Of a DNA stretch of 64,000 nucleotides, positions 1 through 64,000 are shown piece after piece. The stretch comes from Panorpa germanica (Eukaryota > Arthropoda > Insecta > Mecoptera > Panorpidae). Position 1 is the stretch's first letter. Each line of letters starts with the position of its first letter. The DNA is taken from contig OY783216.1 in assembly GCA_963678705.1 (NCBI GenBank), forward strand, positions 15,206,596 to 15,270,595, written 5' to 3'. The notes below the pieces were generated by a model. That model did not search any database and was not told the DNA's origin. It was given only the letters and a program-made list of their open reading frames with translations. A program made the position numbers and the translations under genes.

Positions 1-2
1 AA

Positions 3-410
3 TTGAGTGGTACGGGTTTCAACATTAATGATGAGTGGGTCGCATCGCTTTTGTTAGCGGGATTAACAGAAAAATATTCCCCTATGATAATGGCGATCGA
101 GCATTGCGGCATACCATTGACAGCAGACGCCATTAAAACAAAGTTGTTGGACATGGAAGAAAGCGAAAACGGTGGCGACAGCAGCGCTTTCAATTCCAGT
201 GGAGTGTTTGCGAGTTATAAGAAGAACCGGAATGTTGGTGGCACTTCAACCAGAGACAATGCCCATATGTCAAAGTCAAAACCAAAGGTCATAACATGCA
301 ATAAATGTAAACAAACAGGGCATTACCGTAATCAGTGTACATTTTCGAACAAAAATTCATGGAATACAAACAATAATGAACGTACAAGTAGTAATGCGTT
401 TTGTTCTTGA
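3..410 (+). CDS. Copia Gag, C-terminal part
   Basis: This partial Gag binds element RNA and builds the virus-like particle. The visible part begins inside the UBN2/copia Gag domain (around residues 10-55) and ends with a CCHC zinc knuckle, C-N-K-C-x4-H-x4-C, at roughly residues 99-112. The true start lies outside the window. The frame ends at TGA 408-410 and overlaps the pol frame, which begins by 401 in the -1 frame. Copia elements usually have one gag-pol frame, so the shift is either a disabling indel near 395-405 or a recoding site; I favour an indel because no obvious slippery heptamer stands there. Confidence 0.8.
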   Translation: MSGTGFNINDEWVASLLLAGLTEKYSPMIMAIEHCGIPLTADAIKTKLLDMEESENGGDSSAFNSSGVFASYKKNRNVGGTSTRDNAHMSKSKPKVITCNKCKQTGHYRNQCTFSNKNSWNTNNNERTSSNAFCS

Positions 411-3400
411 ATGGTGAATTTTGCAAAAGCGATTGGTATATTGACTCCGGGGCGAGTGTTCATCTTACCGCGAACAAAGAATGGTTGTCAAATGTGTCGC
501 GGGATCTTAAGATTAAGGAAATTGTCGTGGCAAACAAAAATAAAATACCTGTATTATGCACTGGAGATGTGCAAATTACGACAAAGACGCACGCCAGTGA
601 ATACGATATTACAGTGGAAGGTGTATTGTGCGTACCAAAGTTGACTACAAATCTGTTGTCTGTTAGTCAACTTATATCCAAACGAAACAAAGTTTTATTT
701 AACAACAATGGTTGTCAAATTTTCAATAAGGCAGGAGTACTTGTGGCTACAGCATGTCTGTTGAATGGTGTATATAAACTGAATATGTCTGAATATTGTT
801 CAGCAACTGCAATGACTGTGTCCAGTGAAGTTTGGCATCGACGTTTAGGTCATGTCAACAGCCAGTATTTGAACAAGATGCAAGATGCTGTAGAGGGATT
901 GACAATTGATAGTAAGATTGATATGTCCAAGTCATCATGTGTCGCATGCTGTGAGGGCAAGCAAAGCCGGTTGCCTTTTTCCAAAGAAGGGAGCAGAAGT
1001 ACTGAGTTGTTACATATTGTGCATACCGATCTCTGTGGACCAATGGAAAATCGGTCAATAGGTGGTTCGACATACTTCATGCTGTTCATCGATGATTTTA
1101 GTCGTATGACATATATTTATTTCCTAAAAACAAAGGGTGAGGCGTTGAAATGCTTTCAACAATACAAAGCAGAGGTTGAGAATCAACTTAATCACAGGAT
1201 TAAGATTTTGAGAAGTGACAATGGGGCAGAATTCTGCAACAGCAAGTTTGATGATTTTTTGATGTCGCATGGGATAGTACATCACAAAACTAACCCATAC
1301 ACGCCAGAGCAGAATGGACTCTCGGAGCGATATAACCGGACTATTGTTGAGAAAGCCAGGTGTCTGTTGTTCGATGCAGGTCTCGAGAAAAGGTTTTGGG
1401 CAGAGGCTGCACACACTGCAGTGTACTTACAGAACAGGACTGTGACTACATCCTTAAATTATAAAACTCCTTTCGAGATATGGACAGATAGAAAGCCTGA
1501 TGTAAGTCACCTACGTATTTTTGGTAGCATAATTATGGTACATGTGCCAAAACAAAAGAGATTGAAATGGGACAGAAAAGCTGAAAAGTGTATCCTTGTC
1601 GGCTATTCTAAAGATGTCAAAGGGTACAGGATTTACAACCCAAAGTCTAATGTCATCACTACCAGTAGGGATGTTATAGTATTGGAGAAGATAGAGACAG
1701 AGAATAATCTTCTGGAGGTACAGGAACATTGTTCAGATGATGTGAATACAGTTCCAGTAGAAGAAGAAGATTTGACACTTAAGGAAGATTCACATGAACA
1801 ATCAGATAGCTTGAACATGGATGACAGTGGTGAAATGTATGTACCTTGTGAAGATGAAACATTAGATAGCTCAGAGTCTGGTGCAACAGACAGTGAAGAC
1901 TCCATATTACTCAACAATGTCAACACAATAAGTGGTCCTCGGCGTAGAAAGCAGCCAGACAGATTTGGATTTGCAAGTGCTTGCATAGAAGAAGACCAGA
2001 TGTTAACGGGTGAGATATTGTTGCAAGAAGCCTTGGAAGGATCTGAGAAAGCACAGTGGTTAGCGGCAGTGCAGGAAGAGCTACAGTCGTTCGAGAAAAA
2101 TAGTGCGTGGGAACTCGTAGTTGTTCCAAAAGATGGTACTATAGTGCAGTGCAAGTGGGTGTTGCGAAAAAAGTACAACAGTGAAAACAATGTGCGTTAC
2201 CGTGCTCGTCTAGTCGCAAAGGGCTTCACCAAAAAACATGGTGTGGACTATGCTGAAACATTTTCGCCTGTAGTGAGACATACAACTCTTAGACTATTAT
2301 TTGCATTGTCTGTAAAGTTAGGTTTAGATGTCACTCATTTAGATGTTAAGACTGCGTTCTTAAATGGTGATTTAGAGGAAACCATTTACATGAAAATGCC
2401 AGATTGTTATAATAGTAGTAGTTCAGTTAGTAAAGTATTAAAACTTAAAAAGGCCATTTATGGACTTAAGCAGGCCTCTAGGGCCTGGAATAAAAAGGTA
2501 GATGATTGTTTGATCAGTAATGGTTATGAAAGATCAAAAATAGAGCCATGTATGTATATAAAGGATAATAACAAATGTAAGACCATTGTAACAGTCTATG
2601 TCGATGATTTCTTTATATTTTAGAACGATAAAACTGAAAATAAGAGCTTGAAACAGATTTTATCTAATAAGTTTAGCATTAAAGACTTAGGTGATGTTAA
2701 ACTTTGTCTTAAAATGAATGTAACCTTTAACAAAGATAAAGGATATGTAACTTTGAGCCAGCAAACTTATATTGATCAATTATTGAACAAATTTAATTTA
2801 AGTGATTGTAAGGTTGTTGATACACCACCTATGGAGGTCAAATTAAATGTAAGTAAAGGTGAAGTAGGTGTAAATAAATGTGTGCCCTATCAACAACTAA
2901 TTGGTAGTTTGATGGACCTGTCAGTCTTAACTAGGCCAGATATTAGTTATTCTATAAGTTTTTTGAGTCAATTCAATAATTGCCACACTAAACAGCATTG
3001 GGAATATGCAAAAAGATTATTGAGATATCTTAAAAGAACTATATCTTATGGAATAAAATATTGTAAAGATGGTAACTCAGAAATAAGAGGCTATGTTGAT
3101 GCTGATTGGGCTTCTAACTCTGAAGATAGGAGATCATATACTGGGATGTGTTTTTTGTTGTCTCATGGTGTAATATCATGGGAATGTAGAAAACCGAAAT
3201 GTGTAGCTCTCTTAAGTTCTGAATCAGAGTACATTGGTCTATCTGAGGCATGTAGAGAAGCAATATATCTTAAGGAATTACAGTATGAAATAACCAATAA
3301 GATGTACACAATAAGCATATTCAATGATAACCAAGGCGCACAGAAGTTGTGTGCAAACCCAGTCTTTTATAAACGTACAAAGCATATTGATATCAAATAT

Positions 3401-3550
3401 CATTTTTGTCGTGATTTAGTAAAAGATAAAATTGTTGAAGTACTATATGTGCCAACAGCTGATAGGCCAGCTGACATTTTAACGAAAAGTTTATGTTCAG
3501 CAAAGCATTATAAATTTATGTTACTTCTTGGGATAGTTAGTTTAGATTAA
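401..3550 (+). pseudogene. Copia Pol (PR-IN-RT-RH), one internal stop
   Basis: Polyprotein for processing, integration and reverse transcription. Seen in order: protease motif Y-I-D-S-G-A-S near residue 15; GAG-pre-integrase W-H-R-R-L-G-H near 145; integrase catalytic Asp in V-H-T-D (about 208), Asp in R-S-D-N-G (about 271) and Glu in N-G-L-S-E-R (about 308); RT Asp in L-D-V-K-T-A-F (about 647) and Y-V-D-D (733-736). TAG at 2621-2623 ends the frame five residues after YVDD; the same frame then stays open from 2624 to 3550 with the RNase H motifs D-A-D-W-A-S, S-S-E-S-E-Y and D-N-Q-G-A. A single nonsense change is the only lesion visible in pol, so decay is recent. Confidence 0.92.
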
Positions 3551-3584
3551 ATTTGTATTTATCTGTAATAGTGGATATTGCGAT

Positions 3585-3760
3585 AAGTAGGGGTGTTATT
3601 TTATGTCTATTTTGTATCGATAATATCAGTCAATTATACAAGTAGTGCCATCTACTTTTAACTATGTAATACTGTATTTTTCTATGAGTAGTAAATGTAA
3701 GATTTGGAATAAAGTTTAGTTTGTATCTGTGACTCAAGCGTTTGATTTATTAGAACAACA
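3585..3760 (+). repeat. Copia 3' LTR with polypurine tract
   Basis: A purine-rich tract (AAGTAGGGG, about 3585-3593) is followed by TGTTATTTT at 3594. The LTR runs to ...GAACAACA at 3760, giving TGTT...AACA ends and about 167 bp, short but usual for copia. AATAAA at 3708-3713 is a likely polyadenylation signal. The right edge is fixed within a few bases because Helitron coding resumes directly after it; 3757 is an alternative end. The 5' LTR is not available for comparison. Confidence 0.75.
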
Positions 3761-5709
3761 ACTGAAGTGGCATTAATTTATACCAGTCTTGATGGATTAC
3801 CCCCATGTAATAGAGATATCTGTGTCTATCCTAGAGGCAGTAATTTGTATACAATCAATATTTTAAATGAAAACTGCGATCCAATGATCTATCCTCTTCT
3901 GTGTCTAACTGGTGAAAAAGGTTGTTTGGAGAACCTTTTAAATGTTACTAAACTTAAAAGAGTAACACATAGGCAATTTTATAGTTTTTGGCTAAGATGC
4001 ACAAATTTATTTAATCCATATTTAAGTGCTGGTAAATTATCTCAGCAATATATCGTTGATGCTTATTCAAAAGTAGAAAGCAATCGGTTAAATTTTATTA
4101 GAAATAGTAATAGTCAGAAAAAATTACGTTTAGAATTATACAGTGGCTTAATGGATTACGTACAAAATAGGGCAAGTAATGAGGGCATGACTGTAGGTCG
4201 TATGGTTATTTTACCATCTTCTTACGTTAGAAGTCCTCGCTCATTAACACAAAATTACTTACTATTACTTAAATTATGTCTATAGTTCAAAAATTCGGTT
4301 CTCCTGATTTATTTGTCACAATGACTTGTAATCCAGAATGGCCTGAAATTAAAAGTAATTTAAACGAAAATCAACGTGTGGAACATCGTCCTGATTTAGT
4401 TGCTCGAGTGTTTAATTTAAAAATAAAAGAATTATTAAACGATTTACTTAAAGTCAACATTTTTGGAAAAGAAGCAGCAATGATGTCTGTAGTCAAATTT
4501 CAAAAACGTGGGTTGCCCCATATTCATATTTTAATTATTTTAAACAGCAAGCATAAAATTAGAAATTCCGAAGCTATTGATAAAATAGTATGTGCCGAAA
4601 TACCAGATATTGAAACGGAACCAGAATTATATAGTGTTATTAAAAAGTGTAACGTCCATGGGCCCTGCGGAACAGTTAATCCTAAATCGCCATGTATGAT
4701 AAATTTCGAATGTACTAAGCGCTTTCCAAAAGAATTTTAACCAGAAACATTAAATAATGTAAACGGCTATCCGTTATTCAGGCGTCGCGACAATAATTCT
4801 AAAATTGCATTTTTTGATAGAGGCGGTAAATTTAAATACGCTGTTGATAATCGCTTGATAGTTCCATTTAATAAATATTTATCGTATAAATATAATTGTC
4901 AAATTAATGTAGAAATATGCGCTTCGGTTAAAAGCGTTGAATATCTATTTAAATATATTTATAAAGGACATGATTGCGCCAATGTTAAAATGTCTACGGA
5001 AGGACAAACACAACTAAATTGGGACGAAGTTTCTTTTTATTTGGATGCACGTTACGTTAGTCCGCCAGAAGCCATATGGCGCATATTTGCATTCGATATG
5101 CAATTTAAAACACACTCTATCTATCGTTTAGCAGTGCATTTGGAAAACCATCAAAGCATACTTTTTACACCTGGCGAGAAAGAATTGGCTATAATAAACC
5201 ATATTGACACCACGTTAACTGCATGGTTTAAATTAAATTTACATTCATTAGATTCTAGAAAATATTTTTACACCGAAATTCCGCAACATTTCGTATTTAA
5301 TCGTAAGAAAATTTGGACACAACGGAAACGATCAGGATCTAAGATAATTGCTCGGCTTTATAGTGTTAGCCATAAGAAAGGAGAACGTTTTTATTTGCGT
5401 TTAGTTTTATTGCATATTCGAAGTGCTACATGTTATGCTGATCTGCGAACTGTTAATGGCACTGTTTATTCCACTTTTGCTGAAACTGCTAAGGCACTTG
5501 GACTATTAAAAGATGATTCTCAATGGAACCGTTGCTTAGAGGAAGCATCGTTATGTAAAATGCCTAAACAATTACGTCAACTTTTTGCGTTTATTTGTAT
5601 CTTCTGTGAACCTACAGACGTAAAGAAATTGTGGGATACTCATATGGATTGTTTATTTGAAGATTATAATTTAAAATATGATAAAGAAAATGCAGAGCAA
5701 CTAGCCATT
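3761..5709 (+). pseudogene. Helitron Rep (Helitron_like_N and HUH nuclease), broken
   Basis: N-terminal half of the Helitron Rep-helicase, which nicks and joins single strands during rolling-circle transposition. It opens inside the Helitron_like_N region (E-V-A-L-I-Y, then C-V-Y-P-R-G). The HUH motif reads G-L-P-H-I-H-I (His at 4519 and 4525). The two catalytic Tyr, four residues apart as in known Helitrons, are in Y-L-F-K-Y (4942-4956). Lesions: a frameshift between 4255 and 4276, TAA at 4738-4740, loss of the N terminus to the copia insertion, and separation from the helicase by BEL at 5710. All catalytic residues are still present. Confidence 0.88.
5705..5709. repeat. BEL target-site duplication, left (CCATT)
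   Basis: CCATT directly before the TG of the 5' LTR at 5710; matched by CCATT at 20622-20626 after the 3' LTR. Five bp is the usual BEL/Pao duplication length. Confidence 0.9.
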
Positions 5710-5945
5710 TGTTCAGTATTGCATAGTATTGAATAGTTGTAATTATAAGTTCGTTCTTTAAAGGTTTAAATATATAATAAACAGCTTACATCCGTTATTT
5801 GATTCACTTATAAATCCCTACACCCCGATAGCGATTTATAGAATAAAATATAAATAATTAAAATACATAATAAATTTCGCGTTCGATTAATTTCTTACGC
5901 GAACGTCCCTTATAGAAAGCTAAAGGTTTTTTATGAAACTTAACA
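5710..5945 (+). repeat. BEL 5' LTR with internal deletion
   Basis: Starts TGTTCAGTATTGCAT, the same 15 bases as the 3' LTR at 20156, and ends CTTAACA like the 3' LTR. It is 236 bp against 466 bp: a net 230 bp of U3 is missing after the first 15 bases. At the join stand extra bases AGTATTG, which copy bases just upstream, as in template-slip repair. From about 5732 onward the two LTRs align nearly base for base. Confidence 0.9.
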
Positions 5946-5963
5946 TGGTTCTTCGAGCCGGAT
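5946..5963 (+). promoter_or_regulatory. BEL primer-binding site
   Basis: TGGTTCTTCGAGCCGGAT begins directly at the LTR end, as expected for pairing with a tRNA 3' CCA end. The second BEL element of the window has a close relative at 62511 (TGGTCCTTCGAGCC). I do not name the tRNA. Confidence 0.75.
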
Positions 5964-5997
5964 GTGAGTAAGAGAACTATTTGCAACTAAAAAAAAA

Positions 5998-6410
5998 ACG
6001 TTTGATTGTGCCAACTTGTGTAGTTCATAAATGCCATTAGTGTCATAGTGCATCCAGACCACAAGCCATCGTACTCTAATCGAACGTATTATTGTGAAAC
6101 AGATTGTGCAGTGCGTAAATGCCATTCGTTCATTGTGCATGAAGAACACAAATCTTCGAATTTTTAACATTCAAAAAAGCTTGGAAGGTGTAGCCGTGTG
6201 GCTCACAGTAACAGTCCAAGAGAGCCTAGTAGCATATAAAAGCTACAATTAGCTCAATCCATTAGCCATCCATCATGGGTGAAAGAAAAGTTTGATTGTG
6301 CCAGCCTGTGCATCCAGAACACAAGCCATCGTACTCTAATCAAACGTATTATTGTGAAACAGATTGTGCAGTGCGTAAATGCCATTCGTTCATTGTGCAT
6401 GAAGAACACA
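5998..6410 (+). repeat. BEL leader tandem repeats, left portion
   Basis: The BEL 5' leader is built of about 258-bp repeats (anchor phrases GTTTGATTGTGCCA and CCATCCATCATG). Copy 1 ends near 6287; copy 2 starts near 6288 and is cut at 6410 by the Polinton-like insert, resuming at 17702. Each copy ends with an ATG in the gag-start context: 6275 in copy 1 opens a six-codon frame ending in TGA. Confidence 0.85.
6405..6410. repeat. Polinton-like target-site duplication, left (AACACA)
   Basis: AACACA before the element start AGTAGTGG; matched by AACACA at 17696-17701. Six bp is the Polinton/Maverick duplication length. Confidence 0.92.
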
Positions 6411-6663
6411 AGTAGTGGTACAAAGCCGTTTCTAGGACAGTTTTGAAGTTGAGTTGGAAATTATTGGGGTGGGGATGCATTTAGGTCACGATATGCAGAG
6501 GGGGCGTGACTATACTTGAAAGAATGTAAAAGGGGGTAAGGGTGGGGGGCATATAGGTCATATGATCTAATGCCATGTATAGGATGTATTGCTATTGGTT
6601 TAGAAGATGATGACGTCAGTACAGACTTTATCTCTAGGTACAGTCTCTTTAATATCCTAGGAT
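6411..6663 (+). other. Polinton-like terminal region upstream of small ORF
   Basis: About 250 bp with G-rich runs on the plus strand and no coding potential. A perfect CRE-type palindrome TGACGTCA (about 6610-6617) stands some 50 bp upstream of the small ORF start; the right arm has TGACGTTA instead. It may hold the promoter of the small ORF, but no TATA box is clear. Confidence 0.4.
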
Positions 6664-6945
6664 ATGAGTGAGATAGCGATATTAATAATTATGTGTGTGT
6701 TGGTATTGGTGAAGAAGATACGCCGTAATTATTGCATTCTTCGTCAATTTCCGGAAGCCAATCGTTTATGTTCGTATCCTCGATGTAGCTGTGGATGCAG
6801 TCGGTATATTCCCACTTATGTATTTTTATGTATGTATGCATATGTAAGAAGATTCTGTTGTTGGAGGTGGTATTTAATATGGAGTGGTAGAGATGGTAAA
6901 TTAATGCATAAATGTCATTTAAATAGAGATGATGTTGAGCTGTAA
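6664..6945 (+). CDS. Small Cys-rich membrane-type protein, left arm
   Basis: ATG-started ORF of 93 codons. Residues 3-17 (E-I-A-I-L-I-I-M-C-V-L-V-L-V) form a hydrophobic segment followed by K-K-I-R-R, like a signal anchor with a cytoplasmic basic flank. The middle is Cys-rich: C-S-Y-P-R-C-S-C-G-C, then C-C-W-R-W. The protein is identical to the one encoded on the right arm (17161-17442), while flanking non-coding bases differ slightly. I recognise no family. Function unknown; the position just inside the element end suggests a gene of the element rather than a chance ORF, but recent arm homogenisation could explain the identity as well. Confidence 0.5.
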   Translation: MSEIAILIIMCVLVLVKKIRRNYCILRQFPEANRLCSYPRCSCGCSRYIPTYVFLCMYAYVRRFCCWRWYLIWSGRDGKLMHKCHLNRDDVEL

Positions 6946-7043
6946 TTACAAAGTAATGTTTTCTTAGTTCAAGCTAAAGTTTAATAGTATGAACGGATTT
7001 AAGAATATTCCAGGCGTAACATGGTTATTGGATTCGGGGGATT

Positions 7044-8420
7044 GGTACTGATGGGGGATAAATTTTTTATCAAAAATGCAATATCTTCAACCGTTTACGA
7101 GATATTTAAAGTTTTATTTTTTAGAAATTAAATCCGCCATTTTGGCTTAAATTTTTTTACTTTCGTCTTCTAATCGTGTTCTCCTGTTAGGGTGTTGGTA
7201 CTGATAAGGCATAAATTTTTTATCAAAAATGCAATATCTTCAACCGTTTACGAGATATTTAAAGTTTTATTTTTTAGAAATTAAATCCGCCATTTTCACT
7301 AAAATTTTTTTACTTTCGTCTTCTAAACGTGTTCTCCTGTTAGGGTGTTGGTACTGATAGGGGATAAATTTTTTATCAAAAATGCAATATCTTCAACCGT
7401 TTACGAGTTATTTAAAGTTTTATTTTTTAGAAATTAAATCCGCCATTTTGACTTAAATTTTTTTACTTTCGTCTTCTAAACGTGTTCTCCTGTTAGGGTG
7501 TTGGTACTGATGGGGGATAAATTTTTTATCAAAAATGCAATATCTTCAACCGTTTACGAGATATTTAAAGTTTTATTTTTTAGAAATTAAATCCGCCATT
7601 TTGACTAAAATTTTTTTACTTTCGTCTTCTAAACGTGTTCTCCTGTTAGGGTATTGGTACTGATAAGGGATAAATTTTTTATCAAAAATGCAATATCTTC
7701 AACCGTTTACGAGATATTTAAAGTTTTATTTTTTAGAAATTAAATCCGCCATTTTGACTAAAATTTTTTTACTTTCGTCTTCTAAACGTGTTCTCCTGTT
7801 AGGGTATTGGTACTGATGGGGGATAAATTTTTTATCAAAAATGCAATATCTTCAACCGTTTACGAGATATTTAAAGTTTTATTTTTTAGAAATTAAATCC
7901 GTTATTTTGACTAAAATTTTTTTACTTTCGTCTTCTAAACATGTTCTCCTGTTAGGGTATTGGTACTGATGGGGGATAAATTTTTTATCAAAAATGCAAT
8001 ATCTTCAACCGTTTACGAGATATTTAAAGTTTTATTTTTTAGAAATTAAATCCGCCATTTTGGCTTAAATTTTTTTACTTTCGTCTTCTAAACGTGTTCT
8101 CCTGTTAGGGTATTGGTACTGATGGGGGATAAATTTTTTATCAAAAATGCAATATCTTCAACCGTTTACGAGATATTTAAAGTTTTATTTTTTAGAAATT
8201 AAATCCGCCATTTTGACTAAAATTTTTTTACTTTTGTCTTCTAAACGTGTTCTCCTGTTAGGGTATTGGTACTGATGGGGGATAAATTTTTTATCAAAAA
8301 TGCAATATCTTCAACCGTTTACGAGATATTTAATGTTTTATTTTTTAGAAATTAAATCCGCCATTTTGGCTAAAAATTTTTTACTTTCGTCTTCTAAACG
8401 TGTTCTCCTGTTAGGGTGTT
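7044..8420 (+). repeat. 153-bp tandem array, left arm (9 units)
   Basis: Nine units of exactly 153 bp on average (GGTACTGAT recurs from 7044 to 8421; 1377 = 9 x 153). Each unit contains TTTTTTATCAAAAATGCAAT, CTTCAACCGTTTACGAG and CTAAACGTGTTCTCCTG. Units differ by a few bases. No protein coding. The array lies between the small ORF and polB and could act as a promoter or as a pairing/recombination substrate; that is inference. Confidence 0.95.
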
Positions 8421-8548
8421 GGTACTGATGTTGAATACTAAATGTTGAATGAAAACGTCTGCTGAAAAAAGAACTGCAAATATATAATATATTTAAATTT
8501 TTTTATAACAAGAAGAAAATAATAAGAGTTAAAAAAAAGATTTATGAT

Positions 8549-11500
8549 ATGTATACCTGCAATGAGTGTAATACGTCATTTTCAAGATTGGATAATCTGA
8601 AACGTCATGAAAATGTATCTTGTAATTCAAATAAATTATTGTGTGAATATTGTGGTTTCATATGTACAAATATAAGAAATTATACTCATCATTTATTGAA
8701 AATACATCAAATTGAATTGGAGTGCAATAATAAACGCAAATTGGATGCTGAACCTGAAATATCAAGTAAACGATCCAAAGCGGAGTTAATTGAGAGTTCA
8801 TTAACTAAAAAGAAAATTACGGATTGGTGTAATGTATGCAAAAGTAATGTGTTAAATAAAAATCTATATAATCATTATAAAGACTAGCAAGTGTAGTTGT
8901 AGAATGCGATAATGATATACAAAAGATTACTTCAGCATTTAAGAATCGTATTGCAACATATAGATTACATACTAAGGAAATGTTTAACAGTATTAAAGAA
9001 TACATGATATTTTTTCAAAATAAAGTATTCGTATTATTGGAAAAGTATTTAAAAGAATTTATTACAATTAAAGTAAATATTGAATTATTTGGTTTATATG
9101 TAAAATATAATAAAGATGAGAAGTTATTAATTGATATAAAATCTTTTAACACTAAAAATAAAGTGATTAATAAATCCATGGATCTAATGGAAATATATAA
9201 TAATTTTAGAAATGTTATTGAAATAAAAAGTGAAGAATTTCAAGAACGTGATTCAGGATGGAGTCTTAAGGAAATAATGCATTTGGAAATAAATATTAAC
9301 AGATATAATCCTTTGCGGGGATCATCTTATATTGATTTACCAAAGAAAGTTAAAGATAAAAAGGCTATAGTAAATGTAATAAATAATGATCAAGCTTGCT
9401 TTATGTGGGCTATAACTTCAGCATTGTATCCAGCATCAAAAAGTATGGATAGAGTTACATCATATCCACATTATTCAAAAGTACTTAATTCAAATGGTAT
9501 AGATGAACCGATGAAATTAAAAGATATTAGAACATTTGAGAAGAATAATGATATAAGTGTGAATGTTTATGGACTTGAAAATAATTTCATTGTGGAACCG
9601 TTGCATTATACATCTAAAAAGAAGAAACAACATGTTAATTTATTGTATATTGAAGATTTGAGTAATGGACATTATTGTTGGATTAAAAATATATCAAGAT
9701 TAATAAGAAGTCAATTTACTAAGCATACTAGTAAACAATTTTTGTGTGATGGATGCTTTTCATTTTTTAACACAGAAGATCAGTTAAATAGACATTTAGA
9801 ATATGATTGCAATAAGATATATACAATCCTTCCTTCTAAGTATAACGCTAAAGATAAATTGGGTAATATGATATCTCAAAACATTTTAAAATTCGATAAT
9901 CATAAGAATCAATTACGCGTTCCATTTGTGATATATGGAGATTTTGAAACATTATTAAAACCCATTAGTACTTGTTATCCTGAAACTAATACATCATTTT
10001 CAAATAATATTCAAATTCATGAACCATATTCTTTTGCTTATTATATTAAATGTTCCTTTAATGATTCCTTAAGTAAGTTTGTTACGTACAGAGGTATTAA
10101 TTGCGTTAAAGTATTTATTGAAACAATAACTGAAGACGCTAAACAAATTTATAAAGTCTTAAATAAAGTGAAGCCTTTAAATAAATTATCTGATTGGCAA
10201 AAACAGGAATATGATGAAGCTTCTATTTGCCATATTTGTGAAGGTATCCTCAATGGTGATAAAGTGTTAGATCATTGTCATTTAACTGGTAATTACCGAG
10301 GAGCTGCTCATAATCATTGCAATTTAAAATTTACAATTCCAAAGTTTATACCTGTAATATTCCATAACTAAAGTAATTACGATAACCATATAATTGTAAA
10401 AGAATTAGGTAATGATAGTGGAAAAATTGAAGTTATTCCAGAAAATAAGGAAAAGTATATATCTTTTACGAAACATATTTTGGTGGAATCAAAAGTCGAT
10501 AAAAATGATAAAGTTCATAACTGCTATATTAAACTTAGATTTATTGATTCTTTACGATTTATGCATTCTAGTTTAGAAACACTTGCAAAAAATTTATTAT
10601 CAGAACAATTTTTCGAATTAAAAAAATTCTATCCGAATGAAAATCATTTCAATTTATTAAAACGTAAAGGTGTATTTCCTTATGAATATGTAAATAGTAG
10701 GGATATGCTTAATGAATCTGACTTGCCATCTCAAAATAATTTTTATAGCTCACTTAATGGCTGTAATATATCTGACGATGATTACAATCATGCCAAAATG
10801 GTTTGGTATGCATTTGAAATGAAAACATTGGGGGAATATTCAGACTTATATTTAAAGATCGATGTTCTGTTGTTAACAGATATTTTTGAAAATTTTCGAG
10901 ATGTGTGCTATAAAACATATAATTTAGATCTCTGTCAATATTATACAGCACCAGGACTTTCTTGGGATGCTATGTTAAAGTATACAAGTATTGAATTAGA
11001 ACTTTTAACAGATATTGATATGTTACATTTTATTAAAAAAGGTATAAGAGGTGGAATATCACAATGCTCTCACAGACATGGAATTGCAAATAATAAATAT
11101 ATGTCCAATTATGATTCAAATAAAGATTCTCAATATTTAATGTATTGGGATGCAAATAACTTATATGGTTGGGCTATGAGTCAATATTTACCACATGAGG
11201 GATTTAAATGGTTAGATACATATAAATTACAAACATTTAATGTAGAAGCTATTGAAGATAACTCAGATGTTGGTTATATATTAGAAGTCGATTTAAGATA
11301 TCCTAATTATTTGCACGATGAACACAATGATCTACCTTTCTGTGCCGAAAATATTAAACCACCTTGCATTAAAACAAATGACGTTAAATTAATACCAAAT
11401 CTAAATAACAAGTATAATTATGTGCTTCACTATAGATCGTTAAAGCAATGTCTTAAAAATAATCTGAAAATAGATAAAATTCATAGAATTTTGGAATTTA

Positions 11501-12371
11501 AACAGTCTGATTGGTTAAAAAGTTATATTGATCTAAATACATTAAAAAGAAAGAACTCTGCAAATGCATTTGAGAAAGACTTTTTTAAATTAATGAATAA
11601 TTCAGTTTATGGTAAAACAATGGAAAATGTAGATAAACGTGTCGATGTAAAGTTAATAACTCATTGGGATAATATAGGAAAAAAATGGGTGCTAATACAC
11701 TTATAAGTAAACCAAACTATCATAGTTGTTCTATATTTCATGAAAACTTAGTTGCTATTTAAATGCAAAAACTTAAAGTTTTTTATAATAAACCATTGTA
11801 TTTAGGATTAAGTGTACTTGATATATCAAAAACTTTAATATACGATTTTCATTATGATTTCATCAAAAAAATCTATAAAGGTAATGCTAAATTGTTGTAT
11901 ACAGATACAGATTCATTAATATATCAAATTAAAACAGATGATATATATAACGATATTAAGTGTAATCTAGATAAATTTGATACATCTAATTATCCATTTA
12001 ATAATGAATTTTCATTACCTTTAATGAACAAAGCTAAATTAGGCTTATTGAAAGATGAATGCGCGGGTAGTATAATTTGGGAGTTTGTTGGGTTAAGGTC
12101 ACAAATGTATGCAATTGATATTGAGGGTTCATGCACAGCTAAAGCAAAAGGAATTAAGAAAAATATTGTAAACAAATTCAATATTCAAGATTATGTAAAT
12201 TGTTTATCTCAGGATAACATATTATTGATCACAATGAATACCTTTAAATCGATTAAGCATACAATTTATACTCAAATGATAAGTAAAGTAGGTCTTAGTG
12301 GAAATGATAATAAAAGATATGTATTAACTGATGGTATAAGTACTTTAGCACATGGACATTATAAAATTTAG
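8549..12371 (+). pseudogene. Protein-primed family B DNA polymerase (PolB), broken
   Basis: Replicative polymerase of Polinton-type elements. Order: N-terminal Cys/His fingers (C-N-E-C ... H, C-E-Y-C ... H); a segment with C-F-M-W-A and G-H-Y-C-W resembling a Cys-protease fold; exo I Asp/Glu in Y-G-D-F-E-T (about 9937); an endonuclease VII-like Cys/His patch (C-H-I-C at 10228 to N-H-C-N at 10325); exo II-type N-Y-D; polymerase motif A D-A-N-N-L-Y-G (about 11150), B N-N-S-V-Y-G-K (about 11600), C Y-T-D-T-D-S (about 11898). Lesions: a 16-bp deletion near 8880 (frameshift), TAA 10369-10371 where the other arm has TTA, a frameshift at the A-run 11679-11685, TAA 11760-11762. Catalytic residues remain. 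Start chosen at ATG 8549 because the right-arm copy begins identically. Confidence 0.9.
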
Positions 12372-12858
12372 TACTAATTTTAAGTTAAGTTTAAGTTTTG
12401 TATAAATTTATATCTGTTTTAGTTAAGATAATTAAAATGTATATTTATATAACAATTGAAAAATAGCATATTTGTAAATAAATAATAATATATAAACACA
12501 AACCATTGAGTTTTATTATTATAAGATTTAATGTTTTAATACATCCATATAAAATAAGATACACATATTTTATTAGTAATGTTTTGTTATATATAATTCT
12601 TATATGATTAACACTGGTCATAAGAGCTCTAATATATATGCATAGACATATTAATGTATGAGTATGCGTACATAAACTGGATGACAATTGTATACGTTAT
12701 ATGCAGGAGCAGTACCCAAATCAATTCATTAGTGAATGCAGGCATGTCAAAAAACCAATATTTCATTTCTTATTATCATACCAACGTAATGGGAATGTAA
12801 CTTGGAATATTGGAATAGTGGTGTAGGTTAGGTTACACACCCGCGGAGCGTAATTCAA
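12372..12858. other. AT-rich spacer between polB end and central hairpin
   Basis: No ORF of interest and no repeat shared with the arms. Mostly A/T with short TA runs; from about 12780 GC rises and short ACGTAA words appear, leading into the hairpin. It is the only part of the element outside the arms that is not polB. Confidence 0.6.
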
Positions 12859-12962
12859 CGTAACATGAACGTAATGGGAACGTAACTTGAACGTAATTCA
12901 ACGTAACTTGAACGTAATTCAACGTAACGTTCAAGTTACGTTCCCATTACGTTCAAGTTACG
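12859..12962. repeat. Central hairpin made of ACGTAACTTGA words
   Basis: Arms 12859-12894 and 12927-12962 are reverse complements with one mismatch (28 bp perfect: 12867-12894 with 12927-12954), leaving a 32-base loop that repeats the same words (AACGTAACTTGAACGTAATT). The right half abuts the truncated polB copy of the right arm at 12963, so the hairpin marks the palindrome junction. A stem of this size invites fold-back synthesis. Confidence 0.88.
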
Positions 12963-15098
12963 TTTACGTTTTAATAAATTGAAATGATTTTCATTCGGAT
13001 AGAATTTTTTTAATTCGAAAAATTGTTCTGATAATAAATTTTTTGCAAGTGTTTCTAAACTAGAATGCATAAATCGTAAAGAATCAATAAATCTAAGTTT
13101 AATATAGCAGTTATGAACTTTATCATTTTTATCGACTTTTGATTCCACCAAAATATGTTTCGTAAAAGATATATACTTTTCCTTATTTTCTGGAATAACT
13201 TCAATTTTTCCACTATCATTACCTAATTCTTTTACAATTATATGGTTATCGTAATTACTTAAGTTATGGAATATTACAGGTATAAACTTTGGAATTGTAA
13301 ATTTTAAATTGCAATGATTATGAGCAGCTCCTCGGTAATTACCAGTTAAATGACAATGATCTAACACTTTATCACCATTGAGGATACCTTCACAAATATG
13401 GCAAATAGAAGCTTCATCATATTCCTGTTTTTGCCAATCAGATAATTTATTTAAAGGCTTCACTTTATTTAAGACTTTATAAATTTGTTTAGCGTCTTCA
13501 GTTATTGTTTCAATAAATACTTTAACGCAATTAATACCTCTGTACGTAACAAACTTACTTAAGGAATCATTAAAGGAACATTTAATATAATAAGCAAAAG
13601 AATATGGTTCATGAATTTGAATATTATTTGAAAATGATGTATTAGTTTCAGGATAACAAGTACTAATGGGTTTTAATAATGTTTCAAAATCTCCATATAT
13701 CACAAATGGAACGCGTAATTGATTCTTATGATTATCGAATTTTAAAATGTTTTGAGATATCATATTACCCAATTTATCTTTAGCGTTATACTTAGAAGGA
13801 AGGATTGTATATATCTTATTGCAATCATATTCTAAATGTCTATTTAACTGATCTTCTGTGTTAAAAAATGAAAAGCATCCATCACACAAAAATTGTTTAC
13901 TAGTATGCTTAGTAAATTGACTTCTTATTAATCTTGATATATTTTTAATCCAACAATAATGTCCATTACTCAAATCTTCAATATACAATAAATTAACATG
14001 TTGTTTCTTCTTTTTAGATGTATAATGCAACGGTTCCACAATGAAATTATTTTCAAGTCCATAAACATTCACACTTATATCATTATTCTTCTCAAATGTT
14101 CTAATATCTTTTAATTTCATCGGTTCATCTATACCATTTGAATTAAGTACTTTTGAATAATGTGGATATGATGTAACTCTATCCATACTTTTTGATGCTG
14201 GATACAATGCTGAAGTTATAGCCCACATAAAGCAAGCTTGATCATTATTTATTACATTTACTATAGCCTTTTTATCTTTATCTTTCTTTGGTAAATCAAT
14301 ATAAGATGATCCCCGCAAAGGATTATATCTGTTAATATTTATTTCCAAATGCATTATTTCCTTAAGACTCCATCCTGAATCACGTTCTTGAAATTCTTCA
14401 CTTTTTATTTCAATAACATTTCTAAAATTATTATATATTTCCATTAGATCCATGGATTTATTAATCACTTTATTTTTAGTGTTAAAAGATTTTATATCAA
14501 TTAATAACTTCTCATCTTTATTATATTTTACATATAAACCAAATAATTCAATATTTACTTTAATTGTAATAAATTCTTTTAAATACTTTTCCAATAATAC
14601 GAATACTTTATTTTGAAAAAATATCATGTATTCTTTAATACTGTTAAACATTTTCTTAGTATGTAATCTATATGTTGCAATACGATTCTTAAATGCTGAA
14701 GTAATCTTTTGTATATCATTATCGCATTCTACAACTACACTTGCTAGTCTTTTATGCTCATTACTTTTATAATTATTATATAGATTTTTATTTAACACAT
14801 TACTTTTGCATACATTACACCAATCCGTAATTTTCTTTTTAGTTAATGAACTCTCAATTAACTCCGCTTTGGATCGTTTACTTGATATTTCAGGTTTAGC
14901 ATCCAATTTGCGTTTATTATTGCACTCAAATTTAATTTGATGTATTTTCAATAAATGATGAGTATAATTTCTTATATTTGTATATATGAAACCACAATAT
15001 TCACACAATAATTTATTTGAATTAAAAGATACATTTTCATGACGTTTCAGATTATCCAATCTTGAAAATGACGTATTACAATCATTGCAGGTATACAT
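12963..15098 (-). pseudogene. PolB N-terminal two thirds, right-arm copy
   Basis: Uninterrupted frame of about 712 residues from ATG at 15098, read on the minus strand, equal to the left-arm PolB N-terminus but without its stop and 16-bp deletion. It covers the Cys/His fingers, the candidate protease-like segment, exo I (Y-G-D-F-E-T), the endonuclease VII-like patch and exo II, and stops before polymerase motifs A-C. At the junction (12963) the frame runs into hairpin sequence for a few codons and ends at 12936. It lacks the polymerase palm, so it cannot polymerise; whether the truncated product has a role is unknown. Confidence 0.88.
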
Positions 15099-15225
15099 AT
15101 CATAAATCTTTTTTTTAACTCTTATTATTTTCTTCTTGTTATAAAAAAAATTAAATATATTATATATTTGCAGTTCTTTTTTCAGCAGACGTTTTCATTC
15201 AACATTTAGTATTCAACATCAGTAC

Positions 15226-17062
15226 CAATACCCTAACAGGAGAACACGTTTAGAAGACGAAAGTAAAAAAATTTTAGTCAAAATGGCGGATTTAATTTCT
15301 AAAAAATAAAACTTTAAATATCTCGTAAACGGTTGAAGATATTGCATTTTTGATAAAAAATTTATCCCCCATCAGTACCAACACCCTAACAGGAGAACAC
15401 GTTTAGAAGACGAAAGTAAAAAAATTTTAGCCAAAATGGCGGATTTAATTTCTAAAGAATAAAACATTAAATATCTCGTAAACGGTTGAAGATATTGCAT
15501 TTTTGATAAAAAATTTATCCCCCATCAGTACCAATACCCTAACAGGAGAACACGTTTAGAAGACGAAAGTAAAAAAATTAAAGCCAAAATGGCGGATTTA
15601 ATTTCTAAAAAATAAAACTTTAAATATCTCGTAAACGGTTGAAGATATTGCATTTTTGATAAAAAATTTATCCCCCATCAGTAACAATACCCTAACAGGA
15701 AAACACGTTTAGAAGACGAAAGTAAAAAAATTTTAGTCAAAATGGCGGATTTAATTTCTAAAAAATAAAACTTTAAATATCTCGTAAACGGTTGAAGATA
15801 TTGCATTTTTGATAAAAAGTTTATCCCCCATCAGTACCAATACCCTAACAGGAGAACACGTTTAGAAGACGAAAGTAAAAAAATTTTAGTCAAAATGGCG
15901 GATTTATTTTCTAAAAAATAAAACTTTAAATATCTCGTAAACGGTTGAAGATATTGCATTTTTGATAAAAAATTTATCCCCCATCAGTACCAATACCCTA
16001 ACAGGAGAACACGTTTAGAAGACGAAAGTAAAAAAATTTAAGCCAAAATGGCGGATTTAATTTCTAAAAAATAAAACTTTAAATATCTCGTAAACGGTTG
16101 AAGATATTGCATTTTTGATAAAAAATTTATCCCCCATCAGTACCAATACCCTAACAGGAGAACACGTTTAGAATACGAAAGTAAAAAAATTTAAGCCAAA
16201 AAGGCGGATTTAATTTCTAAAAAATAAAACTTTAAATATCTCGTAAACGGTTGAAGATATTGCATTTTTGATAAAAAATTTATCCCCCATCCGTACCAAT
16301 ACCCTAACAGGAGAACACGTTTAGAAGACGAAAGTAAAAAAATTTTAGTCAAAATGGCGGATTTAATTTCTAAAAAATAAAACTTTAAATATCTCGTAAA
16401 CGGTTGAAGATATTGCATTTTTGATAAAAAATTTATCCCCCATCAGTACCAATACCCTAACAGGAGAACACGTTTAGAAGACGAAAGTAAAAAATTTTTA
16501 GTCAAAATGGCGGATTTAATTTCTAAAAAATAAAACTTTAAATATCTCGTAAACGGTTGAAGATATTGCATTTTTGATAAAAAATTTATCCCCCATCAGT
16601 ACCAATACCCTAACAGGAGAACACGTTTAGAAGACGAAAGTAAAAAAATTTTAGTCAAAATGGCGGATTTAATTTCTAAAAAATAAAACTTTAAATAACT
16701 CGTAAACGGTTGAAGATATTGCAATTTTGATAAAAAATTTATCCCCCATCAGTACCAACACCTTAACAGGAGAACACGTTTAGAAGACGAAAGTAAAAAA
16801 ATTTTAGTGAAAATGGCGGATTTAATTTCTAAAAAATAAAACTTTAAATATCTCGTAAACGGTTGAAGATATTGCATTTTTGATAAAAAATTTATGCCTT
16901 ATCAGTACCAACACCCTAACAGGAGAACACGATTAGAAGACGAAAGTAAAAAAATTTAAGCCAAAATGGCGGATTTAATTTCTAAAAATTAAAACTTTAA
17001 ATATCTCGTAAACGGTTGAAGATATTGCATTTTTGATAAAAAATTTATCCCCCATCAGTACC
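15226..17062 (-). repeat. 153-bp tandem array, right arm (12 units)
   Basis: Same unit as in the left arm, inverted. 17062 - 15226 = 1836 = 12 x 153. Unit-to-unit variants (for example ATTTTAGTC versus TTTAAGCC) differ in order from the left array, so units have expanded or contracted since the arms formed. Confidence 0.95.
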
Positions 17063-17160
17063 AATCCCCCGAATCCAATAACCATGTTACGCCTGGAATA
17101 TTCTTAAATCCGTTCATACTATTAAACTTTAGCTTGAACTAAGAAAACATTACTCTGTAA

Positions 17161-17442
17161 TTACAGCTCAACATCATCTCTATTTAAATGACATTTATGC
17201 ATTAATTTACCATCTCTACCACTCCATATTAAATACCACCTCCAACAACAGAATCTTCTTACATATGCATACATACATAAAAATACATAAGTGGGAATAT
17301 ACCGACTGCATCCACAGCTACATCGAGGATACGAACATAAACGATTGGCTTCCGGAAATTGACGAAGAATGCAATAATTACGGCGTATCTTCTTCACCAA
17401 TACCAACACACACATAATTATTAATATCGCTATCTCACTCAT
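17161..17442 (-). CDS. Small Cys-rich membrane-type protein, right arm
   Basis: Second copy of the 93-residue protein, identical in sequence to 6664-6945, starting at ATG 17442 and reading towards the element centre. Same N-terminal hydrophobic segment, basic stop and Cys clusters. No family recognised. Confidence 0.5.
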   Translation of the reverse strand: MSEIAILIIMCVLVLVKKIRRNYCILRQFPEANRLCSYPRCSCGCSRYIPTYVFLCMYAYVRRFCCWRWYLIWSGRDGKLMHKCHLNRDDVEL

Positions 17443-17695
17443 ATCCTAGGATATTAAAGAGACTGTACCTAGAGATAAAGTCTGTACTGACGTTATCATC
17501 TTCTAAACCAATAGCAATACATCGTATACATGGCATTAGATCATATGACCTATATGCCCCCCACCCTTACCCCCTTTTACATTCTTTCAAGTATAGTCAC
17601 GCCTCCTCTGCATATCGTGACCTAAATGCATCCCCACCCCAATAATTTCCAACTCAACTTCAAAACTGTCCTAGAAACGGCTTTGTACCACTACT

Positions 17696-17701
17696 AACAC
17701 A
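17696..17701. repeat. Polinton-like target-site duplication, right (AACACA)
   Basis: Right partner of 6405-6410; BEL leader sequence (AATCTTCGAATTT) continues directly after it, as in the uninterrupted leader repeats. Confidence 0.92.
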
Positions 17702-18081
17702 AATCTTCGAATTTAATATTCAAGAAAGCTTGGAGTGTGATGCCGTGTGGCTCACAGTAACAGTGCAAGAGAGCCTAGTAGCATATAAAAGCTACAATTA
17801 GCTCAATCCATTAGCCATCCATCATGGCTGAAAGAAAAGTTTAATTGTGCCAGCTTGTGCATCCAGAACACAAGCCATCGTACTCTAATCGAATGTATTA
17901 TTGTGAAACAGATTGTGCAGTGCGTAAATGCCATTCGCTCATTGTGCATAAAGAACACAAATCTTCGAATTTAACATTCAAGAAAGCTTGTAGTGTGAAG
18001 CCGTGTGGCTCACAGTAACAATCCAAAAGAGCCTAGTAGCATATAAAAGCTACAATTAGCTCAATCCATTAGCCATCCATC
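17702..18081 (+). repeat. BEL leader tandem repeats, right portion
   Basis: Rest of repeat copy 2 and copy 3. ATG codons at 17824 (six-codon frame ending TAA) and 18082 (gag start) are 258 bp apart; subtracting the insert and one duplication, 6275 to 17824 is also 258 bp. The repeat therefore duplicates the gag start region, leaving two short upstream frames. Confidence 0.88.
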
Positions 18082-18633
18082 ATGGCTGAAAAAATCAAGA
18101 ATCGTGTAAAAGTACTTGTCGCTCAACGCGATCAAATACAATCGAAAATCACACGATTTTCAAAGTTACTAGATGATGGTGGCGAGTACGTAGATGCAGA
18201 TTTCGCGAAAGTGTGCGCAGAAAAGGTTGAAGCAGCTATAGCCGGACTCAAAGATATTCAGGATGAATTGCGGAAAATCGATGCATCCGTGGAGCATGAC
18301 GACGCCGGTGAAGAAATTATTTATAAATTTCAGCGAACAAACGCTATTTACAAGCGGTTATTTATGCGAATTAATAATGTAAATCTACAAATCACGTTAT
18401 TAGGTCGGAATATTGGAGGAAGCGTTATACTCAAGGAGAATACTCAAGAAAATTCCACACTCTCGTCTAAGACTACAAACGTTAGAGTTGAACCAAAAGC
18501 AATTTTAGAAATAGAGGAGGTATCTTCAAGCGTACCTGCATCTGCTGAAGATATTGCATGTGAGGAACCCTTTACTCGAGACAAAGATGATCGCTCATTA
18601 TTAGCGTTACCTTTTAAAGAAATTGCTCTTTGA
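18082..18633 (+). pseudogene. BEL/Pao Gag N-terminal part
   Basis: ATG at the end of leader repeat copy 3 opens 183 codons. The first 100 residues form a charged, coiled-coil-like region typical of BEL Gag N-termini (A-E-K-I-K-N-R-V, L-D-D-G-G-E-Y, Q-R-T-N-A-I-Y-K-R-L-F). The DUF1759 core and zinc knuckles expected in a full Gag of several hundred residues are absent, so the frame jumps over a deletion into unrelated C-terminal residues and stops at 18633. Assembly function is unlikely. Confidence 0.75.
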
Positions 18634-20020
18634 CCAGGCGACTCACAAGTGATGGCCGAGAAGCGACTTCGAGGTATTCTCTGCAAAATGCAACGAGATT
18701 CTGAGTTGAAGAAACAGTATGCAGCCTCTATTCAAGAATACATCGATCGTGCTGATGGAGTAAGTAAAATTTACGAATTGAAAGTGCTGACATTCGGACT
18801 GACTCCAGCTGCCTTCCAGGCCATACGAAAATATCTACTATTACCCTGGTGGAGTAAGTAAAATTTACGAATTGAAAGTGCTGACATTCGGACTGACTCC
18901 AGCTGCCTTCCTGGCCATACCAGGCTTCCATCAACTAGCCCTAGATATGAAAAAACATTGTACCATCTTTTGGTCTGACTTTACGAGAGTACTTCACTGG
19001 ATTAACGATCCACCCCACCTACTTCAAATATTGGTTGGAAACAGAATCGCGGCGATTCAATCCAAAACAAATGCGCGAGATTGGTGGCATTGGAAATTAG
19101 TGATTCCGATTTAAGCGTGATGATTGTCATAAGGGACCTCTAGATGTCGTTGAATTGGCTGACGCTGCTTTGCGTGTCATGGAGCTGGTCCAGGTGTCTT
19201 CCTTTTCTGAAGAACTTCATCGACTCAAGAATGATAAAGAGATTCACCAAGATAGTCCGATTAAGTCCTTATCTCCTGTCGTTGACGGGGATGGATTGCT
19301 GCACGTTGGCGGTCGATTGCTACAGGCGAGTGTCCCGGCATGTCAGAGACGCCCTATACTGTTGCCGGAAAATCATCACATGACTGACTTAATAATAAAA
19401 GAAGAACATGCACGCTATTGTCACTCTGGCCCACAATTTGGACGATTGTGGGAGGCGGGCGTGAAATCCATGATACATCATATGCAACGCGTGGTAGATG
19501 GGCTGCTGTGCAGAATTATGGAATTTCAGATATCCCTTGCTGAAATCGAGGTTACTTTAAATTCTAGACCCATCTCCTACTTATCTTGTGATCCTAATGA
19601 TCCTCTTCCTATTACTCCTGGTCCTTTCCTGATTGGCAAATCAATTATGAGTATAGCAGAAGAAGATCACTGCGAAGTCCCGATCAACAGGTTTTTCAAT
19701 TGTGAATATGTTACTCGGATGAAACGTGACTTTTGGGATCGATGGCATAAAGAATTTATAAATGGTTTTAATTATACGTCATCAATGGAACACTGGACAA
19801 CGTTCTATAGGCATTGGGTGTGTCGTTAATAAAGGAAGTCAAGATCTACCCAGGCAAAAGCGAAGTGACCCGAGTCGTCGATGTCCATATCGGCCCACGG
19901 ATACATGCACGCAATGTTCGCAGCTTAGCTCCATTACCTAACATGCAAATGACTACAACAATCCACCTAATAGTGCAGTGCTATCTACGTTTTCAGTGCA
20001 AGACTCCTTATTTTAATTTA
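18634..20020 (+). pseudogene. BEL/Pao Pol remnants (RT, RNase H, integrase pieces)
   Basis: Scattered BEL Pol pieces in several frames: A-E-K-R-L-R-G-I-L (before RT, 18655), L-T-F-G-L-T-P-A-A-F (RT palm region, 18790 and again 18880), F-W-S-D-F-T-R-V-L-H-W-I (RNase H, about 18970), integrase zinc-binding H-V-G-G-R-L-L and P-E-N-H-H-M (19300-19400), then G-R-L-W-E-A-G-V-K-S and L-N-S-R-P-I (19440-19580) and a DUF5641-like end W-D-R-W-H-K-E-F (19735). The YxDD box and integrase catalytic core are deleted. A 73-bp direct duplication sits at 18755-18827 and 18849-18920. Confidence 0.82.
18755..18920 (+). repeat. 73-bp direct duplication in BEL RT remnant
   Basis: TGGAGTAAGTAAAATTTACG through GGCCATAC occurs at about 18755-18827 and 18849-18920 with one base difference. 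Probably made during defective reverse transcription or repair. Confidence 0.9.
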
Positions 20021-20143
20021 TTTGTGTAAACTGTCAATATGAGACAGTAATTTGGACAATAATTAATAGATTTTAAAGCAAATGTTTGTATTGAATTGAC
20101 TTATATATCATGCGTACCTATTTAGTTGATCGTTTAACTCTCA

Positions 20144-20155
20144 ACAAGGGGAGTA
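20144..20155 (+). promoter_or_regulatory. BEL polypurine tract
   Basis: Purine-rich ACAAGGGGAGTA directly before the TG of the 3' LTR; expected primer site for plus-strand DNA synthesis. Confidence 0.65.
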
Positions 20156-20621
20156 TGTTCAGTATTGCATTTGTAGAAGCAAAACCTTTGTTACGCATTT
20201 TATATAGATTCAATTGAACATGGAATATTTAATTTAACTGTGTTTACATATTATTTAATTATTTAAATATTTTATTGTTATATAGAACCTTCTCCGCCTA
20301 AGAGAAAGGAATTTTTGTTATATTGTTGTCTTCTTCCTTTGTACGTTGTACGTTGGATTACATTTAGATTTTTTGTTAGTTTTAGTGTTAAGATATAGTT
20401 CTAAGATAATAGTTGTAATTATAAGTTCGTTCTTTAAAGGTTTAAATATATGGTAAACAGCTTACATCCGTTATTTGATTCACTTATAAATCCCTACACC
20501 CCGATAGCGATTTATAGAATAAAATATAAATAATTAAAATACATAATAAATTTCGCGTTCGATTTATTTCTTACGCGAACGTCCCTTATAGAAAGCTAAA
20601 GATTTTATATAAAACTTAACA
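20156..20621 (+). repeat. BEL 3' LTR (466 bp, complete)
   Basis: TGTTCAG...CTTAACA. Ends match the 5' LTR; the last 208 bp are almost identical to 5738-5945. CCATT (20622-20626) follows as the target duplication, after which the Helitron frame resumes with A-A-T-G-A-C (N-D). Confidence 0.92.
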
Positions 20622-20626
20622 CCATT

Positions 20627-22130
20627 AATGACATTATTGACATTTTAATAACTAACAATTGTAATTATTTACATTTTGGTTTACCGGAGAAACGAACTGT
20701 TAGTATTGAAGATACTAATGACAACTCAGTCAATCAGCAAACAGAATATGAGCAGGGCCTTAACTACTGTAGTCAATTAAATTTAGAATAGCGTAATGTT
20801 TTCGACAATATTATGTTATGTATTAATAATGACAATGAAAAGCAAAAATGTTATTTTATTGACGGCCCAGGTGGTAGCGGTAAAACTTTTTTGTACACTA
20901 CTTTATTACATATTGTACGTGGTTTGGGATTAACAGCTGTATCAGTAGCATGTACTGGTGTTGCAGCCACATTATTACATGGGGGTCGCACGCTTCATTC
21001 TATATTTAAATTACCAGTTCCTTTAAATGCCGACTCAACTTCATCAATAAGGCACAATTTAGTTGATGGTAAATTACTAAAAGAAGCCAAATTAATTATA
21101 TGGGATGAGGTTACAATGGCGCCTTATTTTGCTTTAGATATAATTGATATGTGCCTCCGCGATCTAATGAACAATAACGAACCATTTGGCAATAAAATTA
21201 TGTTACTTGGGGGAGACTTTCGACAATGTCTACCTGTCGTAAAACGTGGTTCAGTTCAAGATGTAATTGCATCTTGTATTCAAAATAGTAGACTATGGTC
21301 TGTTTTTAGCGTGCAAAACTTAACAATTAATATGAGGGTTTCAGAAACGGAAAATGAATTTACAACATGGTTACTTAAAATTGGCGATGGATTAGTATCA
21401 GATCTTCCAGATAGTGTTACAAGTGTGATTAGGATTCCATCAAATTTTATTGCTAACAAGTCATTAGTAGACGAAATATATGAAGATATTAATTTAATTG
21501 ACATTATTGATCTTAAATCGCGCATTATTTTATGTCCATTAAATGAACATACATTAGAAATAAATGAGGAAGTTTTAAATATGTTAAATGGCGAGACCAT
21601 CTTAGTAATGATTCTGTTTCAGCTGATTCGGAAGCTGAGCAAAATAATTTTCCTATAGAATTTTTGAATAGTTTAACGCCAGCTGGAATGCCACCTCATA
21701 AACTTAATTTAAAAATCGGAGCTATAATAATGCTTTTGAGAAACATGAATCCTAAGAATGGTCTCTGTAACGGAACGAGACTAATAGTAAAGGAACTTCA
21801 TTAAGTGGAAGTCATTTAGGTAACCGCGCTTTTATACCAAAAATTGTTTTAGCTCCTTCAGATATAAATCTTCCATTTACTCTTAAAAGAATTCAGTTTC
21901 CTATTCGTTTAGCTTTTGCTATGGCCATCAACAAATCGCAAGGACAAACATTTGAAAAGGTTGGCGTTTTATTAAGGGAACCAGTCTTTGCACATGGTCA
22001 ATTATATGTAGCCCTTTCGCGAGTAAAATCATCCAATAATCTTAAAATAGAAATATCTGATCCAAAAGGTAAAAAATCTAATAACAACGCATTTACATCC
22101 AGTGTAGTTTATAAAAGAGTTCTGTTATAA
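20627..22130 (+). pseudogene. Helitron PIF1-type helicase domain, broken
   Basis: C-terminal half of the Helitron Rep-helicase; it unwinds donor DNA during rolling-circle transposition. Seen: conserved C-N-Y-L-H-F-G-L-P before the helicase (about 20660); Walker A G-P-G-G-S-G-K-T (20864-20887); Walker B W-D-E-V-T-M-A-P (about 21101); G-G-D-F-R-Q-C-L-P-V (about 21210); late motifs A-M-A-I-N-K-S-Q-G-Q-T and Y-V-A-L-S-R-V near 21921-22030. Lesions: TAG 20789-20791 where the family has Gln before Arg, a frameshift near 21590, stops around 21800-21830. Frame closes at TAA 22128-22130. The upstream half is at 3761-5709. Confidence 0.9.
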
Positions 22131-22249
22131 TAATAATTTTGTTTAGTTTCATTTTCTTATTGCCGTCAATTATAAAAAGTTTAAAATATACAGGTATATT
22201 CCAATCAAGACAAAAGAGCATATAAATTATATATTCTTTATATTCTGCA
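22131..22249 (+). other. Helitron sequence after helicase, up to LINE
   Basis: Non-coding AT-rich DNA. The last 40 bases match the 227-bp repeat unit that continues at 28013; 22237-22249 (TTTATATTCTGCA) is the left LINE target duplication. Confidence 0.8.
22237..22249. repeat. LINE target-site duplication, left (13 bp)
   Basis: TTTATATTCTGCA, repeated exactly at 28000-28012 behind the LINE poly(A). Confidence 0.93.
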
Positions 22250-22456
22250 GTTTACATCGAGTCTTCTTGGTGAGCGCACGTATTTACAATAAACAAAACA
22301 ATAAAATAAATAGTGATTTTTTTTTTTGCAAATTATAATATTTTTTTTTTTCGTGATTTTTTTTTTTTTTTTTAAATTATAATTTATATTATTATTAAGT
22401 GTTATTAATAAGAAGTGAAGTAACTTCTATTTAATTATCACTGGTTAATTAACAAT

Positions 22457-23884
22457 ATGGATATGGAGGTTGAACCTCCCGATAAAAATCCGATCAATAA
22501 AAACAACTCTGTGACTAACAAATCAATTCCTACAGATAAAACATCCAGTGATATAACAGAAAACTTAAATAACAATAGTGACAATGTTAAAAAAATATTT
22601 AATAATTTATACAACACAGAAACAAAATATGACTCGTATAAAGTAATGATAGTTAAAAATAATAGTGATGGAAATACATTTTTTAGTTCTCTTAAATTAG
22701 CAGAAATAATATGTAAAATTAGCAATAAATCTAATATAATAGAAATTAAAAAAGTGGGAAGAAATAGAGTAATCGTTCAATGTGCTAATGCAGTACTAGC
22801 TAACGAAATTACCAAATCAACATTGCTGAAAAACAATGGGTATGAAGCGTTTATCCCATTTTACTGGTGCACAAAAGTTGCTATTATAAAAGGTGTTGAT
22901 ATTGAATATTCGGAAGATACAATTTTAAATAATATAGAGTGTCCACCTTTTAAAGTAACGAGAGTGCAAAGGTTAAATCGAAAACTAAGAGTTGACGGAG
23001 CTATTAAATATGAACCCAGTACAACAGTGAAATTATTCTTTGAAGGACTTGCTATTCCTGCTTATGTTTACATGTGGAGAGTGAGACGAGCATGTGAACC
23101 ATTTGTACAACAGACGATACAATGTTATAATTGTTTTAAATTTGGACATGCAGCCACAAAATGTAGAGCAAAAGTAGCAAAATGTAAATTCTGCGGAAGT
23201 GAAGATCATTTACGTACTGCATGCACATCTCCTAATCCGACATGCATAAATTGTAAACTTAACCACGAGGCTACAGACAATGAATGTCCTGAAAAAAAAA
23301 GACAAATCAAGATAAAAGATCTCATGGCCCAACACAATCTCAGTTTTTATGAAGCAAAATTAGAATTAACAGAAAAAAATACAGACTATTTATACTCAGT
23401 AAGAACTCAAAACTCTTTTGAAGCTCTAAACTACAATGAGACTTTTCCCAATATCACTAATAAATACAATAGTATCAACATAATTCCAACATACAAACCA
23501 AACCCTTTAACCAGAAGAACTAATACCAGAGTGAATAAATCAAATACAGGTAACTCGTTACAAAGATCTTACAGTCAACCACAACCTACGACATCCACTA
23601 AAGAACCAATTCCAAAAAGAAGAAGAGAAGAAAAGAAACCTAACAATGAAGAAAGCGACACATACCTTAAGATAACTAATCAAGGAAAAAACAGAAAGCA
23701 AATCAACCAAGAGACACCTGATATTACAATGGAAAACAATGATAATGATACCTGCTATACATCAATATATAATAAAAATAATGATGACAAAATTAAAAAT
23801 ACAAACAAAGACCCAAATATTACATCCCAATCCCTTAGAAGCTACAAGAAACAAATATCTAGTGTACAATGGCCAAACTCGTAA
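22457..23884 (+). CDS. LINE ORF1 protein (nucleic-acid binding)
   Basis: 475 residues from ATG 22457. ORF1 proteins coat element RNA and act as chaperones. The N-terminal 60 residues are polar and Asn/Thr-rich; the middle (about 65-210) resembles the RNA-binding region of insect LINE Gag-like proteins; three Cys/His knuckles follow at about 222-277: C-Y-N-C-x4-H-x4-C, C-K-F-C-x4-H-x4-C and C-I-N-C-x3-H-x6-C. The C-terminus is long, basic and Asn/Lys/Thr-rich. The frame is intact. ORF2 follows after 204 bases in a different frame. Confidence 0.9.
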   Translation: MDMEVEPPDKNPINKNNSVTNKSIPTDKTSSDITENLNNNSDNVKKIFNNLYNTETKYDSYKVMIVKNNSDGNTFFSSLKLAEIICKISNKSNIIEIKKVGRNRVIVQCANAVLANEITKSTLLKNNGYEAFIPFYWCTKVAIIKGVDIEYSEDTILNNIECPPFKVTRVQRLNRKLRVDGAIKYEPSTTVKLFFEGLAIPAYVYMWRVRRACEPFVQQTIQCYNCFKFGHAATKCRAKVAKCKFCGSEDHLRTACTSPNPTCINCKLNHEATDNECPEKKRQIKIKDLMAQHNLSFYEAKLELTEKNTDYLYSVRTQNSFEALNYNETFPNITNKYNSINIIPTYKPNPLTRRTNTRVNKSNTGNSLQRSYSQPQPTTSTKEPIPKRRREEKKPNNEESDTYLKITNQGKNRKQINQETPDITMENNDNDTCYTSIYNKNNDDKIKNTNKDPNITSQSLRSYKKQISSVQWPNS

Positions 23885-24088
23885 GAAAACATCGATATAT
23901 AAATTAAGTTTATTTTTTAAAAATCTATTCACATCACTAAACCTAATCGTTTAATAAATTTACTAAAATATTAAATCAACAATAATTATATAAACGGAGA
24001 GAAAAAAAATAAAATAAAATATATAAATAAATCTAACAACAAGACCAAGGACAGATATAAAAATCAATAATTAATTAAAACAGTTAAA

Positions 24089-27000
24089 ATGATAAATTTT
24101 ATTCAATGGAATTGCAGAGGAGTCAGATATATTAAAGAGGAACTACAACATATGTTACAGAAGCATAACATACATATATGCATACTATCAGAAACGTTTT
24201 TAACAAAAAATATCAATTTCAACATCAAAGGTTATTTTATTGAAAGAGAAGATAGGATACAGAATACAAATTATAATCCCCACGGGGGTGTTGCTATCTT
24301 GATTCATAAATCTATAAAATATAAACGAGTAATGCTAAATAACCCATTTAATTCGGTCGAAATAGTTGGAATAATTTTAACACATAACGAAACTGATGTA
24401 ATATGTATTTTATCAATCTATGCTAAACCGAATCATAAACTATCTAATTCTAATTGGTCACAGATAAAACAACAAATAGATGTTCCTGTTATACTTGCTG
24501 GAGATTTTAACGCGACTAATCTTGCTTGGGATATAAATTGTCCAGGTAGTCAGTATGAAGGTAACGAATTGTTAGATTTCATAGAAAACGAAAATCTAAA
24601 TATTATCAACGATGATAAACCAACTAGAGTAAGCAATCTCAGTACAAGGGACAGTATATTGGATCTCACATTGGTACCAATGACGTTAACACAACAAATT
24701 ACTTCGTGGCAAGTTCTTGCAGATAGCTTAGGTAGTGATCACTACCCAATTTTTTTCTGTTTGAATGACTATAATAAAGACCGTTACCGTACATCTGAAT
24801 ATTTAACGAGGAGAAATTTCCGAAAAGCAGATTGGGAGAAATATAGCCTTGAAATAGAAAGCAGAATTTCAAACCTTAGCACAAATGGAATCACAAGTAA
24901 TCCCCAAGATGTTGAAAACAAATACAACCAATTTAGAGATGTTATTAATAATTCGGCAGACATACATATCCCATCTACCAGATTGTATAATATAACTCCT
25001 AATAAAATAAAACCGTCTTGGTGGGACACTGAGTGCAATAAAATGATAGCTCAAAGAAAATTAGCACTAACTATTTTTAATAAAAACATGACAATGGCGA
25101 ATTATTTAAATTATAAAAAACATCAAGCTAAAACCAGACGATATTTTAGAGCCAGGAAAAAAATAGAATGGCAAAATTTCTGCGAGAATTTAAACCCAAA
25201 CACAACAACCAACATTGTCTGGAATAATATAAGAAAAATTAACAATAAAAGCTATAGTACTAAAAGGATAAGTGATAATGAAAATTTAATAGAAGAATTC
25301 ATTAAAAAAAAATTTCCACAGAACAACAATTTAAATATTACTACCACCACCATCGTAAAAGATAATTTTCTAGATAATAACATAAATAAAAATGAAGTAA
25401 AATTCGCGTTAAATCATAATAAAAACAGTAGCACAGGATTTGATAGAATAAATTACAAAATGATACAAAACTTACCTGACAATGCAATAAATCATCTTAC
25501 ACAAATATACAATCTGTCATTAAACACTGCTGATATACCATTAGACTGGAAAAAACATATCGTTGTTCCTATATTAAAAACAGGAAAAGATCCAAACAAA
25601 GAAGAATCATTCAGACCAATTACTTTACTATCATGTATGGGCAAAACTATGGAATCCATCATCAAAAACAGACTGGAGTGGTATCTCGAACATCATAAAA
25701 GATTACCTGAGTTACAATTTGCTTTTAGAAAAACAAGAAGTACACAGCATCACTTAAACATATTGAATATCGATATTCAAAGAACATACAGTAAAAATCA
25801 TTATATGATAGCTGCTTTCATTGACATTGAAGCTGCTTATGACAATGTTAATCTAAAAATATTAAAAGAAAAAGTAGAAAACATAGGTATATCTTCCAAA
25901 ATATCCAACTGGATTATAAAATACTTCCAAAATAGAGAAATAACAGTTAGATACAATAATAAGTTAACTGGTCCTATACTATGTAATCACGGAATTCCAC
26001 AAGGCTCAATATTATCTCCCTTATTATTCAACATATACACAGAAAAGTTAACAACATTATCAGATAACAACACAACAGTACTGATGTATGCAGATGACAT
26101 GGTTATTTATAGTATGGGCCATACACAAGATATAGCTCAAAACAGATTACAATCGAAATTAAGAAAACTAGATATTTTACTAAAGGAAATCAAATTAAAT
26201 ATATCGTCAGAAAAAAGTAAAATAGTTATATTTACAAGGCATAGAATAAACTGCAGTCCAAAAATAACCATCAGAAATAAAAATATAACTGTTAGTTCAA
26301 ATACCAAATTTCTGGGTATATTCTTTGATACGAAAAGCACTTGGGCGAAAGAAATTGCACATATTATTAACAAATGTCAAAAAGGCTTAAATTTGATGCG
26401 ATGTATAGCAGGATACAAATGGGGCGCACACCCAACAACCTTAATAAAAATATATAAAGCTATTGTTAGACCGCATATTGACTATTCTAGTACTATGATC
26501 TGCACCGCAAATAACTCAAGATTAAAAAAAATTGAAATTATACAAAACAAATGTTTAAGAATAATATTAGGTGCAATGGTTTCAACACCAATCCAAATCC
26601 TCAACTATCAAACTAATATTCCTCCGGTAAATATCAGAATACAACAAATATCAGACAGTTTCTTTTGTAAAAACAGACATAACTCATGTGGCCCCTTAAA
26701 TACAAGATTATCTAAACTATATGTTCTTTATAATAAACCATATTGGACAACTCATAAAAAACCGGCACTTTTAACTAGTTTTGATAGATATAATAACTTG
26801 AACTTAGAGGTACACAACATTATACCTTTTTTCAAATTTCCATTAGAAATAAGCATGACAACAATACATACAGAAATAAATTTGTTCAAGAAGAATGACA
26901 GTAAGGAAATAACTTATCAAAAATATATGGAATATATAACAAAAGATGATATAAACTGGAGTATATGGTTTACCGATGGTTCATTCGAAATAAACTCTAA

Positions 27001-27817
27001 AACTGGAGGAATTGGCATTTTCAATTATAATACAGATCAACAGTACAAATACAAACTTAACAACATCACAAATTCTTATAATACAGAAATAACAGCAATT
27101 ATGAAATTACTAGAAATAATACAAAAAACTGACAATAAAAATATATTAATCTTCACAGATTCTCGTAGTGTTTGTGTATCTTTAAATAACAATAAATTCA
27201 AAAACAATAATAATAACAAAATATGTTCAATTAAAGAATATCTTTTAAAAATGGAAAAAAATGATATCAATGTTAAACTTATTTGGATTCCTGGACATGT
27301 AGGCATAAAAGGAAACGAAATGGCTGACAAACTGGCCAAAGAAGCTTGTGTAGATGGGGAAATAATCGAAATAAATTGGTCAATAAATGATTCCAAAAAA
27401 ATAATTAAAGAAAATTGTATGGCAGAATGGCAGAATATATATAATGAGAAAAGTCAAAGTACTGGAAAATTTTTTTTTGCAGCGAATCAAAAAATTCCAA
27501 CAACCACATGGTTTAATAAAAATCATTCACGGAGATATATTTCAACAAATTGTCGAATGAAATCTGGGCATTCTAGATGTCCAGCTCATCTATACAAAAT
27601 AAATATAAAAGACACACCAAATTGTAGATGTGGAGAAGAAGGGTCTTTGGACCATATAATTCTAGGGTGTCATCTTTTAACATCAAAAATTGATAGACTT
27701 TTAAATGATTTATGTAATGTAACACAGTTCCCAGTCAATATGTCCTGTTTAATGACAAGTGAAGCAACGGCGGAAATATTAACAAACTTTGTGATAGAAA
27801 ATAATATAGAAGTGTAA
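24089..27817 (+). CDS. LINE ORF2 (APE endonuclease, RT, RNase H)
   Basis: 1242 residues, uninterrupted. APE endonuclease at about 1-235: W-N-C-R-G, S-E-T-F-L, G-D-F-N-A-T, S-D-H-Y-P-I. RT at about 470-720: F-R-P-I-T-L-L-S, F-I-D-I-E-A-A-Y-D, G-I-P-Q-G-S-I-L-S-P, Y-A-D-D (about 667). RNase H at about 957-1085: F-T-D-G-S, T-E-I-T-A-I, F-T-D-S-R-S, W-I-P-G-H-V-G with N-E-M-A-D. C-terminal Cys/His patch C-R-C-G ... H ... C near 1181. The enzyme nicks the target and primes reverse transcription there. All expected catalytic residues are present, so it may be active. Confidence 0.94.
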   Translation: MINFIQWNCRGVRYIKEELQHMLQKHNIHICILSETFLTKNINFNIKGYFIEREDRIQNTNYNPHGGVAILIHKSIKYKRVMLNNPFNSVEIVGIILTHNETDVICILSIYAKPNHKLSNSNWSQIKQQIDVPVILAGDFNATNLAWDINCPGSQYEGNELLDFIENENLNIINDDKPTRVSNLSTRDSILDLTLVPMTLTQQITSWQVLADSLGSDHYPIFFCLNDYNKDRYRTSEYLTRRNFRKADWEKYSLEIESRISNLSTNGITSNPQDVENKYNQFRDVINNSADIHIPSTRLYNITPNKIKPSWWDTECNKMIAQRKLALTIFNKNMTMANYLNYKKHQAKTRRYFRARKKIEWQNFCENLNPNTTTNIVWNNIRKINNKSYSTKRISDNENLIEEFIKKKFPQNNNLNITTTTIVKDNFLDNNINKNEVKFALNHNKNSSTGFDRINYKMIQNLPDNAINHLTQIYNLSLNTADIPLDWKKHIVVPILKTGKDPNKEESFRPITLLSCMGKTMESIIKNRLEWYLEHHKRLPELQFAFRKTRSTQHHLNILNIDIQRTYSKNHYMIAAFIDIEAAYDNVNLKILKEKVENIGISSKISNWIIKYFQNREITVRYNNKLTGPILCNHGIPQGSILSPLLFNIYTEKLTTLSDNNTTVLMYADDMVIYSMGHTQDIAQNRLQSKLRKLDILLKEIKLNISSEKSKIVIFTRHRINCSPKITIRNKNITVSSNTKFLGIFFDTKSTWAKEIAHIINKCQKGLNLMRCIAGYKWGAHPTTLIKIYKAIVRPHIDYSSTMICTANNSRLKKIEIIQNKCLRIILGAMVSTPIQILNYQTNIPPVNIRIQQISDSFFCKNRHNSCGPLNTRLSKLYVLYNKPYWTTHKKPALLTSFDRYNNLNLEVHNIIPFFKFPLEISMTTIHTEINLFKKNDSKEITYQKYMEYITKDDINWSIWFTDGSFEINSKTGGIGIFNYNTDQQYKYKLNNITNSYNTEITAIMKLLEIIQKTDNKNILIFTDSRSVCVSLNNNKFKNNNNNKICSIKEYLLKMEKNDINVKLIWIPGHVGIKGNEMADKLAKEACVDGEIIEINWSINDSKKIIKENCMAEWQNIYNEKSQSTGKFFFAANQKIPTTTWFNKNHSRRYISTNCRMKSGHSRCPAHLYKINIKDTPNCRCGEEGSLDHIILGCHLLTSKIDRLLNDLCNVTQFPVNMSCLMTSEATAEILTNFVIENNIEV

Positions 27818-27999
27818 TTTAAGTTAAAATATTTTATTTAGTATGTATTTAATTTTAAGTTTAATTTTTTAAAAGAATCAATTTGTTTTGTATTTATTAG
27901 AACAATTATAATTTATATGTAAATTTTTATATAATTTTACAAATAAAAGCAATGGCAAGAAGGCTGAATAAGCCAAAGCCTAAATTAAAAAAAAAAAAA

Positions 28000-28012
28000 T
28001 TTATATTCTGCA
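28000..28012. repeat. LINE target-site duplication, right (13 bp)
   Basis: TTTATATTCTGCA after the A tail; exact match to 22237-22249. Confidence 0.93.
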
Positions 28013-29290
28013 CAGAGCACACAACTAATCACAAAGGCTGTTTCTCGTGGGAAATGTTGGGATTTGTTGATGCTTTGTGTTGCTTATAATGATCAATATA
28101 TTTTTTAGCTTTTCCTTAGTAACAAGTTTTGTATCTATTAATGCCCAATTTGTGTAGCCCTACATTATTAAAATTTGAATATAATCCCACATTTAATCAA
28201 TACATAGGAGAATCTAAATTATATATTCTTTATATTCTCCACTTAGTACTCAAACAATCACAAAGGCCGTTTCTCGCGGGAAATGTTGGGATTTGTTGAT
28301 GCTTTGTGTTGCTTATAATGTTAATATATTTTTAGCTTTTCCTAAGTAACAAGTTTTGTATCTATTAATGCCTAATTTGTGTAGCCCTACATTAATAAAA
28401 TTTGAATATAATTCCATATCTGATCAATACATAGGAGAATCTAAATTGTATATTCTTTATATTCTCCACTTAGTACTCAAACAATCACAAAGGCCGTTTT
28501 TCGTGGGAAATGTTGGGATTTGTTGATGCTTTGTGTTGCTTATAATGTAAATATATTTTTTAGCTTTTCCTAAGTAACAAGTTTTGTATCTATTATTGCC
28601 CATTAATGTATTCTTACATTATTAACATTTGAATATAATTCCATATCTAATCAATACATAGGAGAATCTAAATTGCATATTCTTTATATTCTGCACTTAG
28701 TACTCAAACAATCACAAAGGCCGTTTTTCGTGGGAAATGTTGGGATTTGTTGATGCTTTGTGTTGCTTATAATGTAAATATATTTTTTAGCTTTTCCTAA
28801 GTAACAAGTTTTGTATCTATTAATGCCCATTAATGTATTCTTACATTATTAAAATTTGAATATAATTCCATATCTAATCAATACATAGGAGAATCTGAAT
28901 TGTATATTCTTTATATTCTGCACTTAGTACTCAAACAATCACAAAGGCCGTTTCTCGTGGGAAATGTTGGGATTTGTTGATGCTTTGTGTTGCTTATAAT
29001 GTAAATATATTTTTTAGATTTTCCTAAGTAACAAGTTTTGTATCTAATAATGCCCAATTTGTGTAGCCCTACATTATTAAAATTTGAATATAATTCCATA
29101 TCTAATCAATACATAGGAGAATCTAAATTGTATATTCTTTATATTCTCCACTTAGTACTCAAACAATAACAAAGGCCGTTTCTCGTGGGAAATGTTGGGA
29201 TTTGTTAATGCTTTGTGTTGCTTATAAGGTTGATATATTTTTTAGTGTTTTCTAAGTAATTAATAATATGCTCATTTAAAAAACTTGAGT
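28013..29290 (+). repeat. 227-bp tandem repeat of the Helitron
   Basis: Anchor CAAAGGC(C/T)GTTT occurs at 28032, 28261, 28487, 28714, 28942 and 29170 (spacing 226-229). Shared phrases: GGGAAATGTTGGGATTTGTT and ACATAGGAGAATCT. The first unit was split by the LINE (its start is at 22210-22249). No coding capacity. The last unit decays after about 29250. Confidence 0.93.
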
Positions 29291-29880
29291 TATTAAAATT
29301 TGAATATTGTGTAATATATTTTTTGACATTTTAAGTATCATTATTTCTTTCGTTTGTTAATATTTTTTAACTGTTAAGCATTTTATTGTTATAGTAATTG
29401 TAATTTTTAACTTGTTAATTTTATTATTTAAATTGTTTTCAGAGTCATATTTCCTTCCATAATATCATTCCACTTTAACATGCCTTTAATTCTACTCCTC
29501 CTTCCCGGCAACTGAAATTTGATTTTTCAAGTTTCTTATTTATTTTTAAAGCAATAAGCAAAAATTTGAAGAATCAAAGTTTATGTTTCAACCTTCACGT
29601 GGTGTTGCTGAACGACTTATTTGTAATTAACTTTATTATATTTTTGTTTACTTATAAAAATAGAAAGAGTACTTGATACTTATAAACTCATGTCACTACA
29701 TTAAAAAAGCAATTACAGATAAGTTGACTGATTGGAACAATTATATTATACTAATATTGTATTTTAAAGTTATTAAAAGATTTATGATTTAAATCATTTG
29801 TGAAAAAAGATTAAACACCTAATTAATATGGTATATGTTATTTATATACAATTATTCATATATATATTATTTATTTACAG
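29291..29880 (+). other. AT-rich Helitron DNA without a gene
   Basis: No ORF, repeat or RNA gene recognised. A possible acceptor (TTGTTTTCAG) at about 29432-29441 could belong to an untranslated exon of the gene that follows, but no evidence fixes this. Confidence 0.4.
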
Positions 29881-30389
29881 ATCATTCTGCCATACAAAGT
29901 TGGCGACCGTGATCGTTTTGACTGCTTAGTGGAACGCGCCCTCACAGTGACATTTGCAAATTATTGTTATATTTAAACGGTTTTTAACTTTGATTAATAA
30001 ATATGGTACGTATTTAAATTCAAAATATTAACACATTTTATTTTATTACAACTATGTTTTCATTTAAACTAACATTTTAAAAACATATTTTCTTGTATTA
30101 ATTTAATGCATTTTTACAGAACAATAACCTGATTGTGCTTGGAGCCAGTTTTATGGTAAGATACGGGGATAAAATATTAAAAAAAGAGTCTTTTTTAAAG
30201 ATGGTAAAAGATGTGTAGATATGGCAAAAGGCGGACGCACATCGCGACAACTAAGAAATCTTCTAATATCAACAAATTTCACATCGATGTCTAAAAAGAA
30301 AACGTACATAATATTAATTGGCGTTAATGACATTTTATTGGTATGTATAAATTGTTTATATAAAATACTTTATATCTTAATATCGTAAT

Positions 30390-30435
<46 letters not shown>

Positions 30436-30579
30436 TATTTAATAACATAATTAAGATTACAAAAAATATTTAAATTGTATTTTTCTTTATAGAATAAGAG
30501 TCCTAAACAGTTTAATTTAAACACCAAAAAAATAAGTCAGTCAGTAATAACGGCGCCTACAAAGTTTTTTAAATTTTGA
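29881..30579 (+). pseudogene. Spliced SGNH/GDSL-hydrolase-like gene captured by Helitron
   Basis: Three exons with GT-AG borders. Exon 1 29881-30005 ends exactly in ATG before GTACGT; exon 2 30120-30340 follows TTTTTACAG and ends before GTATGT; exon 3 30493-30579 follows TTCTTTATAG and stops at TGA. Exon 2 codes L-I-V-L-G-A-S (block I, where SGNH enzymes have G-D-S), G-G-R-T-S and L-I-G-V-N-D-I (block III G-x-N-D). Exon 2 is 221 bp; one missing base in an A-run near 30200 breaks the frame, and one more base would make it 74 codons in phase with exon 3. Block V (D-x-x-H) is absent. The catalytic Ser context is G-A-S, so an active lipase is doubtful. Family call is from motifs only. Confidence 0.55.
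30396..30433. repeat. (TA)n microsatellite in intron 2
   Basis: About 19 TA dinucleotides inside the second intron of the captured gene. Confidence 0.95.
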
Positions 30580-30699
30580 TATTATGTAAAGGACGAATTT
30601 CTAACGTCCTTGAATTTCCTGGAAACCCGTAATTTTGGAAAAACTAGATAATTCGAAAAAATACTTTTGCAAATATCTGACGAACTAGAAAAGATAGAA

Positions 30700-33600
30700 A
30701 ACTAAAATTTAGTGTGTGTATTGAGATCATAATTGTGCACATTTGCCAATAGTTGGACATTTAAAATTTAAGTTCAGTAGCAGCGCGAATTTCCGGGGGC
30801 AATGTTACAATAGAGTTAGGACGTTCAAATTTAATATGTAGGCTCGCTGTAGACAGTTATTAATGAAAAAAAATCAACAGCACCCAATTTCCAGTGGCGG
30901 CGGGAGTTGAGTTAGTAAAAGCCAGAAATATTGGAAAAGTAGTATTAAAACTTAGGGTATGTATTGAGACACTAATTGCGCATGTTTGCCAATAATTGGA
31001 TTATTAAAATTTTAATGTAGTAGCGGCGTGATTTTTTGGGGGCAATGTCGCAACAGAGCTAGAACGTTGATATTTAAAACGTGGGCCTTATATAGAGTGT
31101 CATTAAAGACAAACTATATAAAACTGTAACCTTCCAGAGGCAGCGGGCGCTGGGGGCCAAAAACCAGAAATATATAGAGATGAAGGGCTATAGTTTAAAA
31201 AATATGTTCTTAGATACAAATAAAATAGATCCCCGTGCTAGAATTTAACAAACTTGTTCAGTAGCGAAGGTTTGTGGGGGGTACTAATGCTAAAATATAA
31301 ATACAAAGCTAAAATTTAGTATACAGATATAGATTGACATATTAATAACGAAAATATAAAAAAACTACATTTTCTTATGTGTAGTATTGCAAGAGGGGGT
31401 TATAAACCGAGTATAAAAACCATGTAGAAGTACAAAAAGGATATTTTGCATGTAAAATACGCGAATTTGGGGCAAGTGATGGCAGGGTCAGCTTTGCAAT
31501 AGAGCTCAATTTTAAAATTTAGTATGTGGAGAGTCTCATTTATTCAAGGTAGGTCATTTATAAAAGGTAGGGAAAATGTTTGGTAAGAGCAAAATAAATT
31601 GCAATGACTAAAATTTGACAATTTTACTTCAGTAGCGAGGGTAAATGGGGAGACTAATATTATATCGTAAATATAAATATGAAAAATAGAATGTAGGTTT
31701 ATAGTGCAGCAATAATTATGTAAATGAATGCCTGTAGTATCGAATTGGAAGTGCTTCAGCGAGGGGGGTGGAGGTGCTGGAGGTCAGTACGCAAAGTAAG
31801 AGTGGCGCTTGAAGTAGTAACGGTAGAAGGTAGCTGCTCTGCAAGAAATAAGTCGTTGTGCTTGAAGTGTGAGAGGCGGTGCTGAGGGATTAAATCGAAA
31901 GTGCAAAAAACGGGAACGATAAGGGCTAGAGTAGTAAGTAGCGAAGGGCGCTGGGGTTAGGGATGATTATGAACGAGGAGCTGAGCACCTTTAAAAGCAA
32001 AAATTTATTAGGTTTACAGTGATATGAGTGAAAATAAATTTTAACATGCATTTATCTTATTGAGCCATTATTTTAAAATAAAATTTGGTATGTAGGTTAA
32101 CAGTAAAGAATAAATTTGGCAAATTAATAGTTTAGAGATTGGTGCACAGGGTGGTGGAAGTGCAGTAACCCTAATTAAGGGGAAAAAAATGAAAATTCTA
32201 AATTTCCAGTGGCGATGGGAGTTGAAACCCTAAAATCTAATAATATTTAATAAAGAAAATGTTAATTTGGGACATGTATAGATTCACTAATTGTGCATTA
32301 TCGCCAATAATTAGAACACCAAATTTATAATTCATTAGCAGCGCGAATTTCTAGGGCAATGTAAGAATAGATTTAGAATATTTAAATTTGGCAGGTAAGC
32401 TCTTTGTAGACAGTAACTTATAAAAAAAAAATAGAAAACCATAAATTTCCTGTGGCGGCGGAAGTTGAGATCGTAAAATCTAGAAATATTGAATAAAGAC
32501 AATTTTAAGTTGCGATATGTATAGACAAACTAATTGTAAATATTTGCCAAAAATTGGAAAACCACATATTTTATTCAGTAGCGGAGCGATTTTTTGGGGG
32601 TAATGTTATAATAGAGTTCCAAAGTTGTAATTTAGTATGAAGAATGTTATTAAGGAATAAGCATTAAAAACTACAAATTTCCAGTGGCAGCGGGAACTAA
32701 GACAGTAAAGGCCAGAAATATTAAATTTAGAATATTGAAACTTGAGACATGTATTAAGACACTAATTGTCCTTATTTACCAATAATTGTAACACCAAAAA
32801 TTTTATTCAGTAGCGACGGAAAGTTTTGGGGACAATGTCGCAACAAAGCTAGAACGTTGAAATTTAAGGCAAACCATAGAAAACCACAAATTTCAAGTAG
32901 TGGCGGTGCCGAGAGCTAAAAACCGGAAATGTCAATATAGTGATAAAAGGCTATAATATAAAATATATATTCTTAGATACAAACAAAATAGATACCAGTG
33001 ATTAGATTTTACAAATTTGTTCAGTAGCGAAGATATGTCGGGGGCACTAATGCTAAAACATAAATACAAAGCTAAAATTTGGTATGCAGATATAGATTGA
33101 CATATTGATAACGAAACTATAAAAGAACTATATTTTTTTTAGTGTAACATTAAAGTGGGTGGTGATAAACCGAGTATAAGAACAATATAGAGGTACAACG
33201 ATGATATTTTGCATGTAGAATAATAAATAGAAGCACAATAGTTCTCTATAAGTTAGATAGATTACATTTAATAGTAGAATTGAATTGATTTTTAGTGCGT
33301 TTGTTGTGCTGTGAAATCGAACAGGAGTGAGAGGTATGAGGGGGAAATAGTTAACAGCCCCAAATATCAAATTAAAAAAATAGAAACTACGCATGTGCAT
33401 ATTTGCGAAAAATAAATTTAACCTTAGTAGCGGCGTGAAATTGGGGAAGTGGGGTCGGGAAAGGCTTTGCCAGAGAGCTTGATTTTGAAATATCGATCAT
33501 TTATAAAAGTAGAGGTAGATAAAGGTTATAAAGGTAGAGAGAATTGTTACGAGCAAAATAGATTGCTATGCCTAAAATTTGACAATTTTATTTCAGAAGC

Positions 33601-34130
33601 GGGAATTAATGGGGAGACTAATATTATATCGTAAATATAAATACGAAAATGAGATTACAGTGCAGTTTTAATTATGTAAATGAATTGCTGTAATATTGAA
33701 TTGGTAGTGCCTGATTGAAGGAGATCGTGGCGCCGGGGTTTAAAACACCAAGTAACATTAAGGTTAGAAGAAGTAGGGATAGATTATAATGGCTCTGAGA
33801 GGTAACCGTGTTGTAGAATATGTGCTTTGGTGCTGGAAATGTAGGCGGTGGTTTAGGGGATTAAATTGAAAGTACAATAACGGGAATGATAAGGGCTAGA
33901 GATGACAATATTAGGAGCTAACCGCTAGGCTTTCTTAAAAACATAAATGAATTGATGTAATTAGTAGGTTTACATTGAAATAAGTAAAAATTAATTTTAT
34001 CAAGCATTTATTTTATCGAATAATTAATAAAAAATAATGTACTTCTAAGGATAAAATTTAGTATGTAGGTTGCCAGTAAAGTATTAATTTTGAAAACTAG
34101 TTGGTAAGAGATTAGTACGCAGGGGGTTAA
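30700..34130 (+). repeat. Two diverged copies of a 1.6-2.0 kb block
   Basis: The block at about 30700-32170 recurs at about 32240-34130. Matching anchors: AGCAGCGCGAATTTC 30781/32338; ACTAATGCTAAAA 31282/33046; GGGGAGACTAATATTATATC 31647/33611; GATAAGGGCTAGAG 31919/33887. The offset grows from 1557 to 1972 bp because of indels. Within each block a 230-250-bp sub-repeat recurs (CACTAATTGT..., GCCAATAATTGGA, CAGTAGCG, then a G run). No ORF beyond chance. Confidence 0.8.
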
Positions 34131-34760
34131 AGCGCAAGATTATTTAATGATTGCGGTAAAACGGGGGCGATACGAAAGTGCCGTAATGAGCGATGATGCT
34201 TAGGTGGGCTGTGGTGTTGCAAGTGGGCGCATTGTGGCAGAGGTGCAGAGGAATACAATTGAAAGGGCGAGAACGATATAGAGCATAGGGCCAAGATGTG
34301 ATGATTGGTATTTAGAGGAAGGGCAGTGGACATAGTTCAATACTGTGCTTCATTAGGGTAAATCATAATTTTACATAGAGAGAAGGAAATAAAGGATTAT
34401 TTAATTATAGTTTTAAAGGGGGGCGCTGTGAAAGTACTCTAAGGACCGACAATGCTCAGGAAATAAGCGATACAGAGTGCTGAAGGAAGAATGCGCTCCA
34501 TGGCGGAAGTTTAGAGGATTCAAATTAAAAGTTCAGAAACGTAACACAGCATGGATATAAGAGGTCATGATTGGGGCTTATAGGCGGATGCACTGGAGAC
34601 TGGTCAATACAGTGCTTTATTACTGTAAATGAAAGAATTATAACAAAATAAGGAAACATAAATTTAAAAAAGGATATATTTTAACGAAAATTATTTTAAA
34701 ATAATATTTTGCAATATTTTCAATTTAGCAAATAAATTTATTTATTCACAAATATTATAC
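34131..34760 (+). repeat. Degenerate about 285-bp tandem pair near Helitron end
   Basis: AGGATTATTTAAT... / GGGGGCG...GAAAGT...AATGCT, then AATAC(T/A)GTGCTT(C/T)ATTA, occurs at about 34135-34360 and again 34395-34610. Strongly diverged. No coding potential. Confidence 0.6.
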
Positions 34761-34763
34761 ACA

Positions 34764-34792
34764 CGTCGCTCTGCGACGGGGCGACGCGCTAG
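34764..34792 (+). terminator. Helitron 3' end: hairpin plus CTAG
   Basis: Stem CGTCGC (34764-34769) pairs with GCGACG at 34781-34786, followed by CG and CTAG (34789-34792), then T. Helitrons end in a hairpin close before CTRR and insert between A and T, so the element boundary is 34792. GCGACG also occurs at 34773-34778, allowing an alternative stem with a 3-base loop. Confidence 0.88.
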
Positions 34793-35117
34793 TATATTAT
34801 AAGGGGGCGTACATAAATTACGTGAGGTGTTTTTTTAAATTTTCTGTCCCTCACTCCTCCCCTGGTGAGATGTCGTGAGATTTTATTCAACCCCCTCCCC
34901 CATCCCCCAATCTCACGTGAGATTTTTCAAAATGTGGGTTTCTTACGTAAACGCGTTGGATTGTTATTGTAAAAAGAAAAAAAAAATTTGCTTCGTGCTT
35001 TTATTTACGACTAGTTAAGACTAGTAATCAATATTGCTGAGAGTTTAATTATAAATGTAATAAAAATTTAACAATAGAATACTTAAATCGTCATTACTGT
35101 GATTAAAAAAAGAATAT

Positions 35118-38032
35118 CTACTCTAATTTAGTCCATGGAGAATCATGCGCGGTCTCAAGTGAGACTATTGGAACCAACATGTCCATATGATTTTCAGTAA
35201 AATCATCTGCTCCTTCAACTTCGTTCTGATCTAGCCACTCTAAGCCGTTGGCGCTTGCGCACAGTAACTCATTAGCTCGTCTTGTGACAATCCGTGAGGG
35301 ACGCACTTTGCGGAACATACGCGCTTGCTTAGCTGGTGCAATTTAGGCTGCTCGCCTGTGCTCTGCAGCTCTTGTGCTAGATGCAAAGTAAATACCGCAT
35401 GTACTGCAGCATCTTTTCTCTAAATCATCACGTACACTTGGGCAATAGAGATCATAAGGCGTGCTGATGAAGGCATTCAGCGGTTGAATCGGTAGGCAGT
35501 GGCGTATTAGAAATGAAGCAATTGACTTTCCGTCATGCTCTTTAAAGTCCGGAATTGTCAAATGTCTATCAACCTGCGTGATAGGGTATGGAGGTGGCAG
35601 AAAACGGTCGTGAAGAATCATATGCAGATCACTCCGGCGTGGGCTGCAGCACTTCTGGTCATCGCATTTCACAATCTAAAAAGAAATTTAAAAACAATTT
35701 CCCTTTGTAACTCTTATTACAATACAAATTTGTTGACATTCGCGCTCGTTGAAAAATTAAAAAAAAAAAAAAATAGGCACGCATAAAAACCTGGAGTAAA
35801 TATTGGCTCTCTCTAACGTGCTCAGTGTACCATTCTTCGGCTAGCAGGTCTGGAACGCTGGAAGTGTCATTACTCGGGTCTATATATTTAGCGACTACTT
35901 CGTGTCCATCAATGCACAATATTCAGCCAAAATATCCCCTGCCTTTTTGAAATTATCCTTTTCCAGACTTTCGTCTAATGTTCTGCCGCTGGAGTCAAGA
36001 TGTGTACCAAAAGAATCATGGGGAAGAACAACGCCTGTTAGTTCTCAACTGAGTGGAGCCATGCGTCTCTCTACTCTGTTGAATGGGCTCCTGCCAGGGG
36101 CATTAGTCACAATAAATACTGCGTCCAAATCCTATTGTTTAAAATGCTCTATGGCGTGTGTGATCACTTTGCGATATCGCGGATTCTCGTCAGGCCCACC
36201 GTCACTTGAAATTATAAGAACAGGTTCAACTTTGCTGTCTATATTCTTAATAAATTTGGAAAAAGACTCAATTGTTAAAAGAGTGTCCAAGTCTTGAGCG
36301 TGACTAGTTGCAGTTGACGAAGAGTGCTTGCCACTTCGTATTGCTATGTAAGTTGGTCCACTATATGAAACAGCTTCTGGTCGTCCCATCTCATTGGGTT
36401 TCACTTCACACAAAGCATACACGCTTGGAATTAATTTGTGCCTCGAAGCAATCACAAAGTCGTGATCTGGTAACGACACTTTATATTCAACGTGCATTAA
36501 TAATGGCGCCTGCTTGTTTGCCGCTGTCAGGCCGATGGGAACGCGGGCTTTGTCATCCTGAGATAAAAAAGTTACGGAGTCAGGACCAAGTACTGAGGCT
36601 ATCGTTTCCAGCGACCTTATGGAGGCCACAGAAAAGTATTGGTCTTGGTGTGCCTTATGATGGTCAGCTTCAGGACGACTCAGCTTCACTGGCACAGTCA
36701 CTACATAGCGCTTAGCTTCTCGTGTATTTGCCCGTCTAGGCAACAGTCGAATATAAGTAGCACTTCGTGAAATATTAAATCCCAGCTCGCTTAGTTTATT
36801 TGTAAGTTCTGAAAGCGTATGGACCGTGCGAACTATCTCACAACGACGTCGCTCTTCAGCAGAAGCACCAAACACGGCTAAATCACTTACTGTTTTTAGC
36901 AATTCAGAATGTTCTTTTTCTACACGTGGGCGTCCAGAGCCAGCACGAGGCGTCAACGACTTAGCTGCATCGGGATTCTTTGAACATAATTCAATTATTT
37001 TTTGTTTTTTATTTTTTCTGTGCGTCATAGAGAACACTCTCTGTTTTTCTTTAAGCTTGAGCTTCTTTTCACAAATGTCAATTTCTCGCCGCAAATTACA
37101 TGCTTTATCAAATTCAGTGCCGTCAGCTACAAGAGACCTTTTGCGCCTTTCCGTTAAGTCAAGCTCCGTATGCAGCTTAGCAATCTTTTTCTTCATAGTA
37201 GCTTGAGCTGGAGTGGGACGTACGTTGGATGGTGTAGTGTTCGACATAGCTTCATCCTCATCACCGCTGATCACAAGAGGCTGATTTTTCCGTTTCGAAG
37301 CGCCTGTGAAATGTAGAAAACTTCTATTTAGAATAGGACAAAATGAAGAAAACGTCACCTATAGAAAGAAAGACGAATACTAACCTGCCGGTTGAGGGCC
37401 AACGTCCAAATCTTGATCTCCTGACTGCTGGTCATTAATCTCATCCTGAACTGCAGATTCCCCGTGTTGAATATTATGATCGTTGATCTAAACCTGCATA
37501 TTCCACGTTTGGAACACTCTCAGTGCTTGTCCCAGCCTGAATCGAAGAACTGTTAGAGATCTTAGTGTTAGTCTGAAATCAAAGTACATAATAAAGAAAT
37601 GAATCTAATAAATTAAAAAGATAGATTAACACAAAATTAAGAAATATTGAATAATGTGAAAACAGTAAAGGAAATGACCGCGCTAATATTTTGTAGTTAT
37701 GATTTTAGCATATTTTATCAAGAATTTTACTGTTTCAGTTTTCTTTTATGCTATTAATTGTGACAATAAAGTTTATATAAAAAAAGTATTTTCTTAAAAA
37801 AATATATTTAACCTACCTTTTGAAGGAATGCTAAAGTAGACCGAACTTTTCTCTCAGTGGCTTCCCTGAGAAGCCGTTCAATCTCATGTTGAATGTGATG
37901 TATTAACTCTTCTTTTTTCGGAAATTTTTGCTTCGCTGTATTCCATAATTTTATCACATCGTCCTGGCAGGACTTCTTTGTCTTATAGACGTATCTTTTG
38001 ACGTATGCGTTATAAAAATCTTGATAACTCAT
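35118..38032 (-). pseudogene. Four-exon DDE-type transposase, broken
   Basis: Exons (minus strand): 37817-38032 from ATG; 37385-37572; 35791-37303; 35118-35675. Introns 37573-37816, 37304-37384 and 35676-35790 all show GT-AG. Candidate catalytic residues: Asp in S-Q-D-D-K-A-R-V-P (exon 3), Asp in S-S-D-G-G-P-D-E-N-P-R-Y, Glu in N-R-V-E-R-R-M-A-P. A C-terminal zinc finger-like C-S-T-C-G-I-Y-F-A follows. A coiled, basic region (K-K-I-A-K-L-H ... K-K-L-K-L-K-E-K) lies before the core. Lesions: frameshift in exon 2, TAG 36132-36134, TGA 36045-36047 (CpG-type decay), frameshift near 35915, TAA 35343-35345. The family recurs in animal genomes as unnamed TE proteins; I do not assign a superfamily. 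Confidence 0.72.
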
Positions 38033-38760
38033 TTTAAATTAGTAAGAGCATGCACTGAGTCGAGTAAAACATTTACAAGAATAAACAAAGCAAGGTTGGA
38101 ACCTGTCCGTGTGTCACTGCTACTCAGCTCTCAGCAGATGTCTGTAGTCGTGTATTAGGGGGTGTATTGGAGTTCTTTAGCATTTATATAATTTATTATG
38201 AGAGCAAACTTTAACTTTAATTTTTATCGATACACTACTGGTATTAAAGGGACTTTAGCATTTATTATATATCTGAGTTCTGGTGGGCGTAAATTTAAAT
38301 TTACTTCTATCGTATTGGTATCGGCATCCGTGTCCAGGATTCACTGAAATACAAACATAAACTGCATGCAGAACATACCCATGTCGCCGATAGATTTCAT
38401 TTGACTCGTATTGCACCGTAACAACAAGCGATCTTAGGTATCCCCTCCAGTCTGAGACGGCTTTTTGCATTTACAAAGGTTCGGATAGGGTATCGTTGTA
38501 GTAGTGGTAACGCTTGGATAAAATTCACCTTTATTCGGTTCTACTGTGCGAGGTAGTGCCGCCCGTAGTCGGACAGCTTTGTAGCGTGCAGTCTGAGAGC
38601 TCCAGAGCGATCTCATTACATTTACATGGTTCGGATAGGTAAAGCGTAGTAGCCCGTATACGTCCGGCAGAAATTTGCTTAAATACGGTCCCATACTGAG
38701 ACAGGCCTTAAGCATGTACAATCTAGATTAAATGGACCAAAATAGTATAATTTTTTTTTG
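38033..38760. other. 5' flank of the transposase gene, non-coding
   Basis: Between the first exon and the right TIR. Two related stretches contain GGTTCGGATAGG (about 38479 and 38628). It should hold the transposase promoter; no clear TATA element is seen. No other gene. Confidence 0.4.
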
Positions 38761-38945
38761 TTTCAATCAGAAAAAAAATTGCGTGATATTTGCCGAGACC
38801 CCCCCTCTCTCCAACGGAAGATTAAATGGGATTTGACTCGACCCCCTCCCCCCCTTAAACATCTCACGTAATTTATGGACGCCCCTTTGTAGAACTTAAA
38901 AATTATTTTATGGAAATAAAAATGATTAGTTGCAAAAAAAAAAAA

Positions 38946-40124
38946 ATGTTTACACCAACTAGACAGTTTTTGCAACATTTTTGTCATTTATTGCAGTTGT
39001 TAGCAAACACAACACAGTCCCATCTGGAGTCGGTAAAGATCAAAAGAAACACGGTTGCGTTGTTTTTATTCTTTTTGGTTTAAACACGCAATTTTATTTT
39101 GTGTATACGTTTACGAATTAATGTTTACTTTCTGCAAGCCAAAAAAATTAACAAATTTATATTTGCGAGTTTAATTAATTTGCTATTATTTTATATGTCG
39201 TGGCTTTGGAAATAAAACAATTATTTAATAAAATGTATTTTAATAAATTCATATATTTGATGTTTCTATTAATACACTAATACTATTTATTATTATTATT
39301 AATTATTACAATATTATGTTAATATGGTTTTGTTTCGATTCTTTTGCAGTTTATTACAGAATGCGCCTATAGCATATAGAAAGCAAACCCGCAAATCACA
39401 CATCAATCATTATATTAAATTTAATTAATTATATTAATAGAGAAAAAAATAAAATAATAAATTGGACAAAAATAAAAAGTTATTACAATAACAAATTAAA
39501 AATAAATAAATAATACTTGTATATACCGTGCTTATATATTATTAATTGCTTTGTTAATATTAAAATGCAAATCGGAAGAAGATTAATAGAAACGTATGTC
39601 TATAAAAATGTATCAAAATAAATCACAAGCAATTAGATACACAGACTGTACAAGTATACTCCAGAGATATACTCATGTCAAAGCATGAGTCATACTTTTT
39701 ATGTTACAATGCGATGTCAATTTGCTTGTTTGGATAGAAAGAGATAAAAGTATATTCATTTCATGTTTCCCCTCTCTTGTATCGATTGCGGGGCGAAGAG
39801 CAAATGTATGCAGAAACTAAAACTGCGTATTCAAACCAAATAGACTAAGGCAGTTCACACACGACTCTGATTGAAAAGTCGAAGATTTAAATGTCGAGCA
39901 ATGTTTCGTTACTCTATAGAATTTTTAACAATAGCATAATACTGCTCATGCTGTTCACCATCAAGATTCAGGGCTCGCGTTTGCGATCATGTGCGGAGGG
40001 TCTAAAAATAACGCAACAGTGTTTGTTTTGATCTTTACCGACTCTAGATGTGAATGTGTTTTGTTGCAAACAAATGCAATAAATGACAAAAATGTTGTAA
40101 AAGCTGTCTAGTTGGTGTAAACAT
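38946..40124. mobile_element. Inverted-repeat (MITE-like) element, about 1.2 kb
   Basis: 38946-39069 and 40003-40124 are inverted repeats of about 123 bp with roughly 80% identity (ATGTTTACACCAACTAGACA at the outer end, CGGTAAAGATCAAAA inside). The 930 bp between are AT-rich without an ORF. Probably non-autonomous. Outer limits may reach further (short matches to about 38930 and 40200); no target duplication found. Confidence 0.65.
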
Positions 40125-40900
40125 TGATACAACTTTTAATAAAAACAAGTTTTAGTTGCAGTTTTATGCAACTGTTTATCTGGTGTAAAACCGGCATTAT
40201 AAAACACCATGAGTCCGCGATTTTGTAAGTTGGATAGACGCTATTTGTCATATTTTTTGTAAATATTGAAATTCATGGTTTTGGGCGCGTCATTGGCATG
40301 CAATTTGTTAATGCCGCCATTATATTTTATAAGTTGTTAATCCCGAATAGGATATGAAAATATAATATAATAGTGAAGTGAATTGGATTGTGTGTATAAT
40401 TATAACCACCGTAATATTACGGAAATATTTTTAGTGTGCATCTGGTTATTCACGGTTATTTTTAGGGTACCAGGAGGTCAGGGTTATGATGCCAATAATA
40501 ATATTGATTATCAATCGGATCCATCCGATACTGTGCCAGTCGATCATGCCTAGCGAAGACATGGTAGAGCCCGAGGACCATGTTGATAGTACACTGTCGA
40601 TACGCATTGATACGCTACAGAGGTTTTCTCTCAAAACCTGTAAATCGTACTGATAATTAAATTATTATCATTTATTTTATAATTATATATTTATAAAGCA
40701 ATCTATCAAAATAATCCTTTAACTTTTACAGGGTACCAATAATAACTTAATAAATAATTAAGTTAGATGAAATTGTATTTACAAGTTGAGTTTTGTTGTA
40801 GCTCATCTGGGTTTTATTTCCATTTCTGTGTTCTCACATTATTTATATTAAAATACAATTTAATCCTTATTAATTTAGATATTGATTTTATGATATATAT
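40125..40900. other. Unassigned region with a possible exon near 40466
   Basis: TTTTTAG then an acidic stretch V-P-G-G-Q-G-Y-D and D-Y-Q-S-D-P-S-D-T-V-P (about 40468-40550), continued one frame over by P-S-E-D-M-V-E-P-E-D. It could be a frameshifted remnant exon. A second TTTTACAG followed by the same GGTACCA occurs at 40726. Otherwise nothing recognised. Confidence 0.3.
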
Positions 40901-41733
40901 TGTTACAATTTTGCTGGGCACGACGCGACGGCTTGTGTACACGTAGCAACTATCCTCTTTAGCTTCTAACACCAATGGATACAAACTTGTAAGGGCGTAA
41001 AAGGGGGATAAAGGAAGTCTGATTCTGGAACCTTCTATGATGCAAAAGGTACAAATTTGTATGTGCGAGCGAGGATTAAGGGAAGGGAGACTTCTAAATA
41101 TACGCAGTATTACGCCTGCGACTTAGGTTCTTTAATTACCAAGCGGAGTAATTGTTTTCACTATTTAGTCGCGTTGTAACTCATAAATTAATGAATTGCC
41201 ACAATTAAAATAATAAGAAGGATTTACACTTTTACAGACCTTAATTATTACACAAAACAATTTCAACTAATTACAACTATTTACAATTACTCTTTATTTC
41301 ATTTCATTTGTTAACTGTTTATTGTGGACTGTTGTGGACTGACTGATTATCGCGGACTGACTAGCGACGCGATGCTTTGTTTTATTTATATCAGCGGCTT
41401 ACGCAGTAGAATACCCCTGGTCTCGACACCTTTGATTTTCAAGAATATTTCTCTAATTATTTAAATACGTCATTTGACCTTCCGACTATTTTTATGACGT
41501 TCCACTCAATACGCGTAGTATTTAGTTCTAGAAAGATCGCAAACAAATAAAAGATATACGCGATATGCAGTTGTTTATGTTTATCTCCAATCAACACGCG
41601 TGTTAAGTTATGCAGCGTTGTTATCGAAATGACGAGATATGTACAGGGATGCGCAACCTTTTCTGCTGATTCTGAATAATATTTCACAACTGTAATTTTT
41701 GTATGCTCAGACGCCCACAAATTCGTAACAACA
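40901..41733. repeat. Probable solo LTR (833 bp)
   Basis: Starts TGTTACAATTTTGC and ends AAATTCGTAACAACA, with TG...CA ends and imperfect inverted termini. TATAT stands on both sides (40896-40900 and 41734-41738), a fitting 5-bp duplication though low in complexity. On the minus strand, GATATAAATAAAACA near 41395 could be a promoter element, so orientation is open. No internal element sequence is present, as expected after LTR-LTR recombination. Confidence 0.6.
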
Positions 41734-41738
41734 TATAT

Positions 41739-42359
41739 TTATTAATTGTTATTTAATCGACTGTTTTTAATTATTCTAAATCTTCATTATATGATACTAT
41801 TATGTAAATCAAGTTAATGTTTTTGAGAAATTGTAATTAACTTTTAGCGATATGGATTTATCCTGCATAGATCAGGGTCCATAATTATGGTATTATAGTT
41901 ATGTTAAAATCATGCGCAATCGTTTGCTTATATTATTGCATGGGATCGATGTGTGCTCTTATTGAATTATTTTTTAAATATACTAACTGTGTTGAAAATT
42001 ACTTTGAGTTTATTATATCAATATTGTATATTTTTATATTGTGCGTGTTAAGATAAGCCGATGTGATGGATCTCGAACCATTCAAACAAGTTAATGTATT
42101 GAATATCTTTATTCAAAATCATAATATTATAGTATCGAACCCTCTCACCCCTGTAATACGTTACAGGGATTTAGTGCGATTCAATGCTGTAAGCGTTTCT
42201 ACAAAGTTAACTATATTGCGCCATCTGGAGTTGTAAGTAAATTATGCTATCTGCAGAGAGTAAGTACTTCTAATAAAAAAAAGAGTTTTGTTTATATTTC
42301 AGGGTTAATTGGTTGGTAAAATAACTATAAAATTATCATTTATTAGCATTCGTAATAAG
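41739..42359. other. No gene seen
   Basis: AT-rich with scattered short ORFs. Possibly leader of the pseudogene that follows. Nothing supported. Confidence 0.4.
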
Positions 42360-43650
42360 TATTGCAGCACCTGTGCAAAAAATGCGGAAAATGGTAAACA
42401 ATAATGCTTCAAAAACTAAACGGAATATCAACAAGTATGAAGGCGGATATTATTGAGGAAGGATTTTGCACAATTATTACGTGAAGATGATTAGTGGGAG
42501 ATGGAGATAGTATTGTTTATAAGAAACTCATCGAGAGACAATCTTTTGGAACAAATGCAAAAACCATCTGTTTCGAAATTATCATACAAGACTTCGCAAT
42601 TTATCTAAAAGAAAAATATCATCAAAGAAATTAATAATTTCTAAATCATTACGGACTATTTTTGCTAAAAATTTAAATAGACTTAGAATATCTGTACAGT
42701 GCGCAAAAGAACACCATACAGGGCAAGATGTAGAAAATATACTAAAGACTGAGGCGCTTTGTTGCAAGTAGATCAAGTTTTTGGATCCCATTTCAAATTT
42801 GCTTAATATTTTTGTAATATACTGTAATTTAAGAAATGTGGTGCCTTAAGGCCTAGTGACGATATTTTATGTTGTGCATACCGATTAGTGCATAATGCAA
42901 TAAACCTAATAATGGATTGGGGCAACAATACTGCAGAAAGTTATAATAATGTTGTTGCTAAACTTATAGGTGGAAAAGGAATAAACTTTTCCAAAGAAGG
43001 AACCCTCTAAAGCCGATGTGGAGCCGCTGCAACTTCTTTACACAATACACAAAGCTATTACTATTTAAAGCTCAGGGCAGAGTTACAAAAAAAATATTTT
43101 CGCCAGAAAGCAAATATTAAAAAATAATAAGTCTAAAAAATATTAGAAAGTCAAAAGAAAATTAATTACCCCGGATGAAGTATACGGGCTTCTAAACGAT
43201 GATAATAATGTAGAGGTTAGTATGGCTGACAAATTAAAATTTATAAAATCTTTAGAGCTTCAATAAGTGAGTATTGAAAATATACTAGAGAACAAAACTT
43301 CAATGTTACATGAAAGCAAGAAAGATTAAAACGTTTGGCAGCCTCATGGTTTGGACAAATAGGCTAATTGCTTTGAAATCTATGTTATACTCAGATTTTA
43401 GTGGTAGGAAAAGTACTCGTTGTGGTATTGATCATAAACCTTTAGCAATAAAACAATTTATTAGCGAATACAAAGTCCTAGTTCAAAACTGTAACCTATT
43501 TGTTGACATGAAAGAAGAGTAGTTGGGAGCTAGCTCAGACGGCATAGTACGACAAGACTCCATTGTATAAGTCAAATATTGGGCCAGCATTTTTAACTTG
43601 GCTCCAATGGACGCTATATTAAACAAAACAAAATCGTGTATTTATGTTGT
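42360..43650 (+). pseudogene. Decayed TE-type gene with YqaJ-like nuclease C-terminus
   Basis: Conceptual translation in shifting frames recovers a protein type common in arthropod and cnidarian genomes: A-D-I-I-E-E-G-F (about 42447), I-M-D-W-G-N-N-T-A-E-S-Y-N (about 42910), F-S-G-R-K-S-T-R-C-G (about 43400) and L-G-A-S-S-D-G-I-V followed by V-K-Y (about 43524-43580). The last part matches the YqaJ / lambda-exonuclease pattern (G-x-x-x-D-G then E-x-K), with Glu of E-x-K replaced by a stop. At least ten stops and frameshifts. Family assignment is from remembered motif order and is moderate. Confidence 0.5.
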
Positions 43651-44096
43651 TTTAAATTTTTCTTTATAAATTATTTTCCAATTATTAAATTTATTAAACT
43701 AAATAATAACTTTTTATTTATTATATACAATTTGAAAAGAAGTTTAAAAAAAATAAAGTTTAAAAACGAAGTAATTGATTATTTTTTTGTGAAAGTGGGG
43801 TATAATTTTGAATAATAACAGGTTTAAAAAAAATACTTCTTTGAAGCAAAAAAAATAAAAACCAGTTGTTATTTACATGGTTATTCAGAAGTGTGCTTAG
43901 TTATTTTAAAACCAATTTCGTACAATACAATCTTTGCCTATTTAGCACAATATTTGCAGTTAAATTACAAGGAAATTAACATTATTGCTATCAGCAAAAG
44001 TTGTGAGAGACCAATAGCCCATTTCTGGCTAATAGAATATAAGATGACGCTATAGTTATTGCCAAAATAGAAAAGTATAATTTTTCCCTTTTAATA
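43651..44096. other. No gene seen
   Basis: AT-rich, T- and A-tracts, no open frame or repeat that I could match. Confidence 0.4.
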
Positions 44097-45657
44097 GTAT
44101 ATGATGTTCCCTGATGATGATTATTTTACACGAATTGGCATGCATTCAAGAACAGCGTCAGAAATAAACATATTATGGGCAACTTCATCTTTTGGCAGCC
44201 TACTTTCATGAAACGTAATGGAAGATCAATTAAGTTCAGATTATAGCAATACACTTATGAATATGGCGCAAATTGGTCAATTAAAATGAGGCAAGGAAAG
44301 ATTTAGGGTAAATATCACACCAAATACAATCGACTGGGGCAATTTTTTTAACCAAATAGAAGCAGATTTATTAGTAAACAATATATAGTCCATGACTACG
44401 CTTGAAAAAAAGTTAAGTTGTCTAATTGACTTAATTGAATCTGCTGCTAAAAAATGGGAAAAGAATATTTCAAACAATAATATCTCAAAATATCCACCAA
44501 ATCTTTGGTGGGATGATGATTGTAAGTAAAGGGCTGTGCAAAATCGAAAAAAAAACCTATATAAGATACCATCGAAATAGTTCTGAAACAAATAAAGTAG
44601 CCTTAAAGAAAGTAAAATCTAATTCGACCAACTTATTAAAATTCTAGAAAACACAAGCTTGGAGAAACCTTGCTGAAGAGTTAATGCATAATTTAACTAC
44701 TAAACATGAAAACAGTGAGGACTTATTATGTGAACTCTTACAATTAAAAGCACCGTCCTGGGTAACTAAGCAAGAAAGCGTACTATATGAACTCAAGACG
44801 ACTCTAGTAAAATGATTTTTAAAGAAGTGGAAATATAGGAGGTACAATCTCACCTAATAATGACCAAACTAGATGGAAAATCGTATAAAATGTTAGGCCA
44901 TCTCCCATCAATCGCTAAAAAGCTATTAATACACATATAAAACACAATTTTGGAAGAAGAACTGATTTCTAAATCCTGAAAAAATATATAGATTGTTCCA
45001 ATATTAAAAATAGATAAGCCAGTAAATCAACCAACCTCATACAGATAATAATCTCTCATTAATTGCTTTCGAAAAGTTGTTGACATAATATTGCAAACGA
45101 AATTTGAATATTGGTTACTTTCTAAGTCGTTAATACAATAACAATATTTAGGATGTAGAGAAATTAGAACTACCAAGGATAGTTGCAATATCAGCTAAAA
45201 TTGAAACAAGACAAAGGCTGTATTGCAAAGACAATGTATTAGTTGCCTGCGTTGTAGATATAAAAGCAGCTTTTGGTAATGGTAATATCAATTTTCTTCT
45301 AAAACAATTATATGTAGAATGACTACCGAGACTAATAATAAATATACTGAAAAATTTACTAAGGCCCGGTTTTATGGTTCGTCTTACTACCATATTAAAT
45401 ACCTAACCCTCGAATTAAACGAAAAATGGGTTTTATCATCAAGGATTAACGCTAATTTGGAACTAAAATCGCGGAGTAACAAATCCCGTCATAAATCAAG
45501 GTTTAAATATGATAACCCGCAATAAGTGTGCAACAGAGATAAAATATCACGCTATCTCAGCCAGTTTAGCTTTCATTATTATCAATTATTATAATATTTT
45601 AGTTGTCATTATACAGTATTTTTCAAGTTAAAATATTAATAAATTAAATTGATTATT

Positions 45658-46870
45658 ATGAATTTTGTGAGTGACCATAATCAATTAGCAATAACAGATG
45701 ATGAGGAAGATCAGCTAGTATACGAATATAGTACTATGTTTGAAAATAAGAAAATAATTAAAAAAAGAACAAATTATTTTTATGACTTAAATGAGATTCA
45801 TTTCTACGCAAAATTTCGCTTCCAAAAGGCAACTGTATTGAAGATTTTAGATCTCATTAATAACAAGTTGGAATTTTCAAGTAGCAGGTAATATATAACA
45901 CTCACAGCTATATGTATATACTTATACTGTAAAATAACTTAAGCATAACCTTAAAATAAAGCACACTAGTTATCAGTGTATGTGTTTCAGAAATGATATT
46001 ACGTCTCCATCTCCAATGAATCAGTTGTTATTTACTCTGAGATATTATGCAACAGGGAGTTTTTTAATTGTGGTTGGAGATTTTTATGGAGTGCAAAAGT
46101 CAACAGCATCTAGAACAGTTCACCGAGTCACCACTGCAATAGCAGAATTAAGATCAACGTATGTGAAAATGCCAACAACTGTCTCAGAAGTAAATATGGA
46201 CTTTTACAACATAGCCAGCTTTCCAAGGGTAATAGGAGCCATAGACTGCACCCATGTTAAAATACAGTCCAGAAGGTGCTGATGTTGAAGTATATAGGAA
46301 TAGAAAGGGATATTTCTCGTACAATGTACGAACAATATCCGATCATTCCTTGAAAGTCGTAGATGTTGTAACCAGATGGCCTGACTCAACTAATGATTCT
46401 ACAATTTTTGAAAATTCAAGGGTACAATCACAGTTTGAGTTAGGAGTATTTGGCAATAATGTATTATTGTGTGATTCTAATTATGCATGCAAACCCTATA
46501 TGATACCACCACTGAGGCATTGCACTTTACCTGAACATCAGTTATTAATGAGTCGCAAATTAGAACGAGGAATGTTGATGAGAGACAATATGGTGTATTG
46601 AAAAGAAGATTACCAGTCTTTGCTATGGGTATTCGGTTAAGGAAGACATCAGTACAAGGCATAATTGTAGCATGTGCAGTATTGCATAATATTGCTATAA
46701 TGGAGAAAGATCAAGAGCCACCAGAAGATCCAGAAACAAGAGTATCACTTGCAAGAGCTATTTCCGAAGGAAATATTCCTGCTACTGTTGAAGATAATAG
46801 AAGCCAGATTGGAAGCAGAAATGTATTTATTTCCTATTTTCGCGACAGAATTAGAAATAGGGATAACTAA
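45658..46870 (+). pseudogene. HARBI1-like DDE nuclease, broken
   Basis: Exon 1 45658-45887, intron 45888-45990 (GTAATA...TTTCAG), exon 2 45991-46870. Catalytic residues: Asp in G-A-I-D-C-T-H-V (about 46240), Asp in L-L-C-D-S-N-Y (about 46470), Glu in D-E-R-Q-Y-G-V-L (about 46580). Helix-turn-helix-like part Y-G-V-Q-K-S-T-A-S-R-T-V before the core. Lesions: a 2-bp loss near 46269 (frame breaks before P-E-G-A-D) and a 1-bp loss near 46545. All three catalytic residues remain, so decay is moderate. The nuclease works with the Myb-like protein encoded at 47076-48249. Confidence 0.87.
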
Positions 46871-47075
46871 TTATCTAAATTAATATATAATATTATTATT
46901 TAATATATAAATATATAAATATATATATTTTAAACTATAGTTTATTATCGATTAATTTTACAATTAATAATATATCATCTAATTAATTGAAATAATCTTT
47001 ATAAACTATTCTTTCATTTTTCATTTTCAAGATTTTTTTTTAGTAATTTTAATTTAATGTTTTCACATTCTATTT

Positions 47076-48249
47076 CTATTTTTTTTTTTTTTTTTGTAAT
47101 TCATGTAGTTCATTTTTTCTTTTCTCATTTTCACTGTGCTCCTTTTTGAGAAGATGTATTTGCGTTTCTGTTACATTTTGTCTCGTTTCTATCCATAAAG
47201 AAATATTTTGCTTCTTCTTTGACTGCTTAATTGTCTTCATGGGCAAACTAGGTAGTCTTCTTTTTAGTTGAATAGCCTTTTTCGCTGTTGCTGCATCTGC
47301 GATGATCACTTCTGCTATAATTTATTATTGTATCTGTTATTGTTGTAATATATATTATTATCAATGTTATTATTATTACACGTTGACGCTTCTATATTTA
47401 TTTGAATTTAACATAGCATATTATTTTCGTTGCTAAGTTCTTTTAAAAGAGGATTCACCTTCATGGACAACATAGCTGGTGTATAATCATCCCAGCTATG
47501 TTGCTGTACAGGCTCTATAATGAATTATAATAATTATTTATTCGTCTTCATAATTTTAAGTAAACATTTTCAAAACCACATAATATTTTAACTTTACCTT
47601 CAGTATCCTCTTCTTGCATTAGTTCTAAAATATATGCTACCTCATCTATTGCCATAGGAGACTTTTGGGTATTTGGTATCGGGCCTTAAATTATATTTAT
47701 ATGCATAGATATATCATAATAAGAATAAATGTATTGAGTACATAAGTTAAATTACATACCTGATAAATTTATAGTATCCGAATCTAATAAACCTTCTTCA
47801 CCCTCAGCCGATAACTTAATGAAATCTTTAACTCTGTACAGAACATCGTTTATTTGCAGATTTCTTGCCGGTCCACCTCCTGTACCTAATATAGATTTTC
47901 TATCCGCTGCTGATAATTTTCTGGCATCCTATTTTATTGCCTTAAATTTAAGTTTTAGGTTTTCTTTAGACCTCTGTAAGACGCTTCTGCTATTAAACAT
48001 TACCGTAATGTCATCCCAAGCCTTCTCTTAGTAATTATTTTTTATTATTTTTCTTTATTTATATGAAATACTTGCAATAATATTTGACAATTATTACATA
48101 CCTTAATTCTGGAAGTGACTCCATCCGTCTTCGTGTTTAAAACAATTGCCTTGAAACTTTTGACTGCATCTATTAGGGCTTGGCAATCCTCAATAAAGAA
48201 ATTAAATGTACGTGCTCGCTGAATCTGAATCTGAAACTGAATCTGACAT
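47076..48249 (-). pseudogene. Harbinger Myb/SANT-like DNA-binding protein, broken
   Basis: Minus strand, ATG at 48249. Exons 48102-48249, 47760-48026, 47598-47684, and about 47076-47516, joined by GT-AG introns. Exon 2 has the Myb/SANT-like core A-W-D-D-I-T-V-M-F-N ending in G-T-G-G-G-P; exon 4 has W-D-D-Y-T-P-A-M-L and a Lys/Glu coiled C-terminus. It would bind transposon ends and bring in the nuclease. Lesions: frameshift in exon 1 after the repeated S-D-S start, TAG 47929-47931 in exon 2, stops in exon 4. Confidence 0.72.
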
Positions 48250-49640
48250 TATCTTGGGTTAACTAATTTAAACAAATATACGAATTTCATAAATATTTAA
48301 ATCTACGTACCACTTGCCTTGGAATGAATGGTTCACGTTACGGTTTATTTATTTGTTTCAGTATTAACTAACACGGAATTAAATTTGAATGATAAAACCC
48401 GCTACAAAAATAAGTACCGAACTAAACTAACTTCGGGTTTCATAATCCCCGAAGTAAATAGAAAACCATAAAACCGGCACTAAGTGGCAGGAAAATTTAA
48501 TTATGATTTAATGAATTATTATCGGACTGAAGAATATGTTCCTAAGGGATCCCATTAATTTCGATTTTTTTTTAATATGATGGTTAGTTCGATTAAACCT
48601 TATCTCATCCCAACAATATTATGGATCTCATATGTAAATGACTTAGTTTTCTTATCACAGCAAAATACTATAGAGGATAAAGGTAAAAAATGCAAAAGAT
48701 TGTAAATTACTTTGAGAAACGGCACAACGATGCTAGTTTAGAAGCATCACTCGAAAAATCTAAGCTGATGATTTTTACTATGCGTTCAAAAATATCACAT
48801 CGACTTATAATAACTCTACGTGAACAAAAATTGGAATATACAAACAATTATAAATACCTAATATTTCTATTTTCCACAAATAAATCCGAAAAATCAATAC
48901 TACTCAATATTAAAGAAAAGCTGAACCAGCAATCAATATCCATAAAATGTTTGTTGAACAAAGATGGTTGGACTAAATACATCTTCGCTATTAAATTTGT
49001 ATAAATCATTAGTCCGCCCTCATTTAAAGTATGGTGCAAAAGTACTAATAATGTGTAAAAAGAATACGATAGATTTACTTGAAAAGTTACAAAATAAAGC
49101 TTTGAGAATAGTTTTAGGAGCTATCTGTACAACTCATACCCTTTCATTACTAGCATAAGCTTGTATGTTACCATGAAAATAGATGCATAAAGAAAATGTC
49201 TTAATTTATGGAAAGTGCTTTAATGACTAATAGCATACTAATAAGGGACAAACCTAACGAATTATTAAGAACAGGTTCAAGAATTAACGAATTTAATTCA
49301 ATTTGGATAAGTAAAAAAAGGAAATAAACAGAAAGAGGAATTTACGTAAAAATACCAATTTTCATATAAGTTTATTATTACTCAGGTAGAGGAACTCCTG
49401 CAAATATAACTATTGATAAGGAGAAAAATTAGTAACATATTACCTGAGCTAATAACGATAGACTTACAAAAAAGATTGGATTAACAATTCCTAAATTAAA
49501 TACTGATGACGCAGTAGTAGAACTTACAAGCTTCATAATCAATCATCAATATATACGGCTGAGTTATGTGCTATAGATCTAGCTGTGAATTTAATGAATA
49601 CTGATAAAAGAGAAAACACTTTAATATTATCCGTCAATTA

Positions 49641-49950
49641 GTAAACAGAATTTATCATGTCAGAAAAGCAATAAATTGAGAAATAGATAAGAGCCGATTG
49701 CTAATATTTGCTGCTGTTAATATCTTAGACCTAATACTTTTTGTTATCACATCTATGTGATCATCATTAAATGTTATATTATTATTTGTTATTTCTTTAA
49801 CATATAGATTACAATGCGCTTCAGGGATGTTCCATCTTAATCGTGACCAGATCATATCTGTTCTATTGCTTAAAAATTGAAGTTAAATTGGAAAATAATC
49901 ACTTCCATATAAATCTGGTAGGACTGATCATTCCAGTTTTGATGCTATTT
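49641..49950. other. No gene seen
   Basis: Between the LINE remnant and the first gypsy LTR fragment. A 66-codon minus-strand ORF (49655-49855) has no recognisable features. Confidence 0.4.
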
Positions 49951-50158
49951 CAGTCATTGGTAAATTCGGGAAATGTGGTCTTAACTAGTTGTTAATAACA
50001 TTAAGAATTAGAATCCGTTTAAAAATATTACTAGTTGTAATATTTGTTGTTTGATAATATTGTTGTGAACTATTTTTATATATGTGAGTTATTTTTGTAA
50101 TATAATTTCTTTGAGAAATAATTAATTGAACTTTATTTTTAATAAGCTAAATTGTAAA

Positions 50159-50643
50159 TGGGGGCTCAACTAAGGATTTAAATAACATCAAAACAGCTAA
50201 AACCACAGCTGGTAATCTAGCTAACACCCACTAAGGTGTAAGGTAGACCCACAATTGGAAACGTCGACCAGGATAAGTTAATTGTCACCCCACGCTTGAG
50301 GGCGTTAACCGGGATAAAGGAAAAACCAAGTTTATTCCGTCAAGAATATTTTTAACCTTTGAACCAGAACTATTGACCAACAGATAAGGAAACAAGCTTA
50401 TTCAGTCAAGAATAATCTTAACTTCCAGGTGCATACAATTTACTCGTCAAAGTTATTGCACTTCAATCTGTAACAGTGACAATTAAAACAATGATAAAAG
50501 AAAAACCAAGTATATTATGTCAAGAATACTCTTAACCTTTGGACCAGAACTATTGACCAACAGATACTCTTAACTTCCAGGTACGTACAATTTACTCGTT
50601 AAAATAATTGCACTTCAATCTGTTAGCAGTGATAAATATAACA
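50159..50643 (+). other. G1 primer-binding-like site and leader
   Basis: TGGGGGCTCAACTAAGG at 50159 stands at the LTR end in the place of the primer site. The leader that follows contains a roughly 200-bp internal duplication (AAAAACCAAGT..., CCAGAACTATTGACCAACAG twice). Compared with G3, G1 lacks about 30 bases after the second ACCAACAGATA. Confidence 0.65.
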
Positions 50644-53406
50644 ATGATGGAGGAATTAAACAACTTATTAGTAGCAAAATTACGTCAAGAACTTAGCTTC
50701 GTTGGTTTAAGTCAACGTGGAAATCGTGCTGAATTATTAACGAGAATGAACTCGTATAATAGCAAAGTTGGAGAACTGAATAGCAGGTCTGTAAACAATG
50801 AAACAGTAAATAAAACTAATTATACGTTTTTAGATTTAGAATTGGCTTTACCTAAATATGATGGACTTAAAAATGTCAAATTATGGATCAAACAATTTGA
50901 TGATTTCTGTGACCAGGCGGAAATAGATACAAATTACAGAAATTTGTATGCCAGGAGATTGTTAACTGATACCGCAAAACAATTTGTCAATTTTGAAACT
51001 AGGATAATAAACTGGGATACATTTAAATTGTTTTTAATCTATGAGTTCGATACGAGTTTAAATAGAGCACAGGTGCACAAAATGCTTCAGCAAAGGTTTA
51101 AGAATCCAGAGGAAAGTTTTCGTCAATATGTTTATGATATTTTAGACATAGCCCGACAAGCATATGTCGAAGAAGCAGCTATTATGAATTATATTATAGC
51201 ACGTATTCGTGACAGTACAGCTAATAAAGTGATACTGTAGGAGCTGAGAATATTGGGCAACTTAGACGTAAGCTTGAACAATATGAAAAAATGAAAATGG
51301 ATAGTCAGGACTATGATAGGAGATTAAGGTCAGGTACCAAAACAAAAACTGAGACAACAGGTAAGAAGATTAAATGTTTAAATTGTGGTTCGTTATCACA
51401 CTCATCTAACTTGTGTCCAGATAAAGACAAGGGCTATAAATGTTTTACTTGTGGTAATAATGGACATGTTAGTCGAAACTGTAAAACTAAAATAATTACT
51501 GTTAAATTAAAGCATAATATTATAAAAGTGAAAATAATAAAATCAATTTGTGTTAATAAAAGCAGTTATGTAAACGCTTTAATAGATACTAGTAGTAATT
51601 TATCCGCAGTACGCAAAGACTATTTTAAAACATTAAGGAATGTTAAATTATATGACTGTTATAACAATACGCGGTTTGTTAAACTCTTGAGTAAATTCTT
51701 TAGGTAGAATAAAATTGGACATTGAAATTGATTCAGAACATTACGCTAGTTATTTTGAAGTGTTACCATCACAGGCGATGCATATGAACATGGTGATAGG
51801 TTTGGACATTATAGCTAAAGCTAGAGTGATTATTGATAACACGCGTGTAAAATTTCATAAACTTTATAACGATAAATATGAAAATGAAAGTGAAGTTAAA
51901 CAATTATTGACATTAAAAATAGACAATAGTGATAAAGAAAGTGAACTAGACTTATCTCATATAAACGATAAAAATGTTGTTAGTAAAATACACGAGTTAG
52001 TGGACAATGACAAACGAAAAGAGTTACTCAACTCTGAAAGTGAAAAAATAATTAAATTGAAAAATGATACTTCCATATTTTCTAGGCCACTTAAACTACC
52101 ACCTGCAGATCGACTAGATGTTCAAGAGCAGCTGGATGAAGGGTTAGAAAAGGATGTCATACAGGCAGCCCAGGAAATGAACGCCATAGGTTATGTAATT
52201 AAACAAAGCACTGTTCGTTCCTCTAAGGATAAGGTCAAAGCCGTCAAGCATTTTCCGAAGCCGAAGAAGACAATACAACTAAAGAATTATGCAGGAAAGT
52301 ATTTAATAGAAAATGAATTATTATACAGGTTAAAAGACGATCAAAAGCTGTTAGTAGTACCAAGTAACATGCAAGCAGAAATAATATATAAAGCACAGGA
52401 CATAGGACATTGTGGCTTGAATAAATGTCAAGAAATAATTAACAGGAAATTTAGGATCAATGAATTAGCTGAAAAGATTAACAACTGTACAGATAATTGC
52501 ATAGAATGTGTACTGGCAACCAGAAAAGTAGGTAAAGTAGAAAGATACTTAAACTCTATACCTAAGGTAGGATTACCTTTAGACACAAGGCATATAGACC
52601 ATTTAGGACCTTTACAAACAACAAGCAAAAAGTATAAACATATTCTCGTTATAGTTGATGCTTTTACAAAATTTGTTTAGTTGTTTCCTAATAAATCAAC
52701 AGGCAATAATGAAGTATTACAGAAATTGAAAGTGATAGCAGAAGTATTCGGAAACCCAAGAAGGTTAATTTCTGACAGGGGTACAGCTTTTACTTCAACA
52801 GATCTCAAGGATTATTGTACTGCAGAAAACATTCAACATGTGTTAATAACTACAGGAGTACTAAGGGGTAATGGCCAGGTTGAACGAATAAATAGAATTA
52901 TTGTACCTGTGTTAACAAATTTAGCCCTAACAGATCCTAGTAAGTGGTATTTACATGTAAGTAAACTACAGTTAATGCTAAACAGTACTTATCAAAGAGG
53001 TATTAAAATGACACCATTTGAATTGATAATTGGGGTTAAAATGATAACCAAACAAGTCATAAAAATAATAGATTTGATTACAGAAAAAATACAAAATGAG
53101 TTTGTAGATAAACGTGAGAAGCTGATAGAAGAGGCTAAAGGAAATATTCTAAATATTCAGCAAGAAAATAGGACTAGCTACAATAGGAAATGTAAAGCAC
53201 CAAGAAAGTATACACTGAACAGTTTAGTAACTATACAACATACACAATTTACAACAGGAGCTAAAGTTAAAGCTAAATTTTTAGGACCATACAAAATAAC
53301 GAAAATTAAAGGCAATGATCGTTATGACGTGGAGAAAGCAGGAAAGTGTGAAGGACCAATAAGGACTTCTACATCAGCAGATATGATAAAACCATGGGCA
53401 GGATGA
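50644..53406 (+). pseudogene. G1 Gag-protease-integrase, RT/RNase H absent
   Basis: ATG 50644. The N-terminus (V-A-K-L-R-Q-E-L ... G-L-S-Q-R-G-N-R-A-E-L-L) fits a SAP fold; Gag core follows; two CCHC knuckles near 51380-51480; protease A-L-I-D-T-S-S-N, where G2 and G3 have D-T-G-S. After L-P-P-A-D-R-L (RT entry) about 40 residues lead to K-H-F-P-K-P-K (the segment after RT), so RT and RNase H are missing. Integrase: zinc-binding H-C-G-L-N-K-C ... C-I-E-C; Asp in R-H-I-D-H; Asp in L-I-S-D-R-G; Glu in G-Q-V-E-R. Lesions: 1-bp loss at 51238, 2-bp loss near 51655 (shared with G3), TAG 52678-52680. Confidence 0.88.
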
Positions 53407-53447
53407 ATGTAGCAACTGAGGACAGTTACTAGTCAGGATAGGCCGAA

Positions 53448-53780
53448 TGTGGGATATAATTTAGGATTAGATATAATTAGTTTGTAAGAAATAATAATTA
53501 TAAAGAACTCTATAAAATAGGTTAGGAACATTGCTAATATTAAGTTATATTTAAATGTTTAAATGTAAATGTTTTGAAACGACTTGTGGACCCCGTTCAC
53601 TTGACAAGTCGCTTGCTACGACAAGCAGATGCATGGTCAGCGCGAGGAGATTGTTAAAAATGGCGATAGTAGTAACATACACAGTTTGTATGACAGTCAT
53701 TGGTAAGTTCGGGAAATGTGGTATTAACTAGTTGTTAATAACATTAAGAATTAGAATCCATTTAACAATATTACTAGTTG
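53448..53780 (+). repeat. G1 3' LTR, truncated
   Basis: TGTGGGATATAATTTAGG onward, homologous to the complete LTR of G3 at 61725. Ends at 53780 instead of continuing to the LTR end. Confidence 0.85.
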
Positions 53781-54384
53781 GTTGAGTGAGTTTGGACCTA
53801 TGGAGATCTATATAAGCTTGAGGTTGGCTTATCTGCGATCTGTTGGCGGTATCCAAATCTCGGATTGCTCGATTGCATCCAATTCCTTTGATAGCGTAGA
53901 TTGCGCCAAAACACGTCGAAGGACCTTTTTGTTATTAATTGCTTAATAACAATTTTTTATTTTTTTTTTAAGTCAGAAACGCAGCGAAACACTAGTATTT
54001 TACAAAAAACATTTATTATACAAATACACTTGACGAATTACAATAATTGAAACTTAAATGAATCTATAGTTGTATCGATGTTACTGTGATGTAATTCACT
54101 ATTAAAAAATCTTTATAATATTAATTTTATTATAATCTGATTTAATATTAATTATATTTAAATTGTTTTAGATATGTTGACTGTTGAACGTTAGAGTTAA
54201 TAATTAAAAGATGTTTACTGTTCTAGATGCTAGTTAATAATATTTAAGGATGTTTAGAGATGTTTACTGTACGAAGTTTGAGTTAATAATGAATATTTTA
54301 ATAATGATGGAACAGCACATTGATACAAAAGGCGTTTGCCAAGCCAGCTGGTGGCCTTGGAACGGGCTGGTATGCTCGAATACA
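53781..54384. other. Unassigned DNA between G1 and G2
   Basis: No gene. Contains AGATGTTTACTGT twice (54211, 54264) with GAGTTAATAAT nearby, and TCGAATACAATAC twice at 54376-54401. It could be the remainder of another LTR, not shown. Confidence 0.35.
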
Positions 54385-54404
54385 ATACTCGAATACAATA
54401 CTCG

Positions 54405-54952
54405 ATGCTTGCCTTAGCATCTGATGCGGCATGTAAACCCCGAAACTCTCAAACACAGACACTCGCTATAGTGTATGCAGACGAGTCATTACGGGCACAT
54501 GTCGACACAAGCAACAGTCGTAGTCAGAGTTGATAAAAAATGGCGACAGAATGTACATAGGTTGTGCGATGTTGTTATTTGTTAGTTTAAATATTATTAA
54601 CGGGTGTTAATATAATTTAATAAGTGTAACATTGTTATTAGTTGTAACATATGTTAGAGTTATGCAGCAAATGTAATGTTGAATATTAGGTTGTATTATC
54701 ATTATAAAATCATTGTGTTGATAACTATGAACAATTGAAATTGCGTATTACGTGTTAACACGCAAAACACTGTGAAGAGACATTATAATCTAAGTATTGT
54801 ATTTTAACCAAGTGTATTTTGTTGTGAACTTAATTACGATTAATTCGTTTTATTTAGATGTAATTGTATAATTTTGTGTAAATATTAAATAAACTATCAA
54901 TATTCAAATCATGTGTTTGCTCGTAAAAAAGAAACTATATTGTTTGTTATAC
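54405..54952 (+). repeat. G2 5' LTR, left part missing
   Basis: TGCTTGCCTTAGCATCTGAT onward matches the 3' LTR from 57740. The first about 140 bp of the LTR (TGTGGGATTATTTT...) are missing here. Confidence 0.85.
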
Positions 54953-55160
54953 TGCAAATTGATCGTCTCAACGGATAGTTGTAGAAATTACCTACAAATT
55001 GGAGGCTCATATGGGATTGAATAGTTCTAGGCTGCAAATTAGGATCTCAACAGGTGGTTGTATATTCTAACCTGCAAAGCGGAGTCTGAACCGGGATGGT
55101 ATTAGATTCAAAAACTACTAATGTAGATATAAAAACCTACAAATTGGGGGCTCTCAACCG
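54951..55160 (+). repeat. Reiterated primer-site-like motifs in G2 leader
   Basis: The phrase (C)T(G/A)CAAATTGG-GGCTC-AACCGGGAT recurs in degenerate form about five times at 54953, 54995, 55037, 55076 and 55140, the last being closest to the TGGGGGCTC form seen in G1/G3. Spacing is about 40 bp for the first four. No coding. Confidence 0.7.
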
Positions 55161-55303
55161 GGATAAGGGCGAAATCAAAAATATTCAGTTAAGATTATTA
55201 TTAACCTTAGAACCAGACTTATTGATCAACGGGATAAGGGCGAAATCAAAAATATTCAGTTAAGATTATTTTTAACCTTAGAACCAGAACAGTTGACCAG
55301 CGG
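55161..55303 (+). repeat. About 72-bp tandem duplication in G2 leader
   Basis: GGGATAAGGGCGAAATCAAA ... CCTTAGAACCAGA(A/C) occurs twice (about 55160 and 55232) with few differences. Confidence 0.88.
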
Positions 55304-55371
55304 AATCAAAAGGAAAACTTAGTGTACAGTTTGCTCATTAAAGTAATTGTACAGTAGTGAAAATTATAACA

Positions 55372-57432
55372 ATGACACAAGAATTAGACAATTTGTCAGT
55401 GGCAGAGCTACGACAGGAACTTAATTTTGTTGGACTTAGTCAGCGTGGGAATCGTGCTAAATTATTGTCAAGAATGAACTCGTTTAATAGCCGAGTCGGT
55501 GAACAGAATAATAGGTCTGTAAACAATGAAACAGTCAATAAAACTAATTATACATTTTTAGATTTAGAATTGGCTTTACCTAAATATGATGGGCTTAAAA
55601 ATGTTAGATTATGGATTAAACAATTTGATGATTTCTGTGACCAGGCAGAAATAGATACAAAATACAGATATTTGTATGCCAGGAGATTGTTGACTGATAC
55701 AGCAAAACAATTTGTTAATTTCGAAACCAGGATAATAAATTGGGATACATTTAAATCGTATTTGATTGAAGAATTTGATACGAGTTTAAAAAGCGCACAG
55801 GTTCACAAAATGCTTCAACAAAGGGTGAAGAAAACAGGTGAAAGTATTTGTCAATATGTGTATGATATTTTAGATATAGCTCGACAAGCAGACTTCGAAG
55901 AAGCAGCTATTATGGATTATATCATAGCAGACATTCGCGACAGTGCAGCTAACAAAGTAATACTTTATGGAGCTAAGAATATTGGACAACTTAGACGTAA
56001 GCTGGAACAATATGAAAAAATGAAAATAGATACCCAGGACTATGATAGGAGATCTAGGCCAGGTACCAAAACAAAAGTTGAGACAACAGGTGAGAAGATT
56101 AAATGTTTTAATTGTGGTTCGTTATCACACTCATCTAAAGTGTGTCCTGATAAAGACAAGGGTTATAAATGTTTTAATTGTGGTAATTATGGACATGTTA
56201 GTCGAAACTGTAATACTAAAATAAAAACTGTTGAAGCGGAGCATAATGTTATGAAAGTAGAAATGATAAAATCAATTTGTGTTAATAACAGGAGTAATGT
56301 AAACGCTTTAATCGATACTGGCAGTGATTTATCAGCAGTGCGCGAAGATTATTTTAAAACATTAAAGAATGTTAAATTAAATGACTCTGAAATAACAATA
56401 CGTGGTTTGTCAAACTCTAGAGTAAATTCTTTAGGTAGAATTGAATTGGACATTGAAATTGATTCAGAACTTTACGTAGGTTATTTTGAAGTGTTACCAT
56501 CACATGCAATGCATATGAACATGGTGATAGGATTGGACATTATAGCTAAAGCTAAAGTAGTTATTGATAAAACAGGTGTTAAATTTCATAAACTTTATAA
56601 CGATAAAGATGAAAATGAAAGTGAGGTTAAACAATTAATGACAATGAAAATAGATTATGGTGATAAAGAAAGTGATCTAGACTTATCTCATATAAACGAT
56701 AAAATTGTTGTTAATAAAATACCCGAGTCAGTGGACAATGACAAACGAAAAGAGTTACGCAACTCTAAAAGTGAAAAGACAATTATATTGAAAATTGATA
56801 CTCCTATATTTTCCAGACCGCATAGACTACCACCTGCAGATCGACTAGTTGTTGTAGAGCAGCTGGGTGAAGGGTTAGAAAAGGATATCATACAGGCAGC
56901 CCAGGAAATGAACGTCCTAGCTTGTGCAATGAAACAAGGCAATGTTCGTCACTCTAAGGATAAGGTAAAAGCAGTCAAGCATTTTCCGAAGCCGAAGATG
57001 AGGAAACAAGGCAATGTTCGTCCTCCTGAGGATAAGGTCAACGCAGCTAAGCATTTTCCGAAGCCGAAGAAGACGCAACAAGCAAAGAATTATACAAGGA
57101 AGTGTATAACAGAAAATGAATTGAAGATTAAGGTTAAAATGAAAACCAAACAAGACACTGTTCGTTCCTCGAAGGATAAGGACAAAGCCGTTAAGCATTT
57201 TCCGAAGCCGAAGAAGACGATACAAGCAGAAGAAATACAAAATGAGTTTGTAGAAAAACGCAAGAAGCTGAGAGAAGAGGATAAAGGAAATATTCTAAAA
57301 GTTCAGCAAGAATACAGGACTAGCTACGGTAGAAAATGTAAAACGACAAGCAAAAAGTGTAGACATATTCTCGTTAAAGTAAATGCTTTTACAAAGTTTG
57401 TTTGGTTGTTACCTACTAAAGCAACAAAATAA
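55372..57432 (+). CDS. G2 Gag-protease with scrambled integrase tail
   Basis: 686-codon open frame from ATG 55372. SAP-like start; Gag; CCHC knuckles C-F-N-C-G-S-L-S-H-S-S-K-V-C and C-F-N-C-G-N-Y-G-H-V-S-R-N-C; protease A-L-I-D-T-G-S-D with G-L-D-I-I nearby. RT, RNase H and the integrase catalytic residues are absent. After L-P-P-A-D-R-L the protein has three copies of a basic K-D-K-x-K-A-x-K-H-F-P-K-P-K unit (56950-57000, 57030-57071, 57175-57216). Between and after them are integrase fragments out of order: E-I-Q-N-E-F-V ... R-K-C-K, normally C-terminal, precedes H-I-L-V-K-V-N-A-F-T-K-F-V-W, normally in the core. The frame is open throughout, so a Gag-protease-basic-tail protein could be made. 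Confidence 0.82.
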   Translation: MTQELDNLSVAELRQELNFVGLSQRGNRAKLLSRMNSFNSRVGEQNNRSVNNETVNKTNYTFLDLELALPKYDGLKNVRLWIKQFDDFCDQAEIDTKYRYLYARRLLTDTAKQFVNFETRIINWDTFKSYLIEEFDTSLKSAQVHKMLQQRVKKTGESICQYVYDILDIARQADFEEAAIMDYIIADIRDSAANKVILYGAKNIGQLRRKLEQYEKMKIDTQDYDRRSRPGTKTKVETTGEKIKCFNCGSLSHSSKVCPDKDKGYKCFNCGNYGHVSRNCNTKIKTVEAEHNVMKVEMIKSICVNNRSNVNALIDTGSDLSAVREDYFKTLKNVKLNDSEITIRGLSNSRVNSLGRIELDIEIDSELYVGYFEVLPSHAMHMNMVIGLDIIAKAKVVIDKTGVKFHKLYNDKDENESEVKQLMTMKIDYGDKESDLDLSHINDKIVVNKIPESVDNDKRKELRNSKSEKTIILKIDTPIFSRPHRLPPADRLVVVEQLGEGLEKDIIQAAQEMNVLACAMKQGNVRHSKDKVKAVKHFPKPKMRKQGNVRPPEDKVNAAKHFPKPKKTQQAKNYTRKCITENELKIKVKMKTKQDTVRSSKDKDKAVKHFPKPKKTIQAEEIQNEFVEKRKKLREEDKGNILKVQQEYRTSYGRKCKTTSKKCRHILVKVNAFTKFVWLLPTKATK

Positions 57433-57602
57433 CGAACGACCATACAAAATAACGAAAATTAAAGGAAATTATCGTTATGACGTGGAGAAAGCAGGAGAGT
57501 GTGAAGGGCCAGACAGGACTTCTACATCAGCAGACAAGATGACATCTTGGGCAAGGATGATTATAGCAACTGAGGACAGTTACTAGTCAGGAGAGGCCGA
57601 GA
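57433..57602 (+). pseudogene. G2 integrase C-terminal fragment and 3' end
   Basis: R-P-Y-K-I-T-K-I-K-G and R-Y-D-V-E-K-A-G, the chromo-like C-terminal part of the family's integrase, in a frame other than the main ORF. A purine-rich stretch (GGAGAGGCCGAGA) stands before the LTR start at 57603. Confidence 0.75.
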
Positions 57603-58366
57603 TGTGGGATTATTTTTTAAGATTAGTTTTAAGCGTAAATATAATTAGTTTTAAGAAATAGAAATATAAAGTAACCTGTAAATTAGGTTAAGAACTTGAA
57701 TAATATTAGGGTAATATTATAAAGTACTCTCGACACCAGATGCTTACCTTAGCATCTGATGCGGCATGTAAACCCCGAAACTCTCAAACACAGACACTCG
57801 CTATAGTGTATGCAGACGAGTCATTACGGGCACATGTCGACACAAGCAACAGTCGTAGTCAGAGTTGATAAAAAATGGCGACAGAATGTACATAGGTTGT
57901 GCGATGTTGTTATTTGTTAGTTTAAATATTATTAACGGGTGTTAATATAATTTAATAAGTGTAACATTGTTATTAGTTGTAACATATGTTAGAGTTATGC
58001 AGCAAATGTAATGTTGAATATTAGGTTGTATTATCATTATAAAATCATTGTGTTGATAACTATGAACAATGGAAATTGCGTATTACGTGTTAACACGCAA
58101 AACACTGTGAAGAGACATTATAATCTAAGTATTGTATTTTAACCAAGTGTATTTTGTTGTGAACTTAATTACGATTAATTCGCTTTATTTAAATGTAATT
58201 GTATAATTTTGTGTAAATATTAAATGAACTATCAATATTCAAATCATGTGTTTGCTCGTATAAAAGAAACTATATTGTTATGTTATACTGCAAATTGATC
58301 GTCTCAACGGAAAGTTGTAGAAATTACCTACAAATTGGAGGCTCATATGAGATTGAATAGTTCAAA
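57603..58366 (+). repeat. G2 3' LTR followed by a leader stub
   Basis: TGTGGGATTATTTTTTAAG at 57603 to about 58288, then CTGCAAATTGATCGTCTC and the next repeat as in the 5' leader, cut at 58366 and joined to the end of the G3 LTR (AATAATTAATTAAACTT). An LTR followed by leader means this was once the 5' LTR of a further copy. Confidence 0.8.
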
Positions 58367-58415
58367 TAATTAATTAAACTTTATTTTTAATAAGCTAAAT
58401 TGTAAATGGGGGCTC

Positions 58416-58920
58416 AACTAAGGATTAAAATAACATCAAAACAGCTAAAACCACAGCTGGTAATCTAGCTAACACCCACTAAGGTGTAAGGTAGACCCAC
58501 AATTGGAAACGTCAACCAGGATAAGTTAATTGTCACCCCACGCTTGAGGGCGTTAACCGGGATAAAGGAAAAACCAAGTTTATTCCGTCAAGAATATTTT
58601 TAACCTTTGAACCAGAACTATTGACCAACAGATAAGGAAACAAGCTTATTCAGTCAAGAATAATCTTAACTTCCAGGTGCATACAATTTACTCGTCAAAG
58701 TTATTGCACTTCAATCTGTAACAGTGACAATTAAAACAATGGTAAAGGAAAAACCAAGTATATTATGTCAAGAATACTCTTAACCTTTGGACCAGAACTA
58801 TTGACCAACAGATAAGGAAACCTAGTTTATTCAGTCAAGAATACTCTTAACTTCCAGGTACGTACAATTTACTCGTTAAAATAATTGCACTTCAATCTGT
58901 TAGCAGTGATAAATATAACA
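58416..58920 (+). other. G3 primer-binding-like site and leader
   Basis: TGGGGGCTCAACTAAGG near 58407 and the leader with its roughly 200-bp internal duplication in the longer form: AAACCTAGTTTATTCAGTCA, missing from G1, is present at about 58828. Confidence 0.65.
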
Positions 58921-61683
58921 ATGATGGAGGAATTAAACAACTTATTAGTAGCAAAATTACGTCAAGAACTTAGCTTCGTTGGTTTAAGTCAACGTGGAAA
59001 TCGTGCTGAATTATTAACGAGAATGAACTCGTATAATAGCAAAGTTGGAGAACAGAATAGCAGGTCTGTAAACAATGAAACAGTAAATAAACTAATTATA
59101 CGTTTTTAGATTTAGAATTGGCTTTACCTAAATATGATGGACTTAAAAATGTCAAATTATGGATCAAACAATTTGATGATTTCTGTGACCAGGCGGAAAT
59201 AGATACAAATTACAGATATTTGTATGCCAGGAGATTGTTAACTGATACCGCAAAACAATTTGTCAATTTTGAAACTAGGATACAAAACTGGGATACATTT
59301 AAATTGTTTTTAATCGATGAGTTCGATACGAGTTAAAATAGAGCACAGGTGCACAAAATGCTTCAGCAAAGGTTTAAGAATCCAGAGAAAAGTTTTCGTC
59401 AATATGTTTATGATATTTTAGACATAGCCCGACAAGCAGATGTCGAAGAAGCAGCTATTATAAATTATATTATAGCAGGTATTCGTGACAGTACAGCTAA
59501 TAAAGTGATACTGTATGGAGCTGAGAATATTGGGCAACTTAGACGTAAGCTTGAACAATATGAAAAAATGAAAATGGATAGTCAGGACTATGATAGGAGA
59601 TTAAGGTCAGGTACCAAAACAAAAACTGAGACAACAGGTAAGAAGATTAAATGTTTAAATTGTGGTTCGTTATCACACTCATCTAAATTGTGTCCAGATA
59701 AAGACAAGGGCTATAAATGTTTTACTTGTGGTAATTATGGACATGTTAGTCGAAACTGTAAAACTAAAATAAATACTGTTAAATTAAAGCATAATATTAT
59801 AAAAGTGAAAATAATAAAATCAATTTGTGTTAATCAAAGCAGTAATGTAAACGCTTTAATAGATACTGGTAGTGATTTATCCGCAGTGCGCGAAGACTAT
59901 TTTAAAACATTAAGGAATGTTAAATTATATGACTGTTATAACAATACGCGGTTTGTTAAACTCTTGAGTAAATTCTTTAGGTAGAATAAAATTGGACATT
60001 GAAATTGATTCAGAACATTACGCTAGTTATTTTAAAGTGTTACCATCACAGGCGATGCATATGAACATGGTGATAGGTTTGGACATTATAGCTAAAGCTA
60101 GAGTGATTATTGATAACACGGGTGTAAAATTTCATAAACTTTATAACGATAAATATGAAAATGAAAGTGAAGTTAAAGAATTATTGACATTAAAAATAGA
60201 CAATAGTGATAAAGAAAGTGAACTAGACTTATCTCATATAAACGATAAAAATGTTGTTAGTAAAATACACGAGTTAGTGGACAATGACAAACGAAAAGAA
60301 ATACTCAACTCTGAAAGTGAAAAAATAATTAAATTGAAAAATGATACTTCCATATTTTCTAGGCCACTTAAACTACCACCTGCAGATCGACTAGATGTTC
60401 AAGAGCAGCTGGATGAAGGGTTAGAAAAGGATGTCATACAGGCAGCCCAGGAAATGAACGACATAGGTTATGTAATTAAACAAGGCACTGTTCGTTCCTC
60501 TAAGGATAAGGTCAAAGCCGTCAAGCATTTTCCGAAGCCGAAGAAGACAATACAACTAAAGAATTATGCAGGAAAGTATTTAATAGAAAATGAATTATTA
60601 TACAGGTTAAAAGACGATCAAAAGCTGTTAGTAGTACCAAGTAACATGCAAGCAGAAATAATATATAAAGCACAGGACATAGGACATTGTGGCTTGAATA
60701 AATGTCAAGAAATAATTAACAGAGAATTTAGGATCAATGAATTAGCTGAAAAGATTAACAACTGTATAGATAATTGCATAGAATGTGTACTGGCAACCAG
60801 AAAAGTAGGTAAAGTAGAAAGATACTTAAACTCTATACCTAAGGTAGGATTACCTTTAGACACATAGCATATAGACCATTTAGGACCTTTACAAACAACA
60901 AGCAAAAAGTATAAACATATTCTCGTTATAGTTGATGCTTTTACAAAATTTGTTTGGTTGTTTCCTAATAAATCAACAGGCACTAATGAAGTATTACAGA
61001 AATTAAAAGTGATAGCAGAAGTATTCGGAAACCCAAGGAGGTTAATTTCTGACAGGGGTACAGCTTTTACTTCAACAGATCTCAAGGATTATTGTACTGC
61101 AGAAAACATTCAACATGTGTTAATAACTACAGGAGTACCAAGGGGTAATGGCCAGGTTAAACGAATAAATGGAATTATTGTACCTGTGTTAACAAATTTA
61201 GCCCTAACAGATCCTAGTAAGTGGTATTTACATGTAAGTAAACTACAGTTAATGCTAAACAGTACTTATCAAAGAGGTATTAAAATGACACCATTTGAAT
61301 TGATAATTGGGGTTAAAATGATAACCAAACAAGTCATAAAAATAATAGATTTGATTACAGAAAAAATACAAAATGAGTTTGTAGATAAACGTGAGAAGCT
61401 GAGAGAAGAGGCTAAAGGAAATATTCTAAATATTCAGCAAGAAAATAGGACTAGCTACAATAGGAAATGTAAAGCACCAAGAAAGTATACACTGAACAGT
61501 TTAGTGGCTATACAACATACACAATTTACAACAGGAGCTAAAGTTAAAGCTAAATTTTTAGGACCATACAAAATAACGAAATTTAAAGGCAATGATCGTT
61601 ATGACGTGGAGAAAGCAGGAGAGTGTGAAGGACCAATAAGGACTTCTACATCAGCAGATATGATGAAACCATGGGCAGGATGA
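58921..61683 (+). pseudogene. G3 Gag-protease-integrase, RT/RNase H absent
   Basis: Same layout as G1: SAP-like start at ATG 58921, CCHC knuckles, protease with intact A-L-I-D-T-G-S-D (about 59860), direct jump from RT entry to K-H-F-P-K-P-K, then integrase. Integrase zinc site and Asp in L-I-S-D-R-G are present, but the third catalytic position reads G-Q-V-K-R, Lys instead of Glu (about 61155). Lesions: 1-bp loss in an A-run near 59089, TAA 59334-59336, the 2-bp loss near 59935 shared with G1, TAG 60865-60867. Not functional. Confidence 0.88.
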
Positions 61684-61724
61684 TTGTAGCAACTGAGGAC
61701 AGTTACTAGTCAGGATAGGCCGAA

Positions 61725-62175
61725 TGTGGGATATAATTTAGGATTAGATATAATTAGTTTGTAAAAAATAATAATTATAAAGAACTCTACAAAATAGGTT
61801 AGGAACATTGCTAATATTAAGTTATATTTAAATGTTTAAATGTAAATGTTTTGAAACGACTTGTGGACCCCGTTCACTTGACAAGTCGCTTGCTACGACA
61901 AGCAGATGCATGGTCAGCGCGAGGAGATTGTTAAAAATGGCGATAGTAGTAACATACACAGTTTGTATGACAGTCATTGGTAAGTTCGGGAAATGTAGTA
62001 TTAACTAGTTGTTAATAACATTAAGAATTAGAATCCGTTTAACAATGTTACTAGTTGTAATATTTGTTGTTTGATAATATTGTTGTGAACTATTTTTATA
62101 TATGTGACTTATTTTTGTAATATAATTTCTTTGAGAAATAATTAATTGAACTTTATTTTTAATAAGCTAAATTGT
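61725..62175 (+). repeat. G1/G3-type LTR, complete
   Basis: TGTGGGATATAATTTAGG to AAGCTAAATTGT, about 451 bp. Reference copy for the truncated LTRs at 49951, 53448 and 58367. A purine-rich GGATAGGCCGAA precedes it. Confidence 0.82.
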
Positions 62176-62312
62176 AAATGGGTGCTCAACTAAGGATTTA
62201 AATAACATCAAAACAGCTAAAACCACAGCTGGTAATCTAGCTAACACCCACTAAGGTGTAAGGTAGACCCACAATTGGAAACGTCAACCAGGATAGGTTT
62301 ATTGTCACCCCA
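62176..62312 (+). repeat. Gypsy leader stub after G3
   Basis: TGGGTGCTCAACTAAGG and the following leader as in G1/G3 until ATTGTCACCCCA at 62312, where BEL sequence starts. Shows a further gypsy copy once began here. Confidence 0.8.
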
Positions 62313-62508
62313 CATACATTTATATACATTCATTATTATTAATTATTAGAATAAGTGTATAATTGTGTAATTCTGTTGGGATTTACGACTCCAAAGTGTA
62401 ATTTTGTATGAAATAAATATACGTTTAAATACATATTGAGTTTACGAACTTCAAAACACTTGCTGACTATTTACGGTGAAATACTCGGGCACAACATTCG
62501 CCCAAACA
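62313..62508 (+). repeat. BEL-2 5' LTR, at least R/U5
   Basis: Ends ...GCCCAAACA at 62508, two bases before the primer site. AATAAA near 62412 may be the polyadenylation signal. The U3 start is not clear; the LTR may be truncated at 62313. Confidence 0.5.
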
Positions 62509-62510
62509 TT

Positions 62511-62526
62511 TGGTCCTTCGAGCCAA
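62511..62526 (+). promoter_or_regulatory. BEL-2 primer-binding site
   Basis: TGGTCCTTCGAGCCAA, differing at few positions from the primer site of the first BEL (5946). Confidence 0.7.
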
Positions 62527-63414
62527 ATCTCTTACAGTCGCGAGAAGCAATCGTGCATGGAATACCTGCAATTATCTACAGTGAAGAATTTAAAGTTTTG
62601 AGTTATACAAACACTGGAAAAATGGTCAGAGGAGGCGCACCTGAGCAAACACGTGCAACAACGGTTAGTGTCCATTCCTTAAAAAATTCTCCATATCCTA
62701 TTACAATATTGCTTTGTTTTACTTCTAAAATATATTTGTGCATTTTTTATGCTATAAAATTATAGCAAAGATTGTTATTTTGTGTATATTGTTTGATTTG
62801 TTAGTCTTTCAAATTGTTGGTTTAGGAGGGCACAGCTAATGTCCATATTTAGTAAATATTTCTTATGCGTTGGTAAATAATCGATATTAAAAGCCACCGG
62901 GAATATTTCATTGATTAAAATATTTCTTTTGAGTTGGTAAAATATTACATATTAAAAGCCACCGGGATTGTTTCTAAATTACGACAACATTTAAACACGT
63001 GGTAATATTTGTTCTGCATATTTGTTGTTAAGCGATATCGCATTTAAAACATCAGTACAATTACGGTCCTGTCTAGACCTTTTTCTATGGCCATGCGGTA
63101 TTGAGTTATGTTTCATGAAATACCTGATTGAACGTACCCATGGGGTTTTATATAGTATGAGACCTTTTAACTGAACATCTGAACATTTTGTTATACCGCA
63201 TAATATTTACATGTGGTTCTGGATACTTTCTACAATATTCACCAGATCACATTTTATATTACTTATTCACATTTTTATATTATATTTTTAAAAATACTTT
63301 ATTGGTATTTTAAAAAAGAGAGTATCCATTCACTCCATATTGCTTAAACAATTTTATATTCGCATCAGAATCAAATTATAATTTCTAATTTAAACTAATT
63401 ACAAAGATTCAATA
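62527..63414 (+). other. BEL-2 leader
   Basis: Non-coding. TATTAAAAGCCACCGGGA occurs twice (about 62886 and 62951), each after an ATTTCTT...GTTGGTAAA phrase. A 109-codon frame at 62436-62765 has no recognisable domain and overlaps LTR and leader; I do not call it a gene. Confidence 0.5.
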
Positions 63415-64000
63415 ATGGTTAATATCAAGAAGTTATACGCGCAATTAGAGGTTTATGATCAAACTTTAAATGATCATGTCACCTATATTGATAGCATAGA
63501 TTCAAATGACCCATCAACATACGACGTTCAAAGGATTAAGTATTGTAAGAAAAGTTGTGAGCCACTGATTGATAAATTTCAAAATGTTTGTATTGAATTA
63601 CTCCAACATTTGGATGATGCAGATAAACAAAAGCTTGCTGAAACACGTTTAAATTTGTCTAAAAAATGCAGTGATATAGGGTATGTTATAAATACGATTA
63701 TGGATCGTCATGATATCAGATCAAGTGATAACACTCCTAATTATGTAAACAATGGCATACGACTACCGACAATTTCTGTACCTAGTTTTGACGGCGGCAT
63801 AACATCATGGAATAACTTTAAATCCAGTTATGTCAGCTTAGTACATAATGTCGGATATAACAATCATTAAAAATTGCATTACTTAAGAGATTGTCTTAAA
63901 GGCGATGCCCTTGACACAATATCCTCTATTGAAATTTTACAAGAAAATTACGAATTATGTTGGAATCTCATGCTGAAAACTTATGATAACAAAAAGGCAA
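63415..64000 (+). pseudogene. BEL-2 Gag, one stop, runs off the window
   Basis: ATG 63415. Residues 1-105 form the helical N-terminal part (L-Y-A-Q-L-E-V-Y-D, Q-K-L-A-E-T-R-L); then the DUF1759 entry I-R-L-P-T-I-S-V-P-S-F-D-G and W-N-N-F-K-S-S-Y. TAA at 63868-63870 interrupts, and the same frame goes on with K-L-H-Y-L-R-D-C-L-K-G-D-A and Y-E-L-C-W-N-L-M to the window end. A single in-frame stop is the only lesion visible. Confidence 0.85.

Follow-up and report, generated by a model that had tools for sequence, protein, structure and literature searches.

Polintons, also called Mavericks, are defined by AG...CT termini and a 6-bp target duplication, and their terminal repeats span a few hundred bp. 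Foldback (FB) elements have long inverted arms with tandem arrays and are flanked by 9-bp target duplications. Protein-primed and parvoviral viruses can have copy-back or self-complementary genomes, double-length inverted repeats with a small loop at the centre and one type of end; copy-back defective genomes arise by snap-back of the growing strand. On sex chromosomes, the paired arms of palindromes are kept alike by gene conversion. Here, we describe a palindromic Polinton derivative of the insect Panorpa germanica and its relatives in the same genome. The element lies in a stretch of 64,000 nucleotides, here called the window, and has the following features:

6405..6410, no strand: left target-site duplication AACACA, from direct reading
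6411..10671, plus strand: left palindrome arm, 4261 bp
6411..7036, plus strand: type-B terminal region, starting AGTAGTGGTACAAAGCC..., common to integrase- and capsid-bearing elements
7037..8430, plus strand: left 153-bp tandem array, 9.1 copies
8549..12371, plus strand: left polB, broken into open frames at 8549-8887, 8980-10371, 10480-11706, and 11763-12371
10672..12959, no strand: unpaired spacer, 2288 bp, spanning the C-terminal half of polB as well as the centre
12848..12969, no strand: central hairpin of CGTAACTTGAA / CGTAATTCAA units
12936..15098, minus strand: right polB, truncated N-terminal part, a 720-aa open frame
12960..17695, minus strand: right palindrome arm, 4736 bp
15217..17069, minus strand: right 153-bp tandem array, 12.1 copies
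17070..17695, minus strand: right terminal region, type B, with 4 mismatches against the left in 600 columns counted
17696..17701, no strand: right target-site duplication AACACA

The element (6411-17695) carries AGTAGTGGTA at either end, and its termini read AGTAG...CTACT. A first-pass annotation had reported the AG...CT ends and the AACACA duplication; both are confirmed, and the duplication lies at 6405-6410 and 17696-17701. It had also described arms of 4258 and 4733 bp around 2294 bp; arms and spacer are real, with lengths refined to 4261, 4736, and 2288 bp. The three longest ungapped segments of the arms are 97-100% complementary, and the arms differ through indels, chiefly in the 153-bp array, which has 9.1 copies in the left arm and 12.1 in the right. 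Judged by its length and identity, the inverted repeat cannot be chance. A strong hairpin (-47 kcal/mol) forms at the junction, 12848-12969, compared with -17.5 for shuffles (sd 2.7). Arrays related to its units are also central in other family members, and the spacer stretch (10672..12959) is present twice in symmetric ones.

The gene content of the element is narrow: every frame of at least 100 aa is a piece of polB, so that none of these frames encodes an integrase, capsid, ATPase, or protease, the genes that the annotation had listed as missing. Its assignment of the polymerase to family B agrees with the match of the third left piece (10480-11706) to DNA_pol_B_2 (E 4.6e-19). The gene is a Polinton-type family B polymerase; among its best 120 matches, the named relatives are insect proteins, about 45-56% identical. 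This copy is degenerate, broken, and asymmetric, and looks like a secondary derivative with a central deletion.

The palindrome recurs in the genome (464 Mb). Among 38 scored loci that contain the central sequence, 24 hold convergent polB pairs, and in 17 of these the two genes are 294-422 bp apart; these counts are lower bounds, since the first look gave 1064 candidates and 38 clusters were scored. A typical member has two polB genes and is close to symmetric, most of those measured span 13-15 kb, and 16 of the 24 convergent clusters have type-A ends. Exact 6-bp duplications surround eight of the nine polB palindromes read at both ends (six type-A pairs, C8:386717, and the window element), and thus mark separate insertions; among ten elements chosen for end reading, both ends were obtained in six. 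The remaining 14 of 38 clusters are single, which counts against an explanation by a palindrome family. A candidate for a full type-A Polinton, C7:7767608-7784609, was rejected: it has convergent polB genes, the left interrupted by an insertion of roughly 3 kb and the right in two frames.

The first-pass reading of a Polinton derivative that holds polB only and folds back is thus supported by the convergent pairs and the duplications. Its alternative outcome, a unique palindrome among full Polintons, does not hold, nor is the asymmetric layout that it took as the type typical of the family. Its proposal of integrase supplied in trans is plausible. In the open literature searched, which includes passages of PMC8363768, PMC6431247, PMC12721341, PMC2836005, PMC6035795, and PMC7467729, no palindromic Polinton family is described. 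In IMG/VR, 53 pattern-matching stretches include two distant relatives (38% identity), whose available sequence lacks inverted repeats as long as 100 bp.

Element C82 retains two open convergent polB frames of 1279 aa each, in arms of about 7 kb. Conserved PolB columns are present in the left copy, and dN/dS between the copies is about 0.35 (28 differences). No other frame exceeds 123 aa, and none encodes an integrase, capsid, ATPase, or protease. The arms come from two different subfamilies and are 3.5% apart, and C82 is also the only one of the nine palindromes without a duplication; a recent recombination or a misjoin may have produced it. Since the two subfamilies are nearly alike over the inner 2 kb of their arms, C82 is uninformative on conversion near the centre.

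Arm comparisons show that the two arms of an element evolve in concert, a pattern that the first-pass annotation could not see and that argues most strongly for replication with a fold-back stage. Over 1.4 kb, arm divergence within an element is 0-0.43% in ten elements (ten chosen, ten used) and 0.72% in the window; between elements, it reaches 4.3% among the ten and 5.4% with the window included. Elements C6:22.2 and C144 differ at 42 sites, each common to both arms and none specific to one arm. Over the inner 2 kb, the arms of C6:22.2 are identical, with 10-25 differences to the other type-A arms compared. Within subfamilies, the distance between elements is often no greater than that between the two arms of one element (the nearest other element is at 0.0% for six of eleven type-A elements), so sequence identity by itself is no proof of copying per insertion, and that argument rests on array length.

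Arm length changes by multiples of the 153-bp unit, and in 8 of 12 elements the two arms match in length to within 20 bp; shuffling gave a mean of 1.2 and a maximum of 7 in 20,000. Elements that are identical or one site apart over 1.4 kb are 4-6 array units apart. In the unequal cases, the arms are one unit apart in two elements, nine in C59, and about two in C82. This set consists of hand-picked convergent clusters with both type-A ends among 40 scored end matches, in which the polB start could be read on both sides; outside it are the type-A elements C15:920k (partial right polB), C6:20.84M (one scored end), C7:7.77M (not in the cluster list), and C1:7.89M (ends 33 kb apart).

We lean towards reading the window element as a degenerate member of a multi-copy palindromic Polinton family that replicates through a hairpin and integrates in trans. 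The moving unit would be a linear DNA: a terminal repeat, the 153-bp array, polB, and the central hairpin array, followed by the mirror image. Since each strand is self-complementary, a displaced strand would be able to pair with itself around the central array, forming a hairpin of half the length whose single open end carries the polymerase start site. PolB would prime at this end and copy round the loop, presumably restoring the double-length palindrome. The hairpin stage is inferred from the arm comparisons; in it, the arms would pair in every round, mismatches and array-length differences would be repaired, and the arms would thereby stay alike. A Polinton integrase, probably acting in trans, would then insert the unit and generate the 6-bp duplications. 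The window copy would afterwards have lost about 2.2 kb beside the centre of its right arm while its polB decayed. No terminal protein was identified, which counts against the model.

Concerted arms could also stem from gene conversion after insertion. Under this explanation, which we rate as rather unlikely, a single fold-back accident was followed by ordinary Polinton replication, and conversion has kept the arms alike since, as in sex-chromosome palindromes. The similarity of the arms fits, as does the scarcity of mismatches near the centre of the window element (2/1600 against 9/593, P 0.0002, with a cut chosen after the profile was seen), and fold-back inversions through single-strand hairpins in yeast, as reported in PMC7467729, offer a precedent. 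Yet arm length agrees within 8 of 12 elements while near-identical sisters differ by 4-6 units in both arms, and conversion would need to extend through the outermost kilobases in every copy faster than new differences appear. The outer arms of C82 are still 3.5% apart, a point tempered by its possible origin as a recent recombinant or misjoin. Alternatively, each palindrome may be formed anew from a half-length polB element whose growing strand snaps back at the central array, as in copy-back defective genomes. The array does fold strongly, and identical arms with equal arrays are expected at birth; we nevertheless find this origin improbable, as the palindromes group into subfamilies with related centres, and no intact half-length element with two ends of its own and a duplication was found in the two of 14 single clusters that were read (the window and one broken stretch among the C6:17.25M copies).

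Fold-back reads or collapsed repeats could create palindromes during assembly. Some copies do lie on contigs of 49-133 kb, a contig end cuts into the C5:24.79M copy, and C82, with its mixed subfamilies and no duplication, could be a misjoin. However, fold-back reads would mirror the flanks too, and in eight of nine elements, each of these eight lying on a contig of 16-25 Mb, the flanks differ and have only the 6-bp duplication in common; an artefact is therefore set aside as highly improbable. We give next to no credence to two ordinary elements inserted tail to tail: polB genes would be convergent in such an arrangement, but a single pair of ends and a single duplication enclose both arms in eight of nine elements, and convergent pairs occur at 24 loci.

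Integrase for the polB palindromes probably comes from elsewhere, and the termini point to possible sources. The window terminus matches the C8:417.8k element, which has integrase and capsid genes, at 99.2% over 632 bp (the right end of that element being unread), and C1:2.90M at 97.5% over 550 bp, among 40 of 907 candidates scored. Possible helpers include 128 scored matches to integrase and 133 to capsid, the majority of which lack a stop; the named integrase relatives among the best 120 matches (57-60%) are from Leptopilina, Glyptapanteles, Tribolium, and Anoplophora. Thirteen divergent integrase pairs were picked by eye among the 128. One that was read is a near-perfect palindrome of 15.5 kb with an open integrase frame in each arm and broken polB remnants. 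The integrase palindrome C1:0.92M lacks a duplication, which counts against the model. The shared 99% terminus and the existence of integrase-bearing palindromes make supply in trans plausible for the polB palindromes. As a further point against the model, type-A ends were not seen on an integrase-bearing element among 40 of 62 candidates scored, with the ends of C111, C56, and C46 lying outside the reading.

Capsid, packaging ATPase, and protease genes are found elsewhere in the genome. Element C54 has inverted repeats of about 3 kb at its ends, with capsid and ATPase frames inside. From the polB palindromes, the 13 integrase pairs, and C54, one may ask whether these Polintons are in part a divided (multipartite) genome, in which polB, integrase, and capsid-bearing segments complement each other in trans. 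The segments would be separate palindromic or long-inverted-repeat units with AGTAG ends, 6-bp duplications, and one-ended hairpin replication. We consider this reading unlikely; the genome also contains undivided Polintons, in which capsid and integrase genes occur together, and these speak against it.

Self-synthesizing elements would gain a new body plan in a palindrome of 13-15 kb that transposes as a unit and keeps its arms alike. The model gives a testable picture of a protein-primed polymerase working from a single kind of end. In addition, the data suggest that polymerase and integrase functions reside on separate units in one genome; by such splitting of functions, transposons may have a path towards plasmids or divided viruses.

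Among described systems, Polintons/Mavericks, together with the adintovirus proposal, resemble the palindromes in AG...CT ends, 6-bp duplication (8/9), and a related polB. Unlike them, the window element and C82 have no integrase gene of their own and no capsid, packaging ATPase, or protease gene; the arms are 4.3-4.7 kb long in the window and about 7 kb in C82, and account for almost all of the element; and the palindromes hold two convergent polB copies. Foldback elements match in long inverted arms that hold tandem arrays (153-bp here), but the palindromes differ in having 6-bp instead of 9-bp duplications and a polymerase gene in the arms. Copy-back and self-complementary viral genomes are similar in the double-length inverted repeat, single end type, and small central loop; in contrast to them, the palindrome is an inherited, multi-copy, chromosomally inserted form whose arms are kept alike. 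Finally, the yeast fold-back inversions described in PMC7467729 also have a hairpin at the symmetry centre, but they are a chromosome rearrangement, whereas the palindromes are a transposing family.

The element under study is a Polinton-like palindrome in which two inverted arms flank a short central spacer:

6411-17695 of the window (G000:C13:15213006-15224290 in the whole genome): polB palindrome, ends AGTAGTGGTA, inverted at the other end

AACACA is duplicated at both flanks. The arms measure 4261 and 4736 bp and the spacer 2288 bp; each arm comprises a terminal region of 626 bp, an array of a 153-bp tandem unit (9.1 vs 12.1 units) and polB sequence. The left polB copy is split into several frames, the right retains an N-terminal part of 720 codons, and apart from polB no frame of at least 100 aa lies inside the element. 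The junction is a run of CGTAACTTGAA-type units that folds back on itself.

The neighborhood contains Copia-like retrotransposon frames (401-3550; RVT_2 and rve domains in the first), an open non-LTR frame of 1242 aa (24089-27817; endonuclease, reverse transcriptase, and RNase H domains), a tandem array (28000-29259; 227-bp unit, 5.5 copies, 94% matches), and repeated gag/protease-like frames of LTR-element type (50608-61683). Within the latter, 55357-57429, the only stretch run against Pfam, carries zinc knuckle, SAP, and aspartyl protease domains. On one side of the palindrome lies a 293-aa frame without Pfam match (4855-5736), and on the other, on the same strand, a PIF1-like helicase frame (20813-21658); the two may be parts of a single Helitron that later insertions broke up.

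The palindrome belongs to a family; the first-pass annotation had proposed a search for further palindromic copies. A search of the same 464-Mb genome with the 2288-bp window centre scored 38 of 1064 candidates; grouping the matches of roughly 600 bp and longer gave 38 clusters: 24 convergent pairs and 14 singles. The window is counted as a single, since its right arm starts just beyond the query. Convergent copies lie 125-1116 bp apart, 17 of the 24 at 294-422 bp. One of these elements, C82:30296-44179, read as two halves, is a near-palindrome with arms 98.6% alike over 6.5 kb and two open 1279-aa polB frames, both facing a central hairpin array; its other frames of at least 80 aa are limited to two, of 80 and 123 aa. 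The polB frames differ by 11 silent and 17 replacement changes (dN/dS about 0.35). The C82 termini (AGTAGAGGGTTTGTGAGAG...; type A) are unlike those of the window (type B), and type-A ends occur at at least 16 of the 24 convergent clusters (40 of 62 end candidates scored). At C6:17254400-17259300, two same-strand polB copies, the second truncated at its start, have no inverted arm between them.

Palindromic units were inserted as wholes. Both ends were sought for ten palindromes and read in six, and all six carry exact 6-bp duplications (CACGTC, GATATT, TATAAA, TGCAAC, TTTGTA, GACCTG). C8:386717-401191 is flanked by CATATT; in C82, with both ends read, a target duplication is absent. The 6-bp duplications, about which that annotation had also asked, are thus exact in 8 of 9 polB palindromes, window included. 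Left and right flanks are unlike, which argues against a fold-back read artefact as the origin of the palindromes. Five further elements have paired type-B ends, with exact duplications in four and agreement at 5 of 6 bases in C1:2.90M; all five have a scored capsid match, and C1:2.90M, C174, and C6:16.40M a scored integrase match. A nested insertion is the probable explanation at C209:117389-118325, where some 10 bp separate an open integrase frame from the polB palindrome that starts behind it; C209:111192, not far off, matches capsid.

The arms of polB palindromes evolve together. Over 1.4 kb of outer arms, ten palindromes show own-arm divergence of 0-0.43%, whereas arms taken from different elements diverge by up to 4.3%; the two arms in the window are 0.72% apart and 3.2-5.4% from those of other elements. 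Subfamily differences are nearly all common to both arms, the exceptions being C82 and, less so, the window and C59. Since many members of a subfamily are as close to one another as their own arms, sequence alone resolves this concert for subfamilies and for C6:22.2. Arm length adds resolution: the two arms match to within 20 bp in 8 of 12 elements, vs a mean of 1.2 and a maximum of 7 in 20,000 shuffles that re-paired the arms, and 10 of the 12 have arms no more than one unit apart. The unequal cases are C10:5.97 and C13:16.1 (one unit each), C59 (nine), and C82 (about two). C10:5.97, C6:19.7, and C7:16.55 do not differ in 1.4 kb of outer arms; the first two differ at 7/2000 inner sites, and C6:19.7 has six units more than C7:16.55 in both arms. 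Likewise, C209 has four units fewer than C144 in both arms. With its left and right arms drawn from two different subfamilies and its target duplication absent, C82 is either a recombinant or the product of a misjoin at the common centre. The type-A subfamilies C144 and C10:5.97 are 3.3% apart over the outer 1.4 kb and differ at only 8/2000 sites farther inward, a pattern resembling an exchange of outer segments between lineages.

A rival to the replicative mechanism proposed below is that a single fold-back accident was followed by ordinary spread, with gene conversion between arms after insertion keeping them alike. Its main support is that window arm mismatches are rarer near the centre (2/1600) than farther out (9/593), with the near/far cut set after the profile was seen; this scarcity may reflect such conversion. 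The window and C8:386717-401191 have a common centre, and because their right arms start at different points (window-equivalent 10671 vs 11940, the latter preceded by about 120 bp of other sequence), the deletions adjoining it were probably independent events. In the replicative mechanism we propose, a displaced strand would fold back as a hairpin open at one end, where the polymerase would start before copying round the loop; arm-arm pairing would keep the arms alike.

Integrase would be supplied by another element, because the window element and C82, the polB palindromes in which frames were read, both lack it and termini are shared with an integrase-bearing element. Integrase frames are abundant elsewhere in the genome. 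The element at C8:417.8k, whose right end lies outside what was read, carries integrase (C8:422688) and capsid (C8:428798); its terminus is 99.2% identical to that of the window over 632 bp, its polB only 66%. Among the type-A ends resolved (40 of 62 candidates scored), none lies on an integrase-bearing element; their only link to integrase is that they too begin with AGTAG and have the 6-bp duplication.

Palindromes also form around integrase. Thirteen divergent pairs, 2.4-3.1 kb apart, were picked out from 128 scored matches of 2664 candidates, and one was read: C1:22180335-22195876. Its arms match over 4774 bp at 100% and 2870 bp at 99.97%, are separated by 42 bp and each hold an open integrase frame; the element also has broken polB remnants and a central array of the same kind as in polB palindromes. 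That centre has matches at at least 40 loci (40 scored of 574 candidates). Exact 6-bp duplications flank five of six integrase palindromes with ends read, the exception being C1:0.92M. C54:253385-267720 combines inverted ends some 3 kb long with capsid and ATPase frames, the duplication ATATGC, and polB pieces 98-99% identical to window polB. Genome-wide, scored matches number at least 128 for integrase (of 2664 candidates) and at least 133 for double-jelly-roll capsid (of 499), most without a stop; the Polinton expansion here is apparently large and young.

We know of no described family of this layout, and the passages found by full-text search of the open literature described no palindromic Polinton family. 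Polintons combine a protein-primed PolB with a retroviral-like DDE integrase, the cysteine protease and packaging ATPase being the most conserved of the remaining frames (PMC6431247). The family has AG...CT-type ends, the 6-bp duplication, and polB in common with Polintons, and by these it descends from them; its gene content and layout differ, and on both it is not a canonical Polinton.
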